Shown: positions 1 through 64,000 of the stretch, one piece after another
How the letters are laid out: each line of letters starts with the position of its first letter
Position numbering within the stretch: position 1 is the stretch's first letter
Origin: Arthrobacter yangruifuii
Lineage (GTDB): Bacteria > Actinomycetota > Actinomycetes > Actinomycetales > Micrococcaceae
Direction of reading: 5' to 3'
Assembly (NCBI RefSeq): GCF_009192775.1
Contig: NZ_VTFX01000001.1
Span: forward strand, 434,001 to 498,000
Length of the DNA: 64,000 bases
The notes under the pieces: model-generated
The model's database searches: none
What the model was told of the DNA's origin: nothing
Seen by the model: the letters and a program-made list of their open reading frames with translations, nothing else
Translations under genes and position numbers: made by a program

Positions 1-437
1 ATGCCCACCACAAATCCCGGACCAAGCAGGAAGGTCCAGTCATGCACCGCGACCAGTGCCTGGGCCACGCCGACGTACTGGTCCGCGCTGCCGCCGGCTT
101 CGACAGCCCGCCGCAGGGTCACGACTGTGAGCACGCTGAGAATTCCGACGGCAATCAGCGCGCACTCCATGATCCGGGCGGCCACGTACCCTATCGCGGC
201 GGTCCCGCTGTGGTGTTTCAGGACCGGATACAGCACGACGGCGGTGCCGATGTTCGCGACAATCAGCACCAGTTCACAGACCACGCCCAGCAGGGCACGG
301 GTGTCCGGGCCGGGTCCGGTGACATAGTCCGGGGCGGTCAGCAGCGGCGCGTACAGCGCAGCCCCGGCGATCGCCGAAATGAACGTGAGGAGAAAGAGGA
401 TCCCGGCGGTCCGGGCGGTCCGGTTGGAGGCTTCCAT
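1..437 (-). CDS. DUF4386 family membrane protein (C-terminus off window)
   Basis: The frame starts at ATG 437 after an AGGAG-type ribosome binding site and runs off the left window edge after about 145 residues. The translation begins MEASNRTARTAGILF and contains four hydrophobic stretches (roughly residues 10-30, 48-70, 80-105 and 130-145). The GILFLLTFISAIAG start, the early NIGTAVVLYPVL segment and the overall pattern match DUF4386 membrane proteins, whose biochemical role is unknown. It is divergent from a TetR gene, and the space between them carries two matching inverted repeats. The natural inference is that this protein is the regulator's target. Confidence 0.75.
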   Translation of the reverse strand, partial: MEASNRTARTAGILFLLTFISAIAGAALYAPLLTAPDYVTGPGPDTRALLGVVCELVLIVANIGTAVVLYPVLKHHSGTAAIGYVAARIMECALIAVGILSVLTVVTLRRAVEAGGSADQYVGVAQALVAVHDWTFLLGPGFVVG

Positions 438-459
438 GACGTGCTCCTGTTCGGCCGGA

Positions 460-509
460 GGTGTACTACGTACACCACATGCCCTGAAGCTAGGTGTATG
501 CCGTACACT
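460..509. promoter_or_regulatory. Pair of TetR-type operators in divergent promoter
   Basis: Two 17-bp inverted repeats lie between the divergent genes. At 460-476 the arms GGTGTAC and GTACACC are perfect around a 3-bp spacer. At 493-509 the arms GTGTA and TACAC match in a closely related sequence. Their centres are about 33 bp apart, close to three helical turns, as expected for cooperative binding on one DNA face. Assignment to the adjacent TetR protein is inferred from position. Confidence 0.7.
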
Positions 510-546
510 TTGTCAAGCATCGAATCCTCAGGGAGGTTGGTTCGTG

Positions 547-1245
547 ATGAAGGAACCGGTGGATCGGCAGCAGCTGCCCTCCCCACGCCGTGCCCGGCTG
601 CACCGGGAAGCCGTACTCCGCGCCGGCGTCGGGCTGGCCGACCGGCTTGGCCTGGACGGTTTGACCATGCGTGTCCTTTCCCAGGATCTGGGCGTGGTCC
701 CCATGGCGCTGTATAAGCATGTGGCCAACAAGCAGGAACTGCTCGAGGGCATGGTGGACCTCGTCTGGAGCGAGGTCACGGAGCCGGACGCCGAACACGG
801 CTGGAAGCAGGCGCTGCGGAACCGTTCCGTCTCCCTGCGGGACGCGCTCACCCGGCACCGGTGGGCCGTGGGGCGGATGGAGGCATCCGGCCGTCCGGGG
901 CCGGAGAACCTGCGCCAGCACAACGCGATGATGGGCTGCCTGCGGGAGAGCGGCTTCTCGTTCCGCGCCACCGTGCACGTGACGAGTCTGCTGGACGCCT
1001 ATGTGTACGGCTTCGTCCTGCAGCAGAAGACGCTCTCCTTCGAGACGCCGGAGGAATCGGCCGCGGCAGCTGCCGCTACCCGGAACGCGGAACCGGAGGA
1101 AACCGCGGCCCGGTATCCGTACCTGCTTGAAGTGGTGGGCGAGCTGGCGAAGGAAGGCTACGACTACGACGCCGAGTTCGCCGTCGGGCTGGATGTCCTG
1201 CTGGACGGCGTGGAGCTTCTGCGCGGCACCTGGCGCGAGGGTTAA
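547..1245 (+). CDS. TetR/AcrR family transcriptional regulator
   Basis: This encodes 232 residues from ATG 547, after GGGAGG at 531-536; GTG 544 is an equally placed alternative. An N-terminal helix-turn-helix is visible at about residues 25-65, with LTMRVLSQDLGVVPMALYKH followed by VANKQELLEGMVD. The C-terminal part is helical and resembles the TetR_C_33-like ligand domain. A basic N-terminal tail (SPRRARLHREAV) precedes the DNA-binding domain. The gene is divergent from the DUF4386 gene and probably represses it and itself through the paired repeats at 460-509. The ligand is unknown. Confidence 0.88.
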   Translation: MKEPVDRQQLPSPRRARLHREAVLRAGVGLADRLGLDGLTMRVLSQDLGVVPMALYKHVANKQELLEGMVDLVWSEVTEPDAEHGWKQALRNRSVSLRDALTRHRWAVGRMEASGRPGPENLRQHNAMMGCLRESGFSFRATVHVTSLLDAYVYGFVLQQKTLSFETPEESAAAAAATRNAEPEETAARYPYLLEVVGELAKEGYDYDAEFAVGLDVLLDGVELLRGTWREG

Positions 1246-1318
1246 CCGCTGCGCGCAGCCCGACCCGGATCCCTGCCAGGCTCCACAACCGGCGGCGGCA
1301 CGCCTCCGTTCCCGCCGG

Positions 1319-2737
1319 TCAGCGGATGCTCTCGTACGCCTCAAGCGCGTGCCGGCGGGACTCCTTCAAATCCACGAGCGGCTCGGGATAGCCGGGAGTC
1401 AGTGCGTCCGGCACCCAGCGGGAGACATACTCACCGTCAGGATCAAAGCGCTTGGCCTGTGTCTCTGGATTGAAGATCCGGAAAAACGGTGCTGCGTCCG
1501 CGCCGGAGCCGGCAACCCACTGCCAGTTGGCGGGATTGCTCGCGGGATCTGCGTCCACCAGGGTCTCCCAGAACCATTCCTCACCCACCCGCCAGTGGAT
1601 GCCCAGGTTCTTGATCAGGAAGCTTGCGGCGACCATCCGTACCCGGTTGTGCATCCAGCCAATGCTCCAGAGCTGCCGCTGGCCGGCGTCGACCAGTGGG
1701 ATCCCTGTCAGTCCGGCCTTCCACGCATCGAGGGCGCGGAGGTCATCCGGCCGGGATTCCGACGGTGCCCGCGCATCCTTCCTGCGCAGGATCGCCGGGG
1801 TCTGCGGCCCGGAGCCCGCCGGATGTTCCCAGGGGAACGCGTCGAAGGCAGGCCGCAGGTTCCTGGTGGCCAGATCCGGGTTGTGAAAGAGCTGGTGCCA
1901 GCAGAACTCACGCCAGCCGATTTCGGCGCCGAAAACGTCCGGACCCGGCCCGTTTCCGCGGACGCGGGACAATGCGTGCCAGACCTGGAACGGACTCACA
2001 TGCCCCCATCGCAGGTAGGGGGAGAGCTGGCTGGTGCCGGGCTTCGCCGGGCGGTCGCGACCATCGTCGTAATGCTGCACCGGGCCGGCCAGGAAGCTGC
2101 GAAGGGTGGACAGGCCGGCTTCCTCGCCCGGGGTCCAGGTCCGCGCCAACCCTGCGGACCAGTCCGGATGCAGCGGCAGCAGGTTCCAGTCCTCCAGGTC
2201 CTCCCCGGCGGGGATGCCGTCCGGCGGTGCGGCGGCCTTGTCCGGTGCCGCAAGGGGCGCCCGGAAATCCATGGCGGAGACTGTGCGCCAGAAGGGAGTG
2301 AAGACCCGGTACGGTCCGCCGCCGCCCGTACGTACAGCCCAGGGTTCGTGCAGCAGCGACGCCTGGAAGCTCTCTGCCTGCACCTCCGCGCCCGCCGCCC
2401 ACTCCTTGACCGCGGTGTCCACGTTCCGCTCCGGTCCGCCGTAGCGCCGGTTCCAGAAGATCCGCTCCGCGCCCGTTTCCTGCGCGAACGCAGGAACGAC
2501 GTCGCCCGCCCGCCCCCGCAGCAGCACCAGTGGAATACCCAGGGCCTCAAGGTCTTCCCGCAGGGTCTTCAATGCGTGGTGCAGCCACCACTTCGCGGCG
2601 GCACCCAGCGCTCGGATACCCGGTGATTCCTCATCCAGAACATACAGGGCTGCCGCGTTGCCCTCGGAGGCTGCGGCCAGGAGGGCAGGATTGTCCGCTG
2701 TGCGCAGATCGTCGCGGAGCCAGGCGATGGAGACCAC
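1319..2737 (-). CDS. phrB: Deoxyribodipyrimidine photolyase / cryptochrome family
   Basis: This 472-residue protein starts at GTG 2737 after an AAGGAAAGGA ribosome binding site. The N-terminal alpha/beta photolyase domain begins VSIAWLRDDLRTADNPALL. The C-terminal FAD-binding domain has IGWREFCWHQLFH, the TGIPLVDAGQRQLWSIGWMH core, NRVRMVAASFLIK, ANWQWVAGSGADAAPFFRIF and NPETQAKRFDPDGEYV. This is the class I CPD photolyase pattern, so light-driven repair of pyrimidine dimers is likely. A basic loop (RRKDARAPSESR) lies just before the core motif, and Gln replaces the usual Met in DAGMRQLW. It stands alone, and a cryptochrome-like role cannot be excluded from sequence. Confidence 0.93.
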   Translation of the reverse strand: MVSIAWLRDDLRTADNPALLAAASEGNAAALYVLDEESPGIRALGAAAKWWLHHALKTLREDLEALGIPLVLLRGRAGDVVPAFAQETGAERIFWNRRYGGPERNVDTAVKEWAAGAEVQAESFQASLLHEPWAVRTGGGGPYRVFTPFWRTVSAMDFRAPLAAPDKAAAPPDGIPAGEDLEDWNLLPLHPDWSAGLARTWTPGEEAGLSTLRSFLAGPVQHYDDGRDRPAKPGTSQLSPYLRWGHVSPFQVWHALSRVRGNGPGPDVFGAEIGWREFCWHQLFHNPDLATRNLRPAFDAFPWEHPAGSGPQTPAILRRKDARAPSESRPDDLRALDAWKAGLTGIPLVDAGQRQLWSIGWMHNRVRMVAASFLIKNLGIHWRVGEEWFWETLVDADPASNPANWQWVAGSGADAAPFFRIFNPETQAKRFDPDGEYVSRWVPDALTPGYPEPLVDLKESRRHALEAYESIR

Positions 2738-3034
2738 GGACAGGTCCTTTCCTTGGGTAACCCGACCCTACCCGTGGCCCGGGGCGGACGGCTCCTTCCG
2801 CACGGAATTGTGGTTGCGGCCGCGGTGGAAGCTGCACCCGCCGTGACCGTCAGGTTGTCCGCTTCTTCACTGCCGTCCGCTCGTCCCGGCGGCCCGAATG
2901 ACAGACGGCGAGCGGGGTTAGGCCGCCGGAGGCGCTCAACTCCGGCAGCCCTTTAACTACCGGCGGAACCGGTGTTAGCTGGAGGAACGAATGGAAACGA
3001 TGTGCGGCCGCCCCTGTGCGGGAAGGAGATCGTC

Positions 3035-4174
3035 ATGACGGAGAAGCTCCACAAATTCGCGGACCTCTATCGGGGACAGGGGCCTTGGTGTGCCGCCTAT
3101 GTTGATGCCGCCGCGGGCGTGGAAGGCGTGGCCGAAGTCCGCGCCGCCGATGTCCGGGCGGCGCTGGCGGAGCAGGGAGCCCCGGCGCAGGACCAACAGG
3201 CCATGGAGACTGCGGTGGATCCTGCCTACGGTCTGCCCGCCCCGATCTCACGCTTTGTCCTGGTCCGGCAGGGGGAGGTGGAGCTGAACGAACTGCTGCC
3301 CGGCCCGCTGGTGGCCCCGAAGAACATTTCCGTTGACGTGGTTCCGGATCTGCTGCCGCTGCTCAAGCACCGCCCCGAGGAGTTCCCGTACATCGTTGTG
3401 GAAGCTACGAGGGAGGACGCCGAGATCCGGCTGAGATATGTCGGCCGCCCCGGCTTAGCCGCGGAGGCGGACCTTGCGGGATCCAGTGAAGACATCAGCA
3501 AGCTCCCGGGCGGTGAGGGCTGGGCGCAGGATAAGCAACAGCGCAGGACCGAGGACACCTGGCGCCGCAACGCCGACGACGTGGCCCAACAGATTGACCG
3601 GATTGCGGCCAGCAGCGGTGCCCGGCTGATTGTGCTGGCCGGCGATGTCCGCGCCCGCGGGCTGGTGCTGGAGCAGCTGGCCGAGGCCCACAAGCCGCTG
3701 GTCAGCATGCTTGATGCCGAGTTCCGCCCCGAAGACTCCCATCAGCAGATTTTCGAGGACCAGGTGCAGGAACGCGTTGCCCTGCAGTGGGCAGCCGAAC
3801 AGGACCAGATCATGGACCGTCTTGCCCTGCAGGAAGGCCAGGCCAATCCCGAATCGGTGACCGGTGTGGGCGCTGTGGTCAACGCGCTGCAACAGGCGCA
3901 GGTGGAGGTGCTGATCCTCAATGATTCGGCGCTCGCGGACCGGCAGCTGCTGGCGCTGGGCGCCGAGCCGTGGCTTGCCACCGCGGAGGAACAGGCTCTC
4001 GGTGCGGAAGTGCTGGGACATGTTTCCGTCCCGTCGGCGATGCTGCGCGCGGCGTCATTGACGGACGCCAGCCTGCTTCTGGTGCCCGACGGCGTCCTGC
4101 CCGACGGCGTCGACGTCGCTGCCCTGCTCCGCTGGCCTGTTGGCCCCGAAGCTCCCGGGGCCAACGCGACCTAG
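3035..4174 (+). CDS. baeRF2-type (Rv2629-like) release factor homologue
   Basis: This encodes 379 residues from ATG 3035, chosen because GGAAGGAG at 3021-3028 precedes it; the frame is open further upstream without a better site. The sequence follows the actinobacterial Rv2629/baeRF2 family, related to archaeo-eukaryotic release factor 1 and Vms1/ANKZF1 peptidyl-tRNA hydrolases: an N-terminal domain with FVLVRQGEVELNELLPGP, a central domain with EDTWRRNADDVAQQIDRIA and LIVLAGDVRARGLVLEQL, and a C-terminal domain with ALQQAQVEVLILNDSAL. A role in ribosome rescue or hibernation is a family-level inference. It is monocistronic and divergent from the photolyase gene across a roughly 300-bp gap in which no further gene is visible. 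Confidence 0.82.
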   Translation: MTEKLHKFADLYRGQGPWCAAYVDAAAGVEGVAEVRAADVRAALAEQGAPAQDQQAMETAVDPAYGLPAPISRFVLVRQGEVELNELLPGPLVAPKNISVDVVPDLLPLLKHRPEEFPYIVVEATREDAEIRLRYVGRPGLAAEADLAGSSEDISKLPGGEGWAQDKQQRRTEDTWRRNADDVAQQIDRIAASSGARLIVLAGDVRARGLVLEQLAEAHKPLVSMLDAEFRPEDSHQQIFEDQVQERVALQWAAEQDQIMDRLALQEGQANPESVTGVGAVVNALQQAQVEVLILNDSALADRQLLALGAEPWLATAEEQALGAEVLGHVSVPSAMLRAASLTDASLLLVPDGVLPDGVDVAALLRWPVGPEAPGANAT

Positions 4175-4193
4175 AGCCGACGCGACCTAGAGC
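4164..4193. repeat. 14-bp direct repeat duplicating the stop region
   Basis: ACGCGACCTAGAGC occurs at 4164-4177 and again at 4180-4193, so the TAG stop codon of the preceding gene is present twice. This looks like a small slippage duplication at the 3' end of the baeRF2 gene, with no effect on the protein. Confidence 0.85.
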
Positions 4194-4200
4194 AACGGCG

Positions 4201-5055
4201 TCACTTCCCGCTGAACACCGGAAACGAGCCGTACCTCCCGTAGTCGCTCACCGTGAGCCGGCGCAGCGCCTCCATATCGGCGTCGGAAATGACGAAGTCG
4301 ACCTGCGCATTACTGCGCATATGCTCCGGATTCGCGGTCTTCGGCAGCGGCACCGTGCCCAGCTGCAGGGCATAGCGGATGCACAGCTGCGGAACGGTGA
4401 CGCCGTAGCGCTCCGCCATTGCGGTCACGTCCGGGTTCTTCAGCATTACCCCGTGGGCGATGGGGGAGTACGCCTCGATGAGGATGCCCTGCCCGGCGCA
4501 GTACGCGAGGAGGTCGCCGGGGGTATTGCCGACGTGCAGCAGGACCTGGTTGACCTGGGGTGCCACGGTGCAGACCGCGAGGATGTTCTCCAGATCCGGC
4601 TGTTGGAAGTTGGAGACACCGATGGAACGCAGTTTGCCCGCCGTCTGCGCCTCCTCGAGGGCGCGCCAGGCTTCCCGGTTTCCCTCCGCGTAGGTGCCGC
4701 CGCGCCAGTCATTCCACGGCTGGGGACTGTGGATCAGCATCAGATCCAGATAATCCAGTCCCGTCGCGGTCAGCGAGCCGTCGATCGCTGTCACCGCAGT
4801 GGAATAGTCCTTGATCTCGGCGGCGAGCTTGCTGGACACATACAACTCTCCGCGGGGGACGCCGCTGCTCCGCACCCCTTCGCCGACGCCGCGCTCGTTG
4901 CCGTAGGCCTGCGCGGTGTCGATGTTGCGGTAGCCCAACGCAATGGCGTCCCGGACCGTCTGGGCCGCGGCGCCGTCGTCGATAAACCACGTACCCAGGC
5001 CAAGCTTCGGAATCGGCTGCCCGTTGGCCAGCGGATAGGTTTCATTCAGGATCAT
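4201..5055 (-). CDS. Aldo/keto reductase
   Basis: This is a 284-residue NADPH-dependent oxidoreductase of the AKR5 type (2,5-diketo-D-gluconate reductase-like). The TIM-barrel signatures are intact: GYRNIDTAQAYGNERGVGEG, SSKL, LIHSPQPW, IGVSNF and the late LPKTANPEHMRSN nucleotide-binding stretch. The catalytic tetrad reads Asp46, Tyr51, Lys76 and His109, within one residue of the family positions. Full length is normal for the family. It is on the same strand as the MBL-fold gene 75 bp upstream, and the two may be cotranscribed. The physiological substrate is unknown. Confidence 0.92.
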   Translation of the reverse strand: MILNETYPLANGQPIPKLGLGTWFIDDGAAAQTVRDAIALGYRNIDTAQAYGNERGVGEGVRSSGVPRGELYVSSKLAAEIKDYSTAVTAIDGSLTATGLDYLDLMLIHSPQPWNDWRGGTYAEGNREAWRALEEAQTAGKLRSIGVSNFQQPDLENILAVCTVAPQVNQVLLHVGNTPGDLLAYCAGQGILIEAYSPIAHGVMLKNPDVTAMAERYGVTVPQLCIRYALQLGTVPLPKTANPEHMRSNAQVDFVISDADMEALRRLTVSDYGRYGSFPVFSGK

Positions 5056-5130
5056 CGGTCCTGCTCCTTACGGATTGGCGAGCTTTTTAACGATGCATGA
5101 CCCGCGCCGAACCTGTAACCGCCGCAGCCG

Positions 5131-5802
5131 TTACGACGACGGGTGGGAACCGCCCAGCAGGCGGTCAAAGGCCTGAGCCGGAGAAGCCAGCTCGGCTCCG
5201 TGCGCAAACAGGATGCGTGCGGCGCCGAGGGCGGCAATACGTTCCAGGGATTCCTCGGCGCGGGCGGCATCTGCGGTGAACATTTCGGGTGGACGGCACA
5301 CCTCGCCGTGGTCCGAAGACGCGGTGTCCCCAAGGAACAGGGTCCCCGTCGGCTCGTGGAACAGGCATACGTGGCCCGCGGTGTGGCCGGGGGTGGAGAG
5401 GATCCCGAGGTCCTGGATGAAAGTTCCTTCTCCGATCGGGGTGATCCGGCGGGGCGCCTGAATGTCGGGCACATCGGGGCCGCCCGCATAGATTGCCGCC
5501 AGCGGAGCCCGCTCGGCGACGGCGAACAGGGATCCGACGTGGTCCTGATGCAGGTGGGTCAGGATAATATCCCGGACGTCGTCGAAGGTTCCCCCGAGCG
5601 CCTGGACCGCGGCGGCAATGCCCGCCTCGGCGTCGGGCATTCCCGTGTCAATGATGACAATGCCGGCGGGCTGGGCCACGGCGAAGCAGCGGACGTCCAG
5701 TGCCAGCGGTTCCGGACCCGCTACGCCGGCCGGAATCACCACTTCCTGGACCGCTTCTTCGACTCCGAGGGGCGCCTCTGCGCTGCCGGCTGATTCACTC
5801 AT
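5131..5802 (-). CDS. MBL-fold metallo-hydrolase
   Basis: This encodes 223 residues from ATG 5802. The AAGGAGG box has 6-nt spacing to this ATG, whereas the ATG at 5808 abuts the box and is unlikely to be used. The metal-binding motif HLHQDH sits at residues 83-88. The downstream ligand motifs GHTAGHVCLF and FLGDTASSD are also present, as is IIDTGMPD near residue 51. The arrangement matches glyoxalase II/lactonase-like hydrolases with two zinc ions. There is no signal peptide, so it is cytosolic. The substrate is not inferable. The gene ends 75 bp before the aldo/keto reductase gene. Confidence 0.9.
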   Translation of the reverse strand: MSESAGSAEAPLGVEEAVQEVVIPAGVAGPEPLALDVRCFAVAQPAGIVIIDTGMPDAEAGIAAAVQALGGTFDDVRDIILTHLHQDHVGSLFAVAERAPLAAIYAGGPDVPDIQAPRRITPIGEGTFIQDLGILSTPGHTAGHVCLFHEPTGTLFLGDTASSDHGEVCRPPEMFTADAARAEESLERIAALGAARILFAHGAELASPAQAFDRLLGGSHPSS

Positions 5803-6148
5803 GGCCATCCTCCTTGTGCCGGGACGCGGCCCTTCCAGGGTATTCCGGCAGCACGGGCTTCGACCCCGCCGAACGCAAAGTCTCCCCCGTCACTGACAGA
5901 TTTTCAGCGACACGGTGGATCCGGGCTTCCCTGCACGGTCCACGGCCGGGGACCCGCTGCCAGGGGCCGTTGCCCCTTGGCACGCCGTCAGAAACGGTAC
6001 TCGATATGCGGACGCGGGCAACGGGTACCTACCCGAATCCAGTTTCATTCTTTCGCGGAGGCGACAAAAATTTCGGTTTTGTTGCCACCCTATGGGGACC
6101 GGTAAACGCAGACATGCTCACGACAATCATTTTTTGGGGATGATTCAC
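5803..6148. promoter_or_regulatory. Leader of paralogue A with possible small ORF
   Basis: This is the divergent intergenic space between the MBL gene and paralogue A. A 45-codon open frame, ATG 6006 to TGA 6143, ends inside the GGGGATGA box that serves paralogue A. It would encode a peptide ending NADMLTTIIFWG and has no convincing ribosome binding site. The stretch 6005-6075 resembles DNA at the same place upstream of paralogue B (a shared CGCG ... GACAAA-ATT core). The coding frames do not stay aligned, so a duplicated regulatory region is more likely than a conserved peptide. Confidence 0.4.
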
Positions 6149-7138
6149 ATGACTCAGGTGCAGACCGTCCACGGAGGACCAACCGGCCGACCAAGCCAAC
6201 AACCCGGCGAGACCATGCTGTGGTCCATGCTGACCATCGCCGCTGATCAGGAGTCCATGCGACAGGACGTCGGAGACAGCATAGTCCGCCATATTGTTGT
6301 CCCGTTGAGCGCGCAGGCGCGGACCTGGGGAGGGTACAGGTTCGGCTTTTCACGGAATCCGGAAGCTGACCAACCTGCCGTGCATCTGCACCTGCGTGCC
6401 ACTAACCACGTCGTCGAACGCGTATGGAGGTTTGCACGCGAGCTGGCCGAGGAGAGCGCTGCCCAGCTCGGGACGCTGCAGTTCTCGGGGTCGACGGACA
6501 TCGTCTATCCATCCCGGCAGGGCGATCCCGTGCCGCAGCTCATGGAAGTGACTCTCGCTCGGTTCGGCGGACCGGAAGGCCTGAAACTCGCGGCTGACAT
6601 TGCCGAGTTGTCCGCGGATCTGTCCATGTGGGCGGTTAACCGCTTTCCCCGCCTCAATACGCGCTCAACTCTGGCTGCACTGCTTCTCTTCGATACTGGC
6701 CATGCGATGATGCGGGGCCCCCGGTCCGCCGGCTGGCCTGACCGCCGGGCCACCAGCTGGGATTATTACTGGAACGCCCACCTGCAGGCCTGCACAAATT
6801 CGGTCAGCCCGCGAGCGGAGCATGCCCGCAGGGCGATGATGGCGCAGATGGCGCCCCGGATTATGCCTGCACACCGGGTCATGGCCGCCCTGGCCTCCGA
6901 GCCTTCGGTGGCTCTCTGGCGCAAGCGCTGGTCACAGGCCGTGGATTTGTATCTGTACCGGGCCTACAAACAACGCGTGAGCCGCCCTGCGCAGCAACTG
7001 ACTATGGCGTCCAGCGGGCTATTGATGAACCGTCTGGGCATCACACCCCGCGAGGAGGCAGCCCTGGGCTTCTTCGCACGCGCCTGGAGCAGGGATTTGG
7101 AAGCGCAGTACACCGGGGAATCGTCGCGGCCGGCATAG
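6149..7138 (+). CDS. Paralogue A: lanthipeptide dehydratase C-terminal-like protein
   Basis: This encodes 329 residues from ATG 6149, 8 nt after GGGGA; an in-frame ATG at 6140 overlaps that box. It is one of four paralogues here. Shared features, in order, are LWSMLTIA, VRHIV.PLS, YRFGFSR, HLHLRAT, YPSRQGDPVPQLME, then RFGGPEGLKLA near residue 140, LLLFDTGHAMMRGPRS, SWDYYWNAHL and a late NRLGITPREEAALG. The RFGG-plus-helix segment and the NRLG...EE tail resemble PF14028 (SpaB_C), the elimination domain of LanB dehydratases and its stand-alone thiopeptide cyclase relatives. No LanB glutamylation domain is nearby. The domain call comes from motifs alone and could be wrong; the gene itself is certain. 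Confidence 0.6.
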   Translation: MTQVQTVHGGPTGRPSQQPGETMLWSMLTIAADQESMRQDVGDSIVRHIVVPLSAQARTWGGYRFGFSRNPEADQPAVHLHLRATNHVVERVWRFARELAEESAAQLGTLQFSGSTDIVYPSRQGDPVPQLMEVTLARFGGPEGLKLAADIAELSADLSMWAVNRFPRLNTRSTLAALLLFDTGHAMMRGPRSAGWPDRRATSWDYYWNAHLQACTNSVSPRAEHARRAMMAQMAPRIMPAHRVMAALASEPSVALWRKRWSQAVDLYLYRAYKQRVSRPAQQLTMASSGLLMNRLGITPREEAALGFFARAWSRDLEAQYTGESSRPA

Positions 7139-7176
7139 ATGAGAGAGTTCCGCCGGTCATGGTGCTCGAGGTGATG

Positions 7177-7629
7177 CTAACCGGTGAAATCCCCGGCCAG
7201 ATGCCGGTTCCGCGTCTCGATCAACCTTTGGAGATAGCGCGCCAACACCAGGTTTTCGACCAGCCGCCCGAGCATCCCGAACGGCGCGTCGAACTCGATC
7301 CGGTCAACCATCGTGGTGCCCTCCGCACCCCCGCTGAACTCATGAATGTGCCGGAACCGCCGGAAGGGTCCAGCGACCTGCTCGTCGACGAAATAGGACG
7401 GTGCAACCATCTCGGTGATCCGGCTCGTCATCCGCAGCGGAACGCCGAAGTGCCAGGCCCGCCAGGTGACTTCCTCTCCCAGGGTAAGAAGACCTGACGT
7501 CACTTCGCCTACCGCCTCTTCACGGGACCGGGCCATCGAGTCCTTGTGGGTATCAACGCTTCGGGCACGGTCAAACAGCTCCTGCGGGGACAGGGCCGTC
7601 CGCGTGGTGCACTCGAAGTAAACGGTCAT
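7177..7629 (-). CDS. SRPBCC family (START-like) protein
   Basis: This 150-residue protein begins MTVYFECTTRTALSPQELFD, typical of polyketide cyclase/dehydrase-like SRPBCC proteins that form a hydrophobic ligand pocket. Other fold features are GEEVTWRAWHFGVPLRMTSR, the PFRRFRHIHEF strand pair, GTTMVDRIEFDAPFG and a C-terminal helix LVLARYLQRLIETRNRHL. Cell-permeability and cyclase roles are both known in the family, and none can be chosen here. It lies tail-to-tail with paralogue A and head-to-head with paralogue B. A decayed copy of the same gene sits upstream of paralogue C, so the SRPBCC gene and the paralogue appear to have been duplicated together. Confidence 0.85.
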   Translation of the reverse strand: MTVYFECTTRTALSPQELFDRARSVDTHKDSMARSREEAVGEVTSGLLTLGEEVTWRAWHFGVPLRMTSRITEMVAPSYFVDEQVAGPFRRFRHIHEFSGGAEGTTMVDRIEFDAPFGMLGRLVENLVLARYLQRLIETRNRHLAGDFTG

Positions 7630-7901
7630 GGACCGAGTATGGCAGTGCCTCCCTGCCCTGCCGGTGCGCTCAGGGAACGCGGCGCCTGGGCAATTTCCGG
7701 ATACGCGTGCATATGGTCCACGTTTCCCACATCGCGACCGCTGATTACTCCACCCATACTTGCTATTCGAACGCCGGAAACACGTACTTGCACCAAAACG
7801 GCCGATTTCCCGCGAACAGGGGGGACAAACATTGCCGTTCCGAGGACACTCGGTTGTCAGCAGTAAAAGTACTTACGGCCGGTACACACCTTGGGGATGA
7901 A
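7630..7901. promoter_or_regulatory. Divergent promoter/leader of SRPBCC gene and paralogue B
   Basis: This 270-bp space resembles the leader of paralogue A around 7765-7840 and ends in the TTGGGGATGA box common to all four paralogues. A CCGGTA element at 7879 recurs in the other leaders at 6099, 13237 and 17030. The gene frame is open back to 7707, but its extra residues do not resemble the other copies. I therefore read it as untranslated. Confidence 0.4.
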
Positions 7902-8918
7902 ATGAGTCGCATGACGGAAGCACGCATTGTCAGCGGAGGATCGGCAGCCAGCCCTGTCCAGCACCAACCCAGCAAAACCGCTCTCTGGGCGATGCTCGCG
8001 ATAGCGCCCGAACCGGACCGCGAGGATGCGGGCGATGAGATAGTCCGCCATATTGTCACCCCGCTTAGTGGCCAGGCGAAGAACTGGGGCGCGTACCGGT
8101 TCGGCTTTTCACGGGGAGCGGAATCGGAAAATTCCGCCATAAACCTGCACCTGCGGGCCACCGACGACGTCGTGCAGCGAGTATGGGCATTTGCCCATGC
8201 GCTGGGGGATGAAAACATTGCCAAACTGGGCACCTTGAAGTTCACCCACTCGCCGAACATCGTTTATCCGCCGCGGCCGGGCGAACCGGTCCCTGAGCTC
8301 GTAGAAGCTTCATTTGCGCGGTTCGGCGGCCCGGAGGGCCTGAAACTGGTGGATGAGGTTTCCGAACTGTCCGCGGATCTGGCCATGTGGGCAGTCAACC
8401 GTTTCCCCGCCGTCAATATGCGCTCAATGCTGGCCACCCTGCTTCTTTTCGACACAGGCCATGCCCTGATGCGGGGACCGAGGTCCTCCCTTTGGCATGA
8501 CCGCAGAAGCACTAGCTGGGACTTTTACTGGACCACTCATCTGCACGGTTGTGCAGCGTCTTTCGGCCCAGGGGCAGAGCAGGCACGAAACACCATGGCG
8601 GACCGTTTGGCACCCCGGATTGTACCCACACACCGGGTCATGGCCGCCGTCGCCTCCGAACCTTCAGTGGATATCTGGCGCAGGCGCTGGACACATGCCA
8701 TTGATCTGTATCTGTACCGGGCAGACAAACAGCGCATCAGTCGCGGTGCACGGCAGTTGGCGATGGGTGTAGGCCGGATGTTACTGAACCGGATAGGTAT
8801 CTCCCTGAAGGAGGAGGCAGTCCTTGGCATCTATGCGCATGCTTGGAGTCAGGATATTGAAGCGCAGCTTACCGGCGAGGCGCACTCTCCGCAGCAGTCA
8901 AAGCCGGGCAGGAAATGA
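7902..8918 (+). CDS. Paralogue B: lanthipeptide dehydratase C-terminal-like protein
   Basis: This encodes 338 residues from ATG 7902, just after TTGGGGATGA; ATG 7911 is an alternative. Motifs shared with paralogue A are LWAMLAIA (28-35), YRFGFSR (65-71), HLRATDDVV (83-91), FARFGGPEGLKL (138-149), LLLFDTGHALMRGPRS (180-195), SWDFYWTTHL (205-214) and LLNRIGISLKEEAVLG (294-309), with a basic tail ending KPGRK. PF14028 members usually carry a two-Arg motif, HxRxR. Here one Arg has become His in HLHLR, so dehydratase-type elimination chemistry is doubtful. It is followed by lsr2. Family assignment is inference; paralogy is seen directly. Confidence 0.6.
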   Translation: MSRMTEARIVSGGSAASPVQHQPSKTALWAMLAIAPEPDREDAGDEIVRHIVTPLSGQAKNWGAYRFGFSRGAESENSAINLHLRATDDVVQRVWAFAHALGDENIAKLGTLKFTHSPNIVYPPRPGEPVPELVEASFARFGGPEGLKLVDEVSELSADLAMWAVNRFPAVNMRSMLATLLLFDTGHALMRGPRSSLWHDRRSTSWDFYWTTHLHGCAASFGPGAEQARNTMADRLAPRIVPTHRVMAAVASEPSVDIWRRRWTHAIDLYLYRADKQRISRGARQLAMGVGRMLLNRIGISLKEEAVLGIYAHAWSQDIEAQLTGEAHSPQQSKPGRK

Positions 8919-9009
8919 CTGCTTAGACCGCAGACCCGCAACCAGATAAATCGCAGGCACCTTCCCCCAGCAATGGATCTTTCCCCAGCAAAATGATTAG
9001 GCGGCGAAC

Positions 9010-9342
9010 ATGTCACGACACGTACAGGTACACCTCATTGACGACATCACCGGCGAGGAGGCCCAGGAAACCATCACCTTTGGCCTTGACGGCAATACAT
9101 ACGAAATTGATCTCGCCGAGGAGAACGCCCGCCAGCTGCGTGAACACCTCAGCCCCTACCTGGATAAGGGACGCAAGGTGGGCGGCCGGGCAAGGCCACG
9201 GGCACAACAGCGGCCCTCAACCTCGAACCGGGAAGAGACCCACCGCATCCGAGAGTGGGCCGAAGCGAACGGGTATTCGACCAGCAGCCGGGGCCGGATC
9301 AGCAAGGCCGTCCTCGAGGCCTACCAGGCGGCGAACTCCTAG
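9010..9342 (+). CDS. lsr2: Lsr2 nucleoid-associated protein
   Basis: This 110-residue protein has the two Lsr2 domains: an N-terminal dimerisation domain (VQVHLIDDITGEEAQETITF, then the DGNTYEIDLAEENARQLRE beta-alpha segment) and a C-terminal DNA-binding domain with IREWAEANGYSTSSRGRISK. The AT-hook-like RGR is at residues 94-96. Lsr2 is the actinobacterial H-NS analogue that bridges AT-rich DNA and silences acquired genes. The linker (residues 55-75) is basic and Gln/Pro-rich. It sits between paralogues B and C in an accessory region, 91 bp after paralogue B, and ends in a strong terminator. Arthrobacter-type genomes often carry more than one lsr2, so this may be an accessory copy. Confidence 0.95.
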   Translation: MSRHVQVHLIDDITGEEAQETITFGLDGNTYEIDLAEENARQLREHLSPYLDKGRKVGGRARPRAQQRPSTSNREETHRIREWAEANGYSTSSRGRISKAVLEAYQAANS

Positions 9343-9357
9343 GCATCGGATTCAGGC

Positions 9358-9388
9358 GGAAGCGGGAACCGTGGCGGTTCCCGCTTCC
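9358..9388 (+). terminator. Intrinsic terminator after lsr2
   Basis: A perfect 14-bp stem (GGAAGCGGGAACCG at 9358-9371 with its complement at 9375-9388) closes a 3-nt TGG loop and is followed by GTTGCTT. It lies 16 bp after the lsr2 stop codon. Confidence 0.85.
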
Positions 9389-9484
9389 GTTGCTTAATCA
9401 GCGGTACTGATGTTGCCGCCGGGGTGCAGGAATGAAACGGTAGGGAGCGGCATCGAAAAAAGGTGCGGCCTAAGGACGGGCTCC

Positions 9485-10054
9485 ATGGAACTTGATGATC
9501 TGCTGGCGGCGCTGAATGCGCGAGAGACGATTCCCGCGGGTTCCTCCCTGCATAAAGCGATGCACAACGCCAGCCAGGCTGCCCTGCGGATTACCGGTGA
9601 GCTAAATTCCGGCTACCACGATCCGGCGCAGGTGCGGGAGCTGCTGTCCCGGCTGATCGGCAAACCGGTGGATGAAACCGTGGCGTTGTTCCCGCCGTTC
9701 TCCGCTGATTTCGGCAGGAACATCACGCTGGGCAAACGGGTTTTCATCAACTCCGGCTGCCGGTTCCAGGATCAGGGCGGCATCAGCATCGGCGATGGCT
9801 GCCTGATCGGCCACAACGCCGTACTGGCAACCCTGAACCATGATGTGGCGCCCGGCCGCCGGGCCGACCTGCACCCGGCGCCCATCACGATCGGCCGGAA
9901 CGTGTGGCTCGGATCCAACGTCACCGTGCTTCCGGGGATCAGCATCGGTGACGATTCCGTGGTGGCGGCCGGAGCCGTGGTGACCCGGGACATTCCGCCG
10001 CGGTCCCTGGCTGTCGGAGCGCCCGCCAAGGTGATCCGTTCCCTGGAGGGATGA
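9485..10054 (+). CDS. Maltose/galactoside O-acetyltransferase-like (LbH) enzyme
   Basis: This 189-residue protein starts at ATG 9485, after AAGGACGGG. An N-terminal helical cap (about 1-60) resembles the maltose acetyltransferase domain. It is followed by left-handed beta-helix hexapeptide repeats: GRNITLGKRVFINSGCRFQD, ISIGDGCLIGHNAVLATLNH, ITIGRNVWLGSNVTVLPG and ISIGDDSVVAAGAVVTRDIP, ending VGAPAKVIRSL. His in ATLNHDV is the expected catalytic base. The family transfers acetyl from acetyl-CoA to sugar hydroxyls. It appears monocistronic; the acceptor is unknown. Confidence 0.9.
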   Translation: MELDDLLAALNARETIPAGSSLHKAMHNASQAALRITGELNSGYHDPAQVRELLSRLIGKPVDETVALFPPFSADFGRNITLGKRVFINSGCRFQDQGGISIGDGCLIGHNAVLATLNHDVAPGRRADLHPAPITIGRNVWLGSNVTVLPGISIGDDSVVAAGAVVTRDIPPRSLAVGAPAKVIRSLEG

Positions 10055-10089
10055 GCGGCACCTTATGGGGGAAATGCCAGGCACATGTC

Positions 10090-10311
10090 TTAGAAGGTTC
10101 CGTCATAGGTTTCGCGGATGGCCAGGGCAGTAAAGCGCCAGCCATCAACAATTTCAGGCAGGTGGAGTACTGCATGACCCATACCCTCAGCATTGGCCCG
10201 TGCGATTTCCGCTTCCATATATTCGCTCATCTGCTCCGCGTAACGGATCAGGCCCCGTATCTGATCTGCCTTGAGGCGGGGCGGCTCCGGCGGCACTGGG
10301 AATGAGGTCAT
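10090..10311 (-). CDS. Small hypothetical protein
   Basis: This 73-residue frame starts at ATG 10311 and begins MTSFPVPPEPPRLKADQIRG. The middle is a likely amphipathic helix (LIRYAEQMSEYMEAEIARAN), followed by GHAVLHLPEIVDGWRFTALA. There are no membrane segments, and I do not recognise the family. No ribosome binding site is evident, but an AT-rich TGTAAA lies 7 nt upstream, compatible with a leaderless transcript. The roughly 250 bp upstream (10312-10565) shows no further gene. Confidence 0.55.
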   Translation of the reverse strand: MTSFPVPPEPPRLKADQIRGLIRYAEQMSEYMEAEIARANAEGMGHAVLHLPEIVDGWRFTALAIRETYDGTF

Positions 10312-10565
10312 ACGCAGTTTTACACTGAACAACCTAGAAAAGCGCGACGCCGCCGACCGCTGACGGGTGCGCCTGAGCGGCAATACAGAAGGTGCAGGGC
10401 GGCCGACGACGGCGGTGCGGGTCCTCTTCGAATGCTCGAAACCGAACCCCGCGATCGTGAAGGACGGCCCGGTGGGTGGTGAGACCCTGAACCGGCGCAC
10501 CCTTCTCCCGGGTGCACGGTCAGTGAGTGAGCCCATTCCTCCTCGCTACAGGCCCGGGCGGCAGC

Positions 10566-11282
10566 TTAGAAGACGCGTTCGGCCACGTTCACGCGGGTGG
10601 CCGACGCCAGTGCGGACCGGACCTTCTCCGTGGAGGTTGTGCCGGGAGCCGAGCTCATCAGCTGGTCATCGGGTGTGCTGGGATCCGCGAGGTAGAGGCG
10701 GGTGTAGCCCGCGGATTCCGGCTCGAACCGCCAGCTTTCGGCGACGGTACCGGCGTCCACGGCGTCGTACCCCAACGCATCAAGGAGTGACGCCGCCTCA
10801 GCCTTGGCCGCGCCGTCATCGGAGGCGATGGGCAGTGCGGAGCGGTCCGCGGCGCCGCCGGGGCGGGCGAGAAGCGGAAGGTGGTGGGCGAGGATGTTAT
10901 TGAACGCCTTGACGTACTGCGCCCCGGGAAGCCAGCTCTGCACCAGCTCGCTGGTGGTGACGGCGCTGTTATCGAGGGCGGTGATGCGCCCGTCCCTGGA
11001 CGGGTAGTAATTGCTGGTGTCCAGGACGATTTTGCCGGCCAGCAGTCCGTCCGGAAGATCGGAAACCGCCTTGAGCGGAATGGACAGCACGACGGCGTCA
11101 CCGGCCTTCGCGGCGTCTTCCACCGTTCCGGCCGTGGCCAACGGCCCGAGCTCGGCAACCAGGTCCGAGAGGGTTTCCGGTCCCCGCGAGTTGGCGATAA
11201 CGACGTTCATGCCCGCGGCAACCGCCAGCCGGGCGACGGCCGATCCGATGTTTCCGCTTCCGATGATTCCCAATGTTGGCAT
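10566..11282 (-). CDS. NADPH-dependent F420 reductase-like dinucleotide-binding protein
   Basis: This encodes 238 residues from ATG 11282, 6 nt after AAGGAA. The N-terminus is a Rossmann fold, MPTLGIIGSGNIGSAVARLA, followed by VIANSRGPETLSDLVAELG, VVLSIPLKAV and IVLDTSNYYPSRDG. The middle AFNNILAHHL and LPIASDDGAAKAEAASLLDALGYDAVDAG match the Fno/YrpG-like family of NADP:F420 oxidoreductases and their F420-independent relatives. Whether it uses F420 is undetermined. It follows the FAD monooxygenase gene on the same strand, 137 bp apart with a hairpin between, so cotranscription is uncertain. Confidence 0.83.
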   Translation of the reverse strand: MPTLGIIGSGNIGSAVARLAVAAGMNVVIANSRGPETLSDLVAELGPLATAGTVEDAAKAGDAVVLSIPLKAVSDLPDGLLAGKIVLDTSNYYPSRDGRITALDNSAVTTSELVQSWLPGAQYVKAFNNILAHHLPLLARPGGAADRSALPIASDDGAAKAEAASLLDALGYDAVDAGTVAESWRFEPESAGYTRLYLADPSTPDDQLMSSAPGTTSTEKVRSALASATRVNVAERVF

Positions 11283-11341
11283 TGCATGTTCCTTAGATAG
11301 TGTTCGGCTGGAGTGACCGCGGTGTCCTGCGTCTGTCCCTA

Positions 11342-11358
11342 GGGGAGGAAACCTCCCC
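11342..11358. repeat. Short perfect inverted repeat
   Basis: GGGGAGG (11342-11348) and CCTCCCC (11352-11358) flank AAA in the 137-bp gap between the FAD monooxygenase stop and the start of the next gene. No T-run follows on either strand, so it could be a weak terminator or an operator. Confidence 0.5.
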
Positions 11359-11419
11359 GGCTGTACAGGAATTCCCCAGGCGTCGAGGCCCCTGCGGGTG
11401 CTTCCGTCCGATGGAAGTG

Positions 11420-12460
11420 CTAGGCGAACCGTGCCCCGGCGGACATTGCGAGGTTTCGGGCTCCGGTGAAATGCTCGGCCGTGCCGACACGGTTCAGCAG
11501 CCGCGCCGCGCGGACCATGAGGTTTCCCCGCCGACGCCGGCCGGCGTCGTAGCGTTGTAGGCCGGCGGCAACGTCGGGAGCCGAGGTGAGTGCGTCGACC
11601 AGGGCAACCGCGTCCAAAAGTGCTTCGCAGGCGCCGCGGCCAAGGTTCGGTGCCATACCGTGCGCAGCGTCGCCCACCAGCGCCAGGTTGTCGGAGATGT
11701 AGGACGGGAGCGGCGGAATGTCGAACAATTCCCGGTAATCTATCGGACTTCCGTCCAGTTTCCCCAGGACCCGGATGACGTCCCGATGCCACCCGCGGTA
11801 GAGGCTGCGTAGCAGGTCTGCTCCCTGGACGCGGATAGCCTCCGGGGACCCCAGCGCGGGAAGGTCCGTGGAACGGAGGCAGGCAAACCAGTTAGTGCTA
11901 CCGGCATCGAGCGGCGTAATGCCGAACAGGCGGCCGCGCCCCCACGACTCGCTGACTCCGCCGGCCGGACCGGATACAACGCCGCGAAAGGCGACGGTTC
12001 CAAGCGCCCGAGGCGATATTCCGTTGCAGGCGGTGCGCAGGCGGCTGAAGATTCCGTCGGCGGCCACGACAACATCGGCAGGGGGCAGGGCCGCGGGCCC
12101 TGCGACCGGCGAATCCCATCGGATAACCCCGGCAGGAAAGTCCCCGGCCAGCGCCTCGAGCAGGACGGTGCGTGAAACCAGGCGGGCGGTCCGGCTGCCG
12201 CCCATGGCTGCGATCTGGCTGCCGTCAGGCCTCAGGATCCGTGCGCCCTGCTCAACCACCGAACCGGCGCGGACTGCGTCACCGGCGCCCAATGCGTCGA
12301 GGGCCCGCATCGCCTCGGGCCACATGGCCAGCGCCGTTCCGCTGCCGGGCAGGTTTGCGCTCCGTTCGAGCACCTGGACCGACCATCCTGCGCGGAGCAG
12401 CCCCCGCGCAACGGCGGATCCCGCGATACCCGCTCCGACGACCAAGGCTGAACCGTGCAT
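11420..12460 (-). CDS. FAD-dependent monooxygenase (PHBH fold)
   Basis: This 346-residue group A flavoprotein hydroxylase begins MHGSALVVGAGIAGSAVARG with the GxGxxG FAD motif at about residues 8-13. The DG-type motif is VVVAADGIFSRLR (about 132-144). The GD motif is NLALVGDAAHGMAPNLGRGA (about 260-279), which binds the ribityl chain. Full length is somewhat short for the family and there is no thioredoxin-like C-terminal domain. No membrane anchor is seen. Such enzymes hydroxylate aromatics or oxidise polyketides and antibiotics; the substrate is not inferable. The start is supported by GGAGAGG shortly upstream. Confidence 0.88.
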   Translation of the reverse strand: MHGSALVVGAGIAGSAVARGLLRAGWSVQVLERSANLPGSGTALAMWPEAMRALDALGAGDAVRAGSVVEQGARILRPDGSQIAAMGGSRTARLVSRTVLLEALAGDFPAGVIRWDSPVAGPAALPPADVVVAADGIFSRLRTACNGISPRALGTVAFRGVVSGPAGGVSESWGRGRLFGITPLDAGSTNWFACLRSTDLPALGSPEAIRVQGADLLRSLYRGWHRDVIRVLGKLDGSPIDYRELFDIPPLPSYISDNLALVGDAAHGMAPNLGRGACEALLDAVALVDALTSAPDVAAGLQRYDAGRRRRGNLMVRAARLLNRVGTAEHFTGARNLAMSAGARFA

Positions 12461-12644
12461 AGCCTCTCCTCTTCAAGGGTCCGGTTCCGTCCGGCTCGGG
12501 ACGTCAGTAGCTGGAGTCTACGCGGTTTGCCGTCTGCGATTGGGAGCCCGCTGTGACGCCGAAATTTCCGTAGGGCTAGACGTCCTCTGGGTGGTCATTG
12601 CCGCGGGATCTTAGGCATGGCTGATAAAGGCTAGCCCCGGCTTG

Positions 12645-12906
12645 TCAGCCGATGGGCTCCGCCATCTGCTCGACAACGTACTGGAGGTCCAGGGCCGCTC
12701 CCGTTACCGGGTCCGCCATTTCAAACCTTCCAGCTGCGCGCGAACTGGTCCACACCGCTCGTCATCGCGACCGTTCCGGAGATCAGCACCGTTCCCGGAG
12801 TGTTTAGGCCCCGTTCGGTCAGGATATCCAGCCAGTAATCAGGGGTCAGCAGAGCGCCCAGCGAGCTGTCCTGGATGAGGGTGTCCGGCAGGTCGCCCTG
12901 GCCTAC
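12645..12906 (-). pseudogene. C-terminal relic of a FAH/DUF2848-like gene
   Basis: Reading leftward from an in-frame stop at 12907-12909, the frame gives GQGDLPDTLIQDSSLGALLT, then TPGTVLISGTVAMTSGVDQF, then ARSWKV and a stop. Shifting frame by one base at that point continues as EMADPVTGAALDLQYVVEQM and ends at 12645. The combined sequence resembles the C-terminus of DUF2848/fumarylacetoacetate-hydrolase-like proteins, which end in a GT...F...W.VE..DP pattern. The N-terminal two thirds are missing and there is a frameshift, so this is a dead fragment. The family label is moderately secure. Confidence 0.5.
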
Positions 12907-13008
12907 TTAGAACAGGCGGTCGGCTGCCGATCCTGCCACAGTGCGGCTCTTGCCCCGCACAGCCGGCGGGCAATGTGAGTGTGGGGAAAGCTGAGACACG
13001 GCGGCCTG

Positions 13009-13086
13009 AGTGACGTCTTCACCCAGCGAGATGAGGCCCGACCTACCGCCGCCGACCGCTTCTTCGCGGGAACGCGCCATCGAGTC
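13009..13086 (-). pseudogene. Decayed copy of the SRPBCC gene
   Basis: Translated leftward from 13086 this reads DSMARSREEAVGGGRSGLIS followed by LGEDVT. The intact SRPBCC gene at 7177-7629 reads DSMARSREEAVGEVTSGLLT followed by LGEEVT. Upstream of this block the frame has a TAG, and downstream the similarity fades before a TAA at 12907. Only the middle of the gene survives. It lies upstream of paralogue C exactly as the intact gene lies upstream of paralogue B, showing that the pair was duplicated as a unit. Confidence 0.75.
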
Positions 13087-13229
13087 CTATTGCAGGCCGT
13101 TTCTGCAGTCGGCGCGTGGTGACGATGCGAAGACGGTGTGGAGTCGGGGCAGTGCGCGTCGCTGGTTCGCGAAACCCATAGTCGCTCTGCGTGCGCAGGA
13201 AAAGAGCCGCTGACATAAATGGGAAATTT

Positions 13230-13327
13230 CTGAGAGCCGGTATGGACATTCACATTTTGGCTACACAGTGTTGGGAACACGCTGTCGAGGTCAAGAAATC
13301 GTTTTTGGGGATGAAAAGAGCCGTGGA
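13230..13327 (+). promoter_or_regulatory. Leader of paralogue C, homologous to that of D
   Basis: GCCGGTATGGACATTCACAT at 13236-13255 matches GCCGGTATGGACATGCACGT before paralogue D, and both run on to a TTGGGGATGA box (13305-13314 here). The reading frames of the two leaders differ by small indels, so conservation is at the DNA level. A promoter or regulatory RNA role is an inference. Confidence 0.45.
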
Positions 13328-14326
13328 ATGCAATCGAACATTGTTAATCGAGGAACAGCTGCCCGTCCTGTGCAGCAGCATGCCAGCACCACAGCCCTGT
13401 GGTCCGTCCTGAGCATAGAGCCGGAGCGCAGGGATGCAGGTGACGACATAATCCGCCACATTGCGGGCCCGCTGTCTTCCCAATTGCGGGTCGGAGAGGG
13501 GGGCCGGTTCCGGTTTTCACGCAACCTGGAATCCGCCCATCCGGCCGTAGTCCTGCATTTGCTTGCCACCGACGACGTCGTTAAGCGCCTATGGAAGTTT
13601 GCGCACGCGCTGGCGGACGAAAGCGCTGCCACACTGGGCCCCGTGAAGATCTCCCAGGCGCCGGACATCATTTATCCACCACGGCCGGGCGAACCGGTAC
13701 CTGAGGTGGTGGAAGCGGGGCTTGCCCGGTTCGGTGGGCCAAAGGGCTTGGAACTGGCTTCCGGGATTTCCGAGGTGTCCTCGGACCTGGCCTTGTGGGC
13801 CGTCAACCGCTTTCCCAGCCTCAACACGCGCTCGATGCTGGCTGCCCTGCTTCTCTACGACGCCGGCCACGCCATGATGCGCGGACCCCGGTCCGCTGTT
13901 TGGCCCGACCGCAGAACCACTAGCTGGGACTTCTACTGGAACGCTCATCTGCACGCCTGCACAGGATCTTTTGGCGCGCAGTCGGAGCATGCGCGCAGGG
14001 CAGCGATGGCGCAGATGGCACCGCGGGTTATGCCCGCGCACAGGGTGATGGCCGCCCTTGCCGCGGAGTCGGCAGTGGATGTCTGGCGGAAGCGCTGGGC
14101 AAGGACCGTCGATGAATATTTGTACCGGGCAGACAAGCAACGCATCAGTCGCAGTGCGCAGCAGCTGGCTACGGGGGCCAGCCAGCTGGCACTGAAACAG
14201 CTGGGCTTCCCGCTCCGGGAACAGGGGGCACTCGGGATCTACGCGCGTGCTTGGAGTAAGGATATTGAAGCGAAGTATTCCGGTGAGGAGAGCTCGTCGC
14301 AGCCGTCGAAGCCGGGTAGGAAATGA
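13328..14326 (+). CDS. Paralogue C: lanthipeptide dehydratase C-terminal-like protein
   Basis: This encodes 332 residues from ATG 13328 (MQSNIVNRGTAARPVQQHAS). Copy D has an ATG four codons earlier; here that codon is AAG, leaving the GGGGATGA box unusually far (about 16 nt) from the first in-frame ATG. A longer form from GTG 13268 is possible. Motifs are LWSVLSIEPERRDAGDDIIR, FRFSRNLES, LHLLATDDVV, LARFGGPKGLELA, LLLYDAGHAMMRGPRS, SWDFYWNAHLHAC and LKQLGFPLREQGALG. Compared with A and B, the Arg of HLR is replaced by Leu, so both PF14028 Arg positions are lost. Closest copy is D. Confidence 0.6.
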   Translation: MQSNIVNRGTAARPVQQHASTTALWSVLSIEPERRDAGDDIIRHIAGPLSSQLRVGEGGRFRFSRNLESAHPAVVLHLLATDDVVKRLWKFAHALADESAATLGPVKISQAPDIIYPPRPGEPVPEVVEAGLARFGGPKGLELASGISEVSSDLALWAVNRFPSLNTRSMLAALLLYDAGHAMMRGPRSAVWPDRRTTSWDFYWNAHLHACTGSFGAQSEHARRAAMAQMAPRVMPAHRVMAALAAESAVDVWRKRWARTVDEYLYRADKQRISRSAQQLATGASQLALKQLGFPLREQGALGIYARAWSKDIEAKYSGEESSSQPSKPGRK

Positions 14327-14380
14327 CGGTGTAGGCGGCACACGCCAGGGGCCACCGCTTATGCTCGGGACCACAATTTC

Positions 14381-15142
14381 CTAGAACTGGATCCCCCGGG
14401 AGAGGGCGCCGTCCGCCAGGACGTTCGCTCCGGTCATCCGGGAGGCGCGCGGGCTGGAGACGAACACAACGACGTCGGCCACCTCCTGCGCGCTGCCCAT
14501 CCGCCCGGTGGGATTCAGCGCCATGGACGAGGCGAACATCTCCGGACTGTTCCGTTCCATGCTCTGCCAGACGCCGCCGTCGTGATAGGTGTTGCCCGGC
14601 GACACCGTGTTCGCGCGGATCCCTGTCCCGGCCAACTGGAAGGCCAGCCCTGCCATATAGGCGATCAGCGCGGACTTGACCGTTGCGTACGGGCCGGACG
14701 CGAAATCCACCTCCCGGCCGGAGACGCTGGAAATGGCCACCAGCGACGGAGACTCGCTGCGCCCAACATGCGGGACCGCCGCCTGCATCAGGCGTACGGT
14801 GCCCATCAGGTCTACCCGCAGGCACGCCTCCCACGATTCGGCACTGTCGTCGATGGCCAGGGCGCTGACGTTGCTGACCACCGCGTCCAATCCGCCGAAG
14901 CGTCCGGCGACGGCATCCACCCAGGCGGCCACGGCATCGCCGTCGCCCACGTCCAGGACGGCGCCTTCCACCTTGACCCCGGTGCCGGCCAACGCCGTTT
15001 CGGTGGCGGTGATTTCCGCCGCGTCCCGGGCACAGAAGGCCACGTTGGCCCCTTCCGCGGCGAACGCTTCCACGATGGCCCTCCCGATTCCGCGGGTTCC
15101 TCCGGTGACCAGCGCCGTCTTGCCGTTCAACTGCAGATCCAT
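14381..15142 (-). CDS. SDR family oxidoreductase
   Basis: This 253-residue classical short-chain dehydrogenase starts at ATG 15142 after GGAGG. It has the TGGTRGIG nucleotide motif near residue 14, CARD at the coenzyme-specificity strand (an Arg there suggests NADPH), VSNVSALA in place of the usual NNAG, a catalytic Ser in ISSVSG, and Tyr/Lys in YATVKSAL. It ends in the usual ADGALSRGIQF. The substrate cannot be inferred. It is 28 bp downstream of the acetamidase gene on the same strand and the two are probably cotranscribed. Confidence 0.9.
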   Translation of the reverse strand: MDLQLNGKTALVTGGTRGIGRAIVEAFAAEGANVAFCARDAAEITATETALAGTGVKVEGAVLDVGDGDAVAAWVDAVAGRFGGLDAVVSNVSALAIDDSAESWEACLRVDLMGTVRLMQAAVPHVGRSESPSLVAISSVSGREVDFASGPYATVKSALIAYMAGLAFQLAGTGIRANTVSPGNTYHDGGVWQSMERNSPEMFASSMALNPTGRMGSAQEVADVVVFVSSPRASRMTGANVLADGALSRGIQF

Positions 15143-15170
15143 GATTCCTCCGGGGTCGGGTTGTCGGGTC

Positions 15171-16172
15171 TTAGGGAAGTTCTTCGCTACGCCGGCGCAG
15201 GTCGGCGTGCAGCCCGTCGTAGGCTGCGGCCTGCGGGAACAGGGCCTTGCGGGCCTTGACCACCACGGAGTAATTGGCATCCACGGCGTTGGCGATCGGG
15301 GCCTGCGCTGTCTGGGTGAGCAGTTGGTAGGCGTCCATCTGGTGCAGGCCGAAGAGCTCCCCGAACCAGCGCACCATCTCCACCTGGCCGATGCGCCAGG
15401 AATCCTCCATGGGCCGGGACGAGCCGACGGCCATCCACTCGGTATCGGTTTCGAGCCTCGGCCAGGCGGGGGCGCCGCCCTTGACCAGTTCCACCAGGAT
15501 CGTGGAATGCATGGCCCCTTCCACGGCGGTGCCGCAGGCTTCACCTTCGCCCTGGCGGTAGTGGCCGTCGCCGATGGAGAACAGTGCGCCCGGCTGGTTC
15601 ACGCCGAGGTACACGGTGGTTCCGGCCTTCACCTCCGGGGCGTCCATGTTTCCGCCGAAGCGTTCGGGGACCAGGGAGGAGCGGACCTCCCCGCCGGGAG
15701 GAGCCACCCCGACCGTCCCCAGCATGGGTTCCAGCGGCAGGGCGACCTCAAAGTCCCCGAACCGCGCCTGGAAACCGACGGTGGAGCGGGCGGAGTCCAC
15801 CTGATAGATCCAGGTGGTATCCGGCAACGGATCCTGCAGGAAAGCGGTGCGGTCGGTGCTGGTGAGCCCGCCGAAGAACGGGATGGTGGCGGAGGCGCCG
15901 TAGCTTCGCGCCGGGGTCAGCTCCACTATGTGCAGGGCGAGTGTATCGCCGGGTTCGGCACCTTCAACGTAGAACGGCCCGGTCTGCGGGTTGACGAAGT
16001 TGAGGTCGACCTTCTCACTGGACAGGTCCTCGACCGAAGTCAGCGCGTTGTTGAACGCGTCCTCCGACCAGAGCTTCAATGCGGTCCCCGGCCGGACCGT
16101 CATCACGGGTTCAGCCCCGCCGAAGGTGTACACCAGCTGGTCCGGATGCGGGCGGTACTCAAGGATTTCCAT
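15171..16172 (-). CDS. Acetamidase/formamidase family protein
   Basis: This 333-residue protein of the FmdA/AmdA family hydrolyses short-chain amides to acid and ammonia. Supporting segments are MEILEYRPHPDQLVYTFGGA, NPQTGPFYVEGAEPGDTLAL with HIVEL, FGGNMDAPEVKAGTTVYLGV and ALFSIGDGHYRQGEGEACGT with AVEG, the core of the fold. It is cytosolic and full length. It sits upstream of the SDR gene and downstream of a MOSC gene, all leftward. The linkage of amidase and SDR may reflect one degradation route, but this is speculative. Confidence 0.88.
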   Translation of the reverse strand: MEILEYRPHPDQLVYTFGGAEPVMTVRPGTALKLWSEDAFNNALTSVEDLSSEKVDLNFVNPQTGPFYVEGAEPGDTLALHIVELTPARSYGASATIPFFGGLTSTDRTAFLQDPLPDTTWIYQVDSARSTVGFQARFGDFEVALPLEPMLGTVGVAPPGGEVRSSLVPERFGGNMDAPEVKAGTTVYLGVNQPGALFSIGDGHYRQGEGEACGTAVEGAMHSTILVELVKGGAPAWPRLETDTEWMAVGSSRPMEDSWRIGQVEMVRWFGELFGLHQMDAYQLLTQTAQAPIANAVDANYSVVVKARKALFPQAAAYDGLHADLRRRSEELP

Positions 16173-16304
16173 GGGGCCGGATGCTATCGAAGGTTTCCGG
16201 TTCTGGATATACGCGGTGTCGGACCTACGTCGCCGGGGACTCCTCGTCGCTCAGTCCGGAGGAGCCGTGCAGTACAGGGGGGACGCCGGCGGCGGCCGCG
16301 AGTG

Positions 16305-16868
16305 TCAGACGCACTTCAGCCGGCTCTGCGGCCCGGCCGGAACCTCGACACGGATCTCATCGCTGATGCTCACCATCCCGCCGCTCAGTACGATGCCCAT
16401 GACGCCCGTCTTGCGCACGACTTTTCCGGCGCCGTCGCGGGGCAGTACCGCTTTGAGTAGTCCGGTTTGGAATCGGTCGATCTGCCGGCAGGGATTCCGC
16501 AGGCCGGTTACCTGAACGACGGCGTCGGGTCCGATACGCAGGAGTGTTCCCTCGGGCAGGTTCAGGAGGTCAATGCCGCGGGTGGTGATGTTTTCGCCCA
16601 GATCGGCGGGGTGCAGTTCGAAGCCGTCCTGTGCCAGTTCGTCGAACAGCTCCGCATGGATCAGGTGCACCTGCCGCAGGTTGGGCTCCGTGGGATGGGA
16701 CCGCTTTCGAAACACATGCTGCACAGTGGTGCCGGAATGAGCGTCTCCCTCAACGCCCAGCCCTTCCACCAGCAGAACCGATTCCATCCGGGCCTTGCTG
16801 AAGTTGTGCTTGCTGCTCCGGCTGACCGAGACCACTGCCGGTCCTGGGGGATTCCATCTGACGGCCAT
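16305..16868 (-). CDS. MOSC domain-containing protein
   Basis: This 187-residue protein is a stand-alone MOSC domain (related to the molybdenum cofactor sulfurase C-terminus). Key segments are VSVSRSSKHNFSKA, the LGVEGDAHSG loop, VHLIHAELFDEL, HPADLGENITTRGIDLLNLP and TGLRNPCRQIDRF, whose Cys is the invariant residue proposed to carry sulfur or bind the cofactor. Such proteins often act in molybdoenzyme-linked reduction of N-hydroxylated compounds. A xanthine dehydrogenase lies 40 kb away in this window, but no link is shown. The start at ATG 16868 lacks a strong ribosome binding site. Confidence 0.85.
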   Translation of the reverse strand: MAVRWNPPGPAVVSVSRSSKHNFSKARMESVLLVEGLGVEGDAHSGTTVQHVFRKRSHPTEPNLRQVHLIHAELFDELAQDGFELHPADLGENITTRGIDLLNLPEGTLLRIGPDAVVQVTGLRNPCRQIDRFQTGLLKAVLPRDGAGKVVRKTGVMGIVLSGGMVSISDEIRVEVPAGPQSRLKCV

Positions 16869-17029
16869 GGACGGATCATTTCATATCCCGCCACGGCCTG
16901 CGGGAAGCCCCCGAAGCACGCCCACCGTGACGGGAAGTCGATTTTTCCGAACTCGACCTACACCTTGTGCCGACCGGCATTCGGTGCGCGCCGGCTCAAG
17001 AGGACACGAACAGGTAATGATTTCGGGGG

Positions 17030-17103
17030 CCGGTATGGACATGCACGTTCTGGGAACACAGGGTAAAGACAGTACACGTACTAATGTCAATCTTGGGGAT
17101 GAA
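17030..17103 (+). promoter_or_regulatory. Leader of paralogue D
   Basis: This 74-bp stretch begins with CCGGTATGGACATGCACGT, matching the leader of paralogue C, and ends with TTGGGGATGA before ATG 17104. The gene frame is open through this region and back to 16795. A longer N-terminus starting at ATG 17036 (MDMHVLGTQG) is therefore possible but is not conserved in frame in the other copies. Confidence 0.45.
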
Positions 17104-18102
17104 ATGAGCCGCGTAATGCAATCGAACACTGTTTATCGAGGTGCAGCTACCCGACCTGTGAAGCAGCACCTCAGCACAACCCTGTGGTCCATCCTGACTA
17201 TTGAGCCGGAGCGTAAGGATGCCGGCGACGACATTATCCGCCATGTTGTTGCCCCTTTGTCTTCCCAACTGCGGGTCGGGGAGGGGGGCCGGTTTCGGTT
17301 GTCACGCAGCCTGGAATCCGACCGTCGGGCCGTGCTCCTGCATTTGCTTGCCACCGACGACGTGGCTACGCGTCTATGGAAGTTTGCGCACGCGTTGGCG
17401 GACGAAAACGTTGCCACGCTGGGTGCCGTGAAGATCTCCCACTCGCCGGGACTCGTTTATCCACCACGGCCGGGCGAAGCGGTACCTGAGGTGGTGGAAT
17501 CGGCTCTTGCACGGTTCGGTGGGACAAAGGGCTTGGACCTGGTAACTGAGGTTGGCGAGGTCTCCATGGATCTGACCCTGTGGGCGGTCAACCGCTTCCC
17601 CAGCCTCAACACGCGCTCGATGTTGGCCGCCCTGCTTCTCTTCGACGCCGGCCACGCGATGATGCGGGGCCCCCGGTCCGCTGTGTGGCCCGACTGCAGA
17701 ACCACTAGCTGGGACTTCTTCTGGAACGCTCATCTGCACGCCTGCACAGGTTCTTTTGGCCCGCACGCTGCGCAAGCGCGCAGGGCAATGAGGACCCGGA
17801 TTGCACCCCGGGTTATGCCCGCACATCGGGTGATGGCCGCTCTTGCCTCAGAGCCGGCAGTGGATGTCTGGCGGAAGCGGTGGGCGAGGGCCATGGATGA
17901 GTATTTGTACCGGGCAGACAAACACCGAGTCAGCCGCAGTGCGCAGCAGCTGGCTATGGAGGCTAGCCAGCACGCACTCTACGGGCTGGGCTTCGCGCTC
18001 AGGGAGCAGGCGACCCTTGGCCTATACGCGCGTGCCTGGAGTAAGGAAATTGAAGCGCAGTATTCCGGTGAGGAGCATTCGTTGCAGCCGTCAAAACGGT
18101 AA
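17104..18102 (+). CDS. Paralogue D: lanthipeptide dehydratase C-terminal-like protein
   Basis: This encodes 332 residues from ATG 17104 (MSRVMQSNTVYRGAATRPVK), immediately after the shared TTGGGGATGA box. It aligns end to end with paralogue C: LWSILTIEPERKDAGDDIIR, FRLSRSLESD, LHLLATDDVATRLWKFAHAL, LARFGGTKGLDL, LLLFDAGHAMMRGPRS, SWDFFWNAHLHACTGSFG, DVWRKRWARAMDEYLYRADK and LYGLGFALREQATLG. The late NRLG of copy A has degenerated to YGLG. Downstream DNA also matches that after copy C (ACGGTG.AGGCGGCACA). Function is unknown; the PF14028 relation is motif-based. Confidence 0.6.
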   Translation: MSRVMQSNTVYRGAATRPVKQHLSTTLWSILTIEPERKDAGDDIIRHVVAPLSSQLRVGEGGRFRLSRSLESDRRAVLLHLLATDDVATRLWKFAHALADENVATLGAVKISHSPGLVYPPRPGEAVPEVVESALARFGGTKGLDLVTEVGEVSMDLTLWAVNRFPSLNTRSMLAALLLFDAGHAMMRGPRSAVWPDCRTTSWDFFWNAHLHACTGSFGPHAAQARRAMRTRIAPRVMPAHRVMAALASEPAVDVWRKRWARAMDEYLYRADKHRVSRSAQQLAMEASQHALYGLGFALREQATLGLYARAWSKEIEAQYSGEEHSLQPSKR

Positions 18103-18218
18103 GAAACAACGGTGCAGGCGGCACAGTGCCGGATCGGAGCGGAGGATGGCACTCCTTGCTGGCAGCACGGGCTTCCACTCCTCGAGGGGCCAACTCTTTC
18201 CCCCCGGAACACTTCCTT

Positions 18219-18461
18219 CTACATGGGATCTCCCAACGATCTCGGGTGCGGGTCCGGGTTCTTCCACCCGCCCCGGTGCGTCATGGACGGCTCGACTGGT
18301 TCCGGTGCCTCCCGCACGACAATCAGGATCGTGGCAATGGGGCCCAACAGGAGGGATAACAGGAACCAGATCCAGCGGGAGCGGTTCTTCTGCTCGGCCA
18401 AGCCGGCATTGATCAGCGCCACCATGAACCAGAAGGTCCCGGAACTTATGTAATCGTCCAT
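18219..18461 (-). CDS. Small membrane protein, hypothetical
   Basis: This 80-residue frame starts at ATG 18461 after AGGTGGG. It begins MDDYISSGTFWFMVALINAG, then LAEQKNRSRWIWFLLSLLLG, then PIATILIVV and a polar proline-rich tail. Two short membrane segments (about 8-21 and 30-49) separated by a basic loop suggest a hairpin in the membrane with the tail in the cytoplasm. The pattern resembles phospholipase_D-nuclease_N-like small membrane proteins, but I cannot assign a family. No operon partner is evident. Confidence 0.6.
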   Translation of the reverse strand: MDDYISSGTFWFMVALINAGLAEQKNRSRWIWFLLSLLLGPIATILIVVREAPEPVEPSMTHRGGWKNPDPHPRSLGDPM

Positions 18462-18609
18462 TGACCCACCTAACCACAAGCCGCAATACGCGCGGGCGCG
18501 GCCAGACCGGTGTCGGCTGTGCATGAATGAGCATCTCTGTCCCACGGGCGCCGCCACGAGAGGCGCGAAACTGAATCCCGTTGATACGGGTCATTCTGCA
18601 GTAGCTGCA

Positions 18610-19173
18610 TCATTCCGTCAGAAAGCGGGCAATCACTGCGGCCGAAGCGTGAAGCTGGTCTGCGAACGAGCCTGGTGGTTCGTTTCTGAGGGTTCGCACG
18701 TACGCGGAGTGGAAGATCCCGGCGGAGAAGACTCCGATGCTGTGGGCATCTGCCGGAGGGGTGCCGCGAAGGACGAGGCCTGCAGCCAGGGCGGCGGCCA
18801 TGTCGGCCAGTTTTGTCCGCTCGCGCTCCTGAAGCTCGAGACTGTCGTCGATGAGATCCTGGCGAAGCGCCTGGGCGGCCGGGTCGGCGAGGAGATAATC
18901 GCCCACCTGTGCAAGGGCTCCCATGACGGCCTCCCGTGCCGTCACATCCGGGGCATACTCCTCCACCAGCCGGGTAATCCGAGGGATGTTTCCGCGTGAG
19001 CCGGCAAAGAGCACCTCACGTTTGTCGGAGAAGTGGCGGAAAAAAGACCTCCGGGTCAGGCCGGCCTTCTCGGCAATGTCGGTGACCGTCACCGCGTCGT
19101 AGCCGTGCTGCCGGAACAACTCGACGGCGGCGGTGACAAGCCGCTCTTGCGGGTCGGGGTTCCAGCGGGGCAT
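18610..19173 (-). CDS. TetR/AcrR family transcriptional regulator
   Basis: This encodes 187 residues from ATG 19173. The HTH spans about residues 12-58, with ELFRQHGYDAVTVTDIAEKA, GLTRRSFFRHF and SDKREVLFAG. The C-terminal domain is helical. No ribosome binding site precedes the ATG. Instead a TAGACT -10 box lies 6 nt upstream, so a leaderless transcript is likely. The gene is divergent from a saccharopine-dehydrogenase-like gene. The -10 box abuts the left arm of a 14-bp inverted repeat, which argues for autorepression and repression of the neighbour. Confidence 0.88.
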   Translation of the reverse strand: MPRWNPDPQERLVTAAVELFRQHGYDAVTVTDIAEKAGLTRRSFFRHFSDKREVLFAGSRGNIPRITRLVEEYAPDVTAREAVMGALAQVGDYLLADPAAQALRQDLIDDSLELQERERTKLADMAAALAAGLVLRGTPPADAHSIGVFSAGIFHSAYVRTLRNEPPGSFADQLHASAAVIARFLTE

Positions 19174-19184
19174 GGGTTCAGTCT

Positions 19185-19243
19185 ATCCATGACGACACAG
19201 GGTGCCGTAGGGTGTTCTGACAACACACAGTGTCGTCATGGAT
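19185..19243. promoter_or_regulatory. Long inverted-repeat operator of the TetR pair
   Basis: Perfect 14-bp arms ATCCATGACGACAC (19185-19198) and GTGTCGTCATGGAT (19230-19243) are separated by 31 bp. Inside lies a second dyad, GTGTT-CTGAC-AACAC (19212-19226). The half-site TGAC.ACAC therefore recurs several times, as expected for two TetR dimers controlling both divergent promoters. Confidence 0.75.
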
Positions 19244-19260
19244 GTGCGACGGAGGAACGC

Positions 19261-20340
19261 ATGGACGACAAACGGAAAGATGAGATCTGGATTCTGGGGG
19301 CGACGGGCAAAGTCGGCAGGGCCCTCGCCGGGCGGCTCGCGGCAGCACGCATCCCCGGAGTGGTTCTGGTGGGTAGGTCGACGGAGCGGCTCGCCGCGAT
19401 CGCCGACACCCTCAACGGCTCTGTCCGAACGCGGCAGCTTGCCGGCGTCGCCGAGATGCTCGCCGCAGTGCCACGGGAGCGTCCGCTCGTGGTCATCAAC
19501 CTCCTAGGCTCCTATGCCGAGACCGCGATCCCGTTGGCGAAGGCATGTATGCCGGACGGCCACTACGTCGACCTGTCAATCGACATCAACACCCTCTCGG
19601 GCCTCGTGGATCTCCACGGCGAAGCCCGCGCCGCGAACAGCACGGTCATTGGCGGTGCCGGTTTCGGCGTGCTCGCCACGGAAGCCCTGGTCGTGCGGCT
19701 CTGCGAGGGCCAGCCCACTCCTTCGCGGGTGCAGATCGATGCACTCAGCTCCTACGCGCCCGACGACGGGGTCATGGGAGAGGCGCTCGCCATCACCTCT
19801 GTCGACGTAATGAGCATGGGCGGACGCGCCTACCGCGATGGGATCCTCACCCCGGTGCCGCTCGGCTCCAACCTCCGAAAGCACGCGCTCCCGGACGGGA
19901 CAGCAGTGAAGTCCGCCGCGGTCCCCTCGGGCGAGCTGTTCGCCGCCCGCCAGGCCAGCAAGGCACCCACCATCGACTTCACCTCGGCGCTCGCACCGAC
20001 GTCGCCCCTGATCCGCCCCGCCCTTCCGCTGCTGTCCCGGCTGCTGAAGTCCCCGACGATTCGGCGCACGATGATCACCTCGCTGGCGGCAAGCAAAACA
20101 AAAAGGGCGCCGCGGCCCCGCCCGCACTCGTGGGGCCACGCCGTCGTTGACTGGGCTGACGGCACCCGCCGCGAGAGCTGGCTGCGCGCCGACGACGCCA
20201 TGGACTACACCGCCGACGTACTCACCGCCGTCGTCCGCGCGTTCGTCGACGGAACGGCACCCCGCGGTGCCTTCACGCCTGCCGCCGCCCTCGGCCCCGG
20301 CCTCGCCACCGACGCGGGGGCCACTTTCATTGACGGCTGA
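19261..20340 (+). CDS. Saccharopine dehydrogenase-like NAD(P)-binding protein
   Basis: This encodes 359 residues from ATG 19261, after GGAGGAA. The N-terminus is a Rossmann domain, EIWILGATGKVGRALAGRL, then VVLVGRSTERLAAIAD and VVINLLGSYAETAIPLAKAC with HYVDLSIDI, the pattern of saccharopine dehydrogenase/trans-acting enoyl reductase-like proteins. The central part has GGAGFGVLATEALVVRLCEG. A basic stretch (SKTKRAPRPRPHSWG) precedes the C-terminal domain. In this family close homologues are annotated only generically. It is controlled by the divergent TetR protein through the repeats at 19185-19243. The substrate is unknown. Confidence 0.85.
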   Translation: MDDKRKDEIWILGATGKVGRALAGRLAAARIPGVVLVGRSTERLAAIADTLNGSVRTRQLAGVAEMLAAVPRERPLVVINLLGSYAETAIPLAKACMPDGHYVDLSIDINTLSGLVDLHGEARAANSTVIGGAGFGVLATEALVVRLCEGQPTPSRVQIDALSSYAPDDGVMGEALAITSVDVMSMGGRAYRDGILTPVPLGSNLRKHALPDGTAVKSAAVPSGELFAARQASKAPTIDFTSALAPTSPLIRPALPLLSRLLKSPTIRRTMITSLAASKTKRAPRPRPHSWGHAVVDWADGTRRESWLRADDAMDYTADVLTAVVRAFVDGTAPRGAFTPAAALGPGLATDAGATFIDG

Positions 20341-20431
20341 GGACGGCCACCCGCTCGATGCCCGGGAGGAATCACGGCAGGCAGTACTGGCGCCTGCGCC
20401 CCGATTCGAGGTGGCCCTGCTTTCATTAGCT

Positions 20432-20677
20432 ATGGCCGATTCAAAGACTGCGTACCTGGTGTGTGGGACCCTGCTGGCCCTCGCGGGCCTGACAAGCTGC
20501 GTGGTCTTCGCCCTGCAGCCGTGGAGAAGCTGCCCGGAGATTGATGACAGTGCAGCCGGGTGCCCCGCCACTCCGGCCGATTCCCTTTTTCTGGTTCTCT
20601 CGTTTTTCATCCTGCTGGTTGGAGCGGTTCTTCTTGTCCGGGGGCTCATGCTGAGGCGGCTGCCGCCCGGTTGGTGA
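20432..20677 (+). CDS. Small two-helix membrane protein, hypothetical
   Basis: This encodes 81 residues from ATG 20432; in-frame GTG 20411 is an alternative and neither has a clear ribosome binding site. Two membrane helices are seen (about residues 8-28 and 51-70), separated by a loop with two Cys (SCPEIDDSAAGC), and the tail is basic. Topology suggests the loop is extracytoplasmic and may hold a disulfide. I do not recognise the family. The next small gene (20911) has a similar plan. Confidence 0.5.
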   Translation: MADSKTAYLVCGTLLALAGLTSCVVFALQPWRSCPEIDDSAAGCPATPADSLFLVLSFFILLVGAVLLVRGLMLRRLPPGW

Positions 20678-20805
20678 TCACGGGACGGCCGACGACGGCG
20701 ACGCCGGGTCCTCCGCCAACACGCTCTAGTTTCGCGCGCCTTCGTCCAGATGTCCCCGCAGGTAGCGGCCGGTGGTGCTGGCAGGATCTGCGGCAGCTTT
20801 TGAGT
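20671..20805 (-). pseudogene. Possible gene relics on minus strand
   Basis: Read leftward, 20726-20805 ends in AAADPASTTGRYLRGHLDEG and a stop, resembling the very C-terminus of UvrA-type ABC proteins (...DP.S.TG.YL). Just beyond, 20671-20725 reads EDPGVAVVGRPVITN in mixed frames, resembling the AVVGRPVIANPD segment of the Old Yellow Enzyme gene at 22756-23835. Both are short, and chance resemblance is possible. Confidence 0.25.
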
Positions 20806-20910
20806 GTCCGCACGTATGCGGAGCCCTTCCGGTCCCGGCCCGTCCAGAAACAGCGGGAAGCCGGAATACTGCCCTAAAATCGCAGCGGAGGACCGGACGG
20901 AGGTGGGAAC

Positions 20911-21261
20911 GTGCGCAGACTATGGGGAATGCCCCCTTTGTTCTGGTTCGGCAATATGCTTGTTGCCTTGTTTTTCGCCGCCGCCGTCTGGATATGGGGC
21001 GCCTTTTCCGGGGGCCTGGATATTGAAGAGACGTGTGCGGCCAGAGGCCAAACCTACGACCATGTATACCGCCAACTGAATTGGCAGGAGCCCGGCCGGC
21101 ACTTCCCGCTGCACAACAGGTGCAACGCTGACTACGATGTGGTCCCGTTTTGGGTAAATCCCGCCGTGGTGCTCCTGGTGCTTCTGGCCGCAACCTTCGC
21201 CGCGTTCTGCCTCACCCAAGCCATCACGCTGCGGCGGGAGCGGAAGCAACTGCCACTGTAA
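20911..21261 (+). CDS. Small membrane protein, hypothetical
   Basis: This 116-residue protein starts at GTG 20911 after GGAGG. Membrane segments lie at about residues 10-32 and 82-106. The 50-residue loop between them carries two Cys (EETCAARG and NRCNADYD) and several His and Trp. The C-terminus is basic (LRRERKQLPL), consistent with both ends in the cytoplasm and an extracytoplasmic loop. The family is not recognised. It lies between the other small membrane gene and the bactofilin-like gene, each with its own spacing, so no operon is clear. Confidence 0.65.
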   Translation: MRRLWGMPPLFWFGNMLVALFFAAAVWIWGAFSGGLDIEETCAARGQTYDHVYRQLNWQEPGRHFPLHNRCNADYDVVPFWVNPAVVLLVLLAATFAAFCLTQAITLRRERKQLPL

Positions 21262-21510
21262 GTGGTGAGGAGAGCGAGACCCGGGTAGTCCGTGCCGAGG
21301 GCGGCACGTGCTGACTCCGTAAATCATCCTCGGTGCCGTCCAACCGCGCCGTCGTCTCTATTGTGTGGCTGACATCTGCTGGACACTGAACATATTGGCC
21401 CCAGGACCGCGGCGCCGGATACGCACGGCAGCCCAACCGCGCGATGCCGCTGCATCAGCCCTCTGACGAGGAAGAACAGGCGAACACCGTACCCCGGAAA
21501 GGCATTTCCG

Positions 21511-22668
21511 ATGAGACTTCCTTCTCCTACCCGGCGGGCTTTCTCCGCGCTTCTAGCCGTCTGCATTCTGGTCCTGGCGACGGGGTCGGGTGCATTTGCC
21601 GCGTCCCCGGATTCCAGCCCACAGTCCGCGCCCTTTGCCGTGGTGAACGACGGCTCCGGTCCGCAGTTCTACAGCGGAGTGAACATCGACGTCCAGGATG
21701 ACGTCTCCGGTGACGTGTACGTCTCCGGGCAGAGCGTCACCATCAGCGGAAATGTAACGGGGGACGTGATCGCGGCAGCCCAAACGATTTCCATTACCGG
21801 CAACGTCGACGGAAACGTGCGGCTCGCCGGGCAGGACGTGACCATCAGCGGTGAGGTTGCGCGCAGCGGAACAATTTTCGCGGCAACCCTCACCATTACC
21901 GATGCCGGGTCATTCGGGGATGACCTGGTGGGCGCCGCGGGTGACATCTCAATCTCCGGCGCGATCGGCCGGGATGTCGAGGTCGGCGTCGGAAACCTCA
22001 CCATCAGCGGGACGGTCGGGGGCAACCTCACGTACAACTCCGACCAGGAGGCCAATATCGCCGCGGATGCGGTCAGCGGCAACGTGGAGCGCATCGCCCC
22101 GGAGCCTGAGCAGGAGCCCTCGGCGGGGGAGAAGTTCGTTGGGTGGCTGCTCGGGCTGCTGTATTCACTGGTGGCGCTGAGTCTTATCACGGTGCTTGCG
22201 GGCTGGCTCTTCCCCCGTTTGCTGCACCGGGTGACGGACCGGCTCCTGCCCCGGCCATGGCAGGCGCTGCTGGTCGGTTTCGTGGCATCAATCGCCGTTC
22301 CCCTGGTGATGCTGCTCCTTCTGGCCACGGTCATCGGGGCTCCCCTGGCGCTGGCGGTCCTTTTGGTATGGATAACGCTCACGCTCGCCACCTTTGTTTT
22401 CGGCGCCTATCTCATTGGCAGGCTCATTTTCCGCGGTAACCAGCATCCGGTGATCAAGGCGCTTGTCGGGGGCCTGATTCTCATTGTCGCGCTGCATATT
22501 CCGTGGCTGAACATCGTCGTCTGGCTGGCCATGGTGTTCCTTGGACTGGGTGCGCAGCTGCTGGCAATCTACGACCGGCGTCCCTGGCGCCGAGTACCGT
22601 CAGCAGCCGGCATCGAGCCGCGGACGGACAGCGGCGGGGACCAGCCCCCAGCCGTCGACTCTAATTGA
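21511..22668 (+). CDS. Secreted/membrane bactofilin-like polymer-forming protein
   Basis: This 385-residue protein starts at ATG 21511 after GGAAAGG. A signal peptide (about 1-30, ending GSGAFAA) is followed by a right-handed beta-helix of six to eight short repeats (about 50-190) with units such as VYVSGQSVTISGNVTGDVIA, ISITGNVDGNVRLAGQ and LTISGTVGGNLTYNS. After an acidic linker come four to five membrane helices (about 205-365). The repeats match the bactofilin/polymer-forming cytoskeletal fold, but here they lie outside the membrane. Such proteins occur in many actinobacteria and archaea without a defined role; a cell-envelope scaffold is inferred. Confidence 0.8.
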   Translation: MRLPSPTRRAFSALLAVCILVLATGSGAFAASPDSSPQSAPFAVVNDGSGPQFYSGVNIDVQDDVSGDVYVSGQSVTISGNVTGDVIAAAQTISITGNVDGNVRLAGQDVTISGEVARSGTIFAATLTITDAGSFGDDLVGAAGDISISGAIGRDVEVGVGNLTISGTVGGNLTYNSDQEANIAADAVSGNVERIAPEPEQEPSAGEKFVGWLLGLLYSLVALSLITVLAGWLFPRLLHRVTDRLLPRPWQALLVGFVASIAVPLVMLLLLATVIGAPLALAVLLVWITLTLATFVFGAYLIGRLIFRGNQHPVIKALVGGLILIVALHIPWLNIVVWLAMVFLGLGAQLLAIYDRRPWRRVPSAAGIEPRTDSGGDQPPAVDSN

Positions 22669-22696
22669 CACGTTCCTGCGTCAGTGCCCGGTGAAA

Positions 22697-22739
22697 ACGA
22701 CGGCAGGCCTCCCGCATTCCGCGGAAGGCCTGCCGTCGT
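22697..22739. terminator. Bidirectional terminator
   Basis: Perfect 14-bp arms (ACGACGGCAGGCCT at 22697-22710 and its complement at 22726-22739) lie between the convergent bactofilin-like and Old Yellow Enzyme genes. A T-rich CGTTCTGCTT follows on the plus strand. Confidence 0.85.
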
Positions 22740-22755
22740 CGTTCTGCTTAGTTGC

Positions 22756-23835
22756 CTAGGAAACCGGTTCCAGCATCGGGTAGTCCGTGTAGCCTGCGGC
22801 GCCGTCGGTGTAGACGGTGGCCTGGTCGATCTCGTTCAGCGGCAGGTTTTCCTGCCAGCGGCGGGCGAGGTCCGGGTTGGCGATGACGGGGCGGCCGACG
22901 ACGGCGGCGTCGGCCAGGTCCTCCTCAAGCAGCATGATGGCGTCCTCGCGGCTGGTGACCGTGCCGAAGCCGGTGTTCATCAGCACCGGGCCGCCGAAGC
23001 GGTGGCGCAGGTCCTGGATCAGCTCGTCGGCCGGGTCCTTGTGCAGGATGGACAGGTAAGCCGACTTCAGGTCGGCGATGCCGTCCACCAGGGCGGTGTA
23101 GGTGGCAGTTACGTCGGCGCGGTCGGTTTCCAGCACGCCCTGGATGTTGTGTTCCGGGGAGATGCGGATGGCGGTGTGCTCGGCACCGACCGCCTCGGCC
23201 ACGGCGCGGAAGGTCTCGATGACCATGCGGGCCCGGTTCTCCGGGGAGCCGCCGTAGTTGTCGGTGCGGGTGTTGGAGACGGGGGAGAGGAATTCCTGCA
23301 GCAGGTAACCGTTGGCACCGTGCAGCTCGACGCCGTCGAACCCTGCCTTCATCGCGTTCTGTGCGGCGGAGACGAAGTCCTGCACGACGCCGGGGAGTTC
23401 GGCTTCGGTGAGGGCGTGCGGCACCGGGTAGGGCGCCTTGCCCTCGTAGGTGTGTGCCATGCCTTCGACCGCGATGGCGCTGGGGGCCTGTACTTGGCGG
23501 CCGCCGTTGATGTTCTCGTGCGCGACGCGCCCGGAGTGCATCAGCTGGGCGACGATGCGGCCGCCGGCCTCGTGCACCGCGTCGGTGACGCGCTTCCAGC
23601 CGGCGACGTGTTCCTCGGTGACCAGTCCGGGCATCAGGGCATTGCCCTGGCCGGGGAAGGAGGGGTAGATGCCGTCGGTGACGATCAGGCCCAGGGAGGC
23701 GCGCTGGCGGTAGTGCTCGACCATGATGTCGGTGGGCACGCCGTTGCGGTCGGCGCGCACGCGGGACATGGGTGCCATGACGAGGCGGTTGGGCAGTTCC
23801 ATGGTGCCGACGGTGAGGGGGGTGAAGAGTTTCAA
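22756..23835 (-). CDS. Old Yellow Enzyme family ene-reductase (NemA-like)
   Basis: This encodes 359 residues from TTG 23835, chosen because AGAAGGAA precedes it and because the mature family start is KLFTPLTVGTMELPNRLVMA with PMSR; the frame is open further upstream. It is an FMN-dependent TIM barrel. The active-site HGANGYLLQEFLSPVSNTRT and DNYGGSPENRARM are intact, with His/Asn for substrate binding, and VLMNTGFGTVTSREDA and AAVVGRPVIANPDLARR bind the FMN phosphate. It reduces activated alkenes, N-ethylmaleimide or nitrate esters using NADPH. It stands alone between two terminators. Confidence 0.92.
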   Translation of the reverse strand: MKLFTPLTVGTMELPNRLVMAPMSRVRADRNGVPTDIMVEHYRQRASLGLIVTDGIYPSFPGQGNALMPGLVTEEHVAGWKRVTDAVHEAGGRIVAQLMHSGRVAHENINGGRQVQAPSAIAVEGMAHTYEGKAPYPVPHALTEAELPGVVQDFVSAAQNAMKAGFDGVELHGANGYLLQEFLSPVSNTRTDNYGGSPENRARMVIETFRAVAEAVGAEHTAIRISPEHNIQGVLETDRADVTATYTALVDGIADLKSAYLSILHKDPADELIQDLRHRFGGPVLMNTGFGTVTSREDAIMLLEEDLADAAVVGRPVIANPDLARRWQENLPLNEIDQATVYTDGAAGYTDYPMLEPVS

Positions 23836-24142
23836 GTGGGGGTTCCTTCTGTTGCTCGCAGCGGGACTAGGGCTCTCCCGGACTGTGGTTCTTATATGCA
23901 GCAACCGTGAGGGGGGTAACGGATATTCCACCAGGTTCGCGACGTCACATCCGTCTGGCGCTTCGCTGGCGGATTATAGTGCTCCGTCACTCCCAGGTAG
24001 CAAAAGACAACACCGCTAACCATGCAAGGACGTCCCCACAGGCTGAGCCATTCCGCAAGGATCGCAGCCTTCCAGATGCCCCCATGTGATTGAGTCAGCT
24101 GGCCTCATAGACGCTTCGATAGCTCTTTCTTTTTGTGCAAAA
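23836..24142. other. Noncoding spacer before the defence-like cassette
   Basis: About 307 bp with no supported gene. It holds the Old Yellow Enzyme promoter on its left side and shows an imperfect dyad around 23949-23976 (ATCCG ... CGGAT). Composition changes to AT-richer DNA toward the right, marking the edge of the ATPase/PIN cassette. No direct repeat, integrase or tRNA fragment was seen at this edge. Confidence 0.5.
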
Positions 24143-24163
24143 GCTACAGGCTTAGCCTGTGGA
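24143..24163 (-). terminator. Terminator after the PIN-like gene
   Basis: The hairpin ACAGGC-TTA-GCCTGT (24146-24160), with a few extra pairs outside, lies 10-30 bp after the stop of the leftward PIN-like gene. On the transcribed strand it is followed by AGCTTTTGC. Confidence 0.65.
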
Positions 24164-24172
24164 GCCAAGCAA

Positions 24173-24712
24173 TCATGAGTGGGCAGAGTCTTCAGGCGCA
24201 CGTACACAGCGATAGGCTTCTTCGTCCTGGCAACCGGCCATTATCCACTCTTCCCAGCCGGTAGAGGACCCAGGGTTGAACCACTGCACCTTTCCCGCGA
24301 GCGGGTATCGGTCCGCCAGATCGGCTACGTAACGACGTTGCCTATCGTCCTGCGATGCGACGGGATAACTCTGGAGCATGGACAACTCCACCAGATGAGC
24401 GTCCTTCTCCATCGCAGCCCTAACACCGTCATCCTCTAGAGAAGCGAGGTGATTTCGGTAATCACTAACACGCCTATCGTCTTCAGTTCGGATCCGTCGA
24501 CGGGACTCCATGCTCGCCCACCAACGTAGGAACATTGGGGACGCGTGTTTACGCCACTCGGCGTCTATTGCCGGGGTCAATGCGACACCGACCTGGCAAT
24601 TCCTCTCCTGAAGAATTTGCGTAAGCCTTAGACAGGCTTCGCTGGTCGGGTGTCTTGCTGGTTCAGTGCAGGAACGTGCGATGTTTGCATCCACCACCAA
24701 ATAGCGGTCCAC
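24173..24712 (-). CDS. PIN-like domain protein paired with AAA ATPase
   Basis: This 179-residue protein starts at GTG 24712, which overlaps the TAG stop of the ATPase gene by one base, so translation is coupled. It begins MDRYLVVDANIARS with the first PIN acidic residue at Asp8. Later acidic residues fit the fold: AIDAEW near residue 50 and SQDDRQRRYV near 120. No antitoxin gene is adjacent. PIN-like nucleases cleave RNA and commonly act as effectors in defence systems. DNA is clearly AT-richer than its neighbours. The nuclease call is by motif spacing, not proof. Confidence 0.6.
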   Translation of the reverse strand: MDRYLVVDANIARSCTEPARHPTSEACLRLTQILQERNCQVGVALTPAIDAEWRKHASPMFLRWWASMESRRRIRTEDDRRVSDYRNHLASLEDDGVRAAMEKDAHLVELSMLQSYPVASQDDRQRRYVADLADRYPLAGKVQWFNPGSSTGWEEWIMAGCQDEEAYRCVRAPEDSAHS

Positions 24713-26136
24713 TACACGGTTCCACGAATAGCGCTGATATATGCGAGATCGGCGTCTTGAGCAATTTCGTCGAAGTCGAGGGGCCAGTCTCCGAATCGTC
24801 CTTTACTGTCGAGATCGGCAACATCAACTTTCGAAAAACCAGTCTGTTCGTCTCGGCTAAACCAATTTAAAGAAACATCGGTCGCCGCTATCTCTCCTGA
24901 CGCGATCTCGGTCTGAATGGCCCGAATCAACAAGGAACTATGTGTTTCCGCTATGACCTTCACACCCCGCTTGGAAGCGCGTACTAGCGTCTTTGCCAAT
25001 TGTACTTGAGCACGAGGATGCAGATGGATTTCGGGCTGCTCCAAATACACGATTTGCCCCGGCGCAGCAGCAAGCAGGGCCACTACGACGGGTAAGGTTT
25101 GGCTCACCCCGAAGCCAACGTCAGCAACACTTACCATGTCTTGGCTTCCGCCCTGTTGGGCCTGGGGCATGCGGCCCACCAAGAGTTCGACAGCTGCATC
25201 GTTCTTTCGGCGTGCGTGCACTTTCCAGGTTAGGCCCAGTCGAGCAAGTTCACCCGCAAGAAGCTTCAGTTTGGTTTCATCCTTAACTGCCCATTCCAAT
25301 ACAATGCTGGCGACGTACGTATCTAAGGTTCCGGGATACGTATCGCCAACGGCAGATCGTGGATATTCACGCTCGGGGTTTCCGCGCAAACCGGGTACAT
25401 GGATGATTCCTTGCAGAAGCCTTATCCATGATCGGGTGTATGTGCTCAGGAAATCGTCAGCTCCAAAGGATATCGGCCGTTTCCCTTCACGGTTGAATTG
25501 AAGGTTGACATCTAGGAAACTCCGCTGTCGCTGCACCGGAAAGGAGAGGGTGGTAGGGCCGCCCCCATCCCCAAAGAAATCTCCTTTGGCAAAGTGACTC
25601 ATCATGCTTTCCCCGTAGTCGCTGAGAAAATCTTCAACGTCAGCACTTATTAGTCCTTCACCCGTTTCTGTCATTCGAATTGATTGCTCGCCTACGCCAG
25701 CAACGTCTTCTTCGATGATGTAACCACCCGCCGTGTCGGAATAGGTTACTTGACGATACACATCGCCCGCACGCATCGAAACTTGGAACTTAGAAACCTG
25801 ACTAAGTTTTGACTTTCCTTTTGTTAAAGTCTGTGAGGCGTCGGTAAACTTAGCGTTTGGACCAAAAAGCAGGAGCGCGCCAGGATCAAAGCTTGAGTCA
25901 AGCGTCTGTTTCATAATCAAAAAAGGCTGCATAAAACTAGACTTGCCTGCACTGTTTGTTCCGGAAATAATGGTTAGCGGGGCGATGCGCAACGTGGTTT
26001 CAACGCCAATGGCTTTAAATCCAGAAACAGAGAAAAACAGATCTCCTGAATTGAAGTCCTCGTAGTGAGACGCTATTGGAGGGCGCCGTGTTTTCGATTT
26101 TCTGACACGTGCTCGGACCGCTTTGTTCGTTGCCAT
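24712..26136 (-). CDS. AAA family ATPase (AAA_15/21, OLD/SMC-like)
   Basis: This 474-residue ABC-class AAA ATPase starts at ATG 26136 after GGGGAA. A basic N-terminus precedes the Walker A motif ISGTNSAGKSSFMQPF (about 57-72). The signature region VADVGFGVSQTLPVVVALLA, Walker B QIVYLEQPEIHLHPRAQVQL and the H-loop-like IAETHSSLLI complete the fold. The insert between Walker A and the signature (about 90-330) is large and variable and would form a coiled or sensor region. There is no TOPRIM domain, so the coupled PIN-like gene is the likely effector. The architecture resembles ATPase-plus-nuclease phage-defence pairs. Composition is unlike its neighbours, suggesting acquisition. Confidence 0.82.
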   Translation of the reverse strand: MATNKAVRARVRKSKTRRPPIASHYEDFNSGDLFFSVSGFKAIGVETTLRIAPLTIISGTNSAGKSSFMQPFLIMKQTLDSSFDPGALLLFGPNAKFTDASQTLTKGKSKLSQVSKFQVSMRAGDVYRQVTYSDTAGGYIIEEDVAGVGEQSIRMTETGEGLISADVEDFLSDYGESMMSHFAKGDFFGDGGGPTTLSFPVQRQRSFLDVNLQFNREGKRPISFGADDFLSTYTRSWIRLLQGIIHVPGLRGNPEREYPRSAVGDTYPGTLDTYVASIVLEWAVKDETKLKLLAGELARLGLTWKVHARRKNDAAVELLVGRMPQAQQGGSQDMVSVADVGFGVSQTLPVVVALLAAAPGQIVYLEQPEIHLHPRAQVQLAKTLVRASKRGVKVIAETHSSLLIRAIQTEIASGEIAATDVSLNWFSRDEQTGFSKVDVADLDSKGRFGDWPLDFDEIAQDADLAYISAIRGTV

Positions 26137-26274
26137 GTTCCCCCACTCCTATTCGAAGGTGGCGAAGAGTCTGGCTGCTCCTCATTCCTAAGCCTTCGTC
26201 GATTAGTGTAGGGGTGCAACTGCTCGTGCCGGTACTAAGCGACCCTTGACGTGATCCACACCACATGTAACCCT

Positions 26275-26300
26275 GATCATATACGATTTCGTACCTGATC
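26275..26300 (+). promoter_or_regulatory. GntR-type operator upstream of the hpa operon
   Basis: A 26-bp dyad has arms GATCATATACGA and TCGTACCTGATC around TT, with ten of twelve positions matching and a perfect TACGA-TT-TCGTA core. It ends 10 bp before the first gene, over its ribosome binding site. The GntR/FCD regulator encoded second in the operon is the obvious candidate to bind it. Confidence 0.65.
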
Positions 26301-26310
26301 CAGGAGAGAC

Positions 26311-27786
26311 ATGGGCAACGACGCCACCACGGACACGCTGAAGCAGGCCGGCAAGGTCATCGCCGTCCACATCAACTACCCCTCACGGGCAGCAGAACGC
26401 GGACGCACCCCCGAACAGCCCTCCTACTTCCTCAAGCCCGGCTCCTCCCTCGCCCTCACCGGAGGCAGCGTGGAACGCCCGGCCGGCTGCGAATTGCTCG
26501 GCTTTGAAGGCGAAATCGCCCTCGTCATCGGCAAGACTGCCCGCCACGTCAGCATCGAAGACGCCTGGAGCCACGTCGGGGGAGTGACCGCCAGCAATGA
26601 CCTCGGCGTGTACGACCTGCGCTGGGCAGACAAGGGCTCCAACCTCCGCTCCAAGGGCGGCGACGGCTTCACACCCGTGGGCCCGGCCATCCTCAACGCG
26701 GCCGACGTCGACCCCGCCAACCTGCGCATCCGCACTTGGGTCAACGGCGAAATCGCGCAGCAGGACACCACAGCGGACCTGCTCTTCCCCTTCGCCCAGC
26801 TCGTGGCCGACCTCTCCCAGCTGCTCACCCTGGAACCGGGCGATCTGATCCTCACCGGCACTCCCGCCGGCGCCTCCGTGGCCGTCCCCGGCGACCGCCT
26901 CGAAGTGGAAGTCGACGTCCCCGGCACCGACAAGACCACCGGCCGCCTGGCCACCACCGTCACCGACGGCATCACCCCACTGGCATCTTTCGGCGCGCAG
27001 CCGAAGATCGACGACAAGCAACGGGAAGAAGCCTGGGGCTCCGCGGAAAAGGCCGGCCTCGCCCCGCAGCAGCAGGAAAAGCCAAAAACCCTCACCCCGG
27101 AACTGAAGGCCAAACTGGAATCGGTCGCCACCGCTACCCTGTCCTCCCAGATGCGCGCCCGCGGCCTGAACAACGTCTCCATCGACGGCCTCACCGGCAC
27201 CCGCACCGGCCGCAAGGTGGTCGGCACGGCCCGCACCCTACGCTTTGTGCCCAACCGCGAGGACCTCTTCAAATCCCATGGCGGTGGCTACAACGCGCAG
27301 AAACGCGCCATCGACTCCGTAGGCGAGGGTGAAATCCTGGTCATGGAAGCCCGCGGCGAAAAGGGCACCGGCACCCTGGGCGACATCCTCGCCCTGCGCG
27401 CCAAGCACAACGGCGCCGCAGCCATCATCACCGACGGCGGCGTCCGCGACTACTCCACCGTCGCCGGTATCGACCTGCCCGTCTACTGCGCCAACCCGCA
27501 CCCCGCCGTCCTCGGCCGCAAACACGTCCCCTGGGACACCGACCTCACCATCGCCTGCGGCGGCGCCACCGTGCAGCCCGGCGACATCATTGTGGCCGAC
27601 GACGACGGCATCCTCGTCATCCCCCCGGCCATCGCGGAGGAGCTGGTGGAGGCCTGCATCAAGCAGGAACACCAGGAAGAGTTCATCGCCGAAATGGTGA
27701 AGGCCGGCCACGGCGTCGACGGGCTCTACCCGATGAACGCCGCCTGGAAGGAAAAGTACGAGGCCTGGGCAGCGGAACAGGCATGA
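26311..27786 (+). CDS. FAH-family hydrolase fused to RraA-like domain (HpaG-like)
   Basis: This 491-residue fusion starts at ATG 26311 after AGGAGAG. The N-terminal half (about 15-230) is a fumarylacetoacetate-hydrolase domain: FEGEIALVIGKTARHVSIED, the TASNDLGVYDLR loop, GDGFTPVGPAIL and PGDLILTGTPAGASV. It matches HpaG, which decarboxylates or isomerises the ring-cleavage product of homoprotocatechuate. The C-terminal half (about 265-470) is RraA/HMG-aldolase-like: GTGTLGDILALRAKHNGAAA, ITDGGVRDYSTVAGIDLPV and PGDIIVADDDGILVIPPAIA. Canonical HpaG is often a tandem FAH protein, so the RraA partner is notable. It leads the operon and overlaps the GntR gene by ATGA. Confidence 0.85.
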   Translation: MGNDATTDTLKQAGKVIAVHINYPSRAAERGRTPEQPSYFLKPGSSLALTGGSVERPAGCELLGFEGEIALVIGKTARHVSIEDAWSHVGGVTASNDLGVYDLRWADKGSNLRSKGGDGFTPVGPAILNAADVDPANLRIRTWVNGEIAQQDTTADLLFPFAQLVADLSQLLTLEPGDLILTGTPAGASVAVPGDRLEVEVDVPGTDKTTGRLATTVTDGITPLASFGAQPKIDDKQREEAWGSAEKAGLAPQQQEKPKTLTPELKAKLESVATATLSSQMRARGLNNVSIDGLTGTRTGRKVVGTARTLRFVPNREDLFKSHGGGYNAQKRAIDSVGEGEILVMEARGEKGTGTLGDILALRAKHNGAAAIITDGGVRDYSTVAGIDLPVYCANPHPAVLGRKHVPWDTDLTIACGGATVQPGDIIVADDDGILVIPPAIAEELVEACIKQEHQEEFIAEMVKAGHGVDGLYPMNAAWKEKYEAWAAEQA

Positions 27787-28499
27787 GCGGCGTAAACGGG
27801 ACCGCCAGCAGCACCGGGCAAGCCGCCAGCACCGCCGTAGGCACCGGCTCCAAATCCGAGCAGGCCTATTCTCTGCTCAAGGACCGCATCCTCGGCGGCG
27901 AACTAAGCCCGGGCTACCGCCTGGTGCTCAGCAGCATCGCCACGGAGATGGGCTTCAGCGTGGTCCCCGTCCGGGAAGCCATCCGCCGGCTCGAAGCCGA
28001 AGGGCTGGTGCACTTTGTCCGCAACGTCGGCGCCACGGTGGCCGGCATCGACCCGGACCTGTACCTGCACACCATGCAGACCCTCAGCATCATCGAGGGT
28101 GCCGCCACCGCGCTGGCCGCACCGAGCATCAGCGCCGGGGAACTGGCCCAGGCCCGCGAGCTCAACAACCAGATGCGCGAGGTCCTGACCAACTTCGACC
28201 CGGTCCGCTTCACGCAGCTGAACACTGAGTTCCACGCCCTGCTGTACGCCCGCTGCCCCAATCCGCACATCCTGGAGTTGGTTCACCGCGGCTGGAACCG
28301 GCTGGGCCGCATGCGCTCCTCCGTCTTCCGGTACGTCCCGGACCGGGCGCACGCGTCAGTGCAGGAACATGAGGCGCTGCTGGACCTGATCGACGCCGGC
28401 GCCGCAGCGGCCGACGTCGAGCACGCCGCCCGCGCGCACCGCACCAACACGCTGAACGCCTTCCTGGCCCAGAGCCACCAGCCGCCCTCGCCGATCTAG
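27783..28499 (+). CDS. GntR family regulator (FCD domain)
   Basis: This 238-residue protein overlaps the preceding gene through ATGA. After a Ser/Gly/Thr-rich tail, the winged helix reads EQAYSLLKDRILGGELSPGY with LSSIATEMGFSVVPVREAIR and RLEAEGLVHFVRNVGATVAG. The C-terminal helical FCD domain is metal- and ligand-binding, with HALLYARCPNPHILELVHRG and AHASVQEHEALLDLIDAGAA. It most likely represses the operon from the dyad at 26275-26300 and is released by a pathway intermediate such as 3,4-dihydroxyphenylacetate. Both points are inferred from position and family habit. Confidence 0.9.
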   Translation: MSGVNGTASSTGQAASTAVGTGSKSEQAYSLLKDRILGGELSPGYRLVLSSIATEMGFSVVPVREAIRRLEAEGLVHFVRNVGATVAGIDPDLYLHTMQTLSIIEGAATALAAPSISAGELAQARELNNQMREVLTNFDPVRFTQLNTEFHALLYARCPNPHILELVHRGWNRLGRMRSSVFRYVPDRAHASVQEHEALLDLIDAGAAAADVEHAARAHRTNTLNAFLAQSHQPPSPI

Positions 28500-28536
28500 A
28501 ACTTCCAAGAATTCAACGACGAAAGAGGAACACCCC

Positions 28537-30054
28537 ATGACGACGCACTTCGTCCCCGAGAACCTGCCCACCCACATCCAGCACTTCATCAACGGCAAGT
28601 TCGTGGACTCCGTCAACGGCGCCACCTTCGACGTGCTGGATCCGGTCACCAACCAGACCTACGCCACCGCTGCCGCCGGGCAGAAGGAAGACATCGACGC
28701 CGCCGTCGCCGCCGCCCGCGAAGCCTTCGTCAACGGTCCCTGGCCGAAGATGAAGCCGCGCGAACGCGCCCGCATTCTCAATCGGATCGCCGACGCCGTG
28801 GAGGCCCAGGAGTCCCGCCTGGCCGAAATGGAAACCTTCGACACCGGCCTGCCCATCACCCAGGCCAAGGGCCAGGCCCTGCGCGCGGCGGAGAACTTCC
28901 GCTTTTTCGCGGACCTGATCGTCGCCCAGTTCGACGACGCCATGAAGGTCCCCGGCGCCCAGATCAACTACGTGAACCGCAAGCCCATCGGCGTGGCCGG
29001 GCTCATCACGCCGTGGAACACCCCGTTCATGCTCGAGTCCTGGAAGCTTGCCCCGGCTCTTGCCACGGGCAACACCGTGGTGCTCAAGCCCGCCGAATTC
29101 ACCCCGCTCTCCGCCTCCCTCTGGGCCGACATCTTCACCGACGCCGGCGTTCCCGCCGGTGTGTTCAACCTGGTCAACGGCCTGGGCGAGGAAGCCGGCG
29201 ACGCACTGGTGAAGCACCCGCAGGTCCCGCTGATCTCCTTCACCGGCGAAACCACCACCGGCAAGACGATCTTCCGCAACGCCGCGGAAAACCTGAAGGG
29301 CATGTCCATGGAGCTGGGAGGCAAGAGCCCCTGCGTGATCTTTGCCGACGCGGATCTGGACGCCGCGCTCGATTCCGCCCTGTTCGGCGTCTTCTCCCTT
29401 AACGGCGAACGCTGCACCGCCGGCTCGCGCATCCTGGTGGAACGCCCGGTCTACGACGAGTTCTGCGAACGCTTCGCCGCCCGGGCCAAGACCATCGTCG
29501 TCGGCGACCCGCACGACCCGAAGACCCAGGTGGGCGCCCTGGTGCACCCCGAACACTTCAAGAAGGTGGCCTCCTACGTGGAGATCGGCAAGACCGAAGG
29601 CCGCCTGCTCGCCGGCGGCGGACGCCCCGAAGGCCTCGAAGAAGGCAACTACATTGCCCCCACCGTCTTCGCCGACGTCGCCCCCGACGCCCGGATCTTC
29701 CAGGAGGAAATCTTCGGCCCCGTCGTCGCCATCACCCCGTTCGACACCGAAGCCGAAGCCCTGGAACTGGCCAACAACACCAAGTACGGCCTGGCCGCCT
29801 ACATCTGGACGCAGGACCTGACCCGTGCGCACAACTTCGCGCAGAACACCGAGGCCGGCATGGTCTGGCTGAACAGCCACAACGTCCGCGACCTGCGCAC
29901 CCCCTTCGGCGGCGTGAAGTCCTCCGGCCTGGGCCACGAGGGCGGCTACCGCTCCATCGACTTCTACACCGACCAGCAGGCCGTGCACATTTCCCTCGGC
30001 AAGGTCCACACGCCCAAGTTCGGGACCGACGACGTCGCCAAGGTCGACGGCTAA
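28537..30054 (+). CDS. hpaE: 5-carboxymethyl-2-hydroxymuconate semialdehyde dehydrogenase
   Basis: This 505-residue NAD-dependent aldehyde dehydrogenase is the expected second catabolic enzyme after ring cleavage. It oxidises 5-carboxymethyl-2-hydroxymuconic semialdehyde to the acid. ALDH hallmarks are present: GLITPWNTPFMLESWKLAPA, the SFTGETTTGK cofactor loop, the active-site Glu in MELGGKSPCVIF, the catalytic Cys in NGERCTAGSRI and EEIFGPVVAI. Full length matches HpaE. The ribosome binding site AAAGAGGAA precedes ATG 28537. Family membership is certain; the substrate is inferred from the flanking hpa genes. Confidence 0.93.
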   Translation: MTTHFVPENLPTHIQHFINGKFVDSVNGATFDVLDPVTNQTYATAAAGQKEDIDAAVAAAREAFVNGPWPKMKPRERARILNRIADAVEAQESRLAEMETFDTGLPITQAKGQALRAAENFRFFADLIVAQFDDAMKVPGAQINYVNRKPIGVAGLITPWNTPFMLESWKLAPALATGNTVVLKPAEFTPLSASLWADIFTDAGVPAGVFNLVNGLGEEAGDALVKHPQVPLISFTGETTTGKTIFRNAAENLKGMSMELGGKSPCVIFADADLDAALDSALFGVFSLNGERCTAGSRILVERPVYDEFCERFAARAKTIVVGDPHDPKTQVGALVHPEHFKKVASYVEIGKTEGRLLAGGGRPEGLEEGNYIAPTVFADVAPDARIFQEEIFGPVVAITPFDTEAEALELANNTKYGLAAYIWTQDLTRAHNFAQNTEAGMVWLNSHNVRDLRTPFGGVKSSGLGHEGGYRSIDFYTDQQAVHISLGKVHTPKFGTDDVAKVDG

Positions 30055-30098
30055 ACCCTCCCCGACACTTCCCCCCGTTTTTGCAAAGGAGCAATTTC

Positions 30099-31184
30099 AT
30101 GAGCTTTGAAGTTTCGAACCCGATCCCCACCCCCAGCATCAACCCGCCGGACATTGTCCGCTGCGCCTACACCGAACTGGTGGTCACCGACCTGGAACGG
30201 TCGCGCAAGTTCTACGTGGACGTGCTCGGCCTGCACGTCACCGAAGAGGATGAGAACGCCATCTACCTGCGCTCCCTGGAGGAGTTCATCCACCACAACC
30301 TGGTGCTGCGCAAGGGCCCGGTGGCCGCCGTCGCCGCCCTGGCCTACCGCGTCCGCACCCCCGAAGACGTGGACACCGCCGAGGCCTACTACAAGGAACT
30401 GGGCTGCCGCACCGAACGACGGAGCGACGGCTTCGTGAAGGGCATCGGCGACTCCGTACGTGTGGAGGACCCGCTGGGCTTCCCCTACGAGTTCTTCTAC
30501 GAAACCGAGCACGTGGAACGCCTCACCCAGCGCTACGACCTCTACTCCGCCGGGGAACTGGTCCGCCTGGACCACTTCAACCAGGTCACCCCGGACGTGC
30601 CCCGCGGCCGCGCCTACCTGGAGGACCTGGGCTTCCGGGTCTCCGAGGACATCAAGGACTCCGACGGCGTCACCTACGCCGCCTGGATGCACCGCAAGCA
30701 GACCGTGCATGACACCGCCCTGACCGGTGGCGACGGCCCGCGCATGCACCACATGGCCTTCGCGACGCACGAAAAGCACAACATCATCCAGATCTGCGAC
30801 AAGATGGGCGCCCTGCGCATCTCCGACCGGATTGAACGCGGCCCCGGCCGGCACGGGGTGTCGAATGCCTTCTACCTCTACATCCTGGATCCGGACGACC
30901 ACCGCATCGAGATCTACACGCAGGACTACTACACCGGCGACCCGGACAACCCCACCATCACCTGGGACGTGCACGACAACCAGCGCCGCGACTGGTGGGG
31001 CAACCCCGTGGTCCCGTCCTGGTACACCGAGGCCTCCCTGGTCCTGGACCTGGACGGCAACCCGCAGCCGCTGACCACCCGCACCGAAACCTCCGAAATG
31101 GCGGTCACCATCGGCGCGGACGGCTTCTCCTACACCCGCGAACCGGGTGAGGAAAAGGGCTTCAAGGTCGGCTCCCAGCTCTAA
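30099..31184 (+). CDS. hpaD: 3,4-dihydroxyphenylacetate 2,3-dioxygenase
   Basis: This 361-residue type I extradiol dioxygenase starts at ATG 30099 after AAAGGAG. Two vicinal-oxygen-chelate modules are seen. Metal ligands fall at His159 (RLDHFNQV), His218 (MHHMAF) and Glu271 (RIEIYTQDYY), a constant four-residue offset from the ligands 155, 214 and 267 of the characterised Brevibacterium and Arthrobacter enzymes. It opens homoprotocatechuate between carbons 2 and 3. The Arthrobacter globiformis homologue (MndD) uses Mn and the Brevibacterium one Fe; which metal applies here cannot be told from sequence. It is the key assignment for the operon. Confidence 0.95.
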   Translation: MSFEVSNPIPTPSINPPDIVRCAYTELVVTDLERSRKFYVDVLGLHVTEEDENAIYLRSLEEFIHHNLVLRKGPVAAVAALAYRVRTPEDVDTAEAYYKELGCRTERRSDGFVKGIGDSVRVEDPLGFPYEFFYETEHVERLTQRYDLYSAGELVRLDHFNQVTPDVPRGRAYLEDLGFRVSEDIKDSDGVTYAAWMHRKQTVHDTALTGGDGPRMHHMAFATHEKHNIIQICDKMGALRISDRIERGPGRHGVSNAFYLYILDPDDHRIEIYTQDYYTGDPDNPTITWDVHDNQRRDWWGNPVVPSWYTEASLVLDLDGNPQPLTTRTETSEMAVTIGADGFSYTREPGEEKGFKVGSQL

Positions 31185-31218
31185 TTGCCCTCACCTCTAC
31201 CGAACAGAAAGTAGTGCG

Positions 31219-32004
31219 GTGCTAGATAAACCAACCCGCCAGGCGATCGCCGATGAACTGGTCGACGCCAAGCAGACCCGGACCCCGGTGCCGCTGCTGA
31301 CCGCCCGCTATCCCGAGATGACCATCGAGGATTCCTACGCGGTGCAGAACCTCTGGGCGGACCGGCTGCTGGCCTCCGGCCGCCGGGTGGCCGGACACAA
31401 GATCGGCCTCACCTCCAAGGCCATGCAGGCCGCCACCGGCATCACCGAGCCCGACTACGGCGTCATCCTTGATGACATGGTGCTGGAAAACGGCTGCACC
31501 CTGGCGTGGGACCGGTACACGCATCCGCGGATCGAGGTGGAGCTGGCGTTTGTGCTCGGCAGGCCGCTCTCCGGGCCGGACTGCACCCTGTTCGACGTCC
31601 TGGACGCCACGGACTACGTGGTGCCCGCGCTGGAAATCCTGGACTCGCGGATCGAGATGGAGGGCCGGACCATCGTGGACACCATCGCCGATAACGCGGC
31701 GATGGGCGCCATGGTGGTGGGCGGGAACCCGGTGAAGCCGGCCGACGTCGACCTGCGCTGGGTTTCGGCCCTGCTCTACCGGAACCAGGGCATCGAGGAA
31801 ACCGGTGTTGCGGCCGGGGTGCTGAACCACCCTGCCGCCGGCGTGTACTGGCTGGCCAACAAGCTGGCCGCGCACAACACCTCGCTGGAAGCCGGGGAAA
31901 TCATCCTCGCCGGCTCCTTCACCCGGCCCATGTGGGTTTACAAGGGTGACACTGTCTTTGCCGACTACGGACCGTTGGGAACCATCACATGCCGCTTCGA
32001 GTAG
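31219..32004 (+). CDS. hpaH: 2-oxo-hept-4-ene-1,7-dioate hydratase
   Basis: This encodes 261 residues from GTG 31219, giving the family start [20 protein letters not shown]. Characteristic stretches are [56 protein letters not shown] (metal-binding Glu residues) and the C-terminal [20 protein letters not shown] with DYGPLGTI. The enzyme adds water to the decarboxylated intermediate, giving 4-hydroxy-2-oxo-heptane-1,7-dioate. The gene overlaps hpaI by 16 bp, so the two are translationally coupled. Confidence 0.93.
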
Positions 32005-32789
32005 AGGAAACCTTCGCCGCACGGCTGGCCGCCCGCGGCCGACAGACCGGCATGTGGGTCTGCTCCGGCAGCCCCCTGATTGCCGAAATCTGCGCCGGCT
32101 CCGGCCTGGACTGGCTGCTGATCGACGCCGAGCACAGCCCCAACGGACTCGAATCGCTGCTGGCGCAGCTGCAGGCGGTGCACGGCTATCCGGTCACCCC
32201 GGTGGTCCGCCCGCCCATCGGGGACGCGGTGCTGCTGAAGCAGTACCTGGACCTGGGGGCGCAGAACCTGCTGATTCCCATGGTGGACACTGCGGAGCAG
32301 GCCGCGGAGCTGGTCCGAGCCGTCCGGTATCCGCCGCTGGGCATCCGCGGGGTGGGCAGCGCCCTGGCCCGGGCCTCGCGCTGGAACCGGATCGACGGGT
32401 ATCTCGAGAACGCCGCCGAGTCCGTGACCCTGCTGGTGCAGATCGAAACCGCCGCCGCCGTCGAGAACGTGGCTTCGATTGCCGCCGTCGACGGGGTGGA
32501 CGGGCTGTTCCTCGGGCCGGCTGACCTCGCCGCATCCATGGGCCACCTCGGCCAGCAGGAGCATCCCGAGGTGCTTGCTGCCGTCGAGCACTGCATCCGC
32601 GTGGTGAAGGCCGCCGGGAAACCGGTGGGCGTGAACGCGTTCGCCGAGGCCACCGCCCGCCGCTATATCGACGCCGGCGTGGACTTCATCCTGGTGGGCG
32701 CCGACGTCGCGATGCTGGCCCGGGGGAGTGAGGCTTTGGCGGCGAAGTTCATGTCCCCGGCCGAGAACGGGGTTCGGGAGAGTTACTGA
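31989..32789 (+). CDS. hpaI: 4-hydroxy-2-oxo-heptane-1,7-dioate aldolase
   Basis: This 266-residue HpcH/HpaI class II aldolase starts inside the hpaH reading frame (ATG 31989). Signature elements are GMWVCSGSPLIAEICAGSGL with DWLLIDAEHSPN (catalytic His), VRPPIGDAVLLKQYLDLGAQ, PMVDTAEQA, QIETAAAVEN (metal-binding Glu) and GLFLGPADLAASMGH. It cleaves the final intermediate to pyruvate and succinate semialdehyde. It is the last gene of the operon; no clear terminator hairpin with a T-run was found in the noncoding space after it. Confidence 0.93.
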   Translation: MPLRVEETFAARLAARGRQTGMWVCSGSPLIAEICAGSGLDWLLIDAEHSPNGLESLLAQLQAVHGYPVTPVVRPPIGDAVLLKQYLDLGAQNLLIPMVDTAEQAAELVRAVRYPPLGIRGVGSALARASRWNRIDGYLENAAESVTLLVQIETAAAVENVASIAAVDGVDGLFLGPADLAASMGHLGQQEHPEVLAAVEHCIRVVKAAGKPVGVNAFAEATARRYIDAGVDFILVGADVAMLARGSEALAAKFMSPAENGVRESY

Positions 32790-33168
32790 CCGGGGGTATC
32801 GGCTGGTTGCTGCGGTCGGGCCTTCACCGGTTCATAGGGCTGGATCATGGTGCCGGGTCGTTGGCCGGAGGGACGCTCCCCGGAGGGACGCCCCCTGACC
32901 CGGCCTTCCCACGCTCCGGTACTGGTGGGTCCCGTGTTTTCCCACCATGCACACCAGCCACACTCGGTGGGAGTTCCGGCGGGCCCAGAGGGGACGGATT
33001 GGGTCCGGGAACTGGCCAGACGGCTAGCCGCCCGGAGAATCGACCGGTTTGGGAAATCCCTGCCAGTTTGGGATTTTCCTGCCGGGTAAAGCCGTAGCAA
33101 AAAACGCAAACCGGCAGCAGAATCGCGAAACGGCAGGAAAAACCGTCTCCCATCCGGCGCGACACCAG
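32790..33168. other. Noncoding region with small direct and inverted repeats
   Basis: About 380 bp between convergent genes with no credible reading frame. It has two tandem copies of a GGAGGGACGC.CCCC unit (about 32867-32893), flanked by GCCGGGTC and GACCCGGC arms (about 32852 and 32896). A GGAAATCCC ... GGGATTTTCC hairpin lies at about 33052-33079. The latter may end transcription of one or both flanking genes. The region has the look of a dispersed intergenic repeat, which needs a genome search to decide. Confidence 0.4.
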
Positions 33169-33879
33169 TCAGGGCGCCAGGACCGTGGAACCTTCCTGCG
33201 GCAACACGTTCTCCCGCGGCAGGAACGTGCGGCCGCGGACGGGTTTCTCGCCGAAGGACCGGAAGACCAGCGGCAGTCCGCGGGCGGTCCACGGATCGGG
33301 TCCGTCCATGGCCTGCACATGCACGTGCGGCTGGGTCGAGTTCCCGGAGTTTCCGCAGTCCCCGAGGTGCTGGCCTTCCTCCACGTACTGCCCGGAGCTC
33401 ACCCGGATAGAGCCCGATTTCAGGTGCATCACGCCGACCACAGCGCCGCCGTCGGGCACCTGGCCCGCGCCGCCGTCGGGCGCCTGGATGAGGACGTAGT
33501 TCCCGGCAATCGCTCCGGCGCCTTGCCGCAGCCGGGCCTGCTGGCCGAGCAGATAGGGGATGAGGGTTAGCTGCGACCGTCGGGCTTCATGGTCGGGCTC
33601 GCCGTCGCGGACGGTCACAACCTGGCCGGCAACCGGAGCCAGGATGGGACGGCCGAAGGCAAAGAAGAGCTCCGGCGGCTCGGTGCCTACCGCGGTGTGC
33701 CAGCTGACCCAGGGTGCCGTCCGCCCGGACTTGTCCACGCACACAAAGTCGATGGCGTAGGTGGTTGCGAGGAGATGGCTCCCGTGGCTGGGCACCCGGC
33801 GCAGCGGGCTGTTCTGCACCTTCCATGTTCCGGTAAACGGGAGGGCGAGCTCCAGCGGGGCGGCGGGGGTGTTCATCAT
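33169..33879 (-). CDS. M23-like metallopeptidase domain protein
   Basis: This 236-residue protein is without a clear signal peptide. The fold follows LytM/M23: HLLATTYAIDFVCVDKSGRT (HxxxxxxxD-type ligands), GRPILAPVAGQVVTVRDGEP, GNYVLIQAP, VMHLKSGSIRVSSGQYVEEG, HLGDCGNSGNSTQPHVHVQA with the closing HxH. Secreted M23 enzymes cut peptidoglycan cross-bridges, but the lack of an export signal and the long LTLIPYLLGQQARLRQGAGA insert make a cytoplasmic or non-classical role possible. It stands alone between two noncoding stretches. Confidence 0.8.
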   Translation of the reverse strand: MMNTPAAPLELALPFTGTWKVQNSPLRRVPSHGSHLLATTYAIDFVCVDKSGRTAPWVSWHTAVGTEPPELFFAFGRPILAPVAGQVVTVRDGEPDHEARRSQLTLIPYLLGQQARLRQGAGAIAGNYVLIQAPDGGAGQVPDGGAVVGVMHLKSGSIRVSSGQYVEEGQHLGDCGNSGNSTQPHVHVQAMDGPDPWTARGLPLVFRSFGEKPVRGRTFLPRENVLPQEGSTVLAP

Positions 33880-34098
33880 GGTTCCCTTTATAGGGTTCGC
33901 GGACCCTCGTGCGCGATGACCTGTGCGGGTTTGACCCCGAGTTTGGCCCGGATGGTGCCGCAGGTTCAGGGGACGAGCCTAACCCGAAAGTGCACTGAGG
34001 GCGCGGGCGCGGCGACCAACTCCCTAACTCCCCGGCAGCGTCTCCGGCGTAGACCCACGGAACAAGCGGGGGTACACGGAACCCGCTGTCCCGTGTAG

Positions 34099-34120
34099 AT
34101 TACTTCGCATGCGAAATAAT
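34099..34120. promoter_or_regulatory. MarR-type operator overlapping a leaderless start
   Basis: ATTA-C-TTCGCATGCGAA-A-TAAT forms a 22-bp palindrome with a perfect 12-bp core. The ATG of the downstream gene lies at its exact centre (34109-34111). A TAGATT -10 box (34096-34101) sits 7 nt upstream of that ATG and no ribosome binding site is present, so transcription and translation probably start together. A MarR dimer bound here would block the promoter. Confidence 0.75.
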
Positions 34121-35005
34121 AGTGTGGCGGCTGTCACGTCCGAACGAATCAGCATCCCCGTCCCTGCGGGCGGTGCGCTCGCCGGCACCGTGCGCCTGCC
34201 GGCCGACGACGCGCCCCGCGCTGCCGTCGTCATCCACCCGGCCACAGCCGTGGCCGAGCGCCTCTACACCGGTTTCAGCGAATACCTGGCCGAAAACGGG
34301 TACGCGGTGCTCACCTACGACTACCGCGGAACCGGTGCCTCCGGCAGTCCGAAGGCCAACCGGAAGCTGCGGATGCGGGACTGGATGAGTCAGGACGTTC
34401 CGGCCGCCGCGGAGTGGGTGTCCGCGCGGTTCCCGGAGCTGCCGCGCCTGGCCGTCGGGCACAGCATCGGCGGGCATGCGATGGCCCTGGATAACGGCAC
34501 CGACGGACTGCTGGGGTTCGTGGCCGTGGCTTCGCACGCCGGTGTCACCCGAGCCATCCAGAATCCGAAGGAACGGCTGCGCGTGGGACTGGTCCTGCGG
34601 GTCCTCGGTCCGGTCACCAGTCGGCTGCTCGGCGCAGTGCCGGGCCGGAAAATGGGCCTGGGCGAGGACATGCCCGGCGGCGCCATGCTCGAGTGGAGCT
34701 CCTGGTCCCGCCGGCCCAACTACTTCTTCGACGATCCGAGCATGGACGCCGCCGAACGCGCAGCCCGGGTCAAGGCCGAGGTCCTGTCCATCGGCTTCAC
34801 CGACGACCTCTGGGCCACGCCGGGACAGATCGACGCCATCTACGGCCGGCTCACCAACGCCGCGCTGGAGCGGCGCACCTACTCGCCAGACGACGCCGGG
34901 GTGCCCGCGATCGGGCATATGGGCTTCTTCCGGCGCGGCGTCAAGGACAAGCTGTGGCCTGAGATCCTCACCTGGCTGGACGGACGGATCGCGAACCGGA
35001 CATGA
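34109..35005 (+). CDS. Alpha/beta hydrolase
   Basis: This 298-residue serine hydrolase has a putative leaderless ATG 34109; in-frame GTG 34124 is an alternative. Fold markers are AVVIHPATAVAERLYTGFSE (oxyanion side), YDYRGTGASG, the nucleophile elbow AVGHSIGGHAMAL and the catalytic His in IGHMGFFRRGVK. The Asp is likely in SIGFTDDLWATP. The family here resembles small esterases/COG4757-type hydrolases. No signal peptide is seen. It is followed by a MarR gene in an ATGA overlap, and the shared operator at its start implies induction by the MarR ligand, perhaps its own substrate. Confidence 0.88.
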   Translation: MRNNSVAAVTSERISIPVPAGGALAGTVRLPADDAPRAAVVIHPATAVAERLYTGFSEYLAENGYAVLTYDYRGTGASGSPKANRKLRMRDWMSQDVPAAAEWVSARFPELPRLAVGHSIGGHAMALDNGTDGLLGFVAVASHAGVTRAIQNPKERLRVGLVLRVLGPVTSRLLGAVPGRKMGLGEDMPGGAMLEWSSWSRRPNYFFDDPSMDAAERAARVKAEVLSIGFTDDLWATPGQIDAIYGRLTNAALERRTYSPDDAGVPAIGHMGFFRRGVKDKLWPEILTWLDGRIANRT

Positions 35006-35520
35006 CCGCGGGCGACGGCGGCGGCGGGACGGGTGACGGCGGACGGACGGGTGACGGCGGCGGCGGGACGGGTGACGGCGGCCGGATGGACGACGGCGGC
35101 CGACAGCGGGCTCCGCGGCTGATCTTCCTGACGCTGACCGCCGAGCGGAGGCTGCGGCGGTGGATCGGACGCCGGGGTGAGGACCGCGGCCTCAGCGCGC
35201 CGGCCGCCGGCGTGCTGCTGTATCTGTCCGCCTGTCCCGGGGCGAGCACCGGCGAGGTGGCTGAAGCCGTGGACGCCTCGCCGGCCGGGCTGAGCGGGCT
35301 GCTGTCCCGGCTGGAGAGAGCCGGTCTCCTCACCCGGTCACCGGATCCGGCGGACCGCCGGATCGTCCGGGTGTACCTGACCGCCGACGGGAAGGCCGCG
35401 CTCGGCGTCGTGAAGTCCGCCCTAAGCGAGCTGAATGGAAAGGTCACCGACGGGTTCAGCGCCGAGGAGCTGGCCGTCGTCGCGCGCTGGCTGCAGCACG
35501 TGGGGAGGGTGCTGGATTAG
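35002..35520 (+). CDS. MarR family transcriptional regulator
   Basis: This 172-residue protein overlaps the hydrolase gene by ATGA. The winged helix-turn-helix spans about residues 55-130: GLSAPAAGVLLYLSACPGAS, EVAEAVDASPAGLSGLLSRL, ERAGLLTRSPDPADRRIVRV (the DxRxxxv wing). The first 34 residues are an unusual Gly/Asp-rich tail made by a 39-nt tandem repeat; ATG 35086 at its end could be the true start. It probably represses its own operon at 34099-34120. Confidence 0.9.
   Translation: MTAGDGGGGTGDGGRTGDGGGGTGDGGRMDDGGRQRAPRLIFLTLTAERRLRRWIGRRGEDRGLSAPAAGVLLYLSACPGASTGEVAEAVDASPAGLSGLLSRLERAGLLTRSPDPADRRIVRVYLTADGKAALGVVKSALSELNGKVTDGFSAEELAVVARWLQHVGRVLD
35011..35088 (+). repeat. 39-nt tandem repeat in the MarR N-terminus
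   Basis: Two near-identical 39-nt units (35011-35049 and 35050-35088) encode GDGGGGTGDGGRT and GDGGGGTGDGGRM. Each unit is itself built of a GACGGCGG submotif. The array keeps frame and is a likely site of length variation. Confidence 0.85.
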
Positions 35521-35660
35521 TCCGGGTCTGCGAGGAAACCCCGCAGGGCAACGATGAAACCCGTCCGCTTCCGAGGCCTAAGTTCCATGACCTGCAGGCA
35601 CGCCCAATTGCCGGACAAGCCCTGCGCGGGAACCAGGTCACCGACCACGAGCGAGGTGGT
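35517..35660 (-). pseudogene. Possible truncated gene fragment
   Basis: Read leftward from about 35660, a short frame gives SLVVGDLVPAQGLSGNWACL, then QVMELRPRKRTGFIVALRGF and a stop. The GDLV...W..VQV..L pattern is protein-like and vaguely recalls Imm26-type immunity proteins. It is only about 45 residues, overlaps the MarR stop region and has no good start. I treat it as a decayed fragment with low confidence. Confidence 0.25.
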
Positions 35661-35715
35661 GGAAGTCGGTGAGAAAGGGAACCTCGGTGTTATTGGAGGC
35701 TCGGGCCGAGCCGGC

Positions 35716-35916
35716 TCAGACCGGGCCCGGGCGGAATCCCCGGTAGCCAAGTACTACGGCGAGGCTGAGCCAGATGGTGGCGGAAACGTAGTCGAACCAT
35801 TCCGATGCGTTGCCGAAAGCAAGTATTGAGAACATCAACATGGCGACCGCACCACAGAAATACATGATGGCGTTACTTGAGCGGTTGTTGGATTCAGTGC
35901 CCCCGGGAATTGTCAT
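35716..35916 (-). CDS. Small membrane protein, hypothetical
   Basis: This 66-residue frame starts at ATG 35916 and begins MTIPGGTESNNRSSNAIMYF. Two hydrophobic helices (about 15-34 and 41-57) are joined by a short polar turn (NASEWFDY), and the end is basic (YRGFRPGPV). There is no strong ribosome binding site and the family is not recognised. The plan matches the other tiny two-helix proteins in this window. It may be real on the basis of hydrophobic periodicity, but independent support is lacking. Confidence 0.5.
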   Translation of the reverse strand: MTIPGGTESNNRSSNAIMYFCGAVAMLMFSILAFGNASEWFDYVSATIWLSLAVVLGYRGFRPGPV

Positions 35917-36189
35917 GCTCGGAAGAATACCTTGTTCCACGCAGCATGCTGTTGAACAGAACGGGGGGGAGGCCCCGATGGTGACGGCGCATGCGCCAAG
36001 ACCCCAGCGACTGGACTCCCGTAAGCACCGAGCGGCTGCTGCTGCGCCGGGGCCGGTACATCCACGTGGTTATCCGTTAAACAAATACGAGGTATCCCAA
36101 TTAGTCTCTTCCTGACATAGCCAGGCTCCTTCACAGTGGTTGGAACGTGATGCACGTCACGCTTCCCTTTGACTGTCAATGGAGACCCG

Positions 36190-37359
36190 ATGAGAAGCAT
36201 GAAGCCGATGAAGGTCCGCGGCGCACTCGGCGCCTTACTGATTGCCAGCCTCGCTCTGGCATCCTGCAGTACGGCAACTGCAGAGGATGAACCCGCTGAC
36301 GCACCATCCGCTTCGGCAGCAACCTCCGGGAGCACCGACGCCTTGGCTGCCGCATATGAAGGGACGGTCGGCACCCCGCCCACCGAATCGGTTCCAGTCC
36401 CCGAAGACCTCACGGCTTGGATTGTCTCCTGCGGACAGTCACAGGTGACGTGCTCGACACCTTCCCAGGCAGCGGCGGATGCGGCGGAAGCCATCGGCTG
36501 GCAAAGCAACATCTGTGACGGCCAACTCAATCCCAACGGCTGGGCAAGCTGCATTCGTCAGGGTGTGGGGGCCAACGCGGACGTCATCCTTGTGATGGGC
36601 CAGGACTGCTCCAGTTTCCAAGGCCCCCTCGAGGAAGCCCGTGCGGCAGGAATTACGACGGTGGGGGTCGGAGCCAACGACTGTGACATCGACGGCGGCG
36701 AACCGCTGTACTCCGGCATCACCAAGAAGCTGGACGGACTGGACAACGAGCAGTGGTGGAACATGGTCGGCAAACTGCAGGCAGACTGGCTGATCGGCCA
36801 GACCGACGGCGATCTGAAACTGCTGGAAGTGACGTTCGCCGACGCCAGGTTTGGACCCTGGATCAGCGCCGGCCTGAACGCCGAACTTGAGGACTGTGAC
36901 ACCTGCGAAGTGGTGGGAACACTGCAGCTGAGCAACCAGGACGCGGCGAGCGGCACCATGGCGCAGAAGCTCTCCACCGCCCTGCTCCAGGCGCCGGATG
37001 CCAACGCCATCTCCGTTCCGCTGGACGGCTGGTTCCTGGCAGGTCTCTCGCAGGCCATTGTGTCTTCCCAGCGTTCTGACGATCTGGCCGTCATCGGCAC
37101 CTTCGGGCAACGCAGCAACCTGGACCTGATTGCGGCAGGCGAAGGCCAGGATGCATCCGTTACGTTCAGCCTGGAGTGGGACGGGTGGTCCGGTGTGGAC
37201 ACCGCTCTGAGGCTGCTCGCTGACCAGGAGATTGCCGCCTCCGGCGTCGGGCTCCAGGTAGTGGACGCGGAAACCAACATGCCCGCGGACGGCACCGCCT
37301 TCACGTATAACCCGGAAATCGATTTCAAGCAGGCTTATCTGGAGGCTTGGGGCGAGTAG
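36190..37359 (+). CDS. Sugar-type ABC transporter substrate-binding lipoprotein
   Basis: This encodes 389 residues from ATG 36190, 5 nt after GGAG. A lipoprotein signal peptide ends in the lipobox LALASC (Cys near residue 26), followed by an Ala/Ser-rich acidic linker. The periplasmic-binding fold type I is visible in TAWIVSCGQSQVTCSTPSQA, DVILVMGQDCSSFQGPLEEA, AGITTVGVGANDC and AISVPLDGWFLAGLSQAIVS. Extra Cys residues (near 82, 89, 112, 125 and later CDTC) suggest disulfides not typical of sugar receptors. It opens a three-gene importer operon (stop overlaps the ATPase start). The ligand is unknown, and an aromatic compound is possible given the neighbours. Confidence 0.87.
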   Translation: MRSMKPMKVRGALGALLIASLALASCSTATAEDEPADAPSASAATSGSTDALAAAYEGTVGTPPTESVPVPEDLTAWIVSCGQSQVTCSTPSQAAADAAEAIGWQSNICDGQLNPNGWASCIRQGVGANADVILVMGQDCSSFQGPLEEARAAGITTVGVGANDCDIDGGEPLYSGITKKLDGLDNEQWWNMVGKLQADWLIGQTDGDLKLLEVTFADARFGPWISAGLNAELEDCDTCEVVGTLQLSNQDAASGTMAQKLSTALLQAPDANAISVPLDGWFLAGLSQAIVSSQRSDDLAVIGTFGQRSNLDLIAAGEGQDASVTFSLEWDGWSGVDTALRLLADQEIAASGVGLQVVDAETNMPADGTAFTYNPEIDFKQAYLEAWGE

Positions 37360-39014
37360 TGGCTGCGCATAACGAACACCGCCGTTCCGTGCCCGCGGCA
37401 GCCGCGGGCACGGAACGGCCGGGTGAGCACGCGGGGACCGTTGCCTTGGCCGCGCACGGGCTGGTGAAGTCATTCGCCGGCGCCCCAGCGCTGTCGGGAG
37501 TGGACCTGACGGTCAGCGGGGGAACGATCCATGCGCTGCTCGGGGGCAACGGCTCGGGCAAATCGACGCTGATCAAGTGCCTCGCCGGCGTCTACCAGGC
37601 CGATGCAGGAACGATCAGCATCCACGGCGAAAACCTTCCGGCCCGGCAGGTGACCCCGCGCCGCGCACGTGCCGCCGGACTGAGGTTTGTTCATCAGGAT
37701 CTTGGCCTGTTCGACTCCTTGAGTGTGGCGGAGAATTTTGCATTGGACGCGGGTTTCCCCACCAATCCGCTGCATGGAATCCGTTGGCGGGAATTGCAGA
37801 ACCGGGTGGACGGGCTGCTTGCGCACTACGCCATAGCGGTCCGGGCAACCGACCGACTGGGTTCGCTGCGGCCCAGCCAAAAAACCATGGTGGCGGTGGC
37901 ACGGGCCCTCGCCGACCAGCAGGAGAGCGAATACACGCTGCTTCTGGACGAGCCGACGGCGTCTCTGGCTGAGGACGAGTCCAGGGAACTGATGGCGGCA
38001 CTGCGCTCCCGTGCCAACCACGGGCAGACCATCGTGCTGGTGACGCACCGTTTCCGTGAAATCGAGGAAGTGGCAGACCACGTCACAGTGCTCCGCGACG
38101 GCATCGTTGCCGGCGGCGGACCCGTGGCTGATACGTCCATCGCTGCCATCGTCGACATGATGTCGGGCGCCAGTCTGACCGCCGGTTCCGCCGGCGTTGA
38201 GGCTGCGCTTCGAACTCCGGCGCCGCCGGCTCAGGGGGCCGGCGCGCGGAGTCCCCTCTTTGAAGGCAGGGATCTTTCCAGATTCCCGCTGAGCGACGTA
38301 AACCTTTCGGTGGCATCCGGTGAAATTGTGGGACTGGCCGGACTGGCCGGTTCAGGCCGCTCTACCGTCCTGCGAGCGATTTTCGGAGACACCGCGCTGA
38401 CCGGCGGAAGCATGAGCCTGGACGGGGCGCCCCATGAACCGTCCTCTCCCGCGGACGCGGTCCGTTCCGGCGTCGTCTTCGTACCGGAAAACCGCCACCG
38501 GGACGCAGCCTTCCTGGACCTCGGAGTCCGGGAAAATGCCTCCGCCACCGTCATCGGGCGCTACTGGCGCAGGCTCGTGATGAACCTGCGGATGGAACGC
38601 GATGAGACCCACCGGCTGCTGGCCGACCATTCTGTTCGCGCTGACGGAATAGAGATCCCGATCAGCAGGCTCTCCGGCGGCAACCAGCAGAAGGTGATCC
38701 TGGCACGCTGGTTGCGGCGAAAGCCCCGGCTGCTCCTGCTCGACGAACCAACCCAGGGGGTCGATGTGACCTCCCGCCGGGATATCTACCGGTCGCTGCG
38801 GGACATCGCAGCACAAGGGTGCGGAGTGCTGGTGGCCTCCAGCGACCTCGACGAACTCGCCGAGCTGTGCGATCGGATCCTGGTCCTGGTGGAAGGCCAT
38901 ATCGTCGCCGATCTTGACCCCGCAGACACCGGACGCAGTGCACTTGCCGCCGCCGTGATGGCCGCAGATCACACCCCCGTGCACCTCAGGAAGGACCAGA
39001 AGACTAATGGATAG
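37359..39014 (+). CDS. Sugar-type ABC transporter ATP-binding protein (two NBDs)
   Basis: This encodes 551 residues from GTG 37359, whose first base is the last of the preceding TAG. It is an RbsA/MglA-type fusion of two nucleotide-binding domains. NBD1 has Walker A LGGNGSGKSTLIKC and Walker B TLLLDEPTASL, with a degenerate signature (LRPSQKTMVAVARAL). NBD2 has a degenerate P-loop LAGLAGSGRSTVLR but a canonical LSGGNQQKVILARWL and LLLLDEPTQGVDV. Degenerate sites of this kind are usual in the CUT2 class. It energises the permease encoded next, overlapping it by 8 bp. Confidence 0.93.
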   Translation: MAAHNEHRRSVPAAAAGTERPGEHAGTVALAAHGLVKSFAGAPALSGVDLTVSGGTIHALLGGNGSGKSTLIKCLAGVYQADAGTISIHGENLPARQVTPRRARAAGLRFVHQDLGLFDSLSVAENFALDAGFPTNPLHGIRWRELQNRVDGLLAHYAIAVRATDRLGSLRPSQKTMVAVARALADQQESEYTLLLDEPTASLAEDESRELMAALRSRANHGQTIVLVTHRFREIEEVADHVTVLRDGIVAGGGPVADTSIAAIVDMMSGASLTAGSAGVEAALRTPAPPAQGAGARSPLFEGRDLSRFPLSDVNLSVASGEIVGLAGLAGSGRSTVLRAIFGDTALTGGSMSLDGAPHEPSSPADAVRSGVVFVPENRHRDAAFLDLGVRENASATVIGRYWRRLVMNLRMERDETHRLLADHSVRADGIEIPISRLSGGNQQKVILARWLRRKPRLLLLDEPTQGVDVTSRRDIYRSLRDIAAQGCGVLVASSDLDELAELCDRILVLVEGHIVADLDPADTGRSALAAAVMAADHTPVHLRKDQKTNG

Positions 39015-40077
39015 CAGCCACGCACCGGCAGGATCCCTCGAGGCCCGTGAAGCCACAGTCGCCGGTCCGGCCGGGTCGGAAAGCTCCCGGTCCCGGCCAC
39101 AACGCAGGTCGGGAGGCCGGCTTCCGGGCGCGCACCTGGAACGTTTTGCCCTGCCGCTGCTGCTGGTCCTGATCATCGCCTTCTTCGGTGTTTTCCCGGC
39201 CAGCTCCACTGTCTTTCTCAGCGGAGCCAACGTCTCGGTGGTGCTGGCAAACCAGTCCGTCGTTACCCTTGTCGCCCTCGCCCTGATATTTCCCCTTGTG
39301 GCAGGACACTTTGATTTCTCGGTTGGCGGTATCGCGGTCCTGAGCAGCGTAGTCACTGCAGCTTCCATGGCGCATTTTTCGCTGCCGCTGTGGTTGTCCT
39401 GCCTGCTCGGCGTGGCAGTAGCTGCCGTTGTGGGAGCGGTAAACGGACTGCTGGTGGCACGGTTTGGGATGAACGCCTTCGTCTCCACCCTCGGCATGGC
39501 CACACTTCTGGGCGGACTCATCCAGTGGTACACCGGCGGGCTAGCCATCATCGGCGTGGATCCGGCGTTCACTACGTTCGGCAGCAGCGCCTGGCTGGGC
39601 CTGCCGCGGGTGGTGTTCGTGGTGGCAGTGCTCGCTTTCCTGGCCTGGTATCTCCTGACACACACTCCCTTCGGCCGCGCCCTGTACGCCATTGGGTCCA
39701 ATAACCGGGCCGCCGTCCTGGTGGGCCTGCCGCTGCGCCGCTACACCCAGACCGCCTTTTGCCTCTCCGGAACCCTGGCCGGGCTGGCAGGAGTCATCCT
39801 TGCGGCACGAACGGGCGGAGCCAATGCGGACAACGGAACCTACCTGCTTTTCCCTGCCTTGGCAGCTGTCTTTCTGGGAGCAACCGCCATACTGCCGGGC
39901 CGTTTCAACGTGGTCGGAACAGTGGTCGGAGTGCTGTTCGTCGCGGTCAGCGTCAGCGGCCTGACACTGAGCGGCGCCGCCAACTGGGTGGACCAGGTCT
40001 TTAACGGCGTGGCGCTTCTTATCGCCGTCGGGCTGTCCAGTTATCTCGGCCGGCGCCGTTCGGGCCAAGGGACGTAG
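39007..40077 (+). CDS. Sugar-type ABC transporter permease (RbsC-like)
   Basis: This 356-residue protein has eight to ten predicted membrane helices after a basic Ser/Pro-rich cytoplasmic tail (about 1-45). CUT2 permease hallmarks include FPLVAGHFDFSVGGIAVLSS, GAVNGLLVARFGMNAFVSTL with GMATLLGGLIQWYTGG, and FGRALYAIGSNNRAAVLVGL (the coupling helix contacting the ATPase). It would import the ligand captured by the lipoprotein. It is translationally coupled to the ATPase gene by an 8-bp overlap and ends 64 bp before a LysR gene on the same strand. Confidence 0.93.
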   Translation: MDSSHAPAGSLEAREATVAGPAGSESSRSRPQRRSGGRLPGAHLERFALPLLLVLIIAFFGVFPASSTVFLSGANVSVVLANQSVVTLVALALIFPLVAGHFDFSVGGIAVLSSVVTAASMAHFSLPLWLSCLLGVAVAAVVGAVNGLLVARFGMNAFVSTLGMATLLGGLIQWYTGGLAIIGVDPAFTTFGSSAWLGLPRVVFVVAVLAFLAWYLLTHTPFGRALYAIGSNNRAAVLVGLPLRRYTQTAFCLSGTLAGLAGVILAARTGGANADNGTYLLFPALAAVFLGATAILPGRFNVVGTVVGVLFVAVSVSGLTLSGAANWVDQVFNGVALLIAVGLSSYLGRRRSGQGT

Positions 40078-40141
40078 TGGAAGGGCAGCTCTACCGCCCC
40101 GCCGGGAAGAAGCAAGTAGCCGCTCGCCTATGCTGTCCCGC

Positions 40142-41098
40142 ATGAAGTCCATCGATCTGAACCTCCTGCCGACGCTTCAGGCCCTGCTGCGGCTGCGGAA
40201 CGTGTCCCGGGCCGCGGAGCATCTGCAGCTGAGTCAGCCGGCGACAAGCGCCGCCCTCTCCCGGCTGCGCCGCTATTTCGACGACGAACTGCTCGTCCGT
40301 TCCGGCAGGCACTTCCAGCTCACCCCGCTGGCGCAGGACCTGGTCCCGCTGGTGGACGAGGCGTTGCAGGGCCTGGACCGGGTCACCGGCATCCGGAGCA
40401 GGTTCAATCCCTTCACCAGCGACCGCGAGTTCACCATCGCGGCGTCGGACTACGCAGCAACGGTGATACTGGAACCGCTGCGCCGCATCCTGCAGGTCGA
40501 GGCACCTGGTGTCAGCGTGAACGTTGTCTCGGGAGATGCGATGCCCCTGCACCAGGCCGATTTCACCCGCTGCGACCTGATGGTCGGACCCACCGGGTAC
40601 TCCCTGCCCGGGGAGAAAAAAGCGGTCTTCCGGGACAGCTTCGTGGCGGTGGTCGATTCCGGGAACCCCATCCTGCAGGCGGACACCCTCACCGCGGAGG
40701 AGCTCGGCAGGCTCCCGCACGCCGTGGGCAACTTCGGCGCATCGATCAAAACCCCTGCGGACCTCTTCTGGGAAACGCTGGGGGTTAAACGCCGGGTCGC
40801 CGCGCAGGTATCCGGGTTGCTTGCCCTCCCGTTGCTCGTTGAAGGGACGGATCTGGTGGCGGTGGTTCCGAAAATGCTCGCCCTCAAATCGCAGCGGGGA
40901 GCAGGGATTTCGATCATCGAATTTCCCACGGAAACGGAACCCGTGCTGGTGGAGGCCATGTTCTGGCACCCCAGCCGGGCCCAGGACCCGGCGAACCTGT
41001 GGCTCCGTTCCGTGGTCCAGCGCGCCTGCGCGCAGCGGCACCCGGAGAGCACCGTCGTGACCCGCCTGGCGGAGGTCGGCGGAACTCTGCGCCCCTGA
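40142..41098 (+). CDS. LysR family transcriptional regulator
   Basis: This encodes 318 residues from ATG 40142, giving the classic start MKSIDLNLLPTLQALLRLRN and HTH VSRAAEHLQLSQPATSAALS with RLRRYFDDELLVRSGR. ATG 40130 lies four codons earlier, but TATGCT at 40129-40134 looks like a -10 box placed 7 nt before ATG 40142, suggesting a leaderless transcript. The C-terminal effector domain is of the PBP type (FTIAASDYAATVILEPLRRI). It lies convergent with the catabolic operon (4 bp between stops) and downstream of the ABC genes. It is a NodD/PcaQ-like candidate regulator of either unit. Confidence 0.92.
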   Translation: MKSIDLNLLPTLQALLRLRNVSRAAEHLQLSQPATSAALSRLRRYFDDELLVRSGRHFQLTPLAQDLVPLVDEALQGLDRVTGIRSRFNPFTSDREFTIAASDYAATVILEPLRRILQVEAPGVSVNVVSGDAMPLHQADFTRCDLMVGPTGYSLPGEKKAVFRDSFVAVVDSGNPILQADTLTAEELGRLPHAVGNFGASIKTPADLFWETLGVKRRVAAQVSGLLALPLLVEGTDLVAVVPKMLALKSQRGAGISIIEFPTETEPVLVEAMFWHPSRAQDPANLWLRSVVQRACAQRHPESTVVTRLAEVGGTLRP

Positions 41099-41102
41099 CG
41101 GT

Positions 41103-42125
41103 TCAGCCCCGCGCCGCCGCGGCGCCGTCGTAACTGCGCGGCAGACGCTGCCGGGGCCGGGCACGCACCAGGGTGGATGCTTCACGCCGGGGACCCACGG
41201 TGTTGGTGATGGTGCCGATGCCCTCCACCGTCATGCTGACGCTGTCCCCGGTCTGCAGGGGAGGCGGAGCCTGATCGCCCTGGCGCCCCCACAGTTCGGC
41301 AAGGCAGCCGCTGCCGCAGGTGCCGGACCCCAGCACATCCCCCGGAAGCACCAGGGAATCCTGCGAGGCATAGGCCACCAGCTCGGCAAACGGCCAGCCC
41401 ATGTTGGACAACAGGTCCTCGCCCACCCGGATGCCGTTGACGTCCACGCTCATCCGCAGGTCCAGGAAACCGTCGGCGTCCTGCCGGTGGGCGAACTCGT
41501 CGGCGGTGACAATCCAGGGTCCCAGGGTGCCGGCGAAATCCTTGCCCTTGCACGGGCCCAGGCTGACCTTCATTTCCCGGCGCTGCAGGTCCCGGGCGGA
41601 CCAGTCATTGAAGATGGTGTAACCGAAGATGTGCCGCTGCGCCTGCTCCGCGCTGAGATTGCCCCCGCCGCTGCCGGGAACCCGCCCGACGACGGCGGCG
41701 ACCTCCGTTTCGAAATCCAGCTGGTGGCAGCCTGCCGGAATGGGAATCTCATCCCCCGTGGCCCGGATGGTGTGCGGATTCGAGAAATAGAACGTGGGGG
41801 CCTGATACCACTCCTCCATCACTCCGGGTGCCCCGTCGATGCTGATCCGCATCCCTTCTACGTGCTCCTCGAAGGCCACAAAGTCACGCAGGGAGGCGGG
41901 GACCAACGGTGCCAGCAGCACGACGCCGGCCAGCGGGACAGGCGCGCCCGTTCCGGAGGTCGGGGCGCCCCCGAGGATCCGTTCCGCGGCGGCCAGGGAC
42001 TCGTCCAGCCCGGCGTCCAGCAGGTCATTGACGGTCTGTCCGGCGGGCAGCGGGTACGCCCGGTCCCCCTGGATGAAACCGGCGCGGACCTCCCCGCCGT
42101 CGTTCCAGCGTGCGAGCTTAACCAT
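41103..42125 (-). CDS. Fumarylacetoacetate hydrolase family protein (distal)
   Basis: This 340-residue protein starts at ATG 42125 and overlaps the upstream amidohydrolase gene by 8 bp. FAH fold markers are LRDFVAFEEHVEGMR, FYFSNPHTIRATGDEIPIPA, DFETEVAAVVGRVPG (metal-binding Glu), GYTIFNDWSARDLQRREMKV, LGPCKGKDFAGTLGPWIVTA and LGSGTCGSGCLAEL. The last matches fumarylacetoacetase-type GSGT loops that bind the substrate and suggests C-C hydrolysis rather than hydration. A basic extension (VRARPRQRLPRSYDGAAAAR) follows the domain. It is the last gene of a six-gene leftward operon. Confidence 0.9.
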   Translation of the reverse strand: MVKLARWNDGGEVRAGFIQGDRAYPLPAGQTVNDLLDAGLDESLAAAERILGGAPTSGTGAPVPLAGVVLLAPLVPASLRDFVAFEEHVEGMRISIDGAPGVMEEWYQAPTFYFSNPHTIRATGDEIPIPAGCHQLDFETEVAAVVGRVPGSGGGNLSAEQAQRHIFGYTIFNDWSARDLQRREMKVSLGPCKGKDFAGTLGPWIVTADEFAHRQDADGFLDLRMSVDVNGIRVGEDLLSNMGWPFAELVAYASQDSLVLPGDVLGSGTCGSGCLAELWGRQGDQAPPPLQTGDSVSMTVEGIGTITNTVGPRREASTLVRARPRQRLPRSYDGAAAARG

Positions 42126-43236
42126 CGTCTGCGTGTCCTTCCGTGGCCAGGGCAGGTGCGGCGCCGGAGTTTCTGAGGCCCGGCCGGATGCCGAGGGCTG
42201 CGGCATTGCCGGCGAGGATGCCGTGCTCCTCCCGGGCGGACAGATCCGCGGCGCGGACCTCCCCGGCGGGGTCGTCGGTGCCCATATCGAACGGATAGTC
42301 CGAGCCCAGCAGGATCCGGTCCGCACCCGCCGCCGCAGCCAGCGCCCGCAGCTCGGAAGGACTGTGGGTGAGCGAGTCGAACCACAGCCGGTGAAGGTAG
42401 GACGACGGCGGGGCGGCGCACCCGTGGGCATCCGGCCGGACCCGCCAGGCATGGTCCGACCGGCCCAGCGTGCCGGGCAGGTAGCCCCCGCCGTGCGCCG
42501 CGAGAATCCGCAGCTTCGGGTAGCGGTCCAGCACGCCGGAGAAGATCAGGTGGGAGAGGGCGACGGCGTTCTCCGCCGGCTGCGCCACGGTATTGGCCAG
42601 ATAGAACCGGTCCAGCCGCTCATCCAGCGAGCAGCCGAACGGATGCAGGAAAACAAGCGCACCGAGTTCTTCGGCGCGGGCCCAGAACGGTTCCAGCCCA
42701 GGGTCGGACAGTTCCACGGTCCCGGCGTTCGGATCCTGCCCCGGACTGCGGTTCACCCCGGGGGCGTAGGAACCGATTTCCACGCCCAGCAGCCCGCAGT
42801 CCTGCACCGCATGCTCCAGCGCCGCGACCATGGAGCCCGGATCCTGCAGGGGAGCCAGTCCCAGTCCCGCCAGCCTGCCGGGGGCGGATTCCACCAGGTC
42901 CCGGACCGCGGTGTTGGCCCGGCGGGCGATTTCCGCTCCGAGTTCCGGCCCGGCGAAATAGTAATAGTGCGACGGCGAGGGGGAGACCAGCTGCACATCG
43001 ATTCCTGCGGCATCCATGTCCGCGAGCCGCCGGGACAGGTCCACCAGCCGCGGCCAGCGGTCCCGGATCATGGCGCCGGAGATTTTCAGGGATTCGGCTC
43101 CCTGCCGCCGGGCGTCGAGCTCCTGGGCGGCCGCGAATTCCGCCGGGGCGCAGACCGCCACGTAGTCCTGCAGCGCCGGCAGGACCACGTGTGCATGGAC
43201 GTCCACCACCGGGGGCACGGTGTCCGCGCCGCTCAT
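42118..43236 (-). CDS. ACMSD-like amidohydrolase/decarboxylase
   Basis: This 372-residue amidohydrolase-2 protein starts at ATG 43236 (ATGA overlap with the monooxygenase stop). It resembles 2-amino-3-carboxymuconate 6-semialdehyde decarboxylase and related nonoxidative decarboxylases. Metal ligands are His14 and His16 in VDVHAHVVLP, His in VFLHPFGCSLDERL and Asp in LLGSDYPFDMGTDDP, with AAHGGGYLPGTLGR carrying the second shell His. A role removing a carboxyl from a ring-cleavage product or an aromatic acid fits the operon. A hydrolase role cannot be excluded. Confidence 0.88.
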   Translation of the reverse strand: MSGADTVPPVVDVHAHVVLPALQDYVAVCAPAEFAAAQELDARRQGAESLKISGAMIRDRWPRLVDLSRRLADMDAAGIDVQLVSPSPSHYYYFAGPELGAEIARRANTAVRDLVESAPGRLAGLGLAPLQDPGSMVAALEHAVQDCGLLGVEIGSYAPGVNRSPGQDPNAGTVELSDPGLEPFWARAEELGALVFLHPFGCSLDERLDRFYLANTVAQPAENAVALSHLIFSGVLDRYPKLRILAAHGGGYLPGTLGRSDHAWRVRPDAHGCAAPPSSYLHRLWFDSLTHSPSELRALAAAAGADRILLGSDYPFDMGTDDPAGEVRAADLSAREEHGILAGNAAALGIRPGLRNSGAAPALATEGHADDG

Positions 43237-44360
43237 GCGGGGATGCTCACGGCCGCGGCCACGGTGGCAATGACGCCGGGCACATCCGCGTCCCGCATCC
43301 GGCCCTCGAGCATCCACTGTCCCAGCTGGACCGATCCCCGGACCACGGTGCGGGCCCGTTCCAGCCGCCGCTGCGTGAAGGCCTCCCAGAGGGAATCGTC
43401 CAGGGTGTCCCGGCTGGTCAGCAGATCCGCCAGGACCGCCCCGTCTTCCACGGCCAGCGCTGCCCCCTGGGCGATGGTGGGCGGGCAGCTGTGGGCGGCG
43501 TCACCGATGATCACGGCCCGGCCGCGGTTCCAGGGGCCGTCCACCAGATGGGTGGTGAACCGGGTGTAGTTGATCCGTGCGCTGTGGTCGAGGCTGGCCC
43601 GGATCTCCGTCCACGGTCCGCCGTAGGCCGCCGCGAGTTCGGCCATGACTTGCGGACCGTCCTCTACCCGCCGTTCCTGGGCATCCTCCACCAGATAGGC
43701 GTACATGCTGTCCTTGCCGGTGGGGCAGTATCCGGCAATGTAGCAGGGACCGCCGTAGGTCAGGTCGGTGCGGACCACGTCGGCCGGCCGCTCCACGAAC
43801 GCCCGCCAGATCCCCATGCCGGTGGGCTCCGGCTCGGCGGAAATCCCGAGGGCCGCCCGCACGGCGGAATGAAGCCCGTCGGCACCGATCAGCAGGTCAT
43901 AGGCAAGGCGCTCGCCGTCGTCGGTAATCACCGTGACGGACCCGGCATCCTGTTCCACGCCCTTGACCTTCCTGCCGTAGCTGATCCGCACGCCGGCGCC
44001 GGCGGCGCGGCGCCGGAGCGCGTCGGCTAGGTCCGGCCGGTACATGCCCAGCGTGGCGGGCAGGTCCGCTCCGCCGGTCCGGACATCATCCACCACCGAG
44101 AGCACGGTGCCTGCCGGATCCGGGGCGCGGAACCCGAGCTCGCTGAACGCGAAGCCCTTGGCCTCGATTTCCTCCCAGATGCCCAGCTGCCGGAAAATCC
44201 GCAGGGCGTTGCCCTGCAGGGTGATGCCGGAGCCGAGCGGGGAGGGGCCGTCTTCCTTTTCCAGCACCTCCACGTCCACTCCTGCGTCGGCGAGGATAAT
44301 CGCCGCAGTCAGTCCGGCGGCACCGGATCCGACGATGCCTACTCGCGTCACAGCTGCCAT
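43233..44360 (-). CDS. FAD-dependent aromatic monooxygenase
   Basis: This encodes 375 residues from ATG 44360 after GGGAG. It is a group A flavin hydroxylase. FAD motifs are VGIVGSGAAGLTAAIILADA (about 7-26), LIGADGLHSAVRAALGI (the DG motif) and AVIIGDAAHSCPPTIAQGAA (the GD motif). The length and lack of a C-terminal domain suit salicylate- or 6-hydroxynicotinate-type monooxygenases. It probably makes the dihydroxylated ring that the extradiol dioxygenase of the same operon opens. It sits between the cyclase (44 bp upstream) and the amidohydrolase (4-bp overlap). Confidence 0.9.
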   Translation of the reverse strand: MAAVTRVGIVGSGAAGLTAAIILADAGVDVEVLEKEDGPSPLGSGITLQGNALRIFRQLGIWEEIEAKGFAFSELGFRAPDPAGTVLSVVDDVRTGGADLPATLGMYRPDLADALRRRAAGAGVRISYGRKVKGVEQDAGSVTVITDDGERLAYDLLIGADGLHSAVRAALGISAEPEPTGMGIWRAFVERPADVVRTDLTYGGPCYIAGYCPTGKDSMYAYLVEDAQERRVEDGPQVMAELAAAYGGPWTEIRASLDHSARINYTRFTTHLVDGPWNRGRAVIIGDAAHSCPPTIAQGAALAVEDGAVLADLLTSRDTLDDSLWEAFTQRRLERARTVVRGSVQLGQWMLEGRMRDADVPGVIATVAAAVSIPA

Positions 44361-44403
44361 GATGCAAACTCCCTTGTTTTCATTCCGGCGGATGATGAAT
44401 CGG

Positions 44404-45414
44404 CTATTTGACGGCGATGGGATTGACCGGCGAGCCGACGGCGCCGGTGATGGGCAGCGGCGCCGCCGTGAGCAGAAAGTCGTACTGCCCGTCCGCTGCG
44501 CAGGACGCGGCGAGCTGCTCCGGATCCCACATTTCGCCCAGATAGAGGCCGAGGTTGGGGATGGCGATCTGGTGCAGCGGCTGGAACGCGGTGTCGAATT
44601 CGTTGGGCCGCACCTCGAATCCCCACGTGTCGGTGGCGATGCCGGCAATCTCGCTGCGGTGCAACCAGGGCGCCGTGCTGAAGGACAATCCCGGTGCCGG
44701 TCCGCCGGCATAATCCCCCCAGCCCTGCCGCCGGGTCCGGGCGTACTGGCCGGTGCGCAGCACCACGATGTCGCCGCGCCGGATTTCCGAACCGGGCCCC
44801 TGTTTTTCGATGGTGGCCTCGAGATGCTCCGTGGTGATGGCGAATCCATCCGGCAGTTCACCGTCGTCGCTGCCCAGGCCGGGACCCAGCGCCCGGCCGA
44901 CGTCGAGCAGCACACCGCGGGTGACGATCCGTGCCGCCGCCGTCTGGATGCCCGTGACCTGGTCACCCTCGCTGGTCACCACCTGCCCGGCCCGCCGCCC
45001 GTTCCACGCCTTGCCGCGGTCGAAAATGTGGCCGAGCCCGTCCCACTGCGTGGAACACTGCAGCGGCATCGCAATGAAGTCATCCGCACCGCCGATGCCG
45101 TGCGGAAACCCCTGGTTGCCGAACTCCGCCTCGGTGCCGGTGTCCGTCATGGTGTGCACCGGATTGATCCGGCGGCGCCAGCCCTTCTGCGGGCCGTCGG
45201 TATCGAACGGCTGGGACAGGGAAAACGTCCTGCCCGTGCGGACCAGCCCGGCCGCTTCCACCCGCTTCGCCTCGTCAATGAAGTTCAGGGTGCCCAGGAC
45301 ATCGTCCGGACCCCACCGGCCCCAGTTGTTGTGCGCGGCGGCCATGGCCGCGATGCTCCCCATCGCGTCGTCGCGGCGGATCATCGCCACGGCTTCGGCA
45401 TCAATGTCGGTCAC
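44404..45414 (-). CDS. Cyclase family hydrolase (kynurenine formamidase-like fold)
   Basis: This 336-residue protein overlaps the upstream FAH gene by ATGA. It belongs to the COG1878 cyclase family in the longer QWDGLGH subtype: DDVLGTLNFIDEAKRVEAAG near the N-terminus and MPLQCSTQWDGLGHIFDRGK as the metal-binding core. Members hydrolyse cyclic amides, lactones or formamides (isatin hydrolase and kynurenine formamidase are examples). In this operon it may open a lactone or amide intermediate. No signal peptide is seen. The exact reaction is unknown. Confidence 0.87.
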   Translation of the reverse strand: MTDIDAEAVAMIRRDDAMGSIAAMAAAHNNWGRWGPDDVLGTLNFIDEAKRVEAAGLVRTGRTFSLSQPFDTDGPQKGWRRRINPVHTMTDTGTEAEFGNQGFPHGIGGADDFIAMPLQCSTQWDGLGHIFDRGKAWNGRRAGQVVTSEGDQVTGIQTAAARIVTRGVLLDVGRALGPGLGSDDGELPDGFAITTEHLEATIEKQGPGSEIRRGDIVVLRTGQYARTRRQGWGDYAGGPAPGLSFSTAPWLHRSEIAGIATDTWGFEVRPNEFDTAFQPLHQIAIPNLGLYLGEMWDPEQLAASCAADGQYDFLLTAAPLPITGAVGSPVNPIAVK

Positions 45415-46376
45415 GGTGCCACCTCGTCCCTGCAGTGCACCAGCTGCGTTCCAAGTCCGGTGATGGTGCCTTCCATAACGTCGCCGTCGCGGAGCATCCG
45501 GCCCCAGTGCGCGCCGTTGCCGGCGGGGCTGCCGGTGAGGATCAGGTCCCCGGGCAGCAGCGGCATCTGCTGGGAGGCGGCGGACACCAGCCGGGCCGCG
45601 CTGAAGATCATGTCCGCCGTTGATTCGTCCTGCATGGTGTTGCCGTTGAGCCGCAGCGTCACCGTGAGGTCCTGCGGATTGTCCACGAACTTGGCCGGCA
45701 GCACCAGCGGTCCGGTCGGCAGGAATCCCGGCGCGTTCTTGGACCGGAACCAGTCACTGCCGATGGCCGGCATGTCCTTGCGAAAGACGAGATCCCGGGT
45801 GGTGATGTCATTGACCATCGTGTAGCCGAAGACGGAGTCCAGGGCCTCCTCGGGACCCACGCGGAAGGTGCGGGTGCCGACGACGACGGCGAGCTCCAGC
45901 TCCCAGTCATGGGCCCGGCTGTAGCCCGGAAGCACCAGGTCCTCCGTGGCGGAAGCCATCGCCGTTGGAAGGCCGATGAAGAAGTACGGTATGCCCTCGG
46001 CCCGCCGGTCCATGCTGGCGGCCGTGCGTGCCCGGACCTCCTCTTCCGTTTCGTCCGCGTCACGGTGGGACACGGCCAGGTCAATGACGTGCTGGCGGTA
46101 GTTGGCGCCGGCCTGCAGGATCTGCCGCGGCTGCAGCGGCGCCAGCACCGTGAGGTCCGCGTAGTCGAGCCAGCCTGCGCCGGCGGAGTCCTCCGCGAGC
46201 CGGTCCAGCTGGTCTTCGGCCTTGTCCCAGTGCTCGATGACGGACTCCAGGGTGACCCGGTGTCCGGGCAGGTCCAGAACGGTGTCCGTCAGCGGCAGGA
46301 CCCGGCCGGCGGATTCCAGCCCGGCCCGGGGTTTCCCGGTGCCGGGGTCCTGGAAGGTGATCAGCGAGTAGGCCAT
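45411..46376 (-). CDS. Fumarylacetoacetate hydrolase family protein (proximal)
   Basis: This 321-residue protein starts at ATG 46376, 4 bp after the extradiol dioxygenase stop. FAH domain features are ILQAGANYRQHVIDLAVSHR, HDWELELAVVVGTRTFRVGP (metal-binding Glu pair), VFGYTMVNDITTRDLVFRKD and LPGDLILTGSPAGNGAHWGR. The final GSPAG and absence of the GSGT loop differ from the distal FAH protein. The two may therefore catalyse different steps, such as isomerisation or hydration versus C-C hydrolysis. It acts downstream of ring cleavage by position. Confidence 0.9.
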   Translation of the reverse strand: MAYSLITFQDPGTGKPRAGLESAGRVLPLTDTVLDLPGHRVTLESVIEHWDKAEDQLDRLAEDSAGAGWLDYADLTVLAPLQPRQILQAGANYRQHVIDLAVSHRDADETEEEVRARTAASMDRRAEGIPYFFIGLPTAMASATEDLVLPGYSRAHDWELELAVVVGTRTFRVGPEEALDSVFGYTMVNDITTRDLVFRKDMPAIGSDWFRSKNAPGFLPTGPLVLPAKFVDNPQDLTVTLRLNGNTMQDESTADMIFSAARLVSAASQQMPLLPGDLILTGSPAGNGAHWGRMLRDGDVMEGTITGLGTQLVHCRDEVAP

Positions 46377-46380
46377 GGTC

Positions 46381-47400
46381 TCAGCCCCGTCCGTGCTTGG
46401 CATAGGGGTTGAGCAGTGCCTGTTTCATTTCCTCCGACGCGCCTTCCTCCGTGGCGGTGAACCCGTCCGCGAGGGGGAAGGATTCCGTCAGCGAATGGGG
46501 CATGCTGCCGTTGCGGTAGAAGTTGTTGGAGCCCTGGGCGGGCGTCCAGGTGCGCGGCTCCCAGTCCGGAACGTAGTTGCGGTAGCCGCCCGAGTTCAGC
46601 TCCACCCGCAGCGCGCTGGGCTCCCTGAAATACAGGAAATTCTGTTCACCGACGCCGTGGATGGACGGGCCGTATTCCATCGGGGTGCCGTTTTCCATCA
46701 GCACGTCCGCCGCGCGCAGCAGGTCCTCGTGGGTATCCACCCAGAAGGCAATGTGGTTGACCCGCCCGGCCGTGCCGGAGGTGTCCATCACCACTCCCAG
46801 ATCGTGCGACTTTTCATTGGTGGTGAGGACGGAGAAGACCGTGATCGGCGCCTCGTCCAGGTTGGTGAAGGCCATGGTCCGGAACCCCAGGATCCGGGTG
46901 TACCACTCGGCGAAACCGCGGACGTCACTGCTGGCCACGGTCACATGATCCAGAAAGCGCGGGGCGGCGGCGTGGCTGCTGCGGCGTTCGGGCCGGTCCG
47001 GGTAAATGGAGGCAAAGCCGGGCTCCGCGGTGTATTGCTCCACCTCGTAGAACAGTTTCATCCGGTGCCCGTAGGGACCGGTGAACTGATAGGCCTTGCC
47101 GTGGGCGTGTCCGCCCGGAACCCATTCGCCCTGCACTCCGGCGGCTTCCACATTGGCGGCCGCGGTCTCCAGGGCTTCGGGGGAGGCGGTGCGCCAGGCC
47201 ATGTTTGCCAGGGCCGGTTCGTTTCCGGGCCGGACCACCAGGCTGTAGCGGTAGTAGTCACCCCAGCAGCGGAGGTAGGACGCGCCGTCAACGGTATCCA
47301 CCAGCCGCATGCCGAACTTCTCCACATAGAACCGGGTGGAGGCCTCGACGTCGGGGCTGCTGACTTCCAGATGGGCCAGATGGGACAGGAGTCGTTCCAC
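46381..47400 (-). CDS. Extradiol (VOC) ring-cleavage dioxygenase
   Basis: This encodes 339 residues from GTG 47400, after AAGGCGAG. Two VOC modules are present: HLAHLEVSSPDVEASTRFYV and the catalytic second module with FLDHVTVASSDVRGFAEWYT (His), GRVNHIAFWVDTHEDLLRAA (His) and PSALRVELNSGGYRNYVPDW (Glu). The three metal ligands are thus in place for an Fe- or Mn-dependent catechol 2,3-dioxygenase-type enzyme. It is clearly different from HpaD at 30099. It is the first gene of the leftward operon, directly below a 29-bp dyad that is probably its operator. The substrate is unknown. Confidence 0.9.
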   Translation of the reverse strand: MERLLSHLAHLEVSSPDVEASTRFYVEKFGMRLVDTVDGASYLRCWGDYYRYSLVVRPGNEPALANMAWRTASPEALETAAANVEAAGVQGEWVPGGHAHGKAYQFTGPYGHRMKLFYEVEQYTAEPGFASIYPDRPERRSSHAAAPRFLDHVTVASSDVRGFAEWYTRILGFRTMAFTNLDEAPITVFSVLTTNEKSHDLGVVMDTSGTAGRVNHIAFWVDTHEDLLRAADVLMENGTPMEYGPSIHGVGEQNFLYFREPSALRVELNSGGYRNYVPDWEPRTWTPAQGSNNFYRNGSMPHSLTESFPLADGFTATEEGASEEMKQALLNPYAKHGRG

Positions 47401-47416
47401 GGGCTGTCTCGCCTTC

Positions 47417-47445
47417 GTTAGTTGCTGAGCTGTTCAGAACCTAAC
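47417..47445 (-). promoter_or_regulatory. Dyad operator upstream of the catabolic operon
   Basis: GTTAGTTGCTGA and TTCAGAACCTAAC form an imperfect 29-bp dyad (GTTAG...CTAAC ends, CTGA...TCAG core) 17-45 bp upstream of the first gene. It may be bound by the LysR protein encoded at the other end of the operon, or by an IclR/GntR-type protein elsewhere. Confidence 0.55.
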
Positions 47446-47509
47446 TGTCACGCCGATCGTAGAGCCGGGGAAGCGCTCTTTTCCTATGTCAGGTATCCAC
47501 GCGGTGGAT

Positions 47510-47545
47510 GGCCGGCCGGGCTCCTCCACAAGGGCCCGGCCGGCC
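47510..47545 (-). terminator. Hairpin after the SDR gene
   Basis: A perfect 12-bp stem (GGCCGGCCGGGC at 47510-47521 with its complement at 47534-47545) lies 26 bp after the stop of the leftward SDR gene. There is no T-run, as is common for GC-rich terminators. It separates the SDR gene from the catabolic operon. Confidence 0.7.
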
Positions 47546-47570
47546 TCCTCTCCGCGCGGGTCCCTCGGCC

Positions 47571-48383
47571 TCATCGGGCGTTGAAGCCCGCGTCCACGGG
47601 GAGGGTCACGCCGGTGATATACCGGGCGTCGTCGCTCACCAGGAAAGCAATCGCGTTGGAGATATCGATGGCCTCGACCCACGGAACAGGCATCAGGTTC
47701 TTGACCGCATCGCCGCTGTCCGGGTTGTCGGCGAACAGCTTCTCGAGGACCGGATTCTGGACCATGGGGGTGGCGACTCCCGTCGGGTGGATCGAGTTGA
47801 CGCGAATGTTCTGCGGGCTGAGCCAGTTGGCGAACGATCTCATGAGCCCCACGACTCCGTGTTTGGCGGCGGCATAGCCGGTTCCGGCTCCACCGTTGCC
47901 GCCGGTTCCCTTGAGGCCCTGGGTGGAACTCGTCAGGACGATGGAGCCCGCCTGCTTCGCGATGAGGCTCGGCACAGCAGCAATCACCGTGTTGTAGACG
48001 CCTGTGAGGTTGACGTCGATGACATCGAGGAAAGGCTGCTCGCGATCACCACTCAGTCCGAGAGGTGCAATGCCTGCGTTGGCCAGGATGATGTCGATGG
48101 GGCCGACGGTAACCTCGCCCTCCTTCACCGCTTTCTCAAGCGCGGCGAGGTCGCGGACATCAGCCTGCTGGGCGAAGATCCGGCGGTCGAGAGCTTCGAC
48201 GAGGCGCACCGTCTCGGCAAGGTCCTCCGGGGTCGCCATGTCGTATTCGACCGACTCAATCTGACTGCAGATGTCGACGGCAATGATGTCGGCACCCTCC
48301 TCCGCCAGCTTGATAGCGTGGCTTCGCCCCTGGCCTCGTGCCGCACCGGTGATGAACGCTACTTTTCCGTCGAGCTTGCCCAT
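47571..48383 (-). CDS. Mycofactocin-type SDR oxidoreductase
   Basis: This encodes 270 residues from ATG 48383, 6 nt after AAGGAG. It begins MGKLDGKVAFITGAARGQGR with SHAIKLAEEGADIIAVDICS, the hallmark of the mycofactocin-coupled SDR family, which holds a non-exchanging NAD and uses mycofactocin as electron acceptor. It has DVRDLAALEKAV, ILANAGIAPLGL, the catalytic Ser in VLTSSTQGLKGTGGNGGAGT and Tyr/Lys in YAAAKHGVVGLMR. Carveol dehydrogenase is a characterised relative. No mft genes are in the window. Whether mycofactocin is made in this genome cannot be seen. Confidence 0.85.
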   Translation of the reverse strand: MGKLDGKVAFITGAARGQGRSHAIKLAEEGADIIAVDICSQIESVEYDMATPEDLAETVRLVEALDRRIFAQQADVRDLAALEKAVKEGEVTVGPIDIILANAGIAPLGLSGDREQPFLDVIDVNLTGVYNTVIAAVPSLIAKQAGSIVLTSSTQGLKGTGGNGGAGTGYAAAKHGVVGLMRSFANWLSPQNIRVNSIHPTGVATPMVQNPVLEKLFADNPDSGDAVKNLMPVPWVEAIDISNAIAFLVSDDARYITGVTLPVDAGFNAR

Positions 48384-48489
48384 GAGGGACTCCTTCATGC
48401 GTCGAGTCAGGAAACGCCGTTGATTCCCGACAGTGCCCGACAAGCTAACATGCGGTGCCATCCGGTGGGGAGCAGAATGTACTCGATTT

Positions 48490-49761
48490 TCACCGGTCCG
48501 CTTTTAGCCGGCCGGCCGGACGCACCGGTTCCGGGTCCGTGGCCCAGAACCCCAGCGCGGCCACCGGCAGCAGCACGCCCAGGCTGGTGAACAGCTCCAA
48601 CGCCGCCGGACCCTGGCCGCTGACCGTGCCGGTGAGCATCATGGTGACGGTGATCGAGGAGAGCATGAATACCGGCACCAGCGCCACCAGCAGCGCGATG
48701 CCCGCGGCACGGACTCCGGCCCGGCGTCGTCGCACCGCCACCCACAGTGCCGGCAGCACCAGGGCGATCCAGACCCAGTGGTGGAACCAGGAAATCGGGG
48801 AGATCGCGAGCATCACGACGGCGTTCGCGCTGATCGCCGCCACGGTGTCGCCGCGCGCGTCCTCGCGGCGGATGGCGAAAAAGCCCAGCACGACGACGGC
48901 GGCCGAGGCCAGCAGCCAGAGCGGACGCTGCAGCGCGTCGGGGGTACCCAGATGTGCGAGGAAGGAATTCAGGGACACGTTGTACATGTCAGTGGTGTCC
49001 CCGACTCGGGTGGAATCAAAGAGGGAGTCGAGCCAGAACGTGCGGGACTGCTCCGGGGACGCCAGCCAGCCGACGGCAATGGTGGCGGCGAAAGTGAGGC
49101 CCATGGTCAGGATGGCCCGCCAGTCCTTCCGGACCAGGAAGATCAGCCCGAACGCCAGCGGGGTGAGCTTGATGCCCGCGGACAGGCCGATGAGGATGCC
49201 GCGCGGGAACCTGGACGACGCCGGGCGGAGCAGGTCCGCGACGATCAGGAGCATGAGCATCGGGTTGATCTGCCCGAAGCCCAGGCCCTCCCGCCACGGT
49301 CCCAGGATGCCGATCAGCAGGGTGGCAAGGACGGCGACGCCGGCGCTGCCGCCCAGTGAGGTGCGCAGCTTTGGCGGCAGCACCTCGTTCTCCCGCAGAT
49401 AGCGGGCGACGAGGAACGCGGTCAGCACCAGGCAGAGGCACGACGTCGCGGTCAGCAGCACCAGCCCGACGGCCTCGGGCAGGACCGCGAACGGCGTCAG
49501 CAGCAGGGCCGCGAAGGGTGGATACGTGAACGGCAGGCCGCGGGTGTCGGTCTGGACCAGGATCGGATCGTAGAGGCGGTGCTCACCCAGGCCGAGGAAC
49601 GCCCGGGCGCCCTCGCGGTACACAGTGAAATCCAGGCCGTGGATCTGCGCGCCGAGGACCACCAGAATCAGGGCGACGGGCAGCCCGACGGCGAGCCACA
49701 GGATCCGGGTGCGGGTGCTGGACGCCGGGTTCGCGGGGGAGTCCGCCGTTGATAAGGCCAT
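48490..49761 (-). CDS. GT87 family membrane mannosyltransferase-like protein
   Basis: This 423-residue polytopic membrane protein (about ten helices) is of the DUF2029/GT87 family, which includes mycobacterial PimE and arabinofuranosyl-polyprenol-dependent enzymes. Typical markers are the early extracytoplasmic loop GLDFTVYREGARAFLGLGEH with LYD, RGLPFTYPPFAALLLTPFAV, the GFGQINPMLMLLIVADLL core and ILIGLSAGIKLTPLAFGLIF. An Asp in HGLDFTVY is the expected catalytic base. Polyprenyl-phospho-mannose is the usual donor. It is monocistronic and divergent from the DapA-like gene. Confidence 0.88.
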   Translation of the reverse strand: MALSTADSPANPASSTRTRILWLAVGLPVALILVVLGAQIHGLDFTVYREGARAFLGLGEHRLYDPILVQTDTRGLPFTYPPFAALLLTPFAVLPEAVGLVLLTATSCLCLVLTAFLVARYLRENEVLPPKLRTSLGGSAGVAVLATLLIGILGPWREGLGFGQINPMLMLLIVADLLRPASSRFPRGILIGLSAGIKLTPLAFGLIFLVRKDWRAILTMGLTFAATIAVGWLASPEQSRTFWLDSLFDSTRVGDTTDMYNVSLNSFLAHLGTPDALQRPLWLLASAAVVVLGFFAIRREDARGDTVAAISANAVVMLAISPISWFHHWVWIALVLPALWVAVRRRRAGVRAAGIALLVALVPVFMLSSITVTMMLTGTVSGQGPAALELFTSLGVLLPVAALGFWATDPEPVRPAGRLKADR

Positions 49762-49915
49762 GCCTGCCAGTTTAGACGGCGGCGTTCCGGCAGCTTGTCG
49801 GAGCGCTCCTCATTCTTCGCCGGGGACCGGCCGGACATCGGCGTGCCACCTCCGCGGCGGTGCGCCCACGTGGTGTGCTGGACCGGTCAGTTACCCGACG
49901 CTGAAGCGAGGTCCC

Positions 49916-50800
49916 GTGTTCACCGGCCTGTCCGCCTTTCCCCTGACCCCGGTCATCAATGACACCGTAGATCTGGACCTGTTCACTGCGTTGGTCCGCC
50001 GGGCGGCGGAGGTGGGAGCGGATTCCATCGGCGCCCTGGGTTCCACCGGCAGCTACGCCTACCTGTCCCGGGAAGAACGACGCCGCGTGGCGGAGGCCGC
50101 GGTCCAGGCAGCCGGAGAGGTGCCGGTGATCGTTGGCATTGGAGCCCTGCGCACCTCTGACGTGCTGCGCGGAGCGGAGGATGCACAGCACGCCGGCGCC
50201 GCCGGGCTGCTGCTCGCGCCGGTGTCCTACCAGCCGCTGACCGAGGAAGAAGTGGCCGGCCTGTTTGAAGCGGTGTCCGCGGCCAGTTCGGTGCCCATCT
50301 GCATCTATGACAATCCGACCACCACCCGGTTCACCTTCACTGATGAGCTGTATGCCCGGATAGGCGCCCTGCCGCACGTCGAGGCCGTGAAGATTCCGCC
50401 GCGTCCCGTTGCAGAGGCAGCCGAACGAATCCGGCAGGTCCGGATAGTGCTGCCCGCGGACGTTGCGCTGGGGGTAAGCGGCGACGAGTTCTCCGGCCCG
50501 GCCCTGAGTGCCGGAGCAGACGTCTGGTTCAGCGTTGTGGGCGGCATCCTGCCGGACCGGGCGCTCGCGCTTACCCGGGCCGCGCAGGCCGGGGATGCCG
50601 ATACCGTCCGGCAGCTGTCGGAGCAGCTGGAACCTCTCTGGAACCTGTTTCGGGAGTTCGGCAGCCTGCGGGTGACCTCCGCGATTGCGTCACAGCTGGG
50701 TCTGGTGCCGCAGGACAACCTGCCGGCACCGCTGCGGCCGCTTGGGGAAGCAGCGCAGGTTCGGGTCGGCCGGATGCTCAGCGACCTGGAACCTGCCTAG
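49916..50800 (+). CDS. DapA/NanA family (dihydrodipicolinate synthase-like) aldolase
   Basis: This encodes 294 residues from GTG 49916 after AGCGAGG. The TIM barrel has the Schiff-base Lys159 (VEAVKIPPRP), Tyr131 (CIYDNPTTT) and LGSTGSYAYLSREERRRVAE as the substrate-binding loop (GSTGS instead of the DapA GTTGE). The latter change argues against lysine biosynthesis and for an aldolase acting on another 2-keto acid, such as KDG or 5-dehydro-4-deoxyglucarate. VSGDEFSGPALSAGADVWFS follows the catalytic region. It is monocistronic, and the substrate is open. Confidence 0.88.
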   Translation: MFTGLSAFPLTPVINDTVDLDLFTALVRRAAEVGADSIGALGSTGSYAYLSREERRRVAEAAVQAAGEVPVIVGIGALRTSDVLRGAEDAQHAGAAGLLLAPVSYQPLTEEEVAGLFEAVSAASSVPICIYDNPTTTRFTFTDELYARIGALPHVEAVKIPPRPVAEAAERIRQVRIVLPADVALGVSGDEFSGPALSAGADVWFSVVGGILPDRALALTRAAQAGDADTVRQLSEQLEPLWNLFREFGSLRVTSAIASQLGLVPQDNLPAPLRPLGEAAQVRVGRMLSDLEPA

Positions 50801-50848
50801 CGGGCACCACAGCCGACGCCGGTGCCCGCCGCTCGGGCAGGCACCGGC
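50800..50848. terminator. Overlapping hairpins between convergent genes
   Basis: GCGGGCACC (50800-50808) pairs with GGTGCCCGC (50821-50829). Alternatively GCCGGTGCC (50818-50826) pairs with GGCACCGGC (50840-50848). The two mutually exclusive stems sit between the convergent DapA-like gene and the lipoprotein gene and could end both transcripts. Confidence 0.7.
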
Positions 50849-50858
50849 ATCCGGGGGG

Positions 50859-51854
50859 TTAGCGCCCCGTGAGCTCCCGGGCGGTGGCAGCGATCTCTGT
50901 CATGCGCGGGTTGAGCTTCTCCAGTTCGGCTGCGTGCTCGGCAATGGCTGCCTTCTTGGCCTCCCGGATTGACGCCGCGAACTCGTCCCGCGCTCCGGTT
51001 TCCAGGGAGCAGTTGTAGTACTTCACGGCGAGTGCGGCTTCGGCGGGAGTCGGAACGTAGGCAACCTCGGTGTCGGCGGGGATGATTTCCACGCCGCTGG
51101 ACTTCTTCGGCCCGCTGCGCTCCGGGTATTCCACCGGCGTGCCCAGGTCAACGCCGGGCGTGATGCCGAAGAGCTGCCCCGGTGCCGGGGTCACCGGTTC
51201 CCCGGCGTCGACCAGGCACTGGATCACCTTTTCCTGCAACGGTGCCAGGGCGTCCATGGTCGGGTCGAAGATGCCCGACAGCTTGCTGGCCAGCCGGTTG
51301 TATTCGATCAGGGTGTCCTCGGCGCCTTCGCCCAGTGCGGCCCAGGCCTTGGTGTTGCACGCGGTGGCGACGGCGTCGAAGGAGGCATCGTGGACGTAGA
51401 TCTTGGCGGGGGCGGGCGGCATCGGCTCGGACCGCAGGCCGCGTTCGGTGGCGTCCTGCACGCTGTCGAAGAAGACATCGGCGACGGTCAGCTGGTCCAG
51501 GATCTCGCTGCGGTGCTCGGTGCCGGGTTCCGTGGGGATGAACCCGTTGTACTCGGGGTAGCCGTTGTCCGCATAGCACTGGAAGCGCAGGACGTCCTGG
51601 GCGAAGAACGCCTGGTCCAGCTCCTCGGCCAGGTACGCCTCGAACGGATCGGCGGAGGAATCGGCCACCGGGGTCAGGGCCGCGCCGGCGCTGCAGCCGG
51701 CGAGCACGGGGGCGCCGAGGGCAACCACGGCGAGCCCCGCCAGGTAACGACGACGGCGGCGGGCCTGCGTGCCGGTGTCGTCGGCGGTTGCCGAGGGAGC
51801 GGTTGCCGGGGCGGCGGTTGCCGCCGGGCGAGAGGAGAAACGGTTCCGGTTCAT
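50859..51854 (-). CDS. Putative lipoprotein, function unknown
   Basis: This 331-residue protein has a long Ala/Thr-rich leader, a basic patch (ARRRRRYLAG) and a hydrophobic segment ending in the lipobox LAGC (Cys near residue 55), so it is probably anchored outside the membrane. The mature part has four Cys (LRFQCYADNG, TACNTKAW, VIQCLVDAGEP, YYNCSLETG), whose spacing suggests two disulfides. A late Lys/Glu/Ala-rich helix ends the protein. I do not recognise the family; such lipoproteins are lineage-specific in Micrococcaceae. Confidence 0.75.
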   Translation of the reverse strand: MNRNRFSSRPAATAAPATAPSATADDTGTQARRRRRYLAGLAVVALGAPVLAGCSAGAALTPVADSSADPFEAYLAEELDQAFFAQDVLRFQCYADNGYPEYNGFIPTEPGTEHRSEILDQLTVADVFFDSVQDATERGLRSEPMPPAPAKIYVHDASFDAVATACNTKAWAALGEGAEDTLIEYNRLASKLSGIFDPTMDALAPLQEKVIQCLVDAGEPVTPAPGQLFGITPGVDLGTPVEYPERSGPKKSSGVEIIPADTEVAYVPTPAEAALAVKYYNCSLETGARDEFAASIREAKKAAIAEHAAELEKLNPRMTEIAATARELTGR

Positions 51855-51965
51855 GGGGTGCCCTTTCGAGACTGAGTCCAGGTGCGGTGCCGGACCGGCT
51901 CATCGGGAGCATGTCCGTAGAACGACTGCGGTAATCAGGTGGAGCAGGCCAAACGGGAAAGCGGC

Positions 51966-52997
51966 TCAGACGGTGCGGAGCCCGCGTGCCCGGGCCAGCC
52001 TCCGGGTACCGGAGGCCAGGGCTGCCACAGCAAGGGCGAGGACAAGGAACGCCCATTCCCAGTGCGCGGCGGCGGTGAGGGGAAGTCTGAGCCCGGCCAG
52101 CAGCAGCTCGGCGGTGTTGCCGGACCAGAGACGGATCAGCAGGGGAACGGCTGCCACGGCCAGGCCTGCCGTCCAGGGAAGTGCGCGGGGGCCGCTGACC
52201 AGGACCATTCCCACGGTCAGCATCAGTGCCGCCGCCGCCGTCGTCAGGGTCCGGGCATCAACGGCGATCCCGCTTGATACGTCATAGAAGAACAGGGCTG
52301 CTCCTCCGGTCAGCCGGCTCACGGCCAGCGCCAGGCCGGCCAGGGAAGCCCCCGCTGTAACGGCAGCAAGGAGCATCCGGCGGGAAGCCGTTGGAGCGGG
52401 ATTCCCCACCAGTGCCAGCAGTGCCAGCGCACTCAGCGCCAGCATGGGAACCAGTGACGGAGCCAGCAGGCCGGCCACCTGCCCGGAGAGGGGAATCAGC
52501 GGAGCAGCGACCGCTGCGCTGAGGTACAGGGTGCGGCGGAGGGAGTGCCGTCCGGCCAGCGTTGCCGCGAACCCGGCGAGCAGTGCCAGATAGACCGCAG
52601 CGGCCGCCGTCGTAAACGGCCCCATGGCCATGAGTTCCTCGCTGAACCCTTCGCCGGTGGGCCGCCAGCGCAGCGTGCCCGGCCGGACCCACGGCCCCCA
52701 TTCGCCCAGCAAAGTCAAGGTGACCGCTAGATATGTAGCCAGGACCGTGGCGGTGAACGCGAGTCCGTTCCGGCGCTTCCTGCCCACGCTGCCCAGGAGT
52801 TCCAGGCCGCGGGTTGCCAGTCCGTTGCCCACGAGGTTGAACAGTTCGGCCGGGGTGGCCGTGGTGCGCTGCTCGGAACGGGCGACGGAGAGCAGCACGC
52901 CGATCAATTCCTCGCCCTGCTCCCGGCGCCAGCGGCGCGGGTAGGCGCCCAGCGCCCGGGTGTAGGTGGCCTCCAGCTTGGAGGTTCCGCCGCTCAT
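51966..52997 (-). CDS. PadR-associated membrane protein (left module)
   Basis: This 343-residue protein overlaps its PadR gene by ATGA. The cytoplasmic N-terminus, YTRALGAYPRRWRREQGEEL with IGVLLSVARSEQRTT, matches the N-terminus of the right-hand module. It is followed by about eight membrane helices (from about residue 75 to 335). The N-terminal motif (YP..WR...GEE..GvLL) is common in actinobacterial membrane proteins linked to PadR regulators. The function is unknown; transport or stress sensing are candidates. Confidence 0.8.
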   Translation of the reverse strand: MSGGTSKLEATYTRALGAYPRRWRREQGEELIGVLLSVARSEQRTTATPAELFNLVGNGLATRGLELLGSVGRKRRNGLAFTATVLATYLAVTLTLLGEWGPWVRPGTLRWRPTGEGFSEELMAMGPFTTAAAAVYLALLAGFAATLAGRHSLRRTLYLSAAVAAPLIPLSGQVAGLLAPSLVPMLALSALALLALVGNPAPTASRRMLLAAVTAGASLAGLALAVSRLTGGAALFFYDVSSGIAVDARTLTTAAAALMLTVGMVLVSGPRALPWTAGLAVAAVPLLIRLWSGNTAELLLAGLRLPLTAAAHWEWAFLVLALAVAALASGTRRLARARGLRTV

Positions 52998-53332
52998 GCT
53001 CCGGCCTGCGCTGCACGCAGCCGCAGCTTGGACATTGCCTGCCGGGCGTTGGCTGCCAGGCGGTCCGCTTCCCGAGCGAGGGTGGCGGCACCGCCGTCGG
53101 TGATCCGGTAGTAGCGGCGGGCACGGCCGTCCACTACGTCCTCGCCGGAAATCTCCACCAGTCCGTCCTCCCGCAGCCGGTCCAGCACGCCGTAGAGGGT
53201 GCCGGGCTGCAGCTTTACCCGGCCGTCGGAGAGGTCCTTCGTCTCGGCGATCAGGGCGTAGCCGTGCTTGGGGCCGTCGGCCAGGGCCGAGAGGACCAGA
53301 AAGGTCGGTTCGCGCATCTCATGCTTGCTCAT
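52994..53332 (-). CDS. PadR family transcriptional regulator (left module)
   Basis: This 112-residue protein begins MSKHEMREPTFLVLSALADG with the PadR winged helix: GPKHGYALIAETKDLSDGRV, QPGTLYGVLDRLREDGLVEI and VVDGRARRYYRITDGGAATL. The C-terminal helix would dimerise. There is no ribosome binding site before ATG 53332; TATCGT lies 7 nt upstream, compatible with a leaderless transcript. It is closely related to the right-hand PadR. It most likely represses the operon it heads. Confidence 0.9.
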   Translation of the reverse strand: MSKHEMREPTFLVLSALADGPKHGYALIAETKDLSDGRVKLQPGTLYGVLDRLREDGLVEISGEDVVDGRARRYYRITDGGAATLAREADRLAANARQAMSKLRLRAAQAGA

Positions 53333-53490
53333 GCCGAGAACGATAGTCAGAAAAACTGAATATAGGGAAGAAAAGGATATAACGGTTGGGTCACGGTTGG
53401 GCCGGAGTTGAAACCGTACCGAGACAGGGCGCCGAAAAAGACACGGCCGGCACTGTTTCCATATTCATGTGACATACATATAGTGCTTCC
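53333..53490. promoter_or_regulatory. Shared divergent PadR promoter region
   Basis: This 158-bp AT-richer space has a TCAG-AAAAA-CTGA dyad near the left gene (53351-53363). Near the right gene an imperfect dyad TATTCATGT-G-ACATACATA (53462-53480) has an ATGT/ACAT core like known PadR operators. TATAGT at 53479-53484 sits 6 nt before ATG 53491 as a probable -10 box. Confidence 0.6.
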
Positions 53491-53829
53491 ATGAGCACCC
53501 GAGAGATGCGCGAACCCACCTTCCTGATCCTGACCGCGTTAGCCAGGGGCAGGCACCACGGATACTCCTTGCTGACCGAAACCAAGAAGCTTTCCGGCGG
53601 GAGGGTGTCGCTCAAACCCGGCAGCCTCTATACGACATTGGACCGCCTCCAGGAGGAAGGACTGGTACGGGACGACGGCGAGGAAGCAGTGGCCGGACGG
53701 CTCCGCCGCTACTACGCGCTGACTGACAGTGGGGCCGACGCCCTGAAAACAGAGGCCGATCGCATGGAAGCAGGCGCAGATGTCGCCCGACAGAGTCTGC
53801 GCATCCGGACCAAAGGGGCACTGGCATGA
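53491..53829 (+). CDS. PadR family transcriptional regulator (right module)
   Basis: This 112-residue paralogue of the left PadR begins MSTREMREPTFLILTALARG, then HHGYSLLTETKKLSGGRVSL, KPGSLYTTLDRLQEEGLVRD and AVAGRLRRYYALTDSGADAL. No ribosome binding site is present and TATAGT ends 6 nt upstream, so the transcript is probably leaderless. It overlaps its membrane-protein gene by ATGA. The two PadR proteins share nearly the whole DNA-binding domain, so cross-regulation is plausible. Confidence 0.9.
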   Translation: MSTREMREPTFLILTALARGRHHGYSLLTETKKLSGGRVSLKPGSLYTTLDRLQEEGLVRDDGEEAVAGRLRRYYALTDSGADALKTEADRMEAGADVARQSLRIRTKGALA

Positions 53830-54809
53830 GCGAGGCAGCATTGGAGCGCGGGTACCGGCGGGCACTGCGGGCCTACCCTGCCAGCTGGCGCGCTCGGCAC
53901 GGTGAGGAATTCCTTGGGGTAATGCTCGACGTCGCGGCGGGTGAAGGGAGAGGGAAACCGACGCGGTCCGAGCTGCTGCACCTGATGTTGCACGGGACTG
54001 CTGCGCGCGTGAACCGGGTTCTGCAGGGCCGCCGCCGGGACCGGATGGCGGCCATCGGGACCATCGGCGGTACGGCGCTCGCGCTGGTGATGATGGTGCT
54101 GGGTGAACTTGGCCGGTGGTTCCGTTGGAACAGCTACAACCTGGTGGATCACCCGTTCGGAGCGTTCACCACTCCCGCTGCAATCGCTTTTGTCCTGACC
54201 ATCATGGCGTTCGCAGCCCTGGCCGCCGGCCGGCACACTACTGCAAGGGTCCTGCACGCGGCTGCTGTGGCCGCGAGCATCGCTCTGGCGGTCGTTCTCG
54301 GCGTCACGGATCCCGCCATCCCCGTGCATCCCCTCGTGTTCAGTTTCTTCGGAGCCGCGAATCTGCTGGCCCTGTTCGGCAATCCCGTCCGCACGTCGGT
54401 GTTGCGGAGGCTTGTCTTCATCGGCGCACCCCTGCTTGGCGTCTTTATCACCCTCACCAGCTATTTGCAGGGCGGCGGAGCGCAGCGGACCTTCTGGGGC
54501 GGCCCCTACCTCATCAGCGACCAGCGGTTGGCGTGGTGGTCCCTGGAGCTAGTGGTGCTTGCCGCGCTGCTTGCCGCTGCCGGGCCGAAAGCGCGCCCCT
54601 GGGCCTGCCTGGCCCTCATCCCCCTGGCTTCCCTCCCGCTTTCCGGTATGTTCCTCAGCCTCGGGGGTAACGCGGCTATTGGGCTCATCGGGATCCAGCC
54701 CGGGGTCTTCTATGTCTTCTGCTCCGTCATGGGCGTGGTCAGCGCATGGGTGGCCTGGAAGCGGCCCGTGTTGAGCTTCGGAAGCCGGGATGCTAGGCCT
54801 GCAGGCTAG
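53826..54809 (+). CDS. PadR-associated membrane protein (right module)
   Basis: This 327-residue protein begins with a cytoplasmic N-terminus, YRRALRAYPASWRARHGEEF with LGVMLDVAAGEGRG, paralogous to the left module. About eight hydrophobic helices follow. The helical region diverges more than the N-terminus. The function is unknown. The arrangement PadR-then-membrane protein mirrors the left pair, suggesting an inverted duplication of a two-gene unit. Confidence 0.8.
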   Translation: MSEAALERGYRRALRAYPASWRARHGEEFLGVMLDVAAGEGRGKPTRSELLHLMLHGTAARVNRVLQGRRRDRMAAIGTIGGTALALVMMVLGELGRWFRWNSYNLVDHPFGAFTTPAAIAFVLTIMAFAALAAGRHTTARVLHAAAVAASIALAVVLGVTDPAIPVHPLVFSFFGAANLLALFGNPVRTSVLRRLVFIGAPLLGVFITLTSYLQGGGAQRTFWGGPYLISDQRLAWWSLELVVLAALLAAAGPKARPWACLALIPLASLPLSGMFLSLGGNAAIGLIGIQPGVFYVFCSVMGVVSAWVAWKRPVLSFGSRDARPAG

Positions 54810-54860
54810 TCAGATGCGGCCGGACATTGCGTTACTTTTCGCTCGTCCTAAATCACCGGA

Positions 54861-54881
54861 AAAACCGGCTAAGCTGGTTTT
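54861..54881 (+). terminator. Terminator-like dyad after the right PadR module
   Basis: AAAACCGGCT-A-AGCTGGTTTT (one mismatch in ten pairs) lies 50 bp after the membrane-protein stop and ends in TTTTCG. It shares the GGCTAAGC core with the palindrome immediately downstream. Confidence 0.55.
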
Positions 54882-54882
54882 C

Positions 54883-54910
54883 GTATATGCTAAGCAGGCT
54901 TAGCATATAC
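54883..54910. promoter_or_regulatory. Perfect 28-bp palindrome upstream of the desaturase
   Basis: Perfect 13-bp arms GTATATGCTAAGC (54883-54895) and GCTTAGCATATAC (54898-54910) surround AG. The site is AT-rich relative to its surroundings, lies 212 bp before the desaturase gene and has the size of a TetR- or FadR-type operator. No regulator gene is adjacent, so the binding protein would be encoded elsewhere. A second terminator is an alternative. Confidence 0.6.
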
Positions 54911-55122
54911 CGGCCACCAGCCGGAGATTCCAAACCCGCGGATTCGCGTCCCAGCCAAAGACCGGGAAGCGAATCCGGTGCTTTTCCGCAGCCCTTAATG
55001 CATCTGCTGCCGGGGCGGGAATCCGGTGTCATGTTCCTCCCCGGTACATGGCCCGGAGTCTGCGGACGCAGTGGTTTTGGTTAATATGACATGGACTTTG
55101 TTCGCCGATATGAGAGTGAATT

Positions 55123-56238
55123 ATGGAAGACGCCCTTATGACGGGTGCCAGTGTGGATTCGAGTGCTGAAGGCAAACACCGGCCACCTGGCCCGGCCCGC
55201 CAGCGGCATCTCAGCGACTTCACGGCTTTGACCCGACAGGTCCAGGACGCCGGCTATATGCGCCGGAACTACGGCTATTACTGGGCCAAGCTGATTGGAT
55301 TAACCCTGATTGGCGCGGTGCTGGCCGTGGCATTCATCCTGCTCGGGGATACCTGGTGGCAGATGGTGACCGCGGTGGTGCTGGCATTGCTGATGACGCA
55401 GATCGCGTTTCTCGGGCACGACGCAGCACATCGGCAGATCTTCGTATCGCCGAAGTGGAACGAGTGGGTCTCGTTGATCGTGGTTAATCTCTTTGCCGGT
55501 ATGGGCCTTGGCTGGTGGAATGCAAAACACAGCAAGCATCATGCCGCCCCGAACAAGATCGGTACGGATCCGGACATCGCTCCCGGTGTCCTGGCCTTCA
55601 CCCCTGAGGCAGCCGAAGCGCGCAAGAACCGTTTCACGCGCTGGCTTGCCACCAAACAGGGTTACTTTTTCTTCCCGCTGCTCCTGCTCGAGGGCGTCAA
55701 CCTGCATGTGCAGGGAATCAAGCGGGTCCTGGGAAAGGGCCGGATCAAGCGGCGGTGGGTGGAACTCAGCTTCATCACCGTGCGCCTGGCCAGTTATGTG
55801 GTGCTGGTCTTCCTGGTGCTTTCACCGGGCAAGGGCGCAGCGTTCATCGGCGTCCAGCTCGCCGTTTTCGGGCTGTACATGGGCATTGCCTTCGCCCCGA
55901 ATCACATCGGCATGCCCATCGCACCCCGGGAGGCGGGCATCGATTTCCTGCGCCGCCAGGTGTTGATGAGCCGAAACATCACCGGCGGCCGGTGGGTGGA
56001 TACCTTTATGGGCGGACTGAACTTCCAGGTTGAGCACCACCTGTTCCCCTCCATGTCGCGCCCGAATCTGCGAAAAGTTGCCCCGCTGGTCCGCCAGCAC
56101 TGCGATCAGCTGGGTGTGAAGTACACCGAAACTGCATTCGGCCAATCCCTGCGGGACGTTACCGCCTATATCAACAAGGTGGGCCGCGGCGGGGTCGATA
56201 CGTGGGCCTGCCCGCTGGCGAGCACTCACCGCGTGTAA
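55123..56238 (+). CDS. Membrane fatty-acid (acyl-CoA) desaturase
   Basis: This 371-residue di-iron membrane desaturase starts at ATG 55123; ATG 55138 has a better-placed GGAAG and may be used. The three His boxes are complete: HDAAH (99-103), HSKHH (136-140) and QVEHH (302-306). The Gln in the third box marks front-end (delta-6-like, linoleoyl-CoA desaturase) members. There is no cytochrome b5 domain. Four membrane helices (about 57-95, 115-130, 215-260) are seen. Expression may respond to the palindrome upstream, perhaps linked to temperature or lipid state. Confidence 0.92.
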   Translation: MEDALMTGASVDSSAEGKHRPPGPARQRHLSDFTALTRQVQDAGYMRRNYGYYWAKLIGLTLIGAVLAVAFILLGDTWWQMVTAVVLALLMTQIAFLGHDAAHRQIFVSPKWNEWVSLIVVNLFAGMGLGWWNAKHSKHHAAPNKIGTDPDIAPGVLAFTPEAAEARKNRFTRWLATKQGYFFFPLLLLEGVNLHVQGIKRVLGKGRIKRRWVELSFITVRLASYVVLVFLVLSPGKGAAFIGVQLAVFGLYMGIAFAPNHIGMPIAPREAGIDFLRRQVLMSRNITGGRWVDTFMGGLNFQVEHHLFPSMSRPNLRKVAPLVRQHCDQLGVKYTETAFGQSLRDVTAYINKVGRGGVDTWACPLASTHRV

Positions 56239-56277
56239 GTTCGGAAAACCTGCTTCCTTCGTTCGCGAAGATCGTAC

Positions 56278-56311
56278 AAACCGGATCACCCCTCAGGGGG
56301 TGGTCCGGTTT
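56278..56311. terminator. Bidirectional terminator
   Basis: AAACCGGATCACCCC (56278-56292) pairs with GGGGTGGTCCGGTTT (56297-56311) with one G-T pair around a short loop. It lies between the convergent desaturase and xanthine dehydrogenase genes, giving A and T runs at both ends. Confidence 0.85.
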
Positions 56312-56335
56312 CGTTTCCGGCAGCGGCCGCAGCGG

Positions 56336-59179
56336 CTACACCGCAGGAGCGGGCGCGTCCGTTTCCACGGGAACGCGTGCACCCCGCAGCCCCAGATACA
56401 CCCGGTCCCGCGCGAACGGCGTCCGGACGAACCGGATTCCGGTGGCATCCCGCAGCGCATTGGCCAGCGCCGGAGCCACCGGATTGAACGGACTCTCGCT
56501 CATGGATTTGGCCCCCATCGGCCCCAGCGAGTCATCGGTGTCCGCAAAGAAGATCTCCGTGCGCGGCACGTCCGCGAACGTGGGGACGTGGTAGTCGCGC
56601 AGGATCCGGGTTTCCACCGAACCCTCGGCGTCGATCCGCACCTCCTCGAACAGCGCCGCTCCAAGCGCCTGGGCGATGCCGCCCTCAATCTGCCCGCGGC
56701 ACTGCTGCGGATTGACGACGACGCCGGCATCCGCGGCGTGCACGCTCTGCAGGATGCGGAGCTCCCCGGTCCCGGCATGCACCGCTATCCGGAAACCCTG
56801 CACGTTGAAGGCCACCGACCGCGGGGTGCCGCCCCACCGGCCCTCCGCGGACAGGTCGATGCCTTCACCGCGGGCCCGGGCGGCGACGTCGGCCAGCGGC
56901 ATCCGCTCGCCGCCGCACTCCACCGCGTCCGCCAGCAGTTGCACCTGCGCCGAGGTGTTGGAAAACAGGGACGCGGCGAAGCCCTTGAGCAGGAGGGCCA
57001 GTTCCTCCGCCGCAGCCAGCGACGCCTTGCCCGCCACCACGGTGCCGGTGGAGCCGTACGCCCCGGTGTCGTGGTCCACCAGATCGGTGTCCGACTGCCG
57101 GATCACCACCCGGTCCGCGGTGGTGCGCAGCGCCGTCGAGGCCAGCTGCGCGTGCACGGTGGTGGTGCCGTTGCCGAACTCGGCCGTGCCGACGTCGAGC
57201 CCGTACCGGCCGTCCTCGCGCAGGAAAATCCTTGCGTGGCTGATGTGCCCGCGCGGCGGCACGGTGTCGATCATGGCGACGGCGGTGCCCTCCCCGATCA
57301 GCCAGCCGCCGTCGTCGTCCGCGCCGGCCGGCTCGGGCGAAACCGCGAGCTCCGCCCCGGACGTCTCCGGCCGCTGCCGGCCCGCGGCCAGGGCGCCGGA
57401 CACCAGGTCCAGGCACTGGTCCAGGCCGTAGCTGCCGTAATGCACGTCCTCGGCCGGAACGGGGGCGGTGGAGACCATGTCCTCACCCGGCAGCACCACG
57501 TTCCGGCGCCGGAACTCCAGCGGATCCATGCCTACGCCGCGGGCCAGCTCATCCATGGCGGACTCGATCGCGTAGATCATCTGGCTTAGCCCGTAGCCGC
57601 GGAACGCGCCGGCGGGCAGCGTGTTGGTGTAGACCGAGCGGGCGTCCACCAACTTGTTGGCGCACCGGTAGACGGCCACGGATTCCCCGCAGCCGTGGAA
57701 CATCACGCCCGGGGCGTGGTTGCCGTACGCCCCCGTGTTGGCAGTGACCTCCAGGGCCAGCGCGGTCAGGGTGCCGTCCGCCGCGGCACCGGCGCGGACC
57801 TTCACGGCGAAGGGATGCCGGGTGGTGGTGGCGGTGAACTGTTCCTCGCGGGTCAGTTCCAGCTGCACCGGCCGGTTCAGCTTCAGCGCGGCCAGCGCGA
57901 CGAGGTCCTCGGTGAGCATCTCCTGCTTGCCGCCGAACCCGCCGCCCACCCGGCCGGTGAGCACCCGCACTGAGGCGGGTTGCAGCCCGAACACCCGGCA
58001 CAGTGCCCGCCGAATCAGGAACGGCACCTGGCTGGAGGTGCGCACCACCAGCCGGCCCTTCTCATCGAACCAGGCCACGGACCCATGCGTCTCCAGCGCC
58101 ACATGCTGCAGCCGCTGGCTGTAATAGGTGTTTTCGTGCACGACGGCGGCTTCCGCGAGCCCCGCGTCGACGTCGCCGAGCTCGGAATGCAGTTCCGCCA
58201 CGATGTTGCCGGCAGCGCCGGGGTGGACCTCGGGCGCACCGGGGGCCAGTGCGGCGTCGGGATCCAGCACCGCGGGAAGGAGTTCGTACTCAACCTTCAG
58301 GGCGCGGACGCCTTCCGCGGCGGCCCCCACAGTATCGGCGACGACGGCGGCTACCCGCTGGCCGCGGAACCGGACCACGCGATCCAGGACGCGGGTGTCA
58401 TCGGGATCGTCGGTGTGCAGTTCGTGCTGGGCGGTGGAGAACAGCTGGTCCGGGGAGTCCTCGTGGGTCAGCACCGCTTCCACACCGGGTACCGCCAGGG
58501 CGGCGCTCGCATCAACGGAGAGGATTCGGGCGTGCGCGTGCGGGGAGCGGAGGATATTCAGGTGCAGCAGCCCGGGGAGCTCGTCTGCCGGGATGTCCAA
58601 GGTGTAGCGGGCACGGCCGGTGACAATGTCCGGTCCGGCCGGGGCCGGGACGCTGGTGCCCACGGTGCCGGGTCTCGGGCCGACGGCAGCGTCGGCGCCT
58701 CCGGCACCCGCGGCGGCTCTTTCCACGCCTCCTCCCGCGCTTCCTCCAACCAGCCGATGCCCGCAGACCGCATCCTCGATGGCCCGGTACCCGGTGCAGC
58801 GGCACAGATTGCCCTTGAGGTTCCGCGGCAGATCCTCCTTCTGCTCCTCGTCGAAGGTCGCGGCGGTCATCACCATGCCCGCCGTGCAGAACCCGCACTG
58901 GAAACCCTGCGCGTCCAGGAACTGCTGCTGCATCGGATGCAGCGCATCGCCGTCGGACAGTCCCTCGATGGTGGTGATCTCCCGGCCCTCCGCGCGCACC
59001 GCCGGATAGAGGCAGCTGTGCACCGGCTTCCCGTCCACGTGCACCGTGCAGGCCCCGCAGTCCCCGGCGTCGCACCCTTTCTTGACGCCAAGGGTGCCCT
59101 GCTCGCGCAGGAAGGTGCGCAGGCATTGGCCGGGAAAGGGGACGGCTTCCACCTCGGTCCTGTTGATCCGGTAGGTCAT
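56336..59179 (-). CDS. Xanthine dehydrogenase, fused Fe-S and molybdopterin subunit
   Basis: This encodes 947 residues from ATG 59179 after AAGGAGG. The N-terminal part binds two [2Fe-2S] clusters: GCDAGDCGACTVHVDG (Cys36, 41, 44, 56) and QCGFCTAGMVMTA with GNLCRCTGYR (Cys95, 98, 126, 128). After an Ala/Gly-rich linker (about 140-180) comes the molybdopterin domain, with TGRVGGGFGGKQEMLTEDLV, GAFRGYGLSQMIYAIESAMD and the C-terminal MGAKSMSESPFNPVAPALAN holding the active-site Glu region. In many bacteria these are separate XdhA/XdhB-type proteins. The enzyme oxidises hypoxanthine and xanthine to urate. It overlaps the FAD subunit gene by ATGA. Confidence 0.9.
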   Translation of the reverse strand: MTYRINRTEVEAVPFPGQCLRTFLREQGTLGVKKGCDAGDCGACTVHVDGKPVHSCLYPAVRAEGREITTIEGLSDGDALHPMQQQFLDAQGFQCGFCTAGMVMTAATFDEEQKEDLPRNLKGNLCRCTGYRAIEDAVCGHRLVGGSAGGGVERAAAGAGGADAAVGPRPGTVGTSVPAPAGPDIVTGRARYTLDIPADELPGLLHLNILRSPHAHARILSVDASAALAVPGVEAVLTHEDSPDQLFSTAQHELHTDDPDDTRVLDRVVRFRGQRVAAVVADTVGAAAEGVRALKVEYELLPAVLDPDAALAPGAPEVHPGAAGNIVAELHSELGDVDAGLAEAAVVHENTYYSQRLQHVALETHGSVAWFDEKGRLVVRTSSQVPFLIRRALCRVFGLQPASVRVLTGRVGGGFGGKQEMLTEDLVALAALKLNRPVQLELTREEQFTATTTRHPFAVKVRAGAAADGTLTALALEVTANTGAYGNHAPGVMFHGCGESVAVYRCANKLVDARSVYTNTLPAGAFRGYGLSQMIYAIESAMDELARGVGMDPLEFRRRNVVLPGEDMVSTAPVPAEDVHYGSYGLDQCLDLVSGALAAGRQRPETSGAELAVSPEPAGADDDGGWLIGEGTAVAMIDTVPPRGHISHARIFLREDGRYGLDVGTAEFGNGTTTVHAQLASTALRTTADRVVIRQSDTDLVDHDTGAYGSTGTVVAGKASLAAAEELALLLKGFAASLFSNTSAQVQLLADAVECGGERMPLADVAARARGEGIDLSAEGRWGGTPRSVAFNVQGFRIAVHAGTGELRILQSVHAADAGVVVNPQQCRGQIEGGIAQALGAALFEEVRIDAEGSVETRILRDYHVPTFADVPRTEIFFADTDDSLGPMGAKSMSESPFNPVAPALANALRDATGIRFVRTPFARDRVYLGLRGARVPVETDAPAPAV

Positions 59180-60105
59180 CGGCAATCCTCCTTCGGCGAG
59201 GGCTCGGGCTCGGGCGCGGGCTCGGGCCCCGGGGCAGGGTGCGGGGCAGGCGAAGGGGCCGCGGCTGCAGCTCCGGCAACAAAGCCAGGCGCCGCCAGCT
59301 CGGTCCGGATTTCCTCGGCAAGCCGGAAGGTCATGTCCTGCCGCCATTCGGGCAGTCCGTGAACGTCGTCGTGCCAGAGCCCGGGGTCCAGGTCCAGCCC
59401 GGCCCGCAGCTTGGCGGCGTCGGGCACCGCGGGAAAGCGCAGCTGGACCGGGGCTTTTGTGGCCGCCGTGACGGTGAGGACAAAGCCTCCGTCCGCATCC
59501 CGGCGGCCGATCAGCAGCACTCCGGAGCGGCCCAGACTGGTCAACGAGAGCCGGCGGAACGCCGCGCGGGAACGCAGTGCGGCGGCGGGAAGGGTAATGC
59601 TGCGCAGCAGTTCGCCCGGCGCCAGGGCGGTGCGGCCGTCACCGATCACCAGCTCGGCCACCGGCACCCGGCGCGAGGTGCCGCCGGGGGAGTGGACCTG
59701 GGCGACGCCGTCCAAAGCCGCGGTCAGCGACGTCATGGGTCCGGCGGGCAGGGCCGTGCAGATGTTGCCGCCCACGGTGGAGACATTCCAGATCTTGAAG
59801 GAGGCCACAAAGGAGTCGCAGCACGGCTGCACCAGGGACAGTGCGGGCCAGGCGGACACCAGCTCGGGCGGAGCAGCCTCCGGAAACGCGTACAGTTCGG
59901 CGATGGTGCAGGTGGCGGCGATCTCCAGGCCGACGTCGGACACCGTCAGCGGGTCCCAGCCAGCCGCCGTGACGTCCAGCAGCCGCTGCAGGGTGTCACT
60001 GCCGGAGGAGAAGAGCACCGTGCCGCCGGCCAGCCACGCATCCCCCGGGCGCCACTGCTGCGGGTCCGCGGTGCGGACCAACTCGGAAACGGTGGGCAGG
60101 TCCAT
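59176..60105 (-). CDS. Xanthine dehydrogenase FAD-binding subunit
   Basis: This 309-residue protein begins MDLPTVSELVRTADPQQWRP followed by the FAD-binding GDAWLAGGTVLFSSG and the NVSTVGGNICTALPAGPMTS loop, typical of CoxM/XdhB FAD subunits. The C-terminal CO-dehydrogenase flavoprotein domain follows at about 170-275. The last 35 residues form a low-complexity Pro/Ala/Glu tail (APSPAPHPAPGPEPAPEPEP) not expected in the family, perhaps a flexible linker. It transfers electrons from the Fe-S clusters to NAD. It lies between xdhC and the large subunit in one leftward operon. Confidence 0.92.
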   Translation of the reverse strand: MDLPTVSELVRTADPQQWRPGDAWLAGGTVLFSSGSDTLQRLLDVTAAGWDPLTVSDVGLEIAATCTIAELYAFPEAAPPELVSAWPALSLVQPCCDSFVASFKIWNVSTVGGNICTALPAGPMTSLTAALDGVAQVHSPGGTSRRVPVAELVIGDGRTALAPGELLRSITLPAAALRSRAAFRRLSLTSLGRSGVLLIGRRDADGGFVLTVTAATKAPVQLRFPAVPDAAKLRAGLDLDPGLWHDDVHGLPEWRQDMTFRLAEEIRTELAAPGFVAGAAAAAPSPAPHPAPGPEPAPEPEPSPKEDCR

Positions 60106-60114
60106 GGGGGGCCT

Positions 60115-61287
60115 TCAGCTGGCGTGGAGACGGTTGACCGGATGGATGGGGCCTGACACTGCGCGAAGCGGCTGCCCGCTGGCTGCGGCACCGGATCGGG
60201 CGGCCACTATTTCCGCGAAAACGGACACCGCAGTCTCTTCGGGAGTGGCGGCCCCGATATCGAGACCAATGGGCGAGTGCAGCTTGGCCAGCTCGGCACC
60301 GGTCAGACCGGCCGCCCGCAGGGACGCCAGCCGCGAATCGTGGGTGCGGCGCGAGCCCATCGCCCCCACATAGGCAAAGTCCCGCCGCAGCGCTTCGGCC
60401 AGGACCGGAACATCGAACTTGGCATCATGGCTGAGCACGCACACCACGGTCCGGGCGTCCAACCGTCCGGTGTCCGCCTCCGCGCGCAGGTACGCGTCCG
60501 GCCACTGCACGTGCACCTCGTGGGCGGCGGGAAAACGGTCCGGGGTGGTGAAGGCCGGCCGGGCATCGCAGATACCCACGTGGTAGCCGAGCATTCGTCC
60601 CTGCCGGGCGAGCGCAGCGGAAAAATCGTTGGCGCCGATGAGCACGAGCCGCGGCGGGGCCAGCCTGGACTCCAGGAACAGGACGGCGCCGGCGTCGCAC
60701 TCCGCACCGCCCGGCCGGATCCTCGGTCCGCCGCCGAGTTCGACGACGCCGGTGCGGCCGGCGGCCAGCAGAGGAGCGAGGCGGGCGGCGGCGCGCGCCG
60801 GGTCGGTGCCGAGCATCATGCCCAGGGCGGGGCCGTGGGCAGCGAGGAGGCGCGCTGCCGTGGCGGCCGTCCCTGCAGGATCCGCGATGAACACCGGACC
60901 GGGCTCCGCACCGTCGTCGATCCGCCGGATCAGGGCACAGGGAGCGCCGGCGGCGGGGGCGGCCGGGACAGCTCCGGGAAAGACGGGAGCAGTGAGCACA
61001 TCCAGGGTGCCGCCGCAGCTGAGCCCGACGGCGAACGCATCAGTGTCGCTGTAACCGAAGGACTCGCGGCGGGGCCGGCCGTCGGCGAGGACCTCCTCGG
61101 CGACGGCGACGACGGCGGCCTCGACGCAACCGCCGGACAGGGACCCGTGGATGATCCCGGTGCCGCTGATCAGCATGCTGGTCCCGACGGGGCGGGGAAC
61201 GGAGCCGGAGGCACGGACGATAGTTGCCACTGCGCAGGGTTTGCCGCCCGCCGTCACGGCGGCCAGTTCCTCCAACAGTTCCAACAC
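60115..61287 (-). CDS. xdhC: XdhC family molybdenum-cofactor insertion chaperone
   Basis: This encodes 390 residues from GTG 61287, about 9 nt after GGAGG. It heads the leftward xanthine dehydrogenase operon. The N-terminal XdhC/CoxI domain has CAVATIVRASGSVPRPVGTS, GIIHGSLSGGCVEAAVVA and FAVGLSCGGTLDVL, whose Cys residues are conserved. The Rossmann-like C-terminal domain has LVLIGANDFSAALARQGRML, VCVLSHDAKFDVPVLAEALR, YVGAMGSRRTHDSRLASLRA and HSPIGLDIGAATPEETAVSV. The family binds sulfurated Moco and loads it into xanthine dehydrogenase. Confidence 0.93.
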   Translation of the reverse strand: MLELLEELAAVTAGGKPCAVATIVRASGSVPRPVGTSMLISGTGIIHGSLSGGCVEAAVVAVAEEVLADGRPRRESFGYSDTDAFAVGLSCGGTLDVLTAPVFPGAVPAAPAAGAPCALIRRIDDGAEPGPVFIADPAGTAATAARLLAAHGPALGMMLGTDPARAAARLAPLLAAGRTGVVELGGGPRIRPGGAECDAGAVLFLESRLAPPRLVLIGANDFSAALARQGRMLGYHVGICDARPAFTTPDRFPAAHEVHVQWPDAYLRAEADTGRLDARTVVCVLSHDAKFDVPVLAEALRRDFAYVGAMGSRRTHDSRLASLRAAGLTGAELAKLHSPIGLDIGAATPEETAVSVFAEIVAARSGAAASGQPLRAVSGPIHPVNRLHAS

Positions 61288-61793
61288 TGCGGCATGCCCT
61301 CCAGCAACGTTTGCCGACGGCTACCGCCGCCGGGTTGGTCCGGCAATCAAAGCGGTGAGTTCCCCCTGCCGCCATTACCGGGCAGGGGCCTTGAATCCGC
61401 AGGAAAATGACAGATTACACAAGTGCATTACCGGAATACTGCTTTCCCGGCTGGAAAAGAATGCCATTCCAATACCTGGAAAGCAGGGTGTTTATCCGTA
61501 ATGGCCCCGGTAATTGCAGGGAAGCGTACCACGGGGTTTGGGCCAAGGGGATACCCCGCGGAAGGGTGAACCGTTTCACCGCGGGGGTCTCCTGCGGGCG
61601 CCGGGTCTCTTCGTCATACGGCTGCGACGCGCCTTATTCCACCGCAGACAGATTCCTTGACAGACACCGCAGCGGCGCAGAGACTGTCTCAAATATCAGT
61701 TCCGTTCCCGAACATCGAATCAAGTCGGCCCCGCCGATGGTCAAGGGTGTCCAGCGCCGGCGGCGGAAGAGCTCTGACCGAAAGCTGACACCC
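61288..61793. promoter_or_regulatory. Divergent control region of the purine cluster
   Basis: About 500 bp between divergent purine-catabolic operons with no supported gene. At 61553-61588 a nested dyad is seen: outer ACCCCGCGG/CCGCGGGGGT arms around an inner GGTGAA/TTCACC pair. TTGACA at 61657-61662 is a candidate -35 box, but no good -10 follows. Regulators of urate catabolism often bind such sites; none is encoded in the window. Confidence 0.5.
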
Positions 61794-62336
61794 GTGCCAC
61801 CACAAGACACACCACCACAAGACACGCTCCCCGAAGCACCGGACTTCCTCACCGCGTTCAACGCCGCCTCCCGGAAAGATGCGGAGGCAATGCTGCGCCC
61901 CTGCGCCGACATTCCCCGCTGGTGCAATGAAGTGGCGGCTGCCCGTCCGTTCGCCACGGCCGGGGAACTGCTGAGCTTCGCCGAACTCGCCGCCCCGGAC
62001 TTCACCGAAACCGAGATCGACGCCGCCCTGGCCCGGCACCCGCGCATCGGCGACAGGCCGGAAGGCTCCGGAACGGAAGCCAGCCTCTCCTGCACCGAGC
62101 AGGAATCCGTGACCGGGCTGGAACACGTCCAGGACCGGTTGCACGCCGGCAACCGGGCGTATGAAGACCGGTTCGGCCGGGTTTTTCTCATCCGTGCTGC
62201 CGGCCGCAGCGCCGAGGACATCCTCACCGTCCTCGAAGAGCGGCTGCAGCACACCGACACCGAGGAGATCCCGGTCATCGCGGCCCAGCTGCGCGACATT
62301 GCCATCCTCCGGCTCGAAGGACTGCTGAGCACATGA
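61794..62336 (+). CDS. uraD: OHCU decarboxylase
   Basis: This encodes 180 residues from GTG 61794; in-frame ATG 61737 would add a basic extension (MVKGVQRRRRKSSDRK). The enzyme decarboxylates 2-oxo-4-hydroxy-4-carboxy-5-ureidoimidazoline to S-allantoin, the last step of urate oxidation. The catalytic His82 lies in LARHPRIGDRPEG, preceded by DFLTAFNAASRKDAEAMLRP and CADIPRWCNEVAA, and followed by CTEQESVTGLEHVQDRLHAG (catalytic Glu) and GRVFLIRAAGRSAEDILTVL. Near its start, GACAC units repeat (CACCACAAGACAC twice). It overlaps uraH by ATGA. Confidence 0.92.
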   Translation: MPPQDTPPQDTLPEAPDFLTAFNAASRKDAEAMLRPCADIPRWCNEVAAARPFATAGELLSFAELAAPDFTETEIDAALARHPRIGDRPEGSGTEASLSCTEQESVTGLEHVQDRLHAGNRAYEDRFGRVFLIRAAGRSAEDILTVLEERLQHTDTEEIPVIAAQLRDIAILRLEGLLST

Positions 62337-62674
62337 GCGGCAGCCATGTCACCACCCACATCCTGGACACCGCCGCCGGAAGGCCCGCCTCCGGCGTCGC
62401 CGTTTCCCTGTGGTCCCTGCACAACGGCGGGCAGACCCGGGTCGGGGAGGGAACCACGGACGGGGACGGACGGATCGGCAGCCTCGGACCGGCGCAGCTG
62501 CAGCCGGGCACCTACCGGATCGACTTCGCCACCGGGGACTACTTCGCGGCCGCCGGAACCGAGACCTTTTTCCCCAGCGTCTCCCTGACCTTTCGCCTCA
62601 CCGACCCGGGCCAGCACTACCACGTGCCGCTGCTGCTGAGTCCGTTTGCCTACTCCACCTACCGAGGAAGCTGA
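62333..62674 (+). CDS. uraH: 5-hydroxyisourate hydrolase (transthyretin-like)
   Basis: This 113-residue protein is transthyretin-like. It begins with SHVTTHILDTAAGRPASGVA (catalytic His) and ends with the C-terminal signature YHVPLLLSPFAYSTYRGS. The Arg in GTYRIDF completes the active site. It opens 5-hydroxyisourate made by uricase, giving OHCU, the substrate of the upstream enzyme. The order OHCU decarboxylase, HIU hydrolase, uricase is a normal actinobacterial operon; overlaps of a few bases couple the genes. Confidence 0.95.
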   Translation: MSGSHVTTHILDTAAGRPASGVAVSLWSLHNGGQTRVGEGTTDGDGRIGSLGPAQLQPGTYRIDFATGDYFAAAGTETFFPSVSLTFRLTDPGQHYHVPLLLSPFAYSTYRGS

Positions 62675-62677
62675 GCC

Positions 62678-63613
62678 ATGACAGAAGCAATGCAGGCCCC
62701 GGCGGGGGAAAGCACGGATGCTCCGAGGATCGTGCTCGGCCGCAACCAGTACGGCAAGGCCGAAATCCGGCTGGTAAAGGTCACCCGCGACACCGCCCGG
62801 CATTCCCTTGAGGACCTCAGCATCACCTCGCAGCTGCACGGGGACTTCGACGCAGCCCACACCCAGGGGGACAACGCCCATGTGGTGGCCACCGATACGC
62901 AGAAGAACACCGTCTACGCTTTCGCGCGCGACGGCGTCGGCTCGCCCGAGGCATTCCTGCTGCGCCTGGAACAGCACTTCACAGCCGGATTCGAGTGGGT
63001 CACCGGCGGGCGCTGGGCCGCGGAACAGTACTTCTGGAACCGGATCAGCGGCCACGACCACGCCTTCGCCAAGGACAAATCGGAAATCCGCACCGCCCTC
63101 CTGCTGTCCGTGGGCGGCGGGCGGCAGCTGGTCTCCGGAATCAGCGGCCTGACGGTGCTGAAAAGCACCGGCTCCGAGTTCCACGGCTTCCCGCGGGACC
63201 GGTACACCACCCTGGCCGAAACCACGGACCGGATCCTGGCCACCGATGTCACGGCCAAATGGCGCTACGCGCCGGAGACGGATCTGTCCGCCCTGGATTT
63301 CAATGCCCTCTACGCCTCCGCGCGGACCCTGCTCCTGGATGCCTTCGCCGGCACGCACTCCCTGGCACTGCAGCAGAGCATGTATGAAATGGGCAAAGCC
63401 GTGATTGCCGCCCATCCGGAGATCGTGGAGGTGCGCCTTTCCCTGCCGAACAACCATCACTTCCTGGTGGACCTGGCGCCGTTTGGCCTGGACAACCCCA
63501 ACGAGGTGTTCTTCGCCGCGGACCGGCCCTACGGACTGATCGAGGCATCCGTGCTGCGGGAGGGCACGGACCCCGAGGCGCACGTCTGGAACACCGTGGG
63601 CGGATTCTGCTGA
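62678..63613 (+). CDS. Uricase (urate oxidase)
   Basis: This 311-residue cofactor-free urate oxidase has two T-fold domains. Key motifs are IVLGRNQYGKAEIRLVKVTR (catalytic Lys), QGDNAHVVATDTQKNTVYAF (catalytic Thr), GVGSPEAFLLRLEQHF and the second domain with KSTGSEFHGFPRDRYTTLAE, with NNHHFLVDLAPFGLDNPNEV near the end. It converts urate to 5-hydroxyisourate with oxygen. It is preceded by uraH (4 bp apart) and followed by an overlapping DUF6986-type gene. Confidence 0.95.
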   Translation: MTEAMQAPAGESTDAPRIVLGRNQYGKAEIRLVKVTRDTARHSLEDLSITSQLHGDFDAAHTQGDNAHVVATDTQKNTVYAFARDGVGSPEAFLLRLEQHFTAGFEWVTGGRWAAEQYFWNRISGHDHAFAKDKSEIRTALLLSVGGGRQLVSGISGLTVLKSTGSEFHGFPRDRYTTLAETTDRILATDVTAKWRYAPETDLSALDFNALYASARTLLLDAFAGTHSLALQQSMYEMGKAVIAAHPEIVEVRLSLPNNHHFLVDLAPFGLDNPNEVFFAADRPYGLIEASVLREGTDPEAHVWNTVGGFC

Positions 63614-64000
63614 TGTCCCCTCGGTCCGGTTCCCACCTGCCCCACCCCGTCCTCGGCGCCGACCATCTGGCCCGGCTGGAGGCCATCCTGACGGATACCG
63701 ACCGGCTGCTCGCCGCCGCCTATCCGGGCGACGGCGGCTCCCGCCAGCCCGTCCACACCGTCTACATTCCGGCCGACCGTTGTCTGCCCGCGTTGCCCGG
63801 AACCTGGGGCGAGGACGCGCTGGCCGCCCTGGCGGCGTACGGATCCCTGGCCGAGCTGGCGGACCGGCTGGGCCTCGACCCGGACGTGGCCGGCGCCGTC
63901 GTGCCGCTGGTGGAGGCGAAGCTGCGCACCGAACCCATCGAGGACCTGCGCCTGGACTTCGAGGACGGCTACGGCATCCGGCCCGACGCCGAGGAAGACG
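63613..64000 (+). CDS. DUF6986 / HpcH-HpaI aldolase-like protein (partial)
   Basis: The first 129 codons of a gene that starts at ATG 63613 (overlapping the uricase TGA) and runs off the window end. It begins MSPRSGSHLPHPVLGADHLA and reads on to VHTVYIPADRCLPALPGTWG, VEAKLRTEPIEDLRLDFEDG and YGIRPDAEED. The DLRLDFEDGYG motif and this position after uricase match DUF6986 proteins, relatives of the citrate-lyase/HpcH aldolase fold, often found in actinobacterial urate clusters. The reaction is unknown. Confidence 0.8.
   Translation, partial: MSPRSGSHLPHPVLGADHLARLEAILTDTDRLLAAAYPGDGGSRQPVHTVYIPADRCLPALPGTWGEDALAALAAYGSLAELADRLGLDPDVAGAVVPLVEAKLRTEPIEDLRLDFEDGYGIRPDAEED

Follow-up and report, generated by a model that had tools for sequence, protein, structure and literature searches.

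Four paralogous genes in a 64,000-nucleotide stretch of the Arthrobacter yangruifuii genome (the window) encode proteins—here called A, B, C and D—which, on balance, probably derive from a domesticated elimination domain as non-canonical paralogues put to a new use, and whose conserved relative in the same genome, core334, would take part in a peptide-controlled circuit; these functions are ones that we infer from sequence comparison.

The Four Paralogues

All four open reading frames reported in a preliminary description of this DNA were found at the positions and with the lengths given there (329–338 aa), on the plus strand. They constitute the main DNA-level repeat family within 5500–18600, but do not make up the entire family, as the genome holds six copies in all.

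6149..7138, + strand: paralogue A, orphan PF14028-type protein, 329 aa, without a Pfam match of its own
7902..8918, + strand: paralogue B, orphan PF14028-type protein, 338 aa, the sole one of the four above the Pfam cut-off
13236..13271, + strand: upstream element of C, common to D, 36 nt, 83%, two-copy repeat family D10
13328..14326, + strand: paralogue C, orphan PF14028-type protein, 332 aa
17029..17064, + strand: upstream element of D, common to C, repeat family D10
17104..18102, + strand: paralogue D, orphan PF14028-type protein, 332 aa, 78% identity to C
G000:C1:334057-334983, outside the window: further family copy
G000:C1:295368-296285, outside the window: further family copy

The end-to-end alignment that had been claimed for the four proteins holds over 340 columns, with identities to A of 61% (B), 62% (C) and 58% (D). 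Among the motifs said to be shared, RFGG is present in 4/4, but FDxGHA reads YDAGHA in C and SWDxYW reads SWDFFW in D, while the late NRxG is found in A and B but not in C (KQLG) and D (YGLG). The described arginine difference (HLR in A/B, HLL in C/D) is as claimed. D10-like stretches are present at part of the C/D-type loci.

Family Membership and Fold

The proposed assignment to PF14028 proved right, by profile for B and strongly for the two other genomic copies, and by predicted structure for B. In the HMM search, B scored 26.2 bits, over the cut-off of 24.4, and C 20.6 bits, below it, with no match for A and D; an NCBIfam profile search of the four returned nothing meaningful. The two genomic copies outside the window reach 67.2 and 72.5 bits, and the relatives form a graded series of up to 128.7 bits for PF14028. 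A middling structure model of B (mean pLDDT 66, pTM 0.64) matches the elimination-domain fold of NisB-C and TbtD over most of its length; in VIA-align, NisB, MibB and MadB top the list over 213–249 residues, and in Foldseek, the LanB/TbtD family takes the first 11 rows with TM-scores of 0.42–0.47. That A–D merely share the fold, without descent from LanB proteins, is extremely improbable, given these leading structure matches, the graded series of PF14028 relatives and the starred branches of the family tree.

Origin of the Family

For the tree, 84 of 143 family matches were kept, dropping those with fewer than 200 aligned residues and contained duplicates. Alignment and tree comprise 81 of these 84 rows, excluding one broken-copy fragment and two pieces cut by a locus end; these two pieces duplicate other rows and are still within the 45 accessory rows (43 distinct) of the tiny-ORF count given below. 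A branch with 100/100 support separates the eight cluster-linked rows from all others, which comprise the core334 rows, then the core295-type (4 rows; placement supported by 87/76 only), and a 43-row accessory clade (100/100) including A–D, which fall together in a starred 29-row clade; the outgroup rooting is our choice.

The closest outside relatives are the split LanBs of azole-peptide-type clusters (G033, G050, G111 and five genomes of family f35), where the cluster-linked copies adjoin a LanB N-domain, nitroreductase-type dehydrogenases, an M50-like protein and Ser/Cys-rich precursor-like ORFs. As judged from this tree and these neighbourhoods, the A–D family is sister to the stand-alone glutamate-elimination half of split LanB dehydratases, from which it is most simply derived; in Micrococcaceae, the orphan domain, by gene content, stands outside any biosynthetic cluster, and A–D, by their placement, are derived accessory copies among the most derived members of the family.

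Presumed Active-Site Positions

In NisB, effects of H961A and R784A have been reported and R786 and R826 are named (PMC4341554). Equivalent positions were assigned by motif, using R-x-R and Y-G-G via MibB, and not by aligning the NisB sequence itself. The H961 position was placed by the H-x-x-x-N-R motif. In the family alignment, the presumed 784/786/826/961 positions read H/H/R/G in A, N/H/R/R in B, V/H/R/Q in C and L/H/R/Q in D; of the presumed pocket arginines and catalytic His, A–D keep only the arginine of the 826 position. The arginine of the HLR motif sits two residues past the presumed R786 position, which reads His in 4/4. The cluster-linked copies from the azole-peptide-type clusters named above have R/R/K/H in 8/8 rows, unlike A–D. 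Histidine at position 961 occurs in 8/8 cluster-linked, 25/26 module and 4/4 core295-type rows, and in 1/43 accessory rows; Gln is found there in two module cores (G032, G062). Accessory rows carry His at position 786 in 33/43 and Arg at position 826 in 32/43.

As A–D are without the canonical lyase-site residues, their family name implies no activity in glutamate elimination or in thiopeptide cycloaddition. Loss of H961 by itself is no proof of lost lyase activity, considering the glutamine in two module cores and SptBb, which is without the canonical catalytic His, yet works in a heterologous host and retains two carboxylate-binding arginines (PMC9011353).

Partner Enzymes and Precursors

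The absence of a LanB N-terminal domain had been stated for this region, and PF04738 was indeed found in 0/29 genomes of the genus; that search matched 5 other genomes of the 148 and 0/14 controls, so that the weight of the negative comes from the 5/148 relatives found. A glutamylation domain, sought by LanN alignment A5 in a search without a positive control, was likewise found in 0/29 genus genomes, as was YcaO, with control hits in 5/14 control genomes; LanC was equally absent from the results for these 29 genomes. A thiopeptide or lanthipeptide cluster at A–D was rejected on the absence of PF04738, YcaO and LanC from these genomes, and conserved peptides encoded upstream of A–D were rejected by eye, the frames not being common to the copies.

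Known systems resemble A–D in part. GodG (goadsporin) and SptBb (SapT) likewise carry the C-terminal elimination domain on a polypeptide of its own, but their clusters also encode a precursor and a glutamylation partner (PMC5303826, PMC9011353), neither of which was found at A–D; in addition, A–D have both presumed pocket arginines replaced, in a genus in which no glutamylation domain was found. TbtD and the thiopeptide pyridine synthases have the fold in common with the B model, but YcaO and LanB-N were not found in the genus of A–D. Extra stand-alone elimination-domain proteins are known from class I lanthipeptide clusters, and their authors consider non-elimination chemistry; these clusters contain LanC (PMC7268733), which was not found in the genus of A–D.

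It seems quite unlikely that A–D actively tailor a RiPP encoded elsewhere, be it as altered-base glutamyl lyases in the manner of SptBb or TbtD-like cycloaddition enzymes. The fold common to NisB-C and TbtD, the one copy of four above the PF14028 cut-off, dN/dS well below 1, and the activity of SptBb without its canonical His (PMC9011353) would agree with such a role. It is opposed by the replacement of both presumed glutamyl-pocket arginine positions, where SptBb keeps its two carboxylate-binding arginines (PMC9011353), by the want of a glutamylation domain, YcaO and LanC in 29 genus genomes, and by the lack of a precursor-like tiny ORF at A–D under the criterion applied below.

Constraint and Exchange Between Species

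Core334 is the conserved copy of ancestral type, situated ~100 kb from A–D. Its dN/dS is 0.026–0.040 versus 0.23–0.36 for the orthologues of C and D, the latter values being inflated by small divergence and indicating a relaxed constraint that is also compatible with decay. Between G000 and G015, dS is 0.091 for C and 0.133 for D, and 0.610 for core334; this low synonymous divergence suggests that copies of the A–D type were exchanged between species. The neighbourhood of A–D is a mosaic, and family matches per genus genome range from 1 to 7, fragments included, with the number differing between species.

Copy number, dN/dS and mosaic neighbourhood would all suit the idea that A–D are dispensable by-products, i.e., tandem or segmental duplicates under weak constraint, which are spread by recombination and heading for decay. 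We regard this as unlikely, since none of the four genes in the window is broken and their conservation extends over the full length, dN/dS is still below 1, and new states common to the accessory rows (His at 786, Arg at 826) are not expected from random decay.

The core334 Module

Four components make up the conserved module around the copy at 334 kb: the orphan domain itself (core334), a regulator of LuxR type, a 63-aa protein and a tiny ORF whose product bears a W-x-W-type tip. The regulator is found at 200 bits or more in 40/41 family-holding genomes and 0/107 others, and the gene for the 63-aa protein in 38/41 and 0/107, respectively, counts which are not independent, as 29 of the 41 family-holding genomes are of one genus; weak regulator matches, mostly to the HTH, occur in 147/148 genomes. 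Five members of the 63-aa protein gave no Pfam match over the cut-off. The regulator L014:8610-9758 matches Pfam GerE and other HTH models and has a LuxR-type C-terminus; its N-terminus gives the mere impression of being TrmB-like, and no TPR family was matched in Pfam at E up to 0.01. In five genomes with gaps of 8.8–11.7 kb between regulator and core334 (G001, G007, G011, G014, G021), a biosynthetic cluster was considered for the interval and rejected, the genes being, by eye, a sugar-metabolism operon.

The tiny W-x-W-type ORF is present in 39/39 orphan-core genomes (MKSWDWF in this genome), and its product elsewhere looks exported or is repeated. That no precursor accompanies the family, as previously described, is borne out for A–D by the tiny-ORF criterion, but core334 has a tiny peptide ORF upstream. 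The criterion is positive for 26/27 module rows, the one miss being a broken-copy fragment whose genome passes by genome count, and for 4/385 other genes, one of these a true module. It gave 0/45 for accessory rows (43 distinct, including A–D), 0/4 for core295-type and 0/8 for cluster-linked rows. The core295-type copies keep the 961 His, yet are also without module parts.

A conceivable but rather improbable alternative is that the tiny ORF at the core334 locus serves the orphan gene as a regulatory leader, be it an arrest peptide or a tryptophan attenuator, and not as the source of a peptide product. Its length of only 7 aa in 12/39 genomes, the presence of two Trp codons, and a G+C-rich hairpin that is conserved past the stop codon with compensatory changes at its base are in line with a leader. 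However, no T run follows the hairpin in 15/16 aligned sequences, three loci searched against Rfam gave no match, and longer ORFs with a signal-peptide-like start (by eye) occur at the same place in 4/5 other genera. In three genomes, the W-D-W unit is repeated 2, 4 or 6 times, which speaks against a leader, for which no repeats are needed. Finally, a small, Trp-tipped and secreted-looking ORF lies divergently next to 10/28 regulators of this class at other loci versus 22/664 control genes, the controls being from genomes other than those of the regulators, mostly Micrococcaceae, and hence not matched in composition. Outside the 28 regulator genes scored are L174, which was too short, and L161, which was without a long enough match; of the 10 positives, ~7 are convincing by eye, with L159, L164 and the second gene of L169 doubtful, while the pairs at L161, L176, L179 and L186 are convincing by eye but outside the count. 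Signal peptides were called from a crude count of hydrophobic residues and visual inspection.

Proposed Function and Significance

Under the reading of A–D as repurposed paralogues, core334 would bind or modify a W-(D/E)-W peptide within a peptide-controlled circuit, and its old glutamate pocket would perhaps read the acidic residue between the tryptophans. The link of A–D to the peptide runs solely via their homology to core334, as they have no module partners of their own. They may keep the fold and not the lyase chemistry and might, more tentatively, serve as peptide- or ligand-binding modulators or decoys, being neither glutamyl lyases nor pyridine synthases; alternatively, they could be enzymes with a new site made from 786 His and 826 Arg. 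The earlier guess of an unusual, RiPP-like or non-RiPP system was a fair one; not visible at that stage were the strongly derived position of A–D, the module of the conserved family member and the loss of the lyase-site residues in A–D.

The core334 locus, unlike A–D, resembles RRNPP pheromone/receptor pairs in that a small, often exported-looking peptide adjoins an intracellular HTH regulator; it differs in its LuxR-type regulator without a TPR match and in the LanB-C protein as a fixed extra part, with signalling by core334 putative (PMC10075063 for the RRNPP pairs). A wider and frankly speculative picture, to which we give limited credence, is that of an actinobacterial peptide-signalling family, in which a tiny Trp-tipped peptide is read by the LuxR-type regulator encoded next to it; in Micrococcaceae, a retired elimination domain and the 63-aa protein would have been fixed as further parts that read the acidic residue of W-x-W or trim it, with A–D as horizontally exchanged accessory copies that tune or decoy the signal between strains. 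In the literature searched (partly narrow, and comprising neither subscription journals nor preprints, hence weak evidence), there was no report of orphan PF14028 proteins outside RiPP clusters, of the W-x-W peptide or of the regulator–peptide pair.

If true, a RiPP enzyme domain would have left natural-product synthesis for a different, now fixed role, its active-site change being recorded in graded steps, and a family name taken from thiopeptide and lantibiotic biosynthesis can mislead for these genes. The core334 module offers a peptide that is short, concrete and testable. Judging by the related regulators, such peptide–regulator pairs may be common across the Actinobacteria, a phylum whose quorum sensing is described as under-explored (PMC4748050).

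A motif resembling an operator in the core334 leader has 4 matches at ≤2 mismatches in the window, none of them at 5.5–18.6 kb; the chance level is a mean of 1.1, and at least 4 matches occurred in 2/100 shuffles. In G050, the regulator also adjoins the split LanB copy of that genome.

Family copies and partner enzymes

The four open reading frames of the preliminary description are all present in the window, and their paralogy is borne out by identities to A of 61% (B), 62% (C) and 58% (D) over 340 columns. A–D constitute the main DNA-level repeat family of their stretch; the count of four holds for the window, while the genome carries six copies in total.

A, 6149–7138, + strand, PF14028-type (elimination-domain) paralogue
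B, 7902–8918, + strand, PF14028-type paralogue
C, 13328–14326, + strand, PF14028-type paralogue
D, 17104–18102, + strand, PF14028-type paralogue
core334, C1:334057–334983, outside the window, family copy in the same genome
core295, C1:295368–296285, outside the window, family copy in the same genome

The shared motifs had been drawn too uniformly: RFGG occurs in all four, but FDxGHA reads YDAGHA in C, SWDxYW reads SWDFFW in D, and NRxG is confined to A and B. A search with A–D retrieved four named loci, Arthrobacter in all four. The family is present in 41 of 148 related genomes, including 29/29 of this genus, at 1 to 7 matches per genus genome (fragments counted).

The reported lack of a LanB N-terminal (glutamylation) domain extends genus-wide, PF04738 being found in 0/29 genus genomes, though in 5/148 related genomes. 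A profile from two related LanB-N proteins likewise matched 0/29 (a search without positive control), as did YcaO (control genomes 5/14) and LanC (control genomes 1/14); at the level of sequence, these partner enzymes are absent from the 29 genus genomes searched.

Relationship to the LanB elimination family

Near relatives lie inside clusters of two Micrococcaceae genomes, G033 and G050 (114.1 and 128.7 bits), which encode a LanB N-domain protein, an M50-like protein, two nitroreductase-type dehydrogenases (one under the cut-off), a protein recognised by eye as ThiF-like, and several precursor-like ORFs rich in Ser and Cys. Five matches of 289–305 bits in a class-level search, all in family f35, and a 77-bit match in G111 also adjoin homologues of the G033/G050 cluster proteins. 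Goadsporin has this split-LanB layout, with glutamylation carried out by GodF and elimination putatively assigned to GodG (PMC5303826). In several of the split-LanB, azole-peptide-type clusters (L047, L048, L121–L125) there are two or more short precursor-like ORFs rich in Ser and Cys.

In a tree of 81 rows, rooted by an outgroup placement of our choice, a 100/100 branch sets apart the eight cluster-linked rows, which are long branches. On its other side are core334 rows from various genera, the core334 rows of Arthrobacter, the core295-type, which joins the next group with support of only 87/76, and an accessory clade of 43 rows (100/100) that includes A–D. The sequences show A–D to be kin of the LanB elimination family.

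Loss of the presumed active site

Equivalents of R784, R786, R826 and H961 of the dehydratase NisB are presumed, having been placed by motif in a family alignment that does not include NisB. All eight cluster-linked rows read R/R/K/H. Presumed position 961 is His in 25/26 module (core334) rows and 4/4 core295-type rows, but in only 1/43 accessory rows; it is Gln in two module cores, G032 and G062. Presumed position 786 is R or K in 24/26 module rows and His in 33/43 accessory rows, of which 32/43 have Arg at presumed 826.

In NisB, H961A abolishes dehydration and R784A slightly reduces it (PMC4341554). SptBb functions in a heterologous host without the His, yet retains the two glutamyl-carboxylate-binding arginines (PMC9011353), whereas A–D have arginine at neither presumed 784 nor presumed 786. 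The presumed canonical site is, as judged by its residues, lost in A–D. The accessory clade shares these new residue states, a pattern that suggests gain of a new function and not decay. The best reading of A–D, at only moderate confidence, is that they are not lyases and probably bind a ligand or peptide.

Against orthologues, dN/dS is 0.23–0.36 for C and D, 0.061 for core295 and 0.026–0.040 for core334; the C and D pairs are less diverged, which accounts for part of this contrast. For A and its widely diverged G013 relative the value is 0.21. At synonymous sites C and D differ from other species much less than core334 does (dS to G015: C 0.091, D 0.133, core334 0.610), and the A–D neighbourhood is a mosaic of low-dS and high-dS genes, which suggests exchange between species. 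Across positions 1–24000, genes at 15171–16172 and 22756–23931 show dS of about 0.14–0.25 to other species, other neighbours 0.5–1.0, a gene-order mosaic pointing to frequent recombination here.

Scanned neighbours of A–D match Lsr2, polyketide-cyclase-like, MOSC, formamidase and saccharopine-dehydrogenase-like families, and two match nothing; beside A–D there is no regulator, 63-aa gene or W-x-W ORF of the core334 type. The Lsr2-type nucleoid protein gene (PF11774, PF23359; 9010–9342) lies directly downstream of B.

The core334 module

The gene content around core334 is constant, and its conservation establishes a module of a LuxR-type regulator, a tiny W-x-W ORF, core334 and a 63-aa protein as a recurrent sequence feature.

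Tiny ORF MKSWDWF, seven codons, L014:9934–9957 (G000:C1 about 333933–333956), outside the window, with a strong ribosome-binding-site-like sequence
62–64 aa protein gene, L014:11036–11224, directly downstream of core334, pattern LGCS...YLRDAAWAxxLW, with counterparts in 37 further genomes

The regulator reaches at least 200 bits in 40/148 genomes, namely 40 of the 41 family holders and 0/107 non-holders (nearest miss G135, 196.5 bits); weak matches, largely confined to the HTH, turn up in 147/148. It is divergent from core334 at about 0.5–0.8 kb in 34/40 genomes and 8.8–11.7 kb away in five, with a metabolic operon in between. In G050 the regulator shares its strand with the cluster copy and follows it downstream, a link between the orphan module and the cluster type.

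The 62–64 aa protein is encoded no more than about 100 nt downstream of core334 and gives one match in each of 38/148 genomes, all among the 41 holders (0/107 others); in the three g8 genomes the match is limited to its C-terminal half (27–33 bits). Its dN/dS of 0.07–0.12 (three pairs) marks a real gene; a Pfam search returned no family, and by eye it resembles a small winged-helix protein. Two genus genomes (L066 in G005, L157 in G014) have a broken core334 and retain the regulator, tiny ORF and 63-aa gene.

A tiny W-x-W-type ORF with a ribosome-binding-site-like sequence and a stop at 76–154 nt precedes core334 in 39/39 orphan-core genomes (the 41 holders minus G033 and G050). Applied elsewhere, the same criterion found it at 0/45 accessory rows (43 distinct), 0/4 core295-type, 0/8 cluster-linked and 4/385 other genes, one of these four being a true module. 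The tip is W-x-W in 38/39 genomes and Y-D-W in G036; the residue between the tryptophans is D or E in 38/39 and G in G032. Within the genus, 12 genomes have 7 aa and the remaining 17 have 8–17 aa (e.g., MKKATAPVSIKSWEWF, MTKVWDWI).

The ORF may be a translational leader only, a reading kept alive by a hairpin 3' of its stop. Against it stand signal-peptide-like starts (by eye), with W-D-W or W-G-W at or near the end, in 4/5 other genera, and W-D-W repeats in G059 (2), G053 (4) and G080 (6); these features favour a peptide product. The repeat number differs within one genus (L054 of G053, 4; L193 of G080, 6), as it varies in multi-copy pheromone or RiPP precursors.

If a peptide is made, core334 would bind or process it, and the acidic residue between the tryptophans might, as a guess from chemistry, be placed where the glutamyl group sat. 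The domain family is already known; the literature searched contained no account of an orphan form that extends across a genus, is expanding and is linked to a tiny peptide module, which is weak evidence of absence.

Possible wider regulator–peptide pairing

Regulators of the core334 class are common in Actinobacteria (145/394 class genomes at E 1e-25 or better). Small secreted-looking ORFs with a C-terminal Trp lie divergently beside 10/28 regulator genes vs 22/664 control genes from unmatched genomes, three of the 22 being module members; about 7 of the 10 script positives are convincing by eye, and four further convincing cases were missed by the script. Given such ORFs beside regulators outside core334, the peptide–regulator pair may predate its link to the LanB domain. 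The regulators and Trp-motif ORFs at L159–L186, some of the ORFs ending in motifs such as DSSWGGR (L172) or DSLWD (L169), possibly represent an actinobacterial peptide-signalling family.
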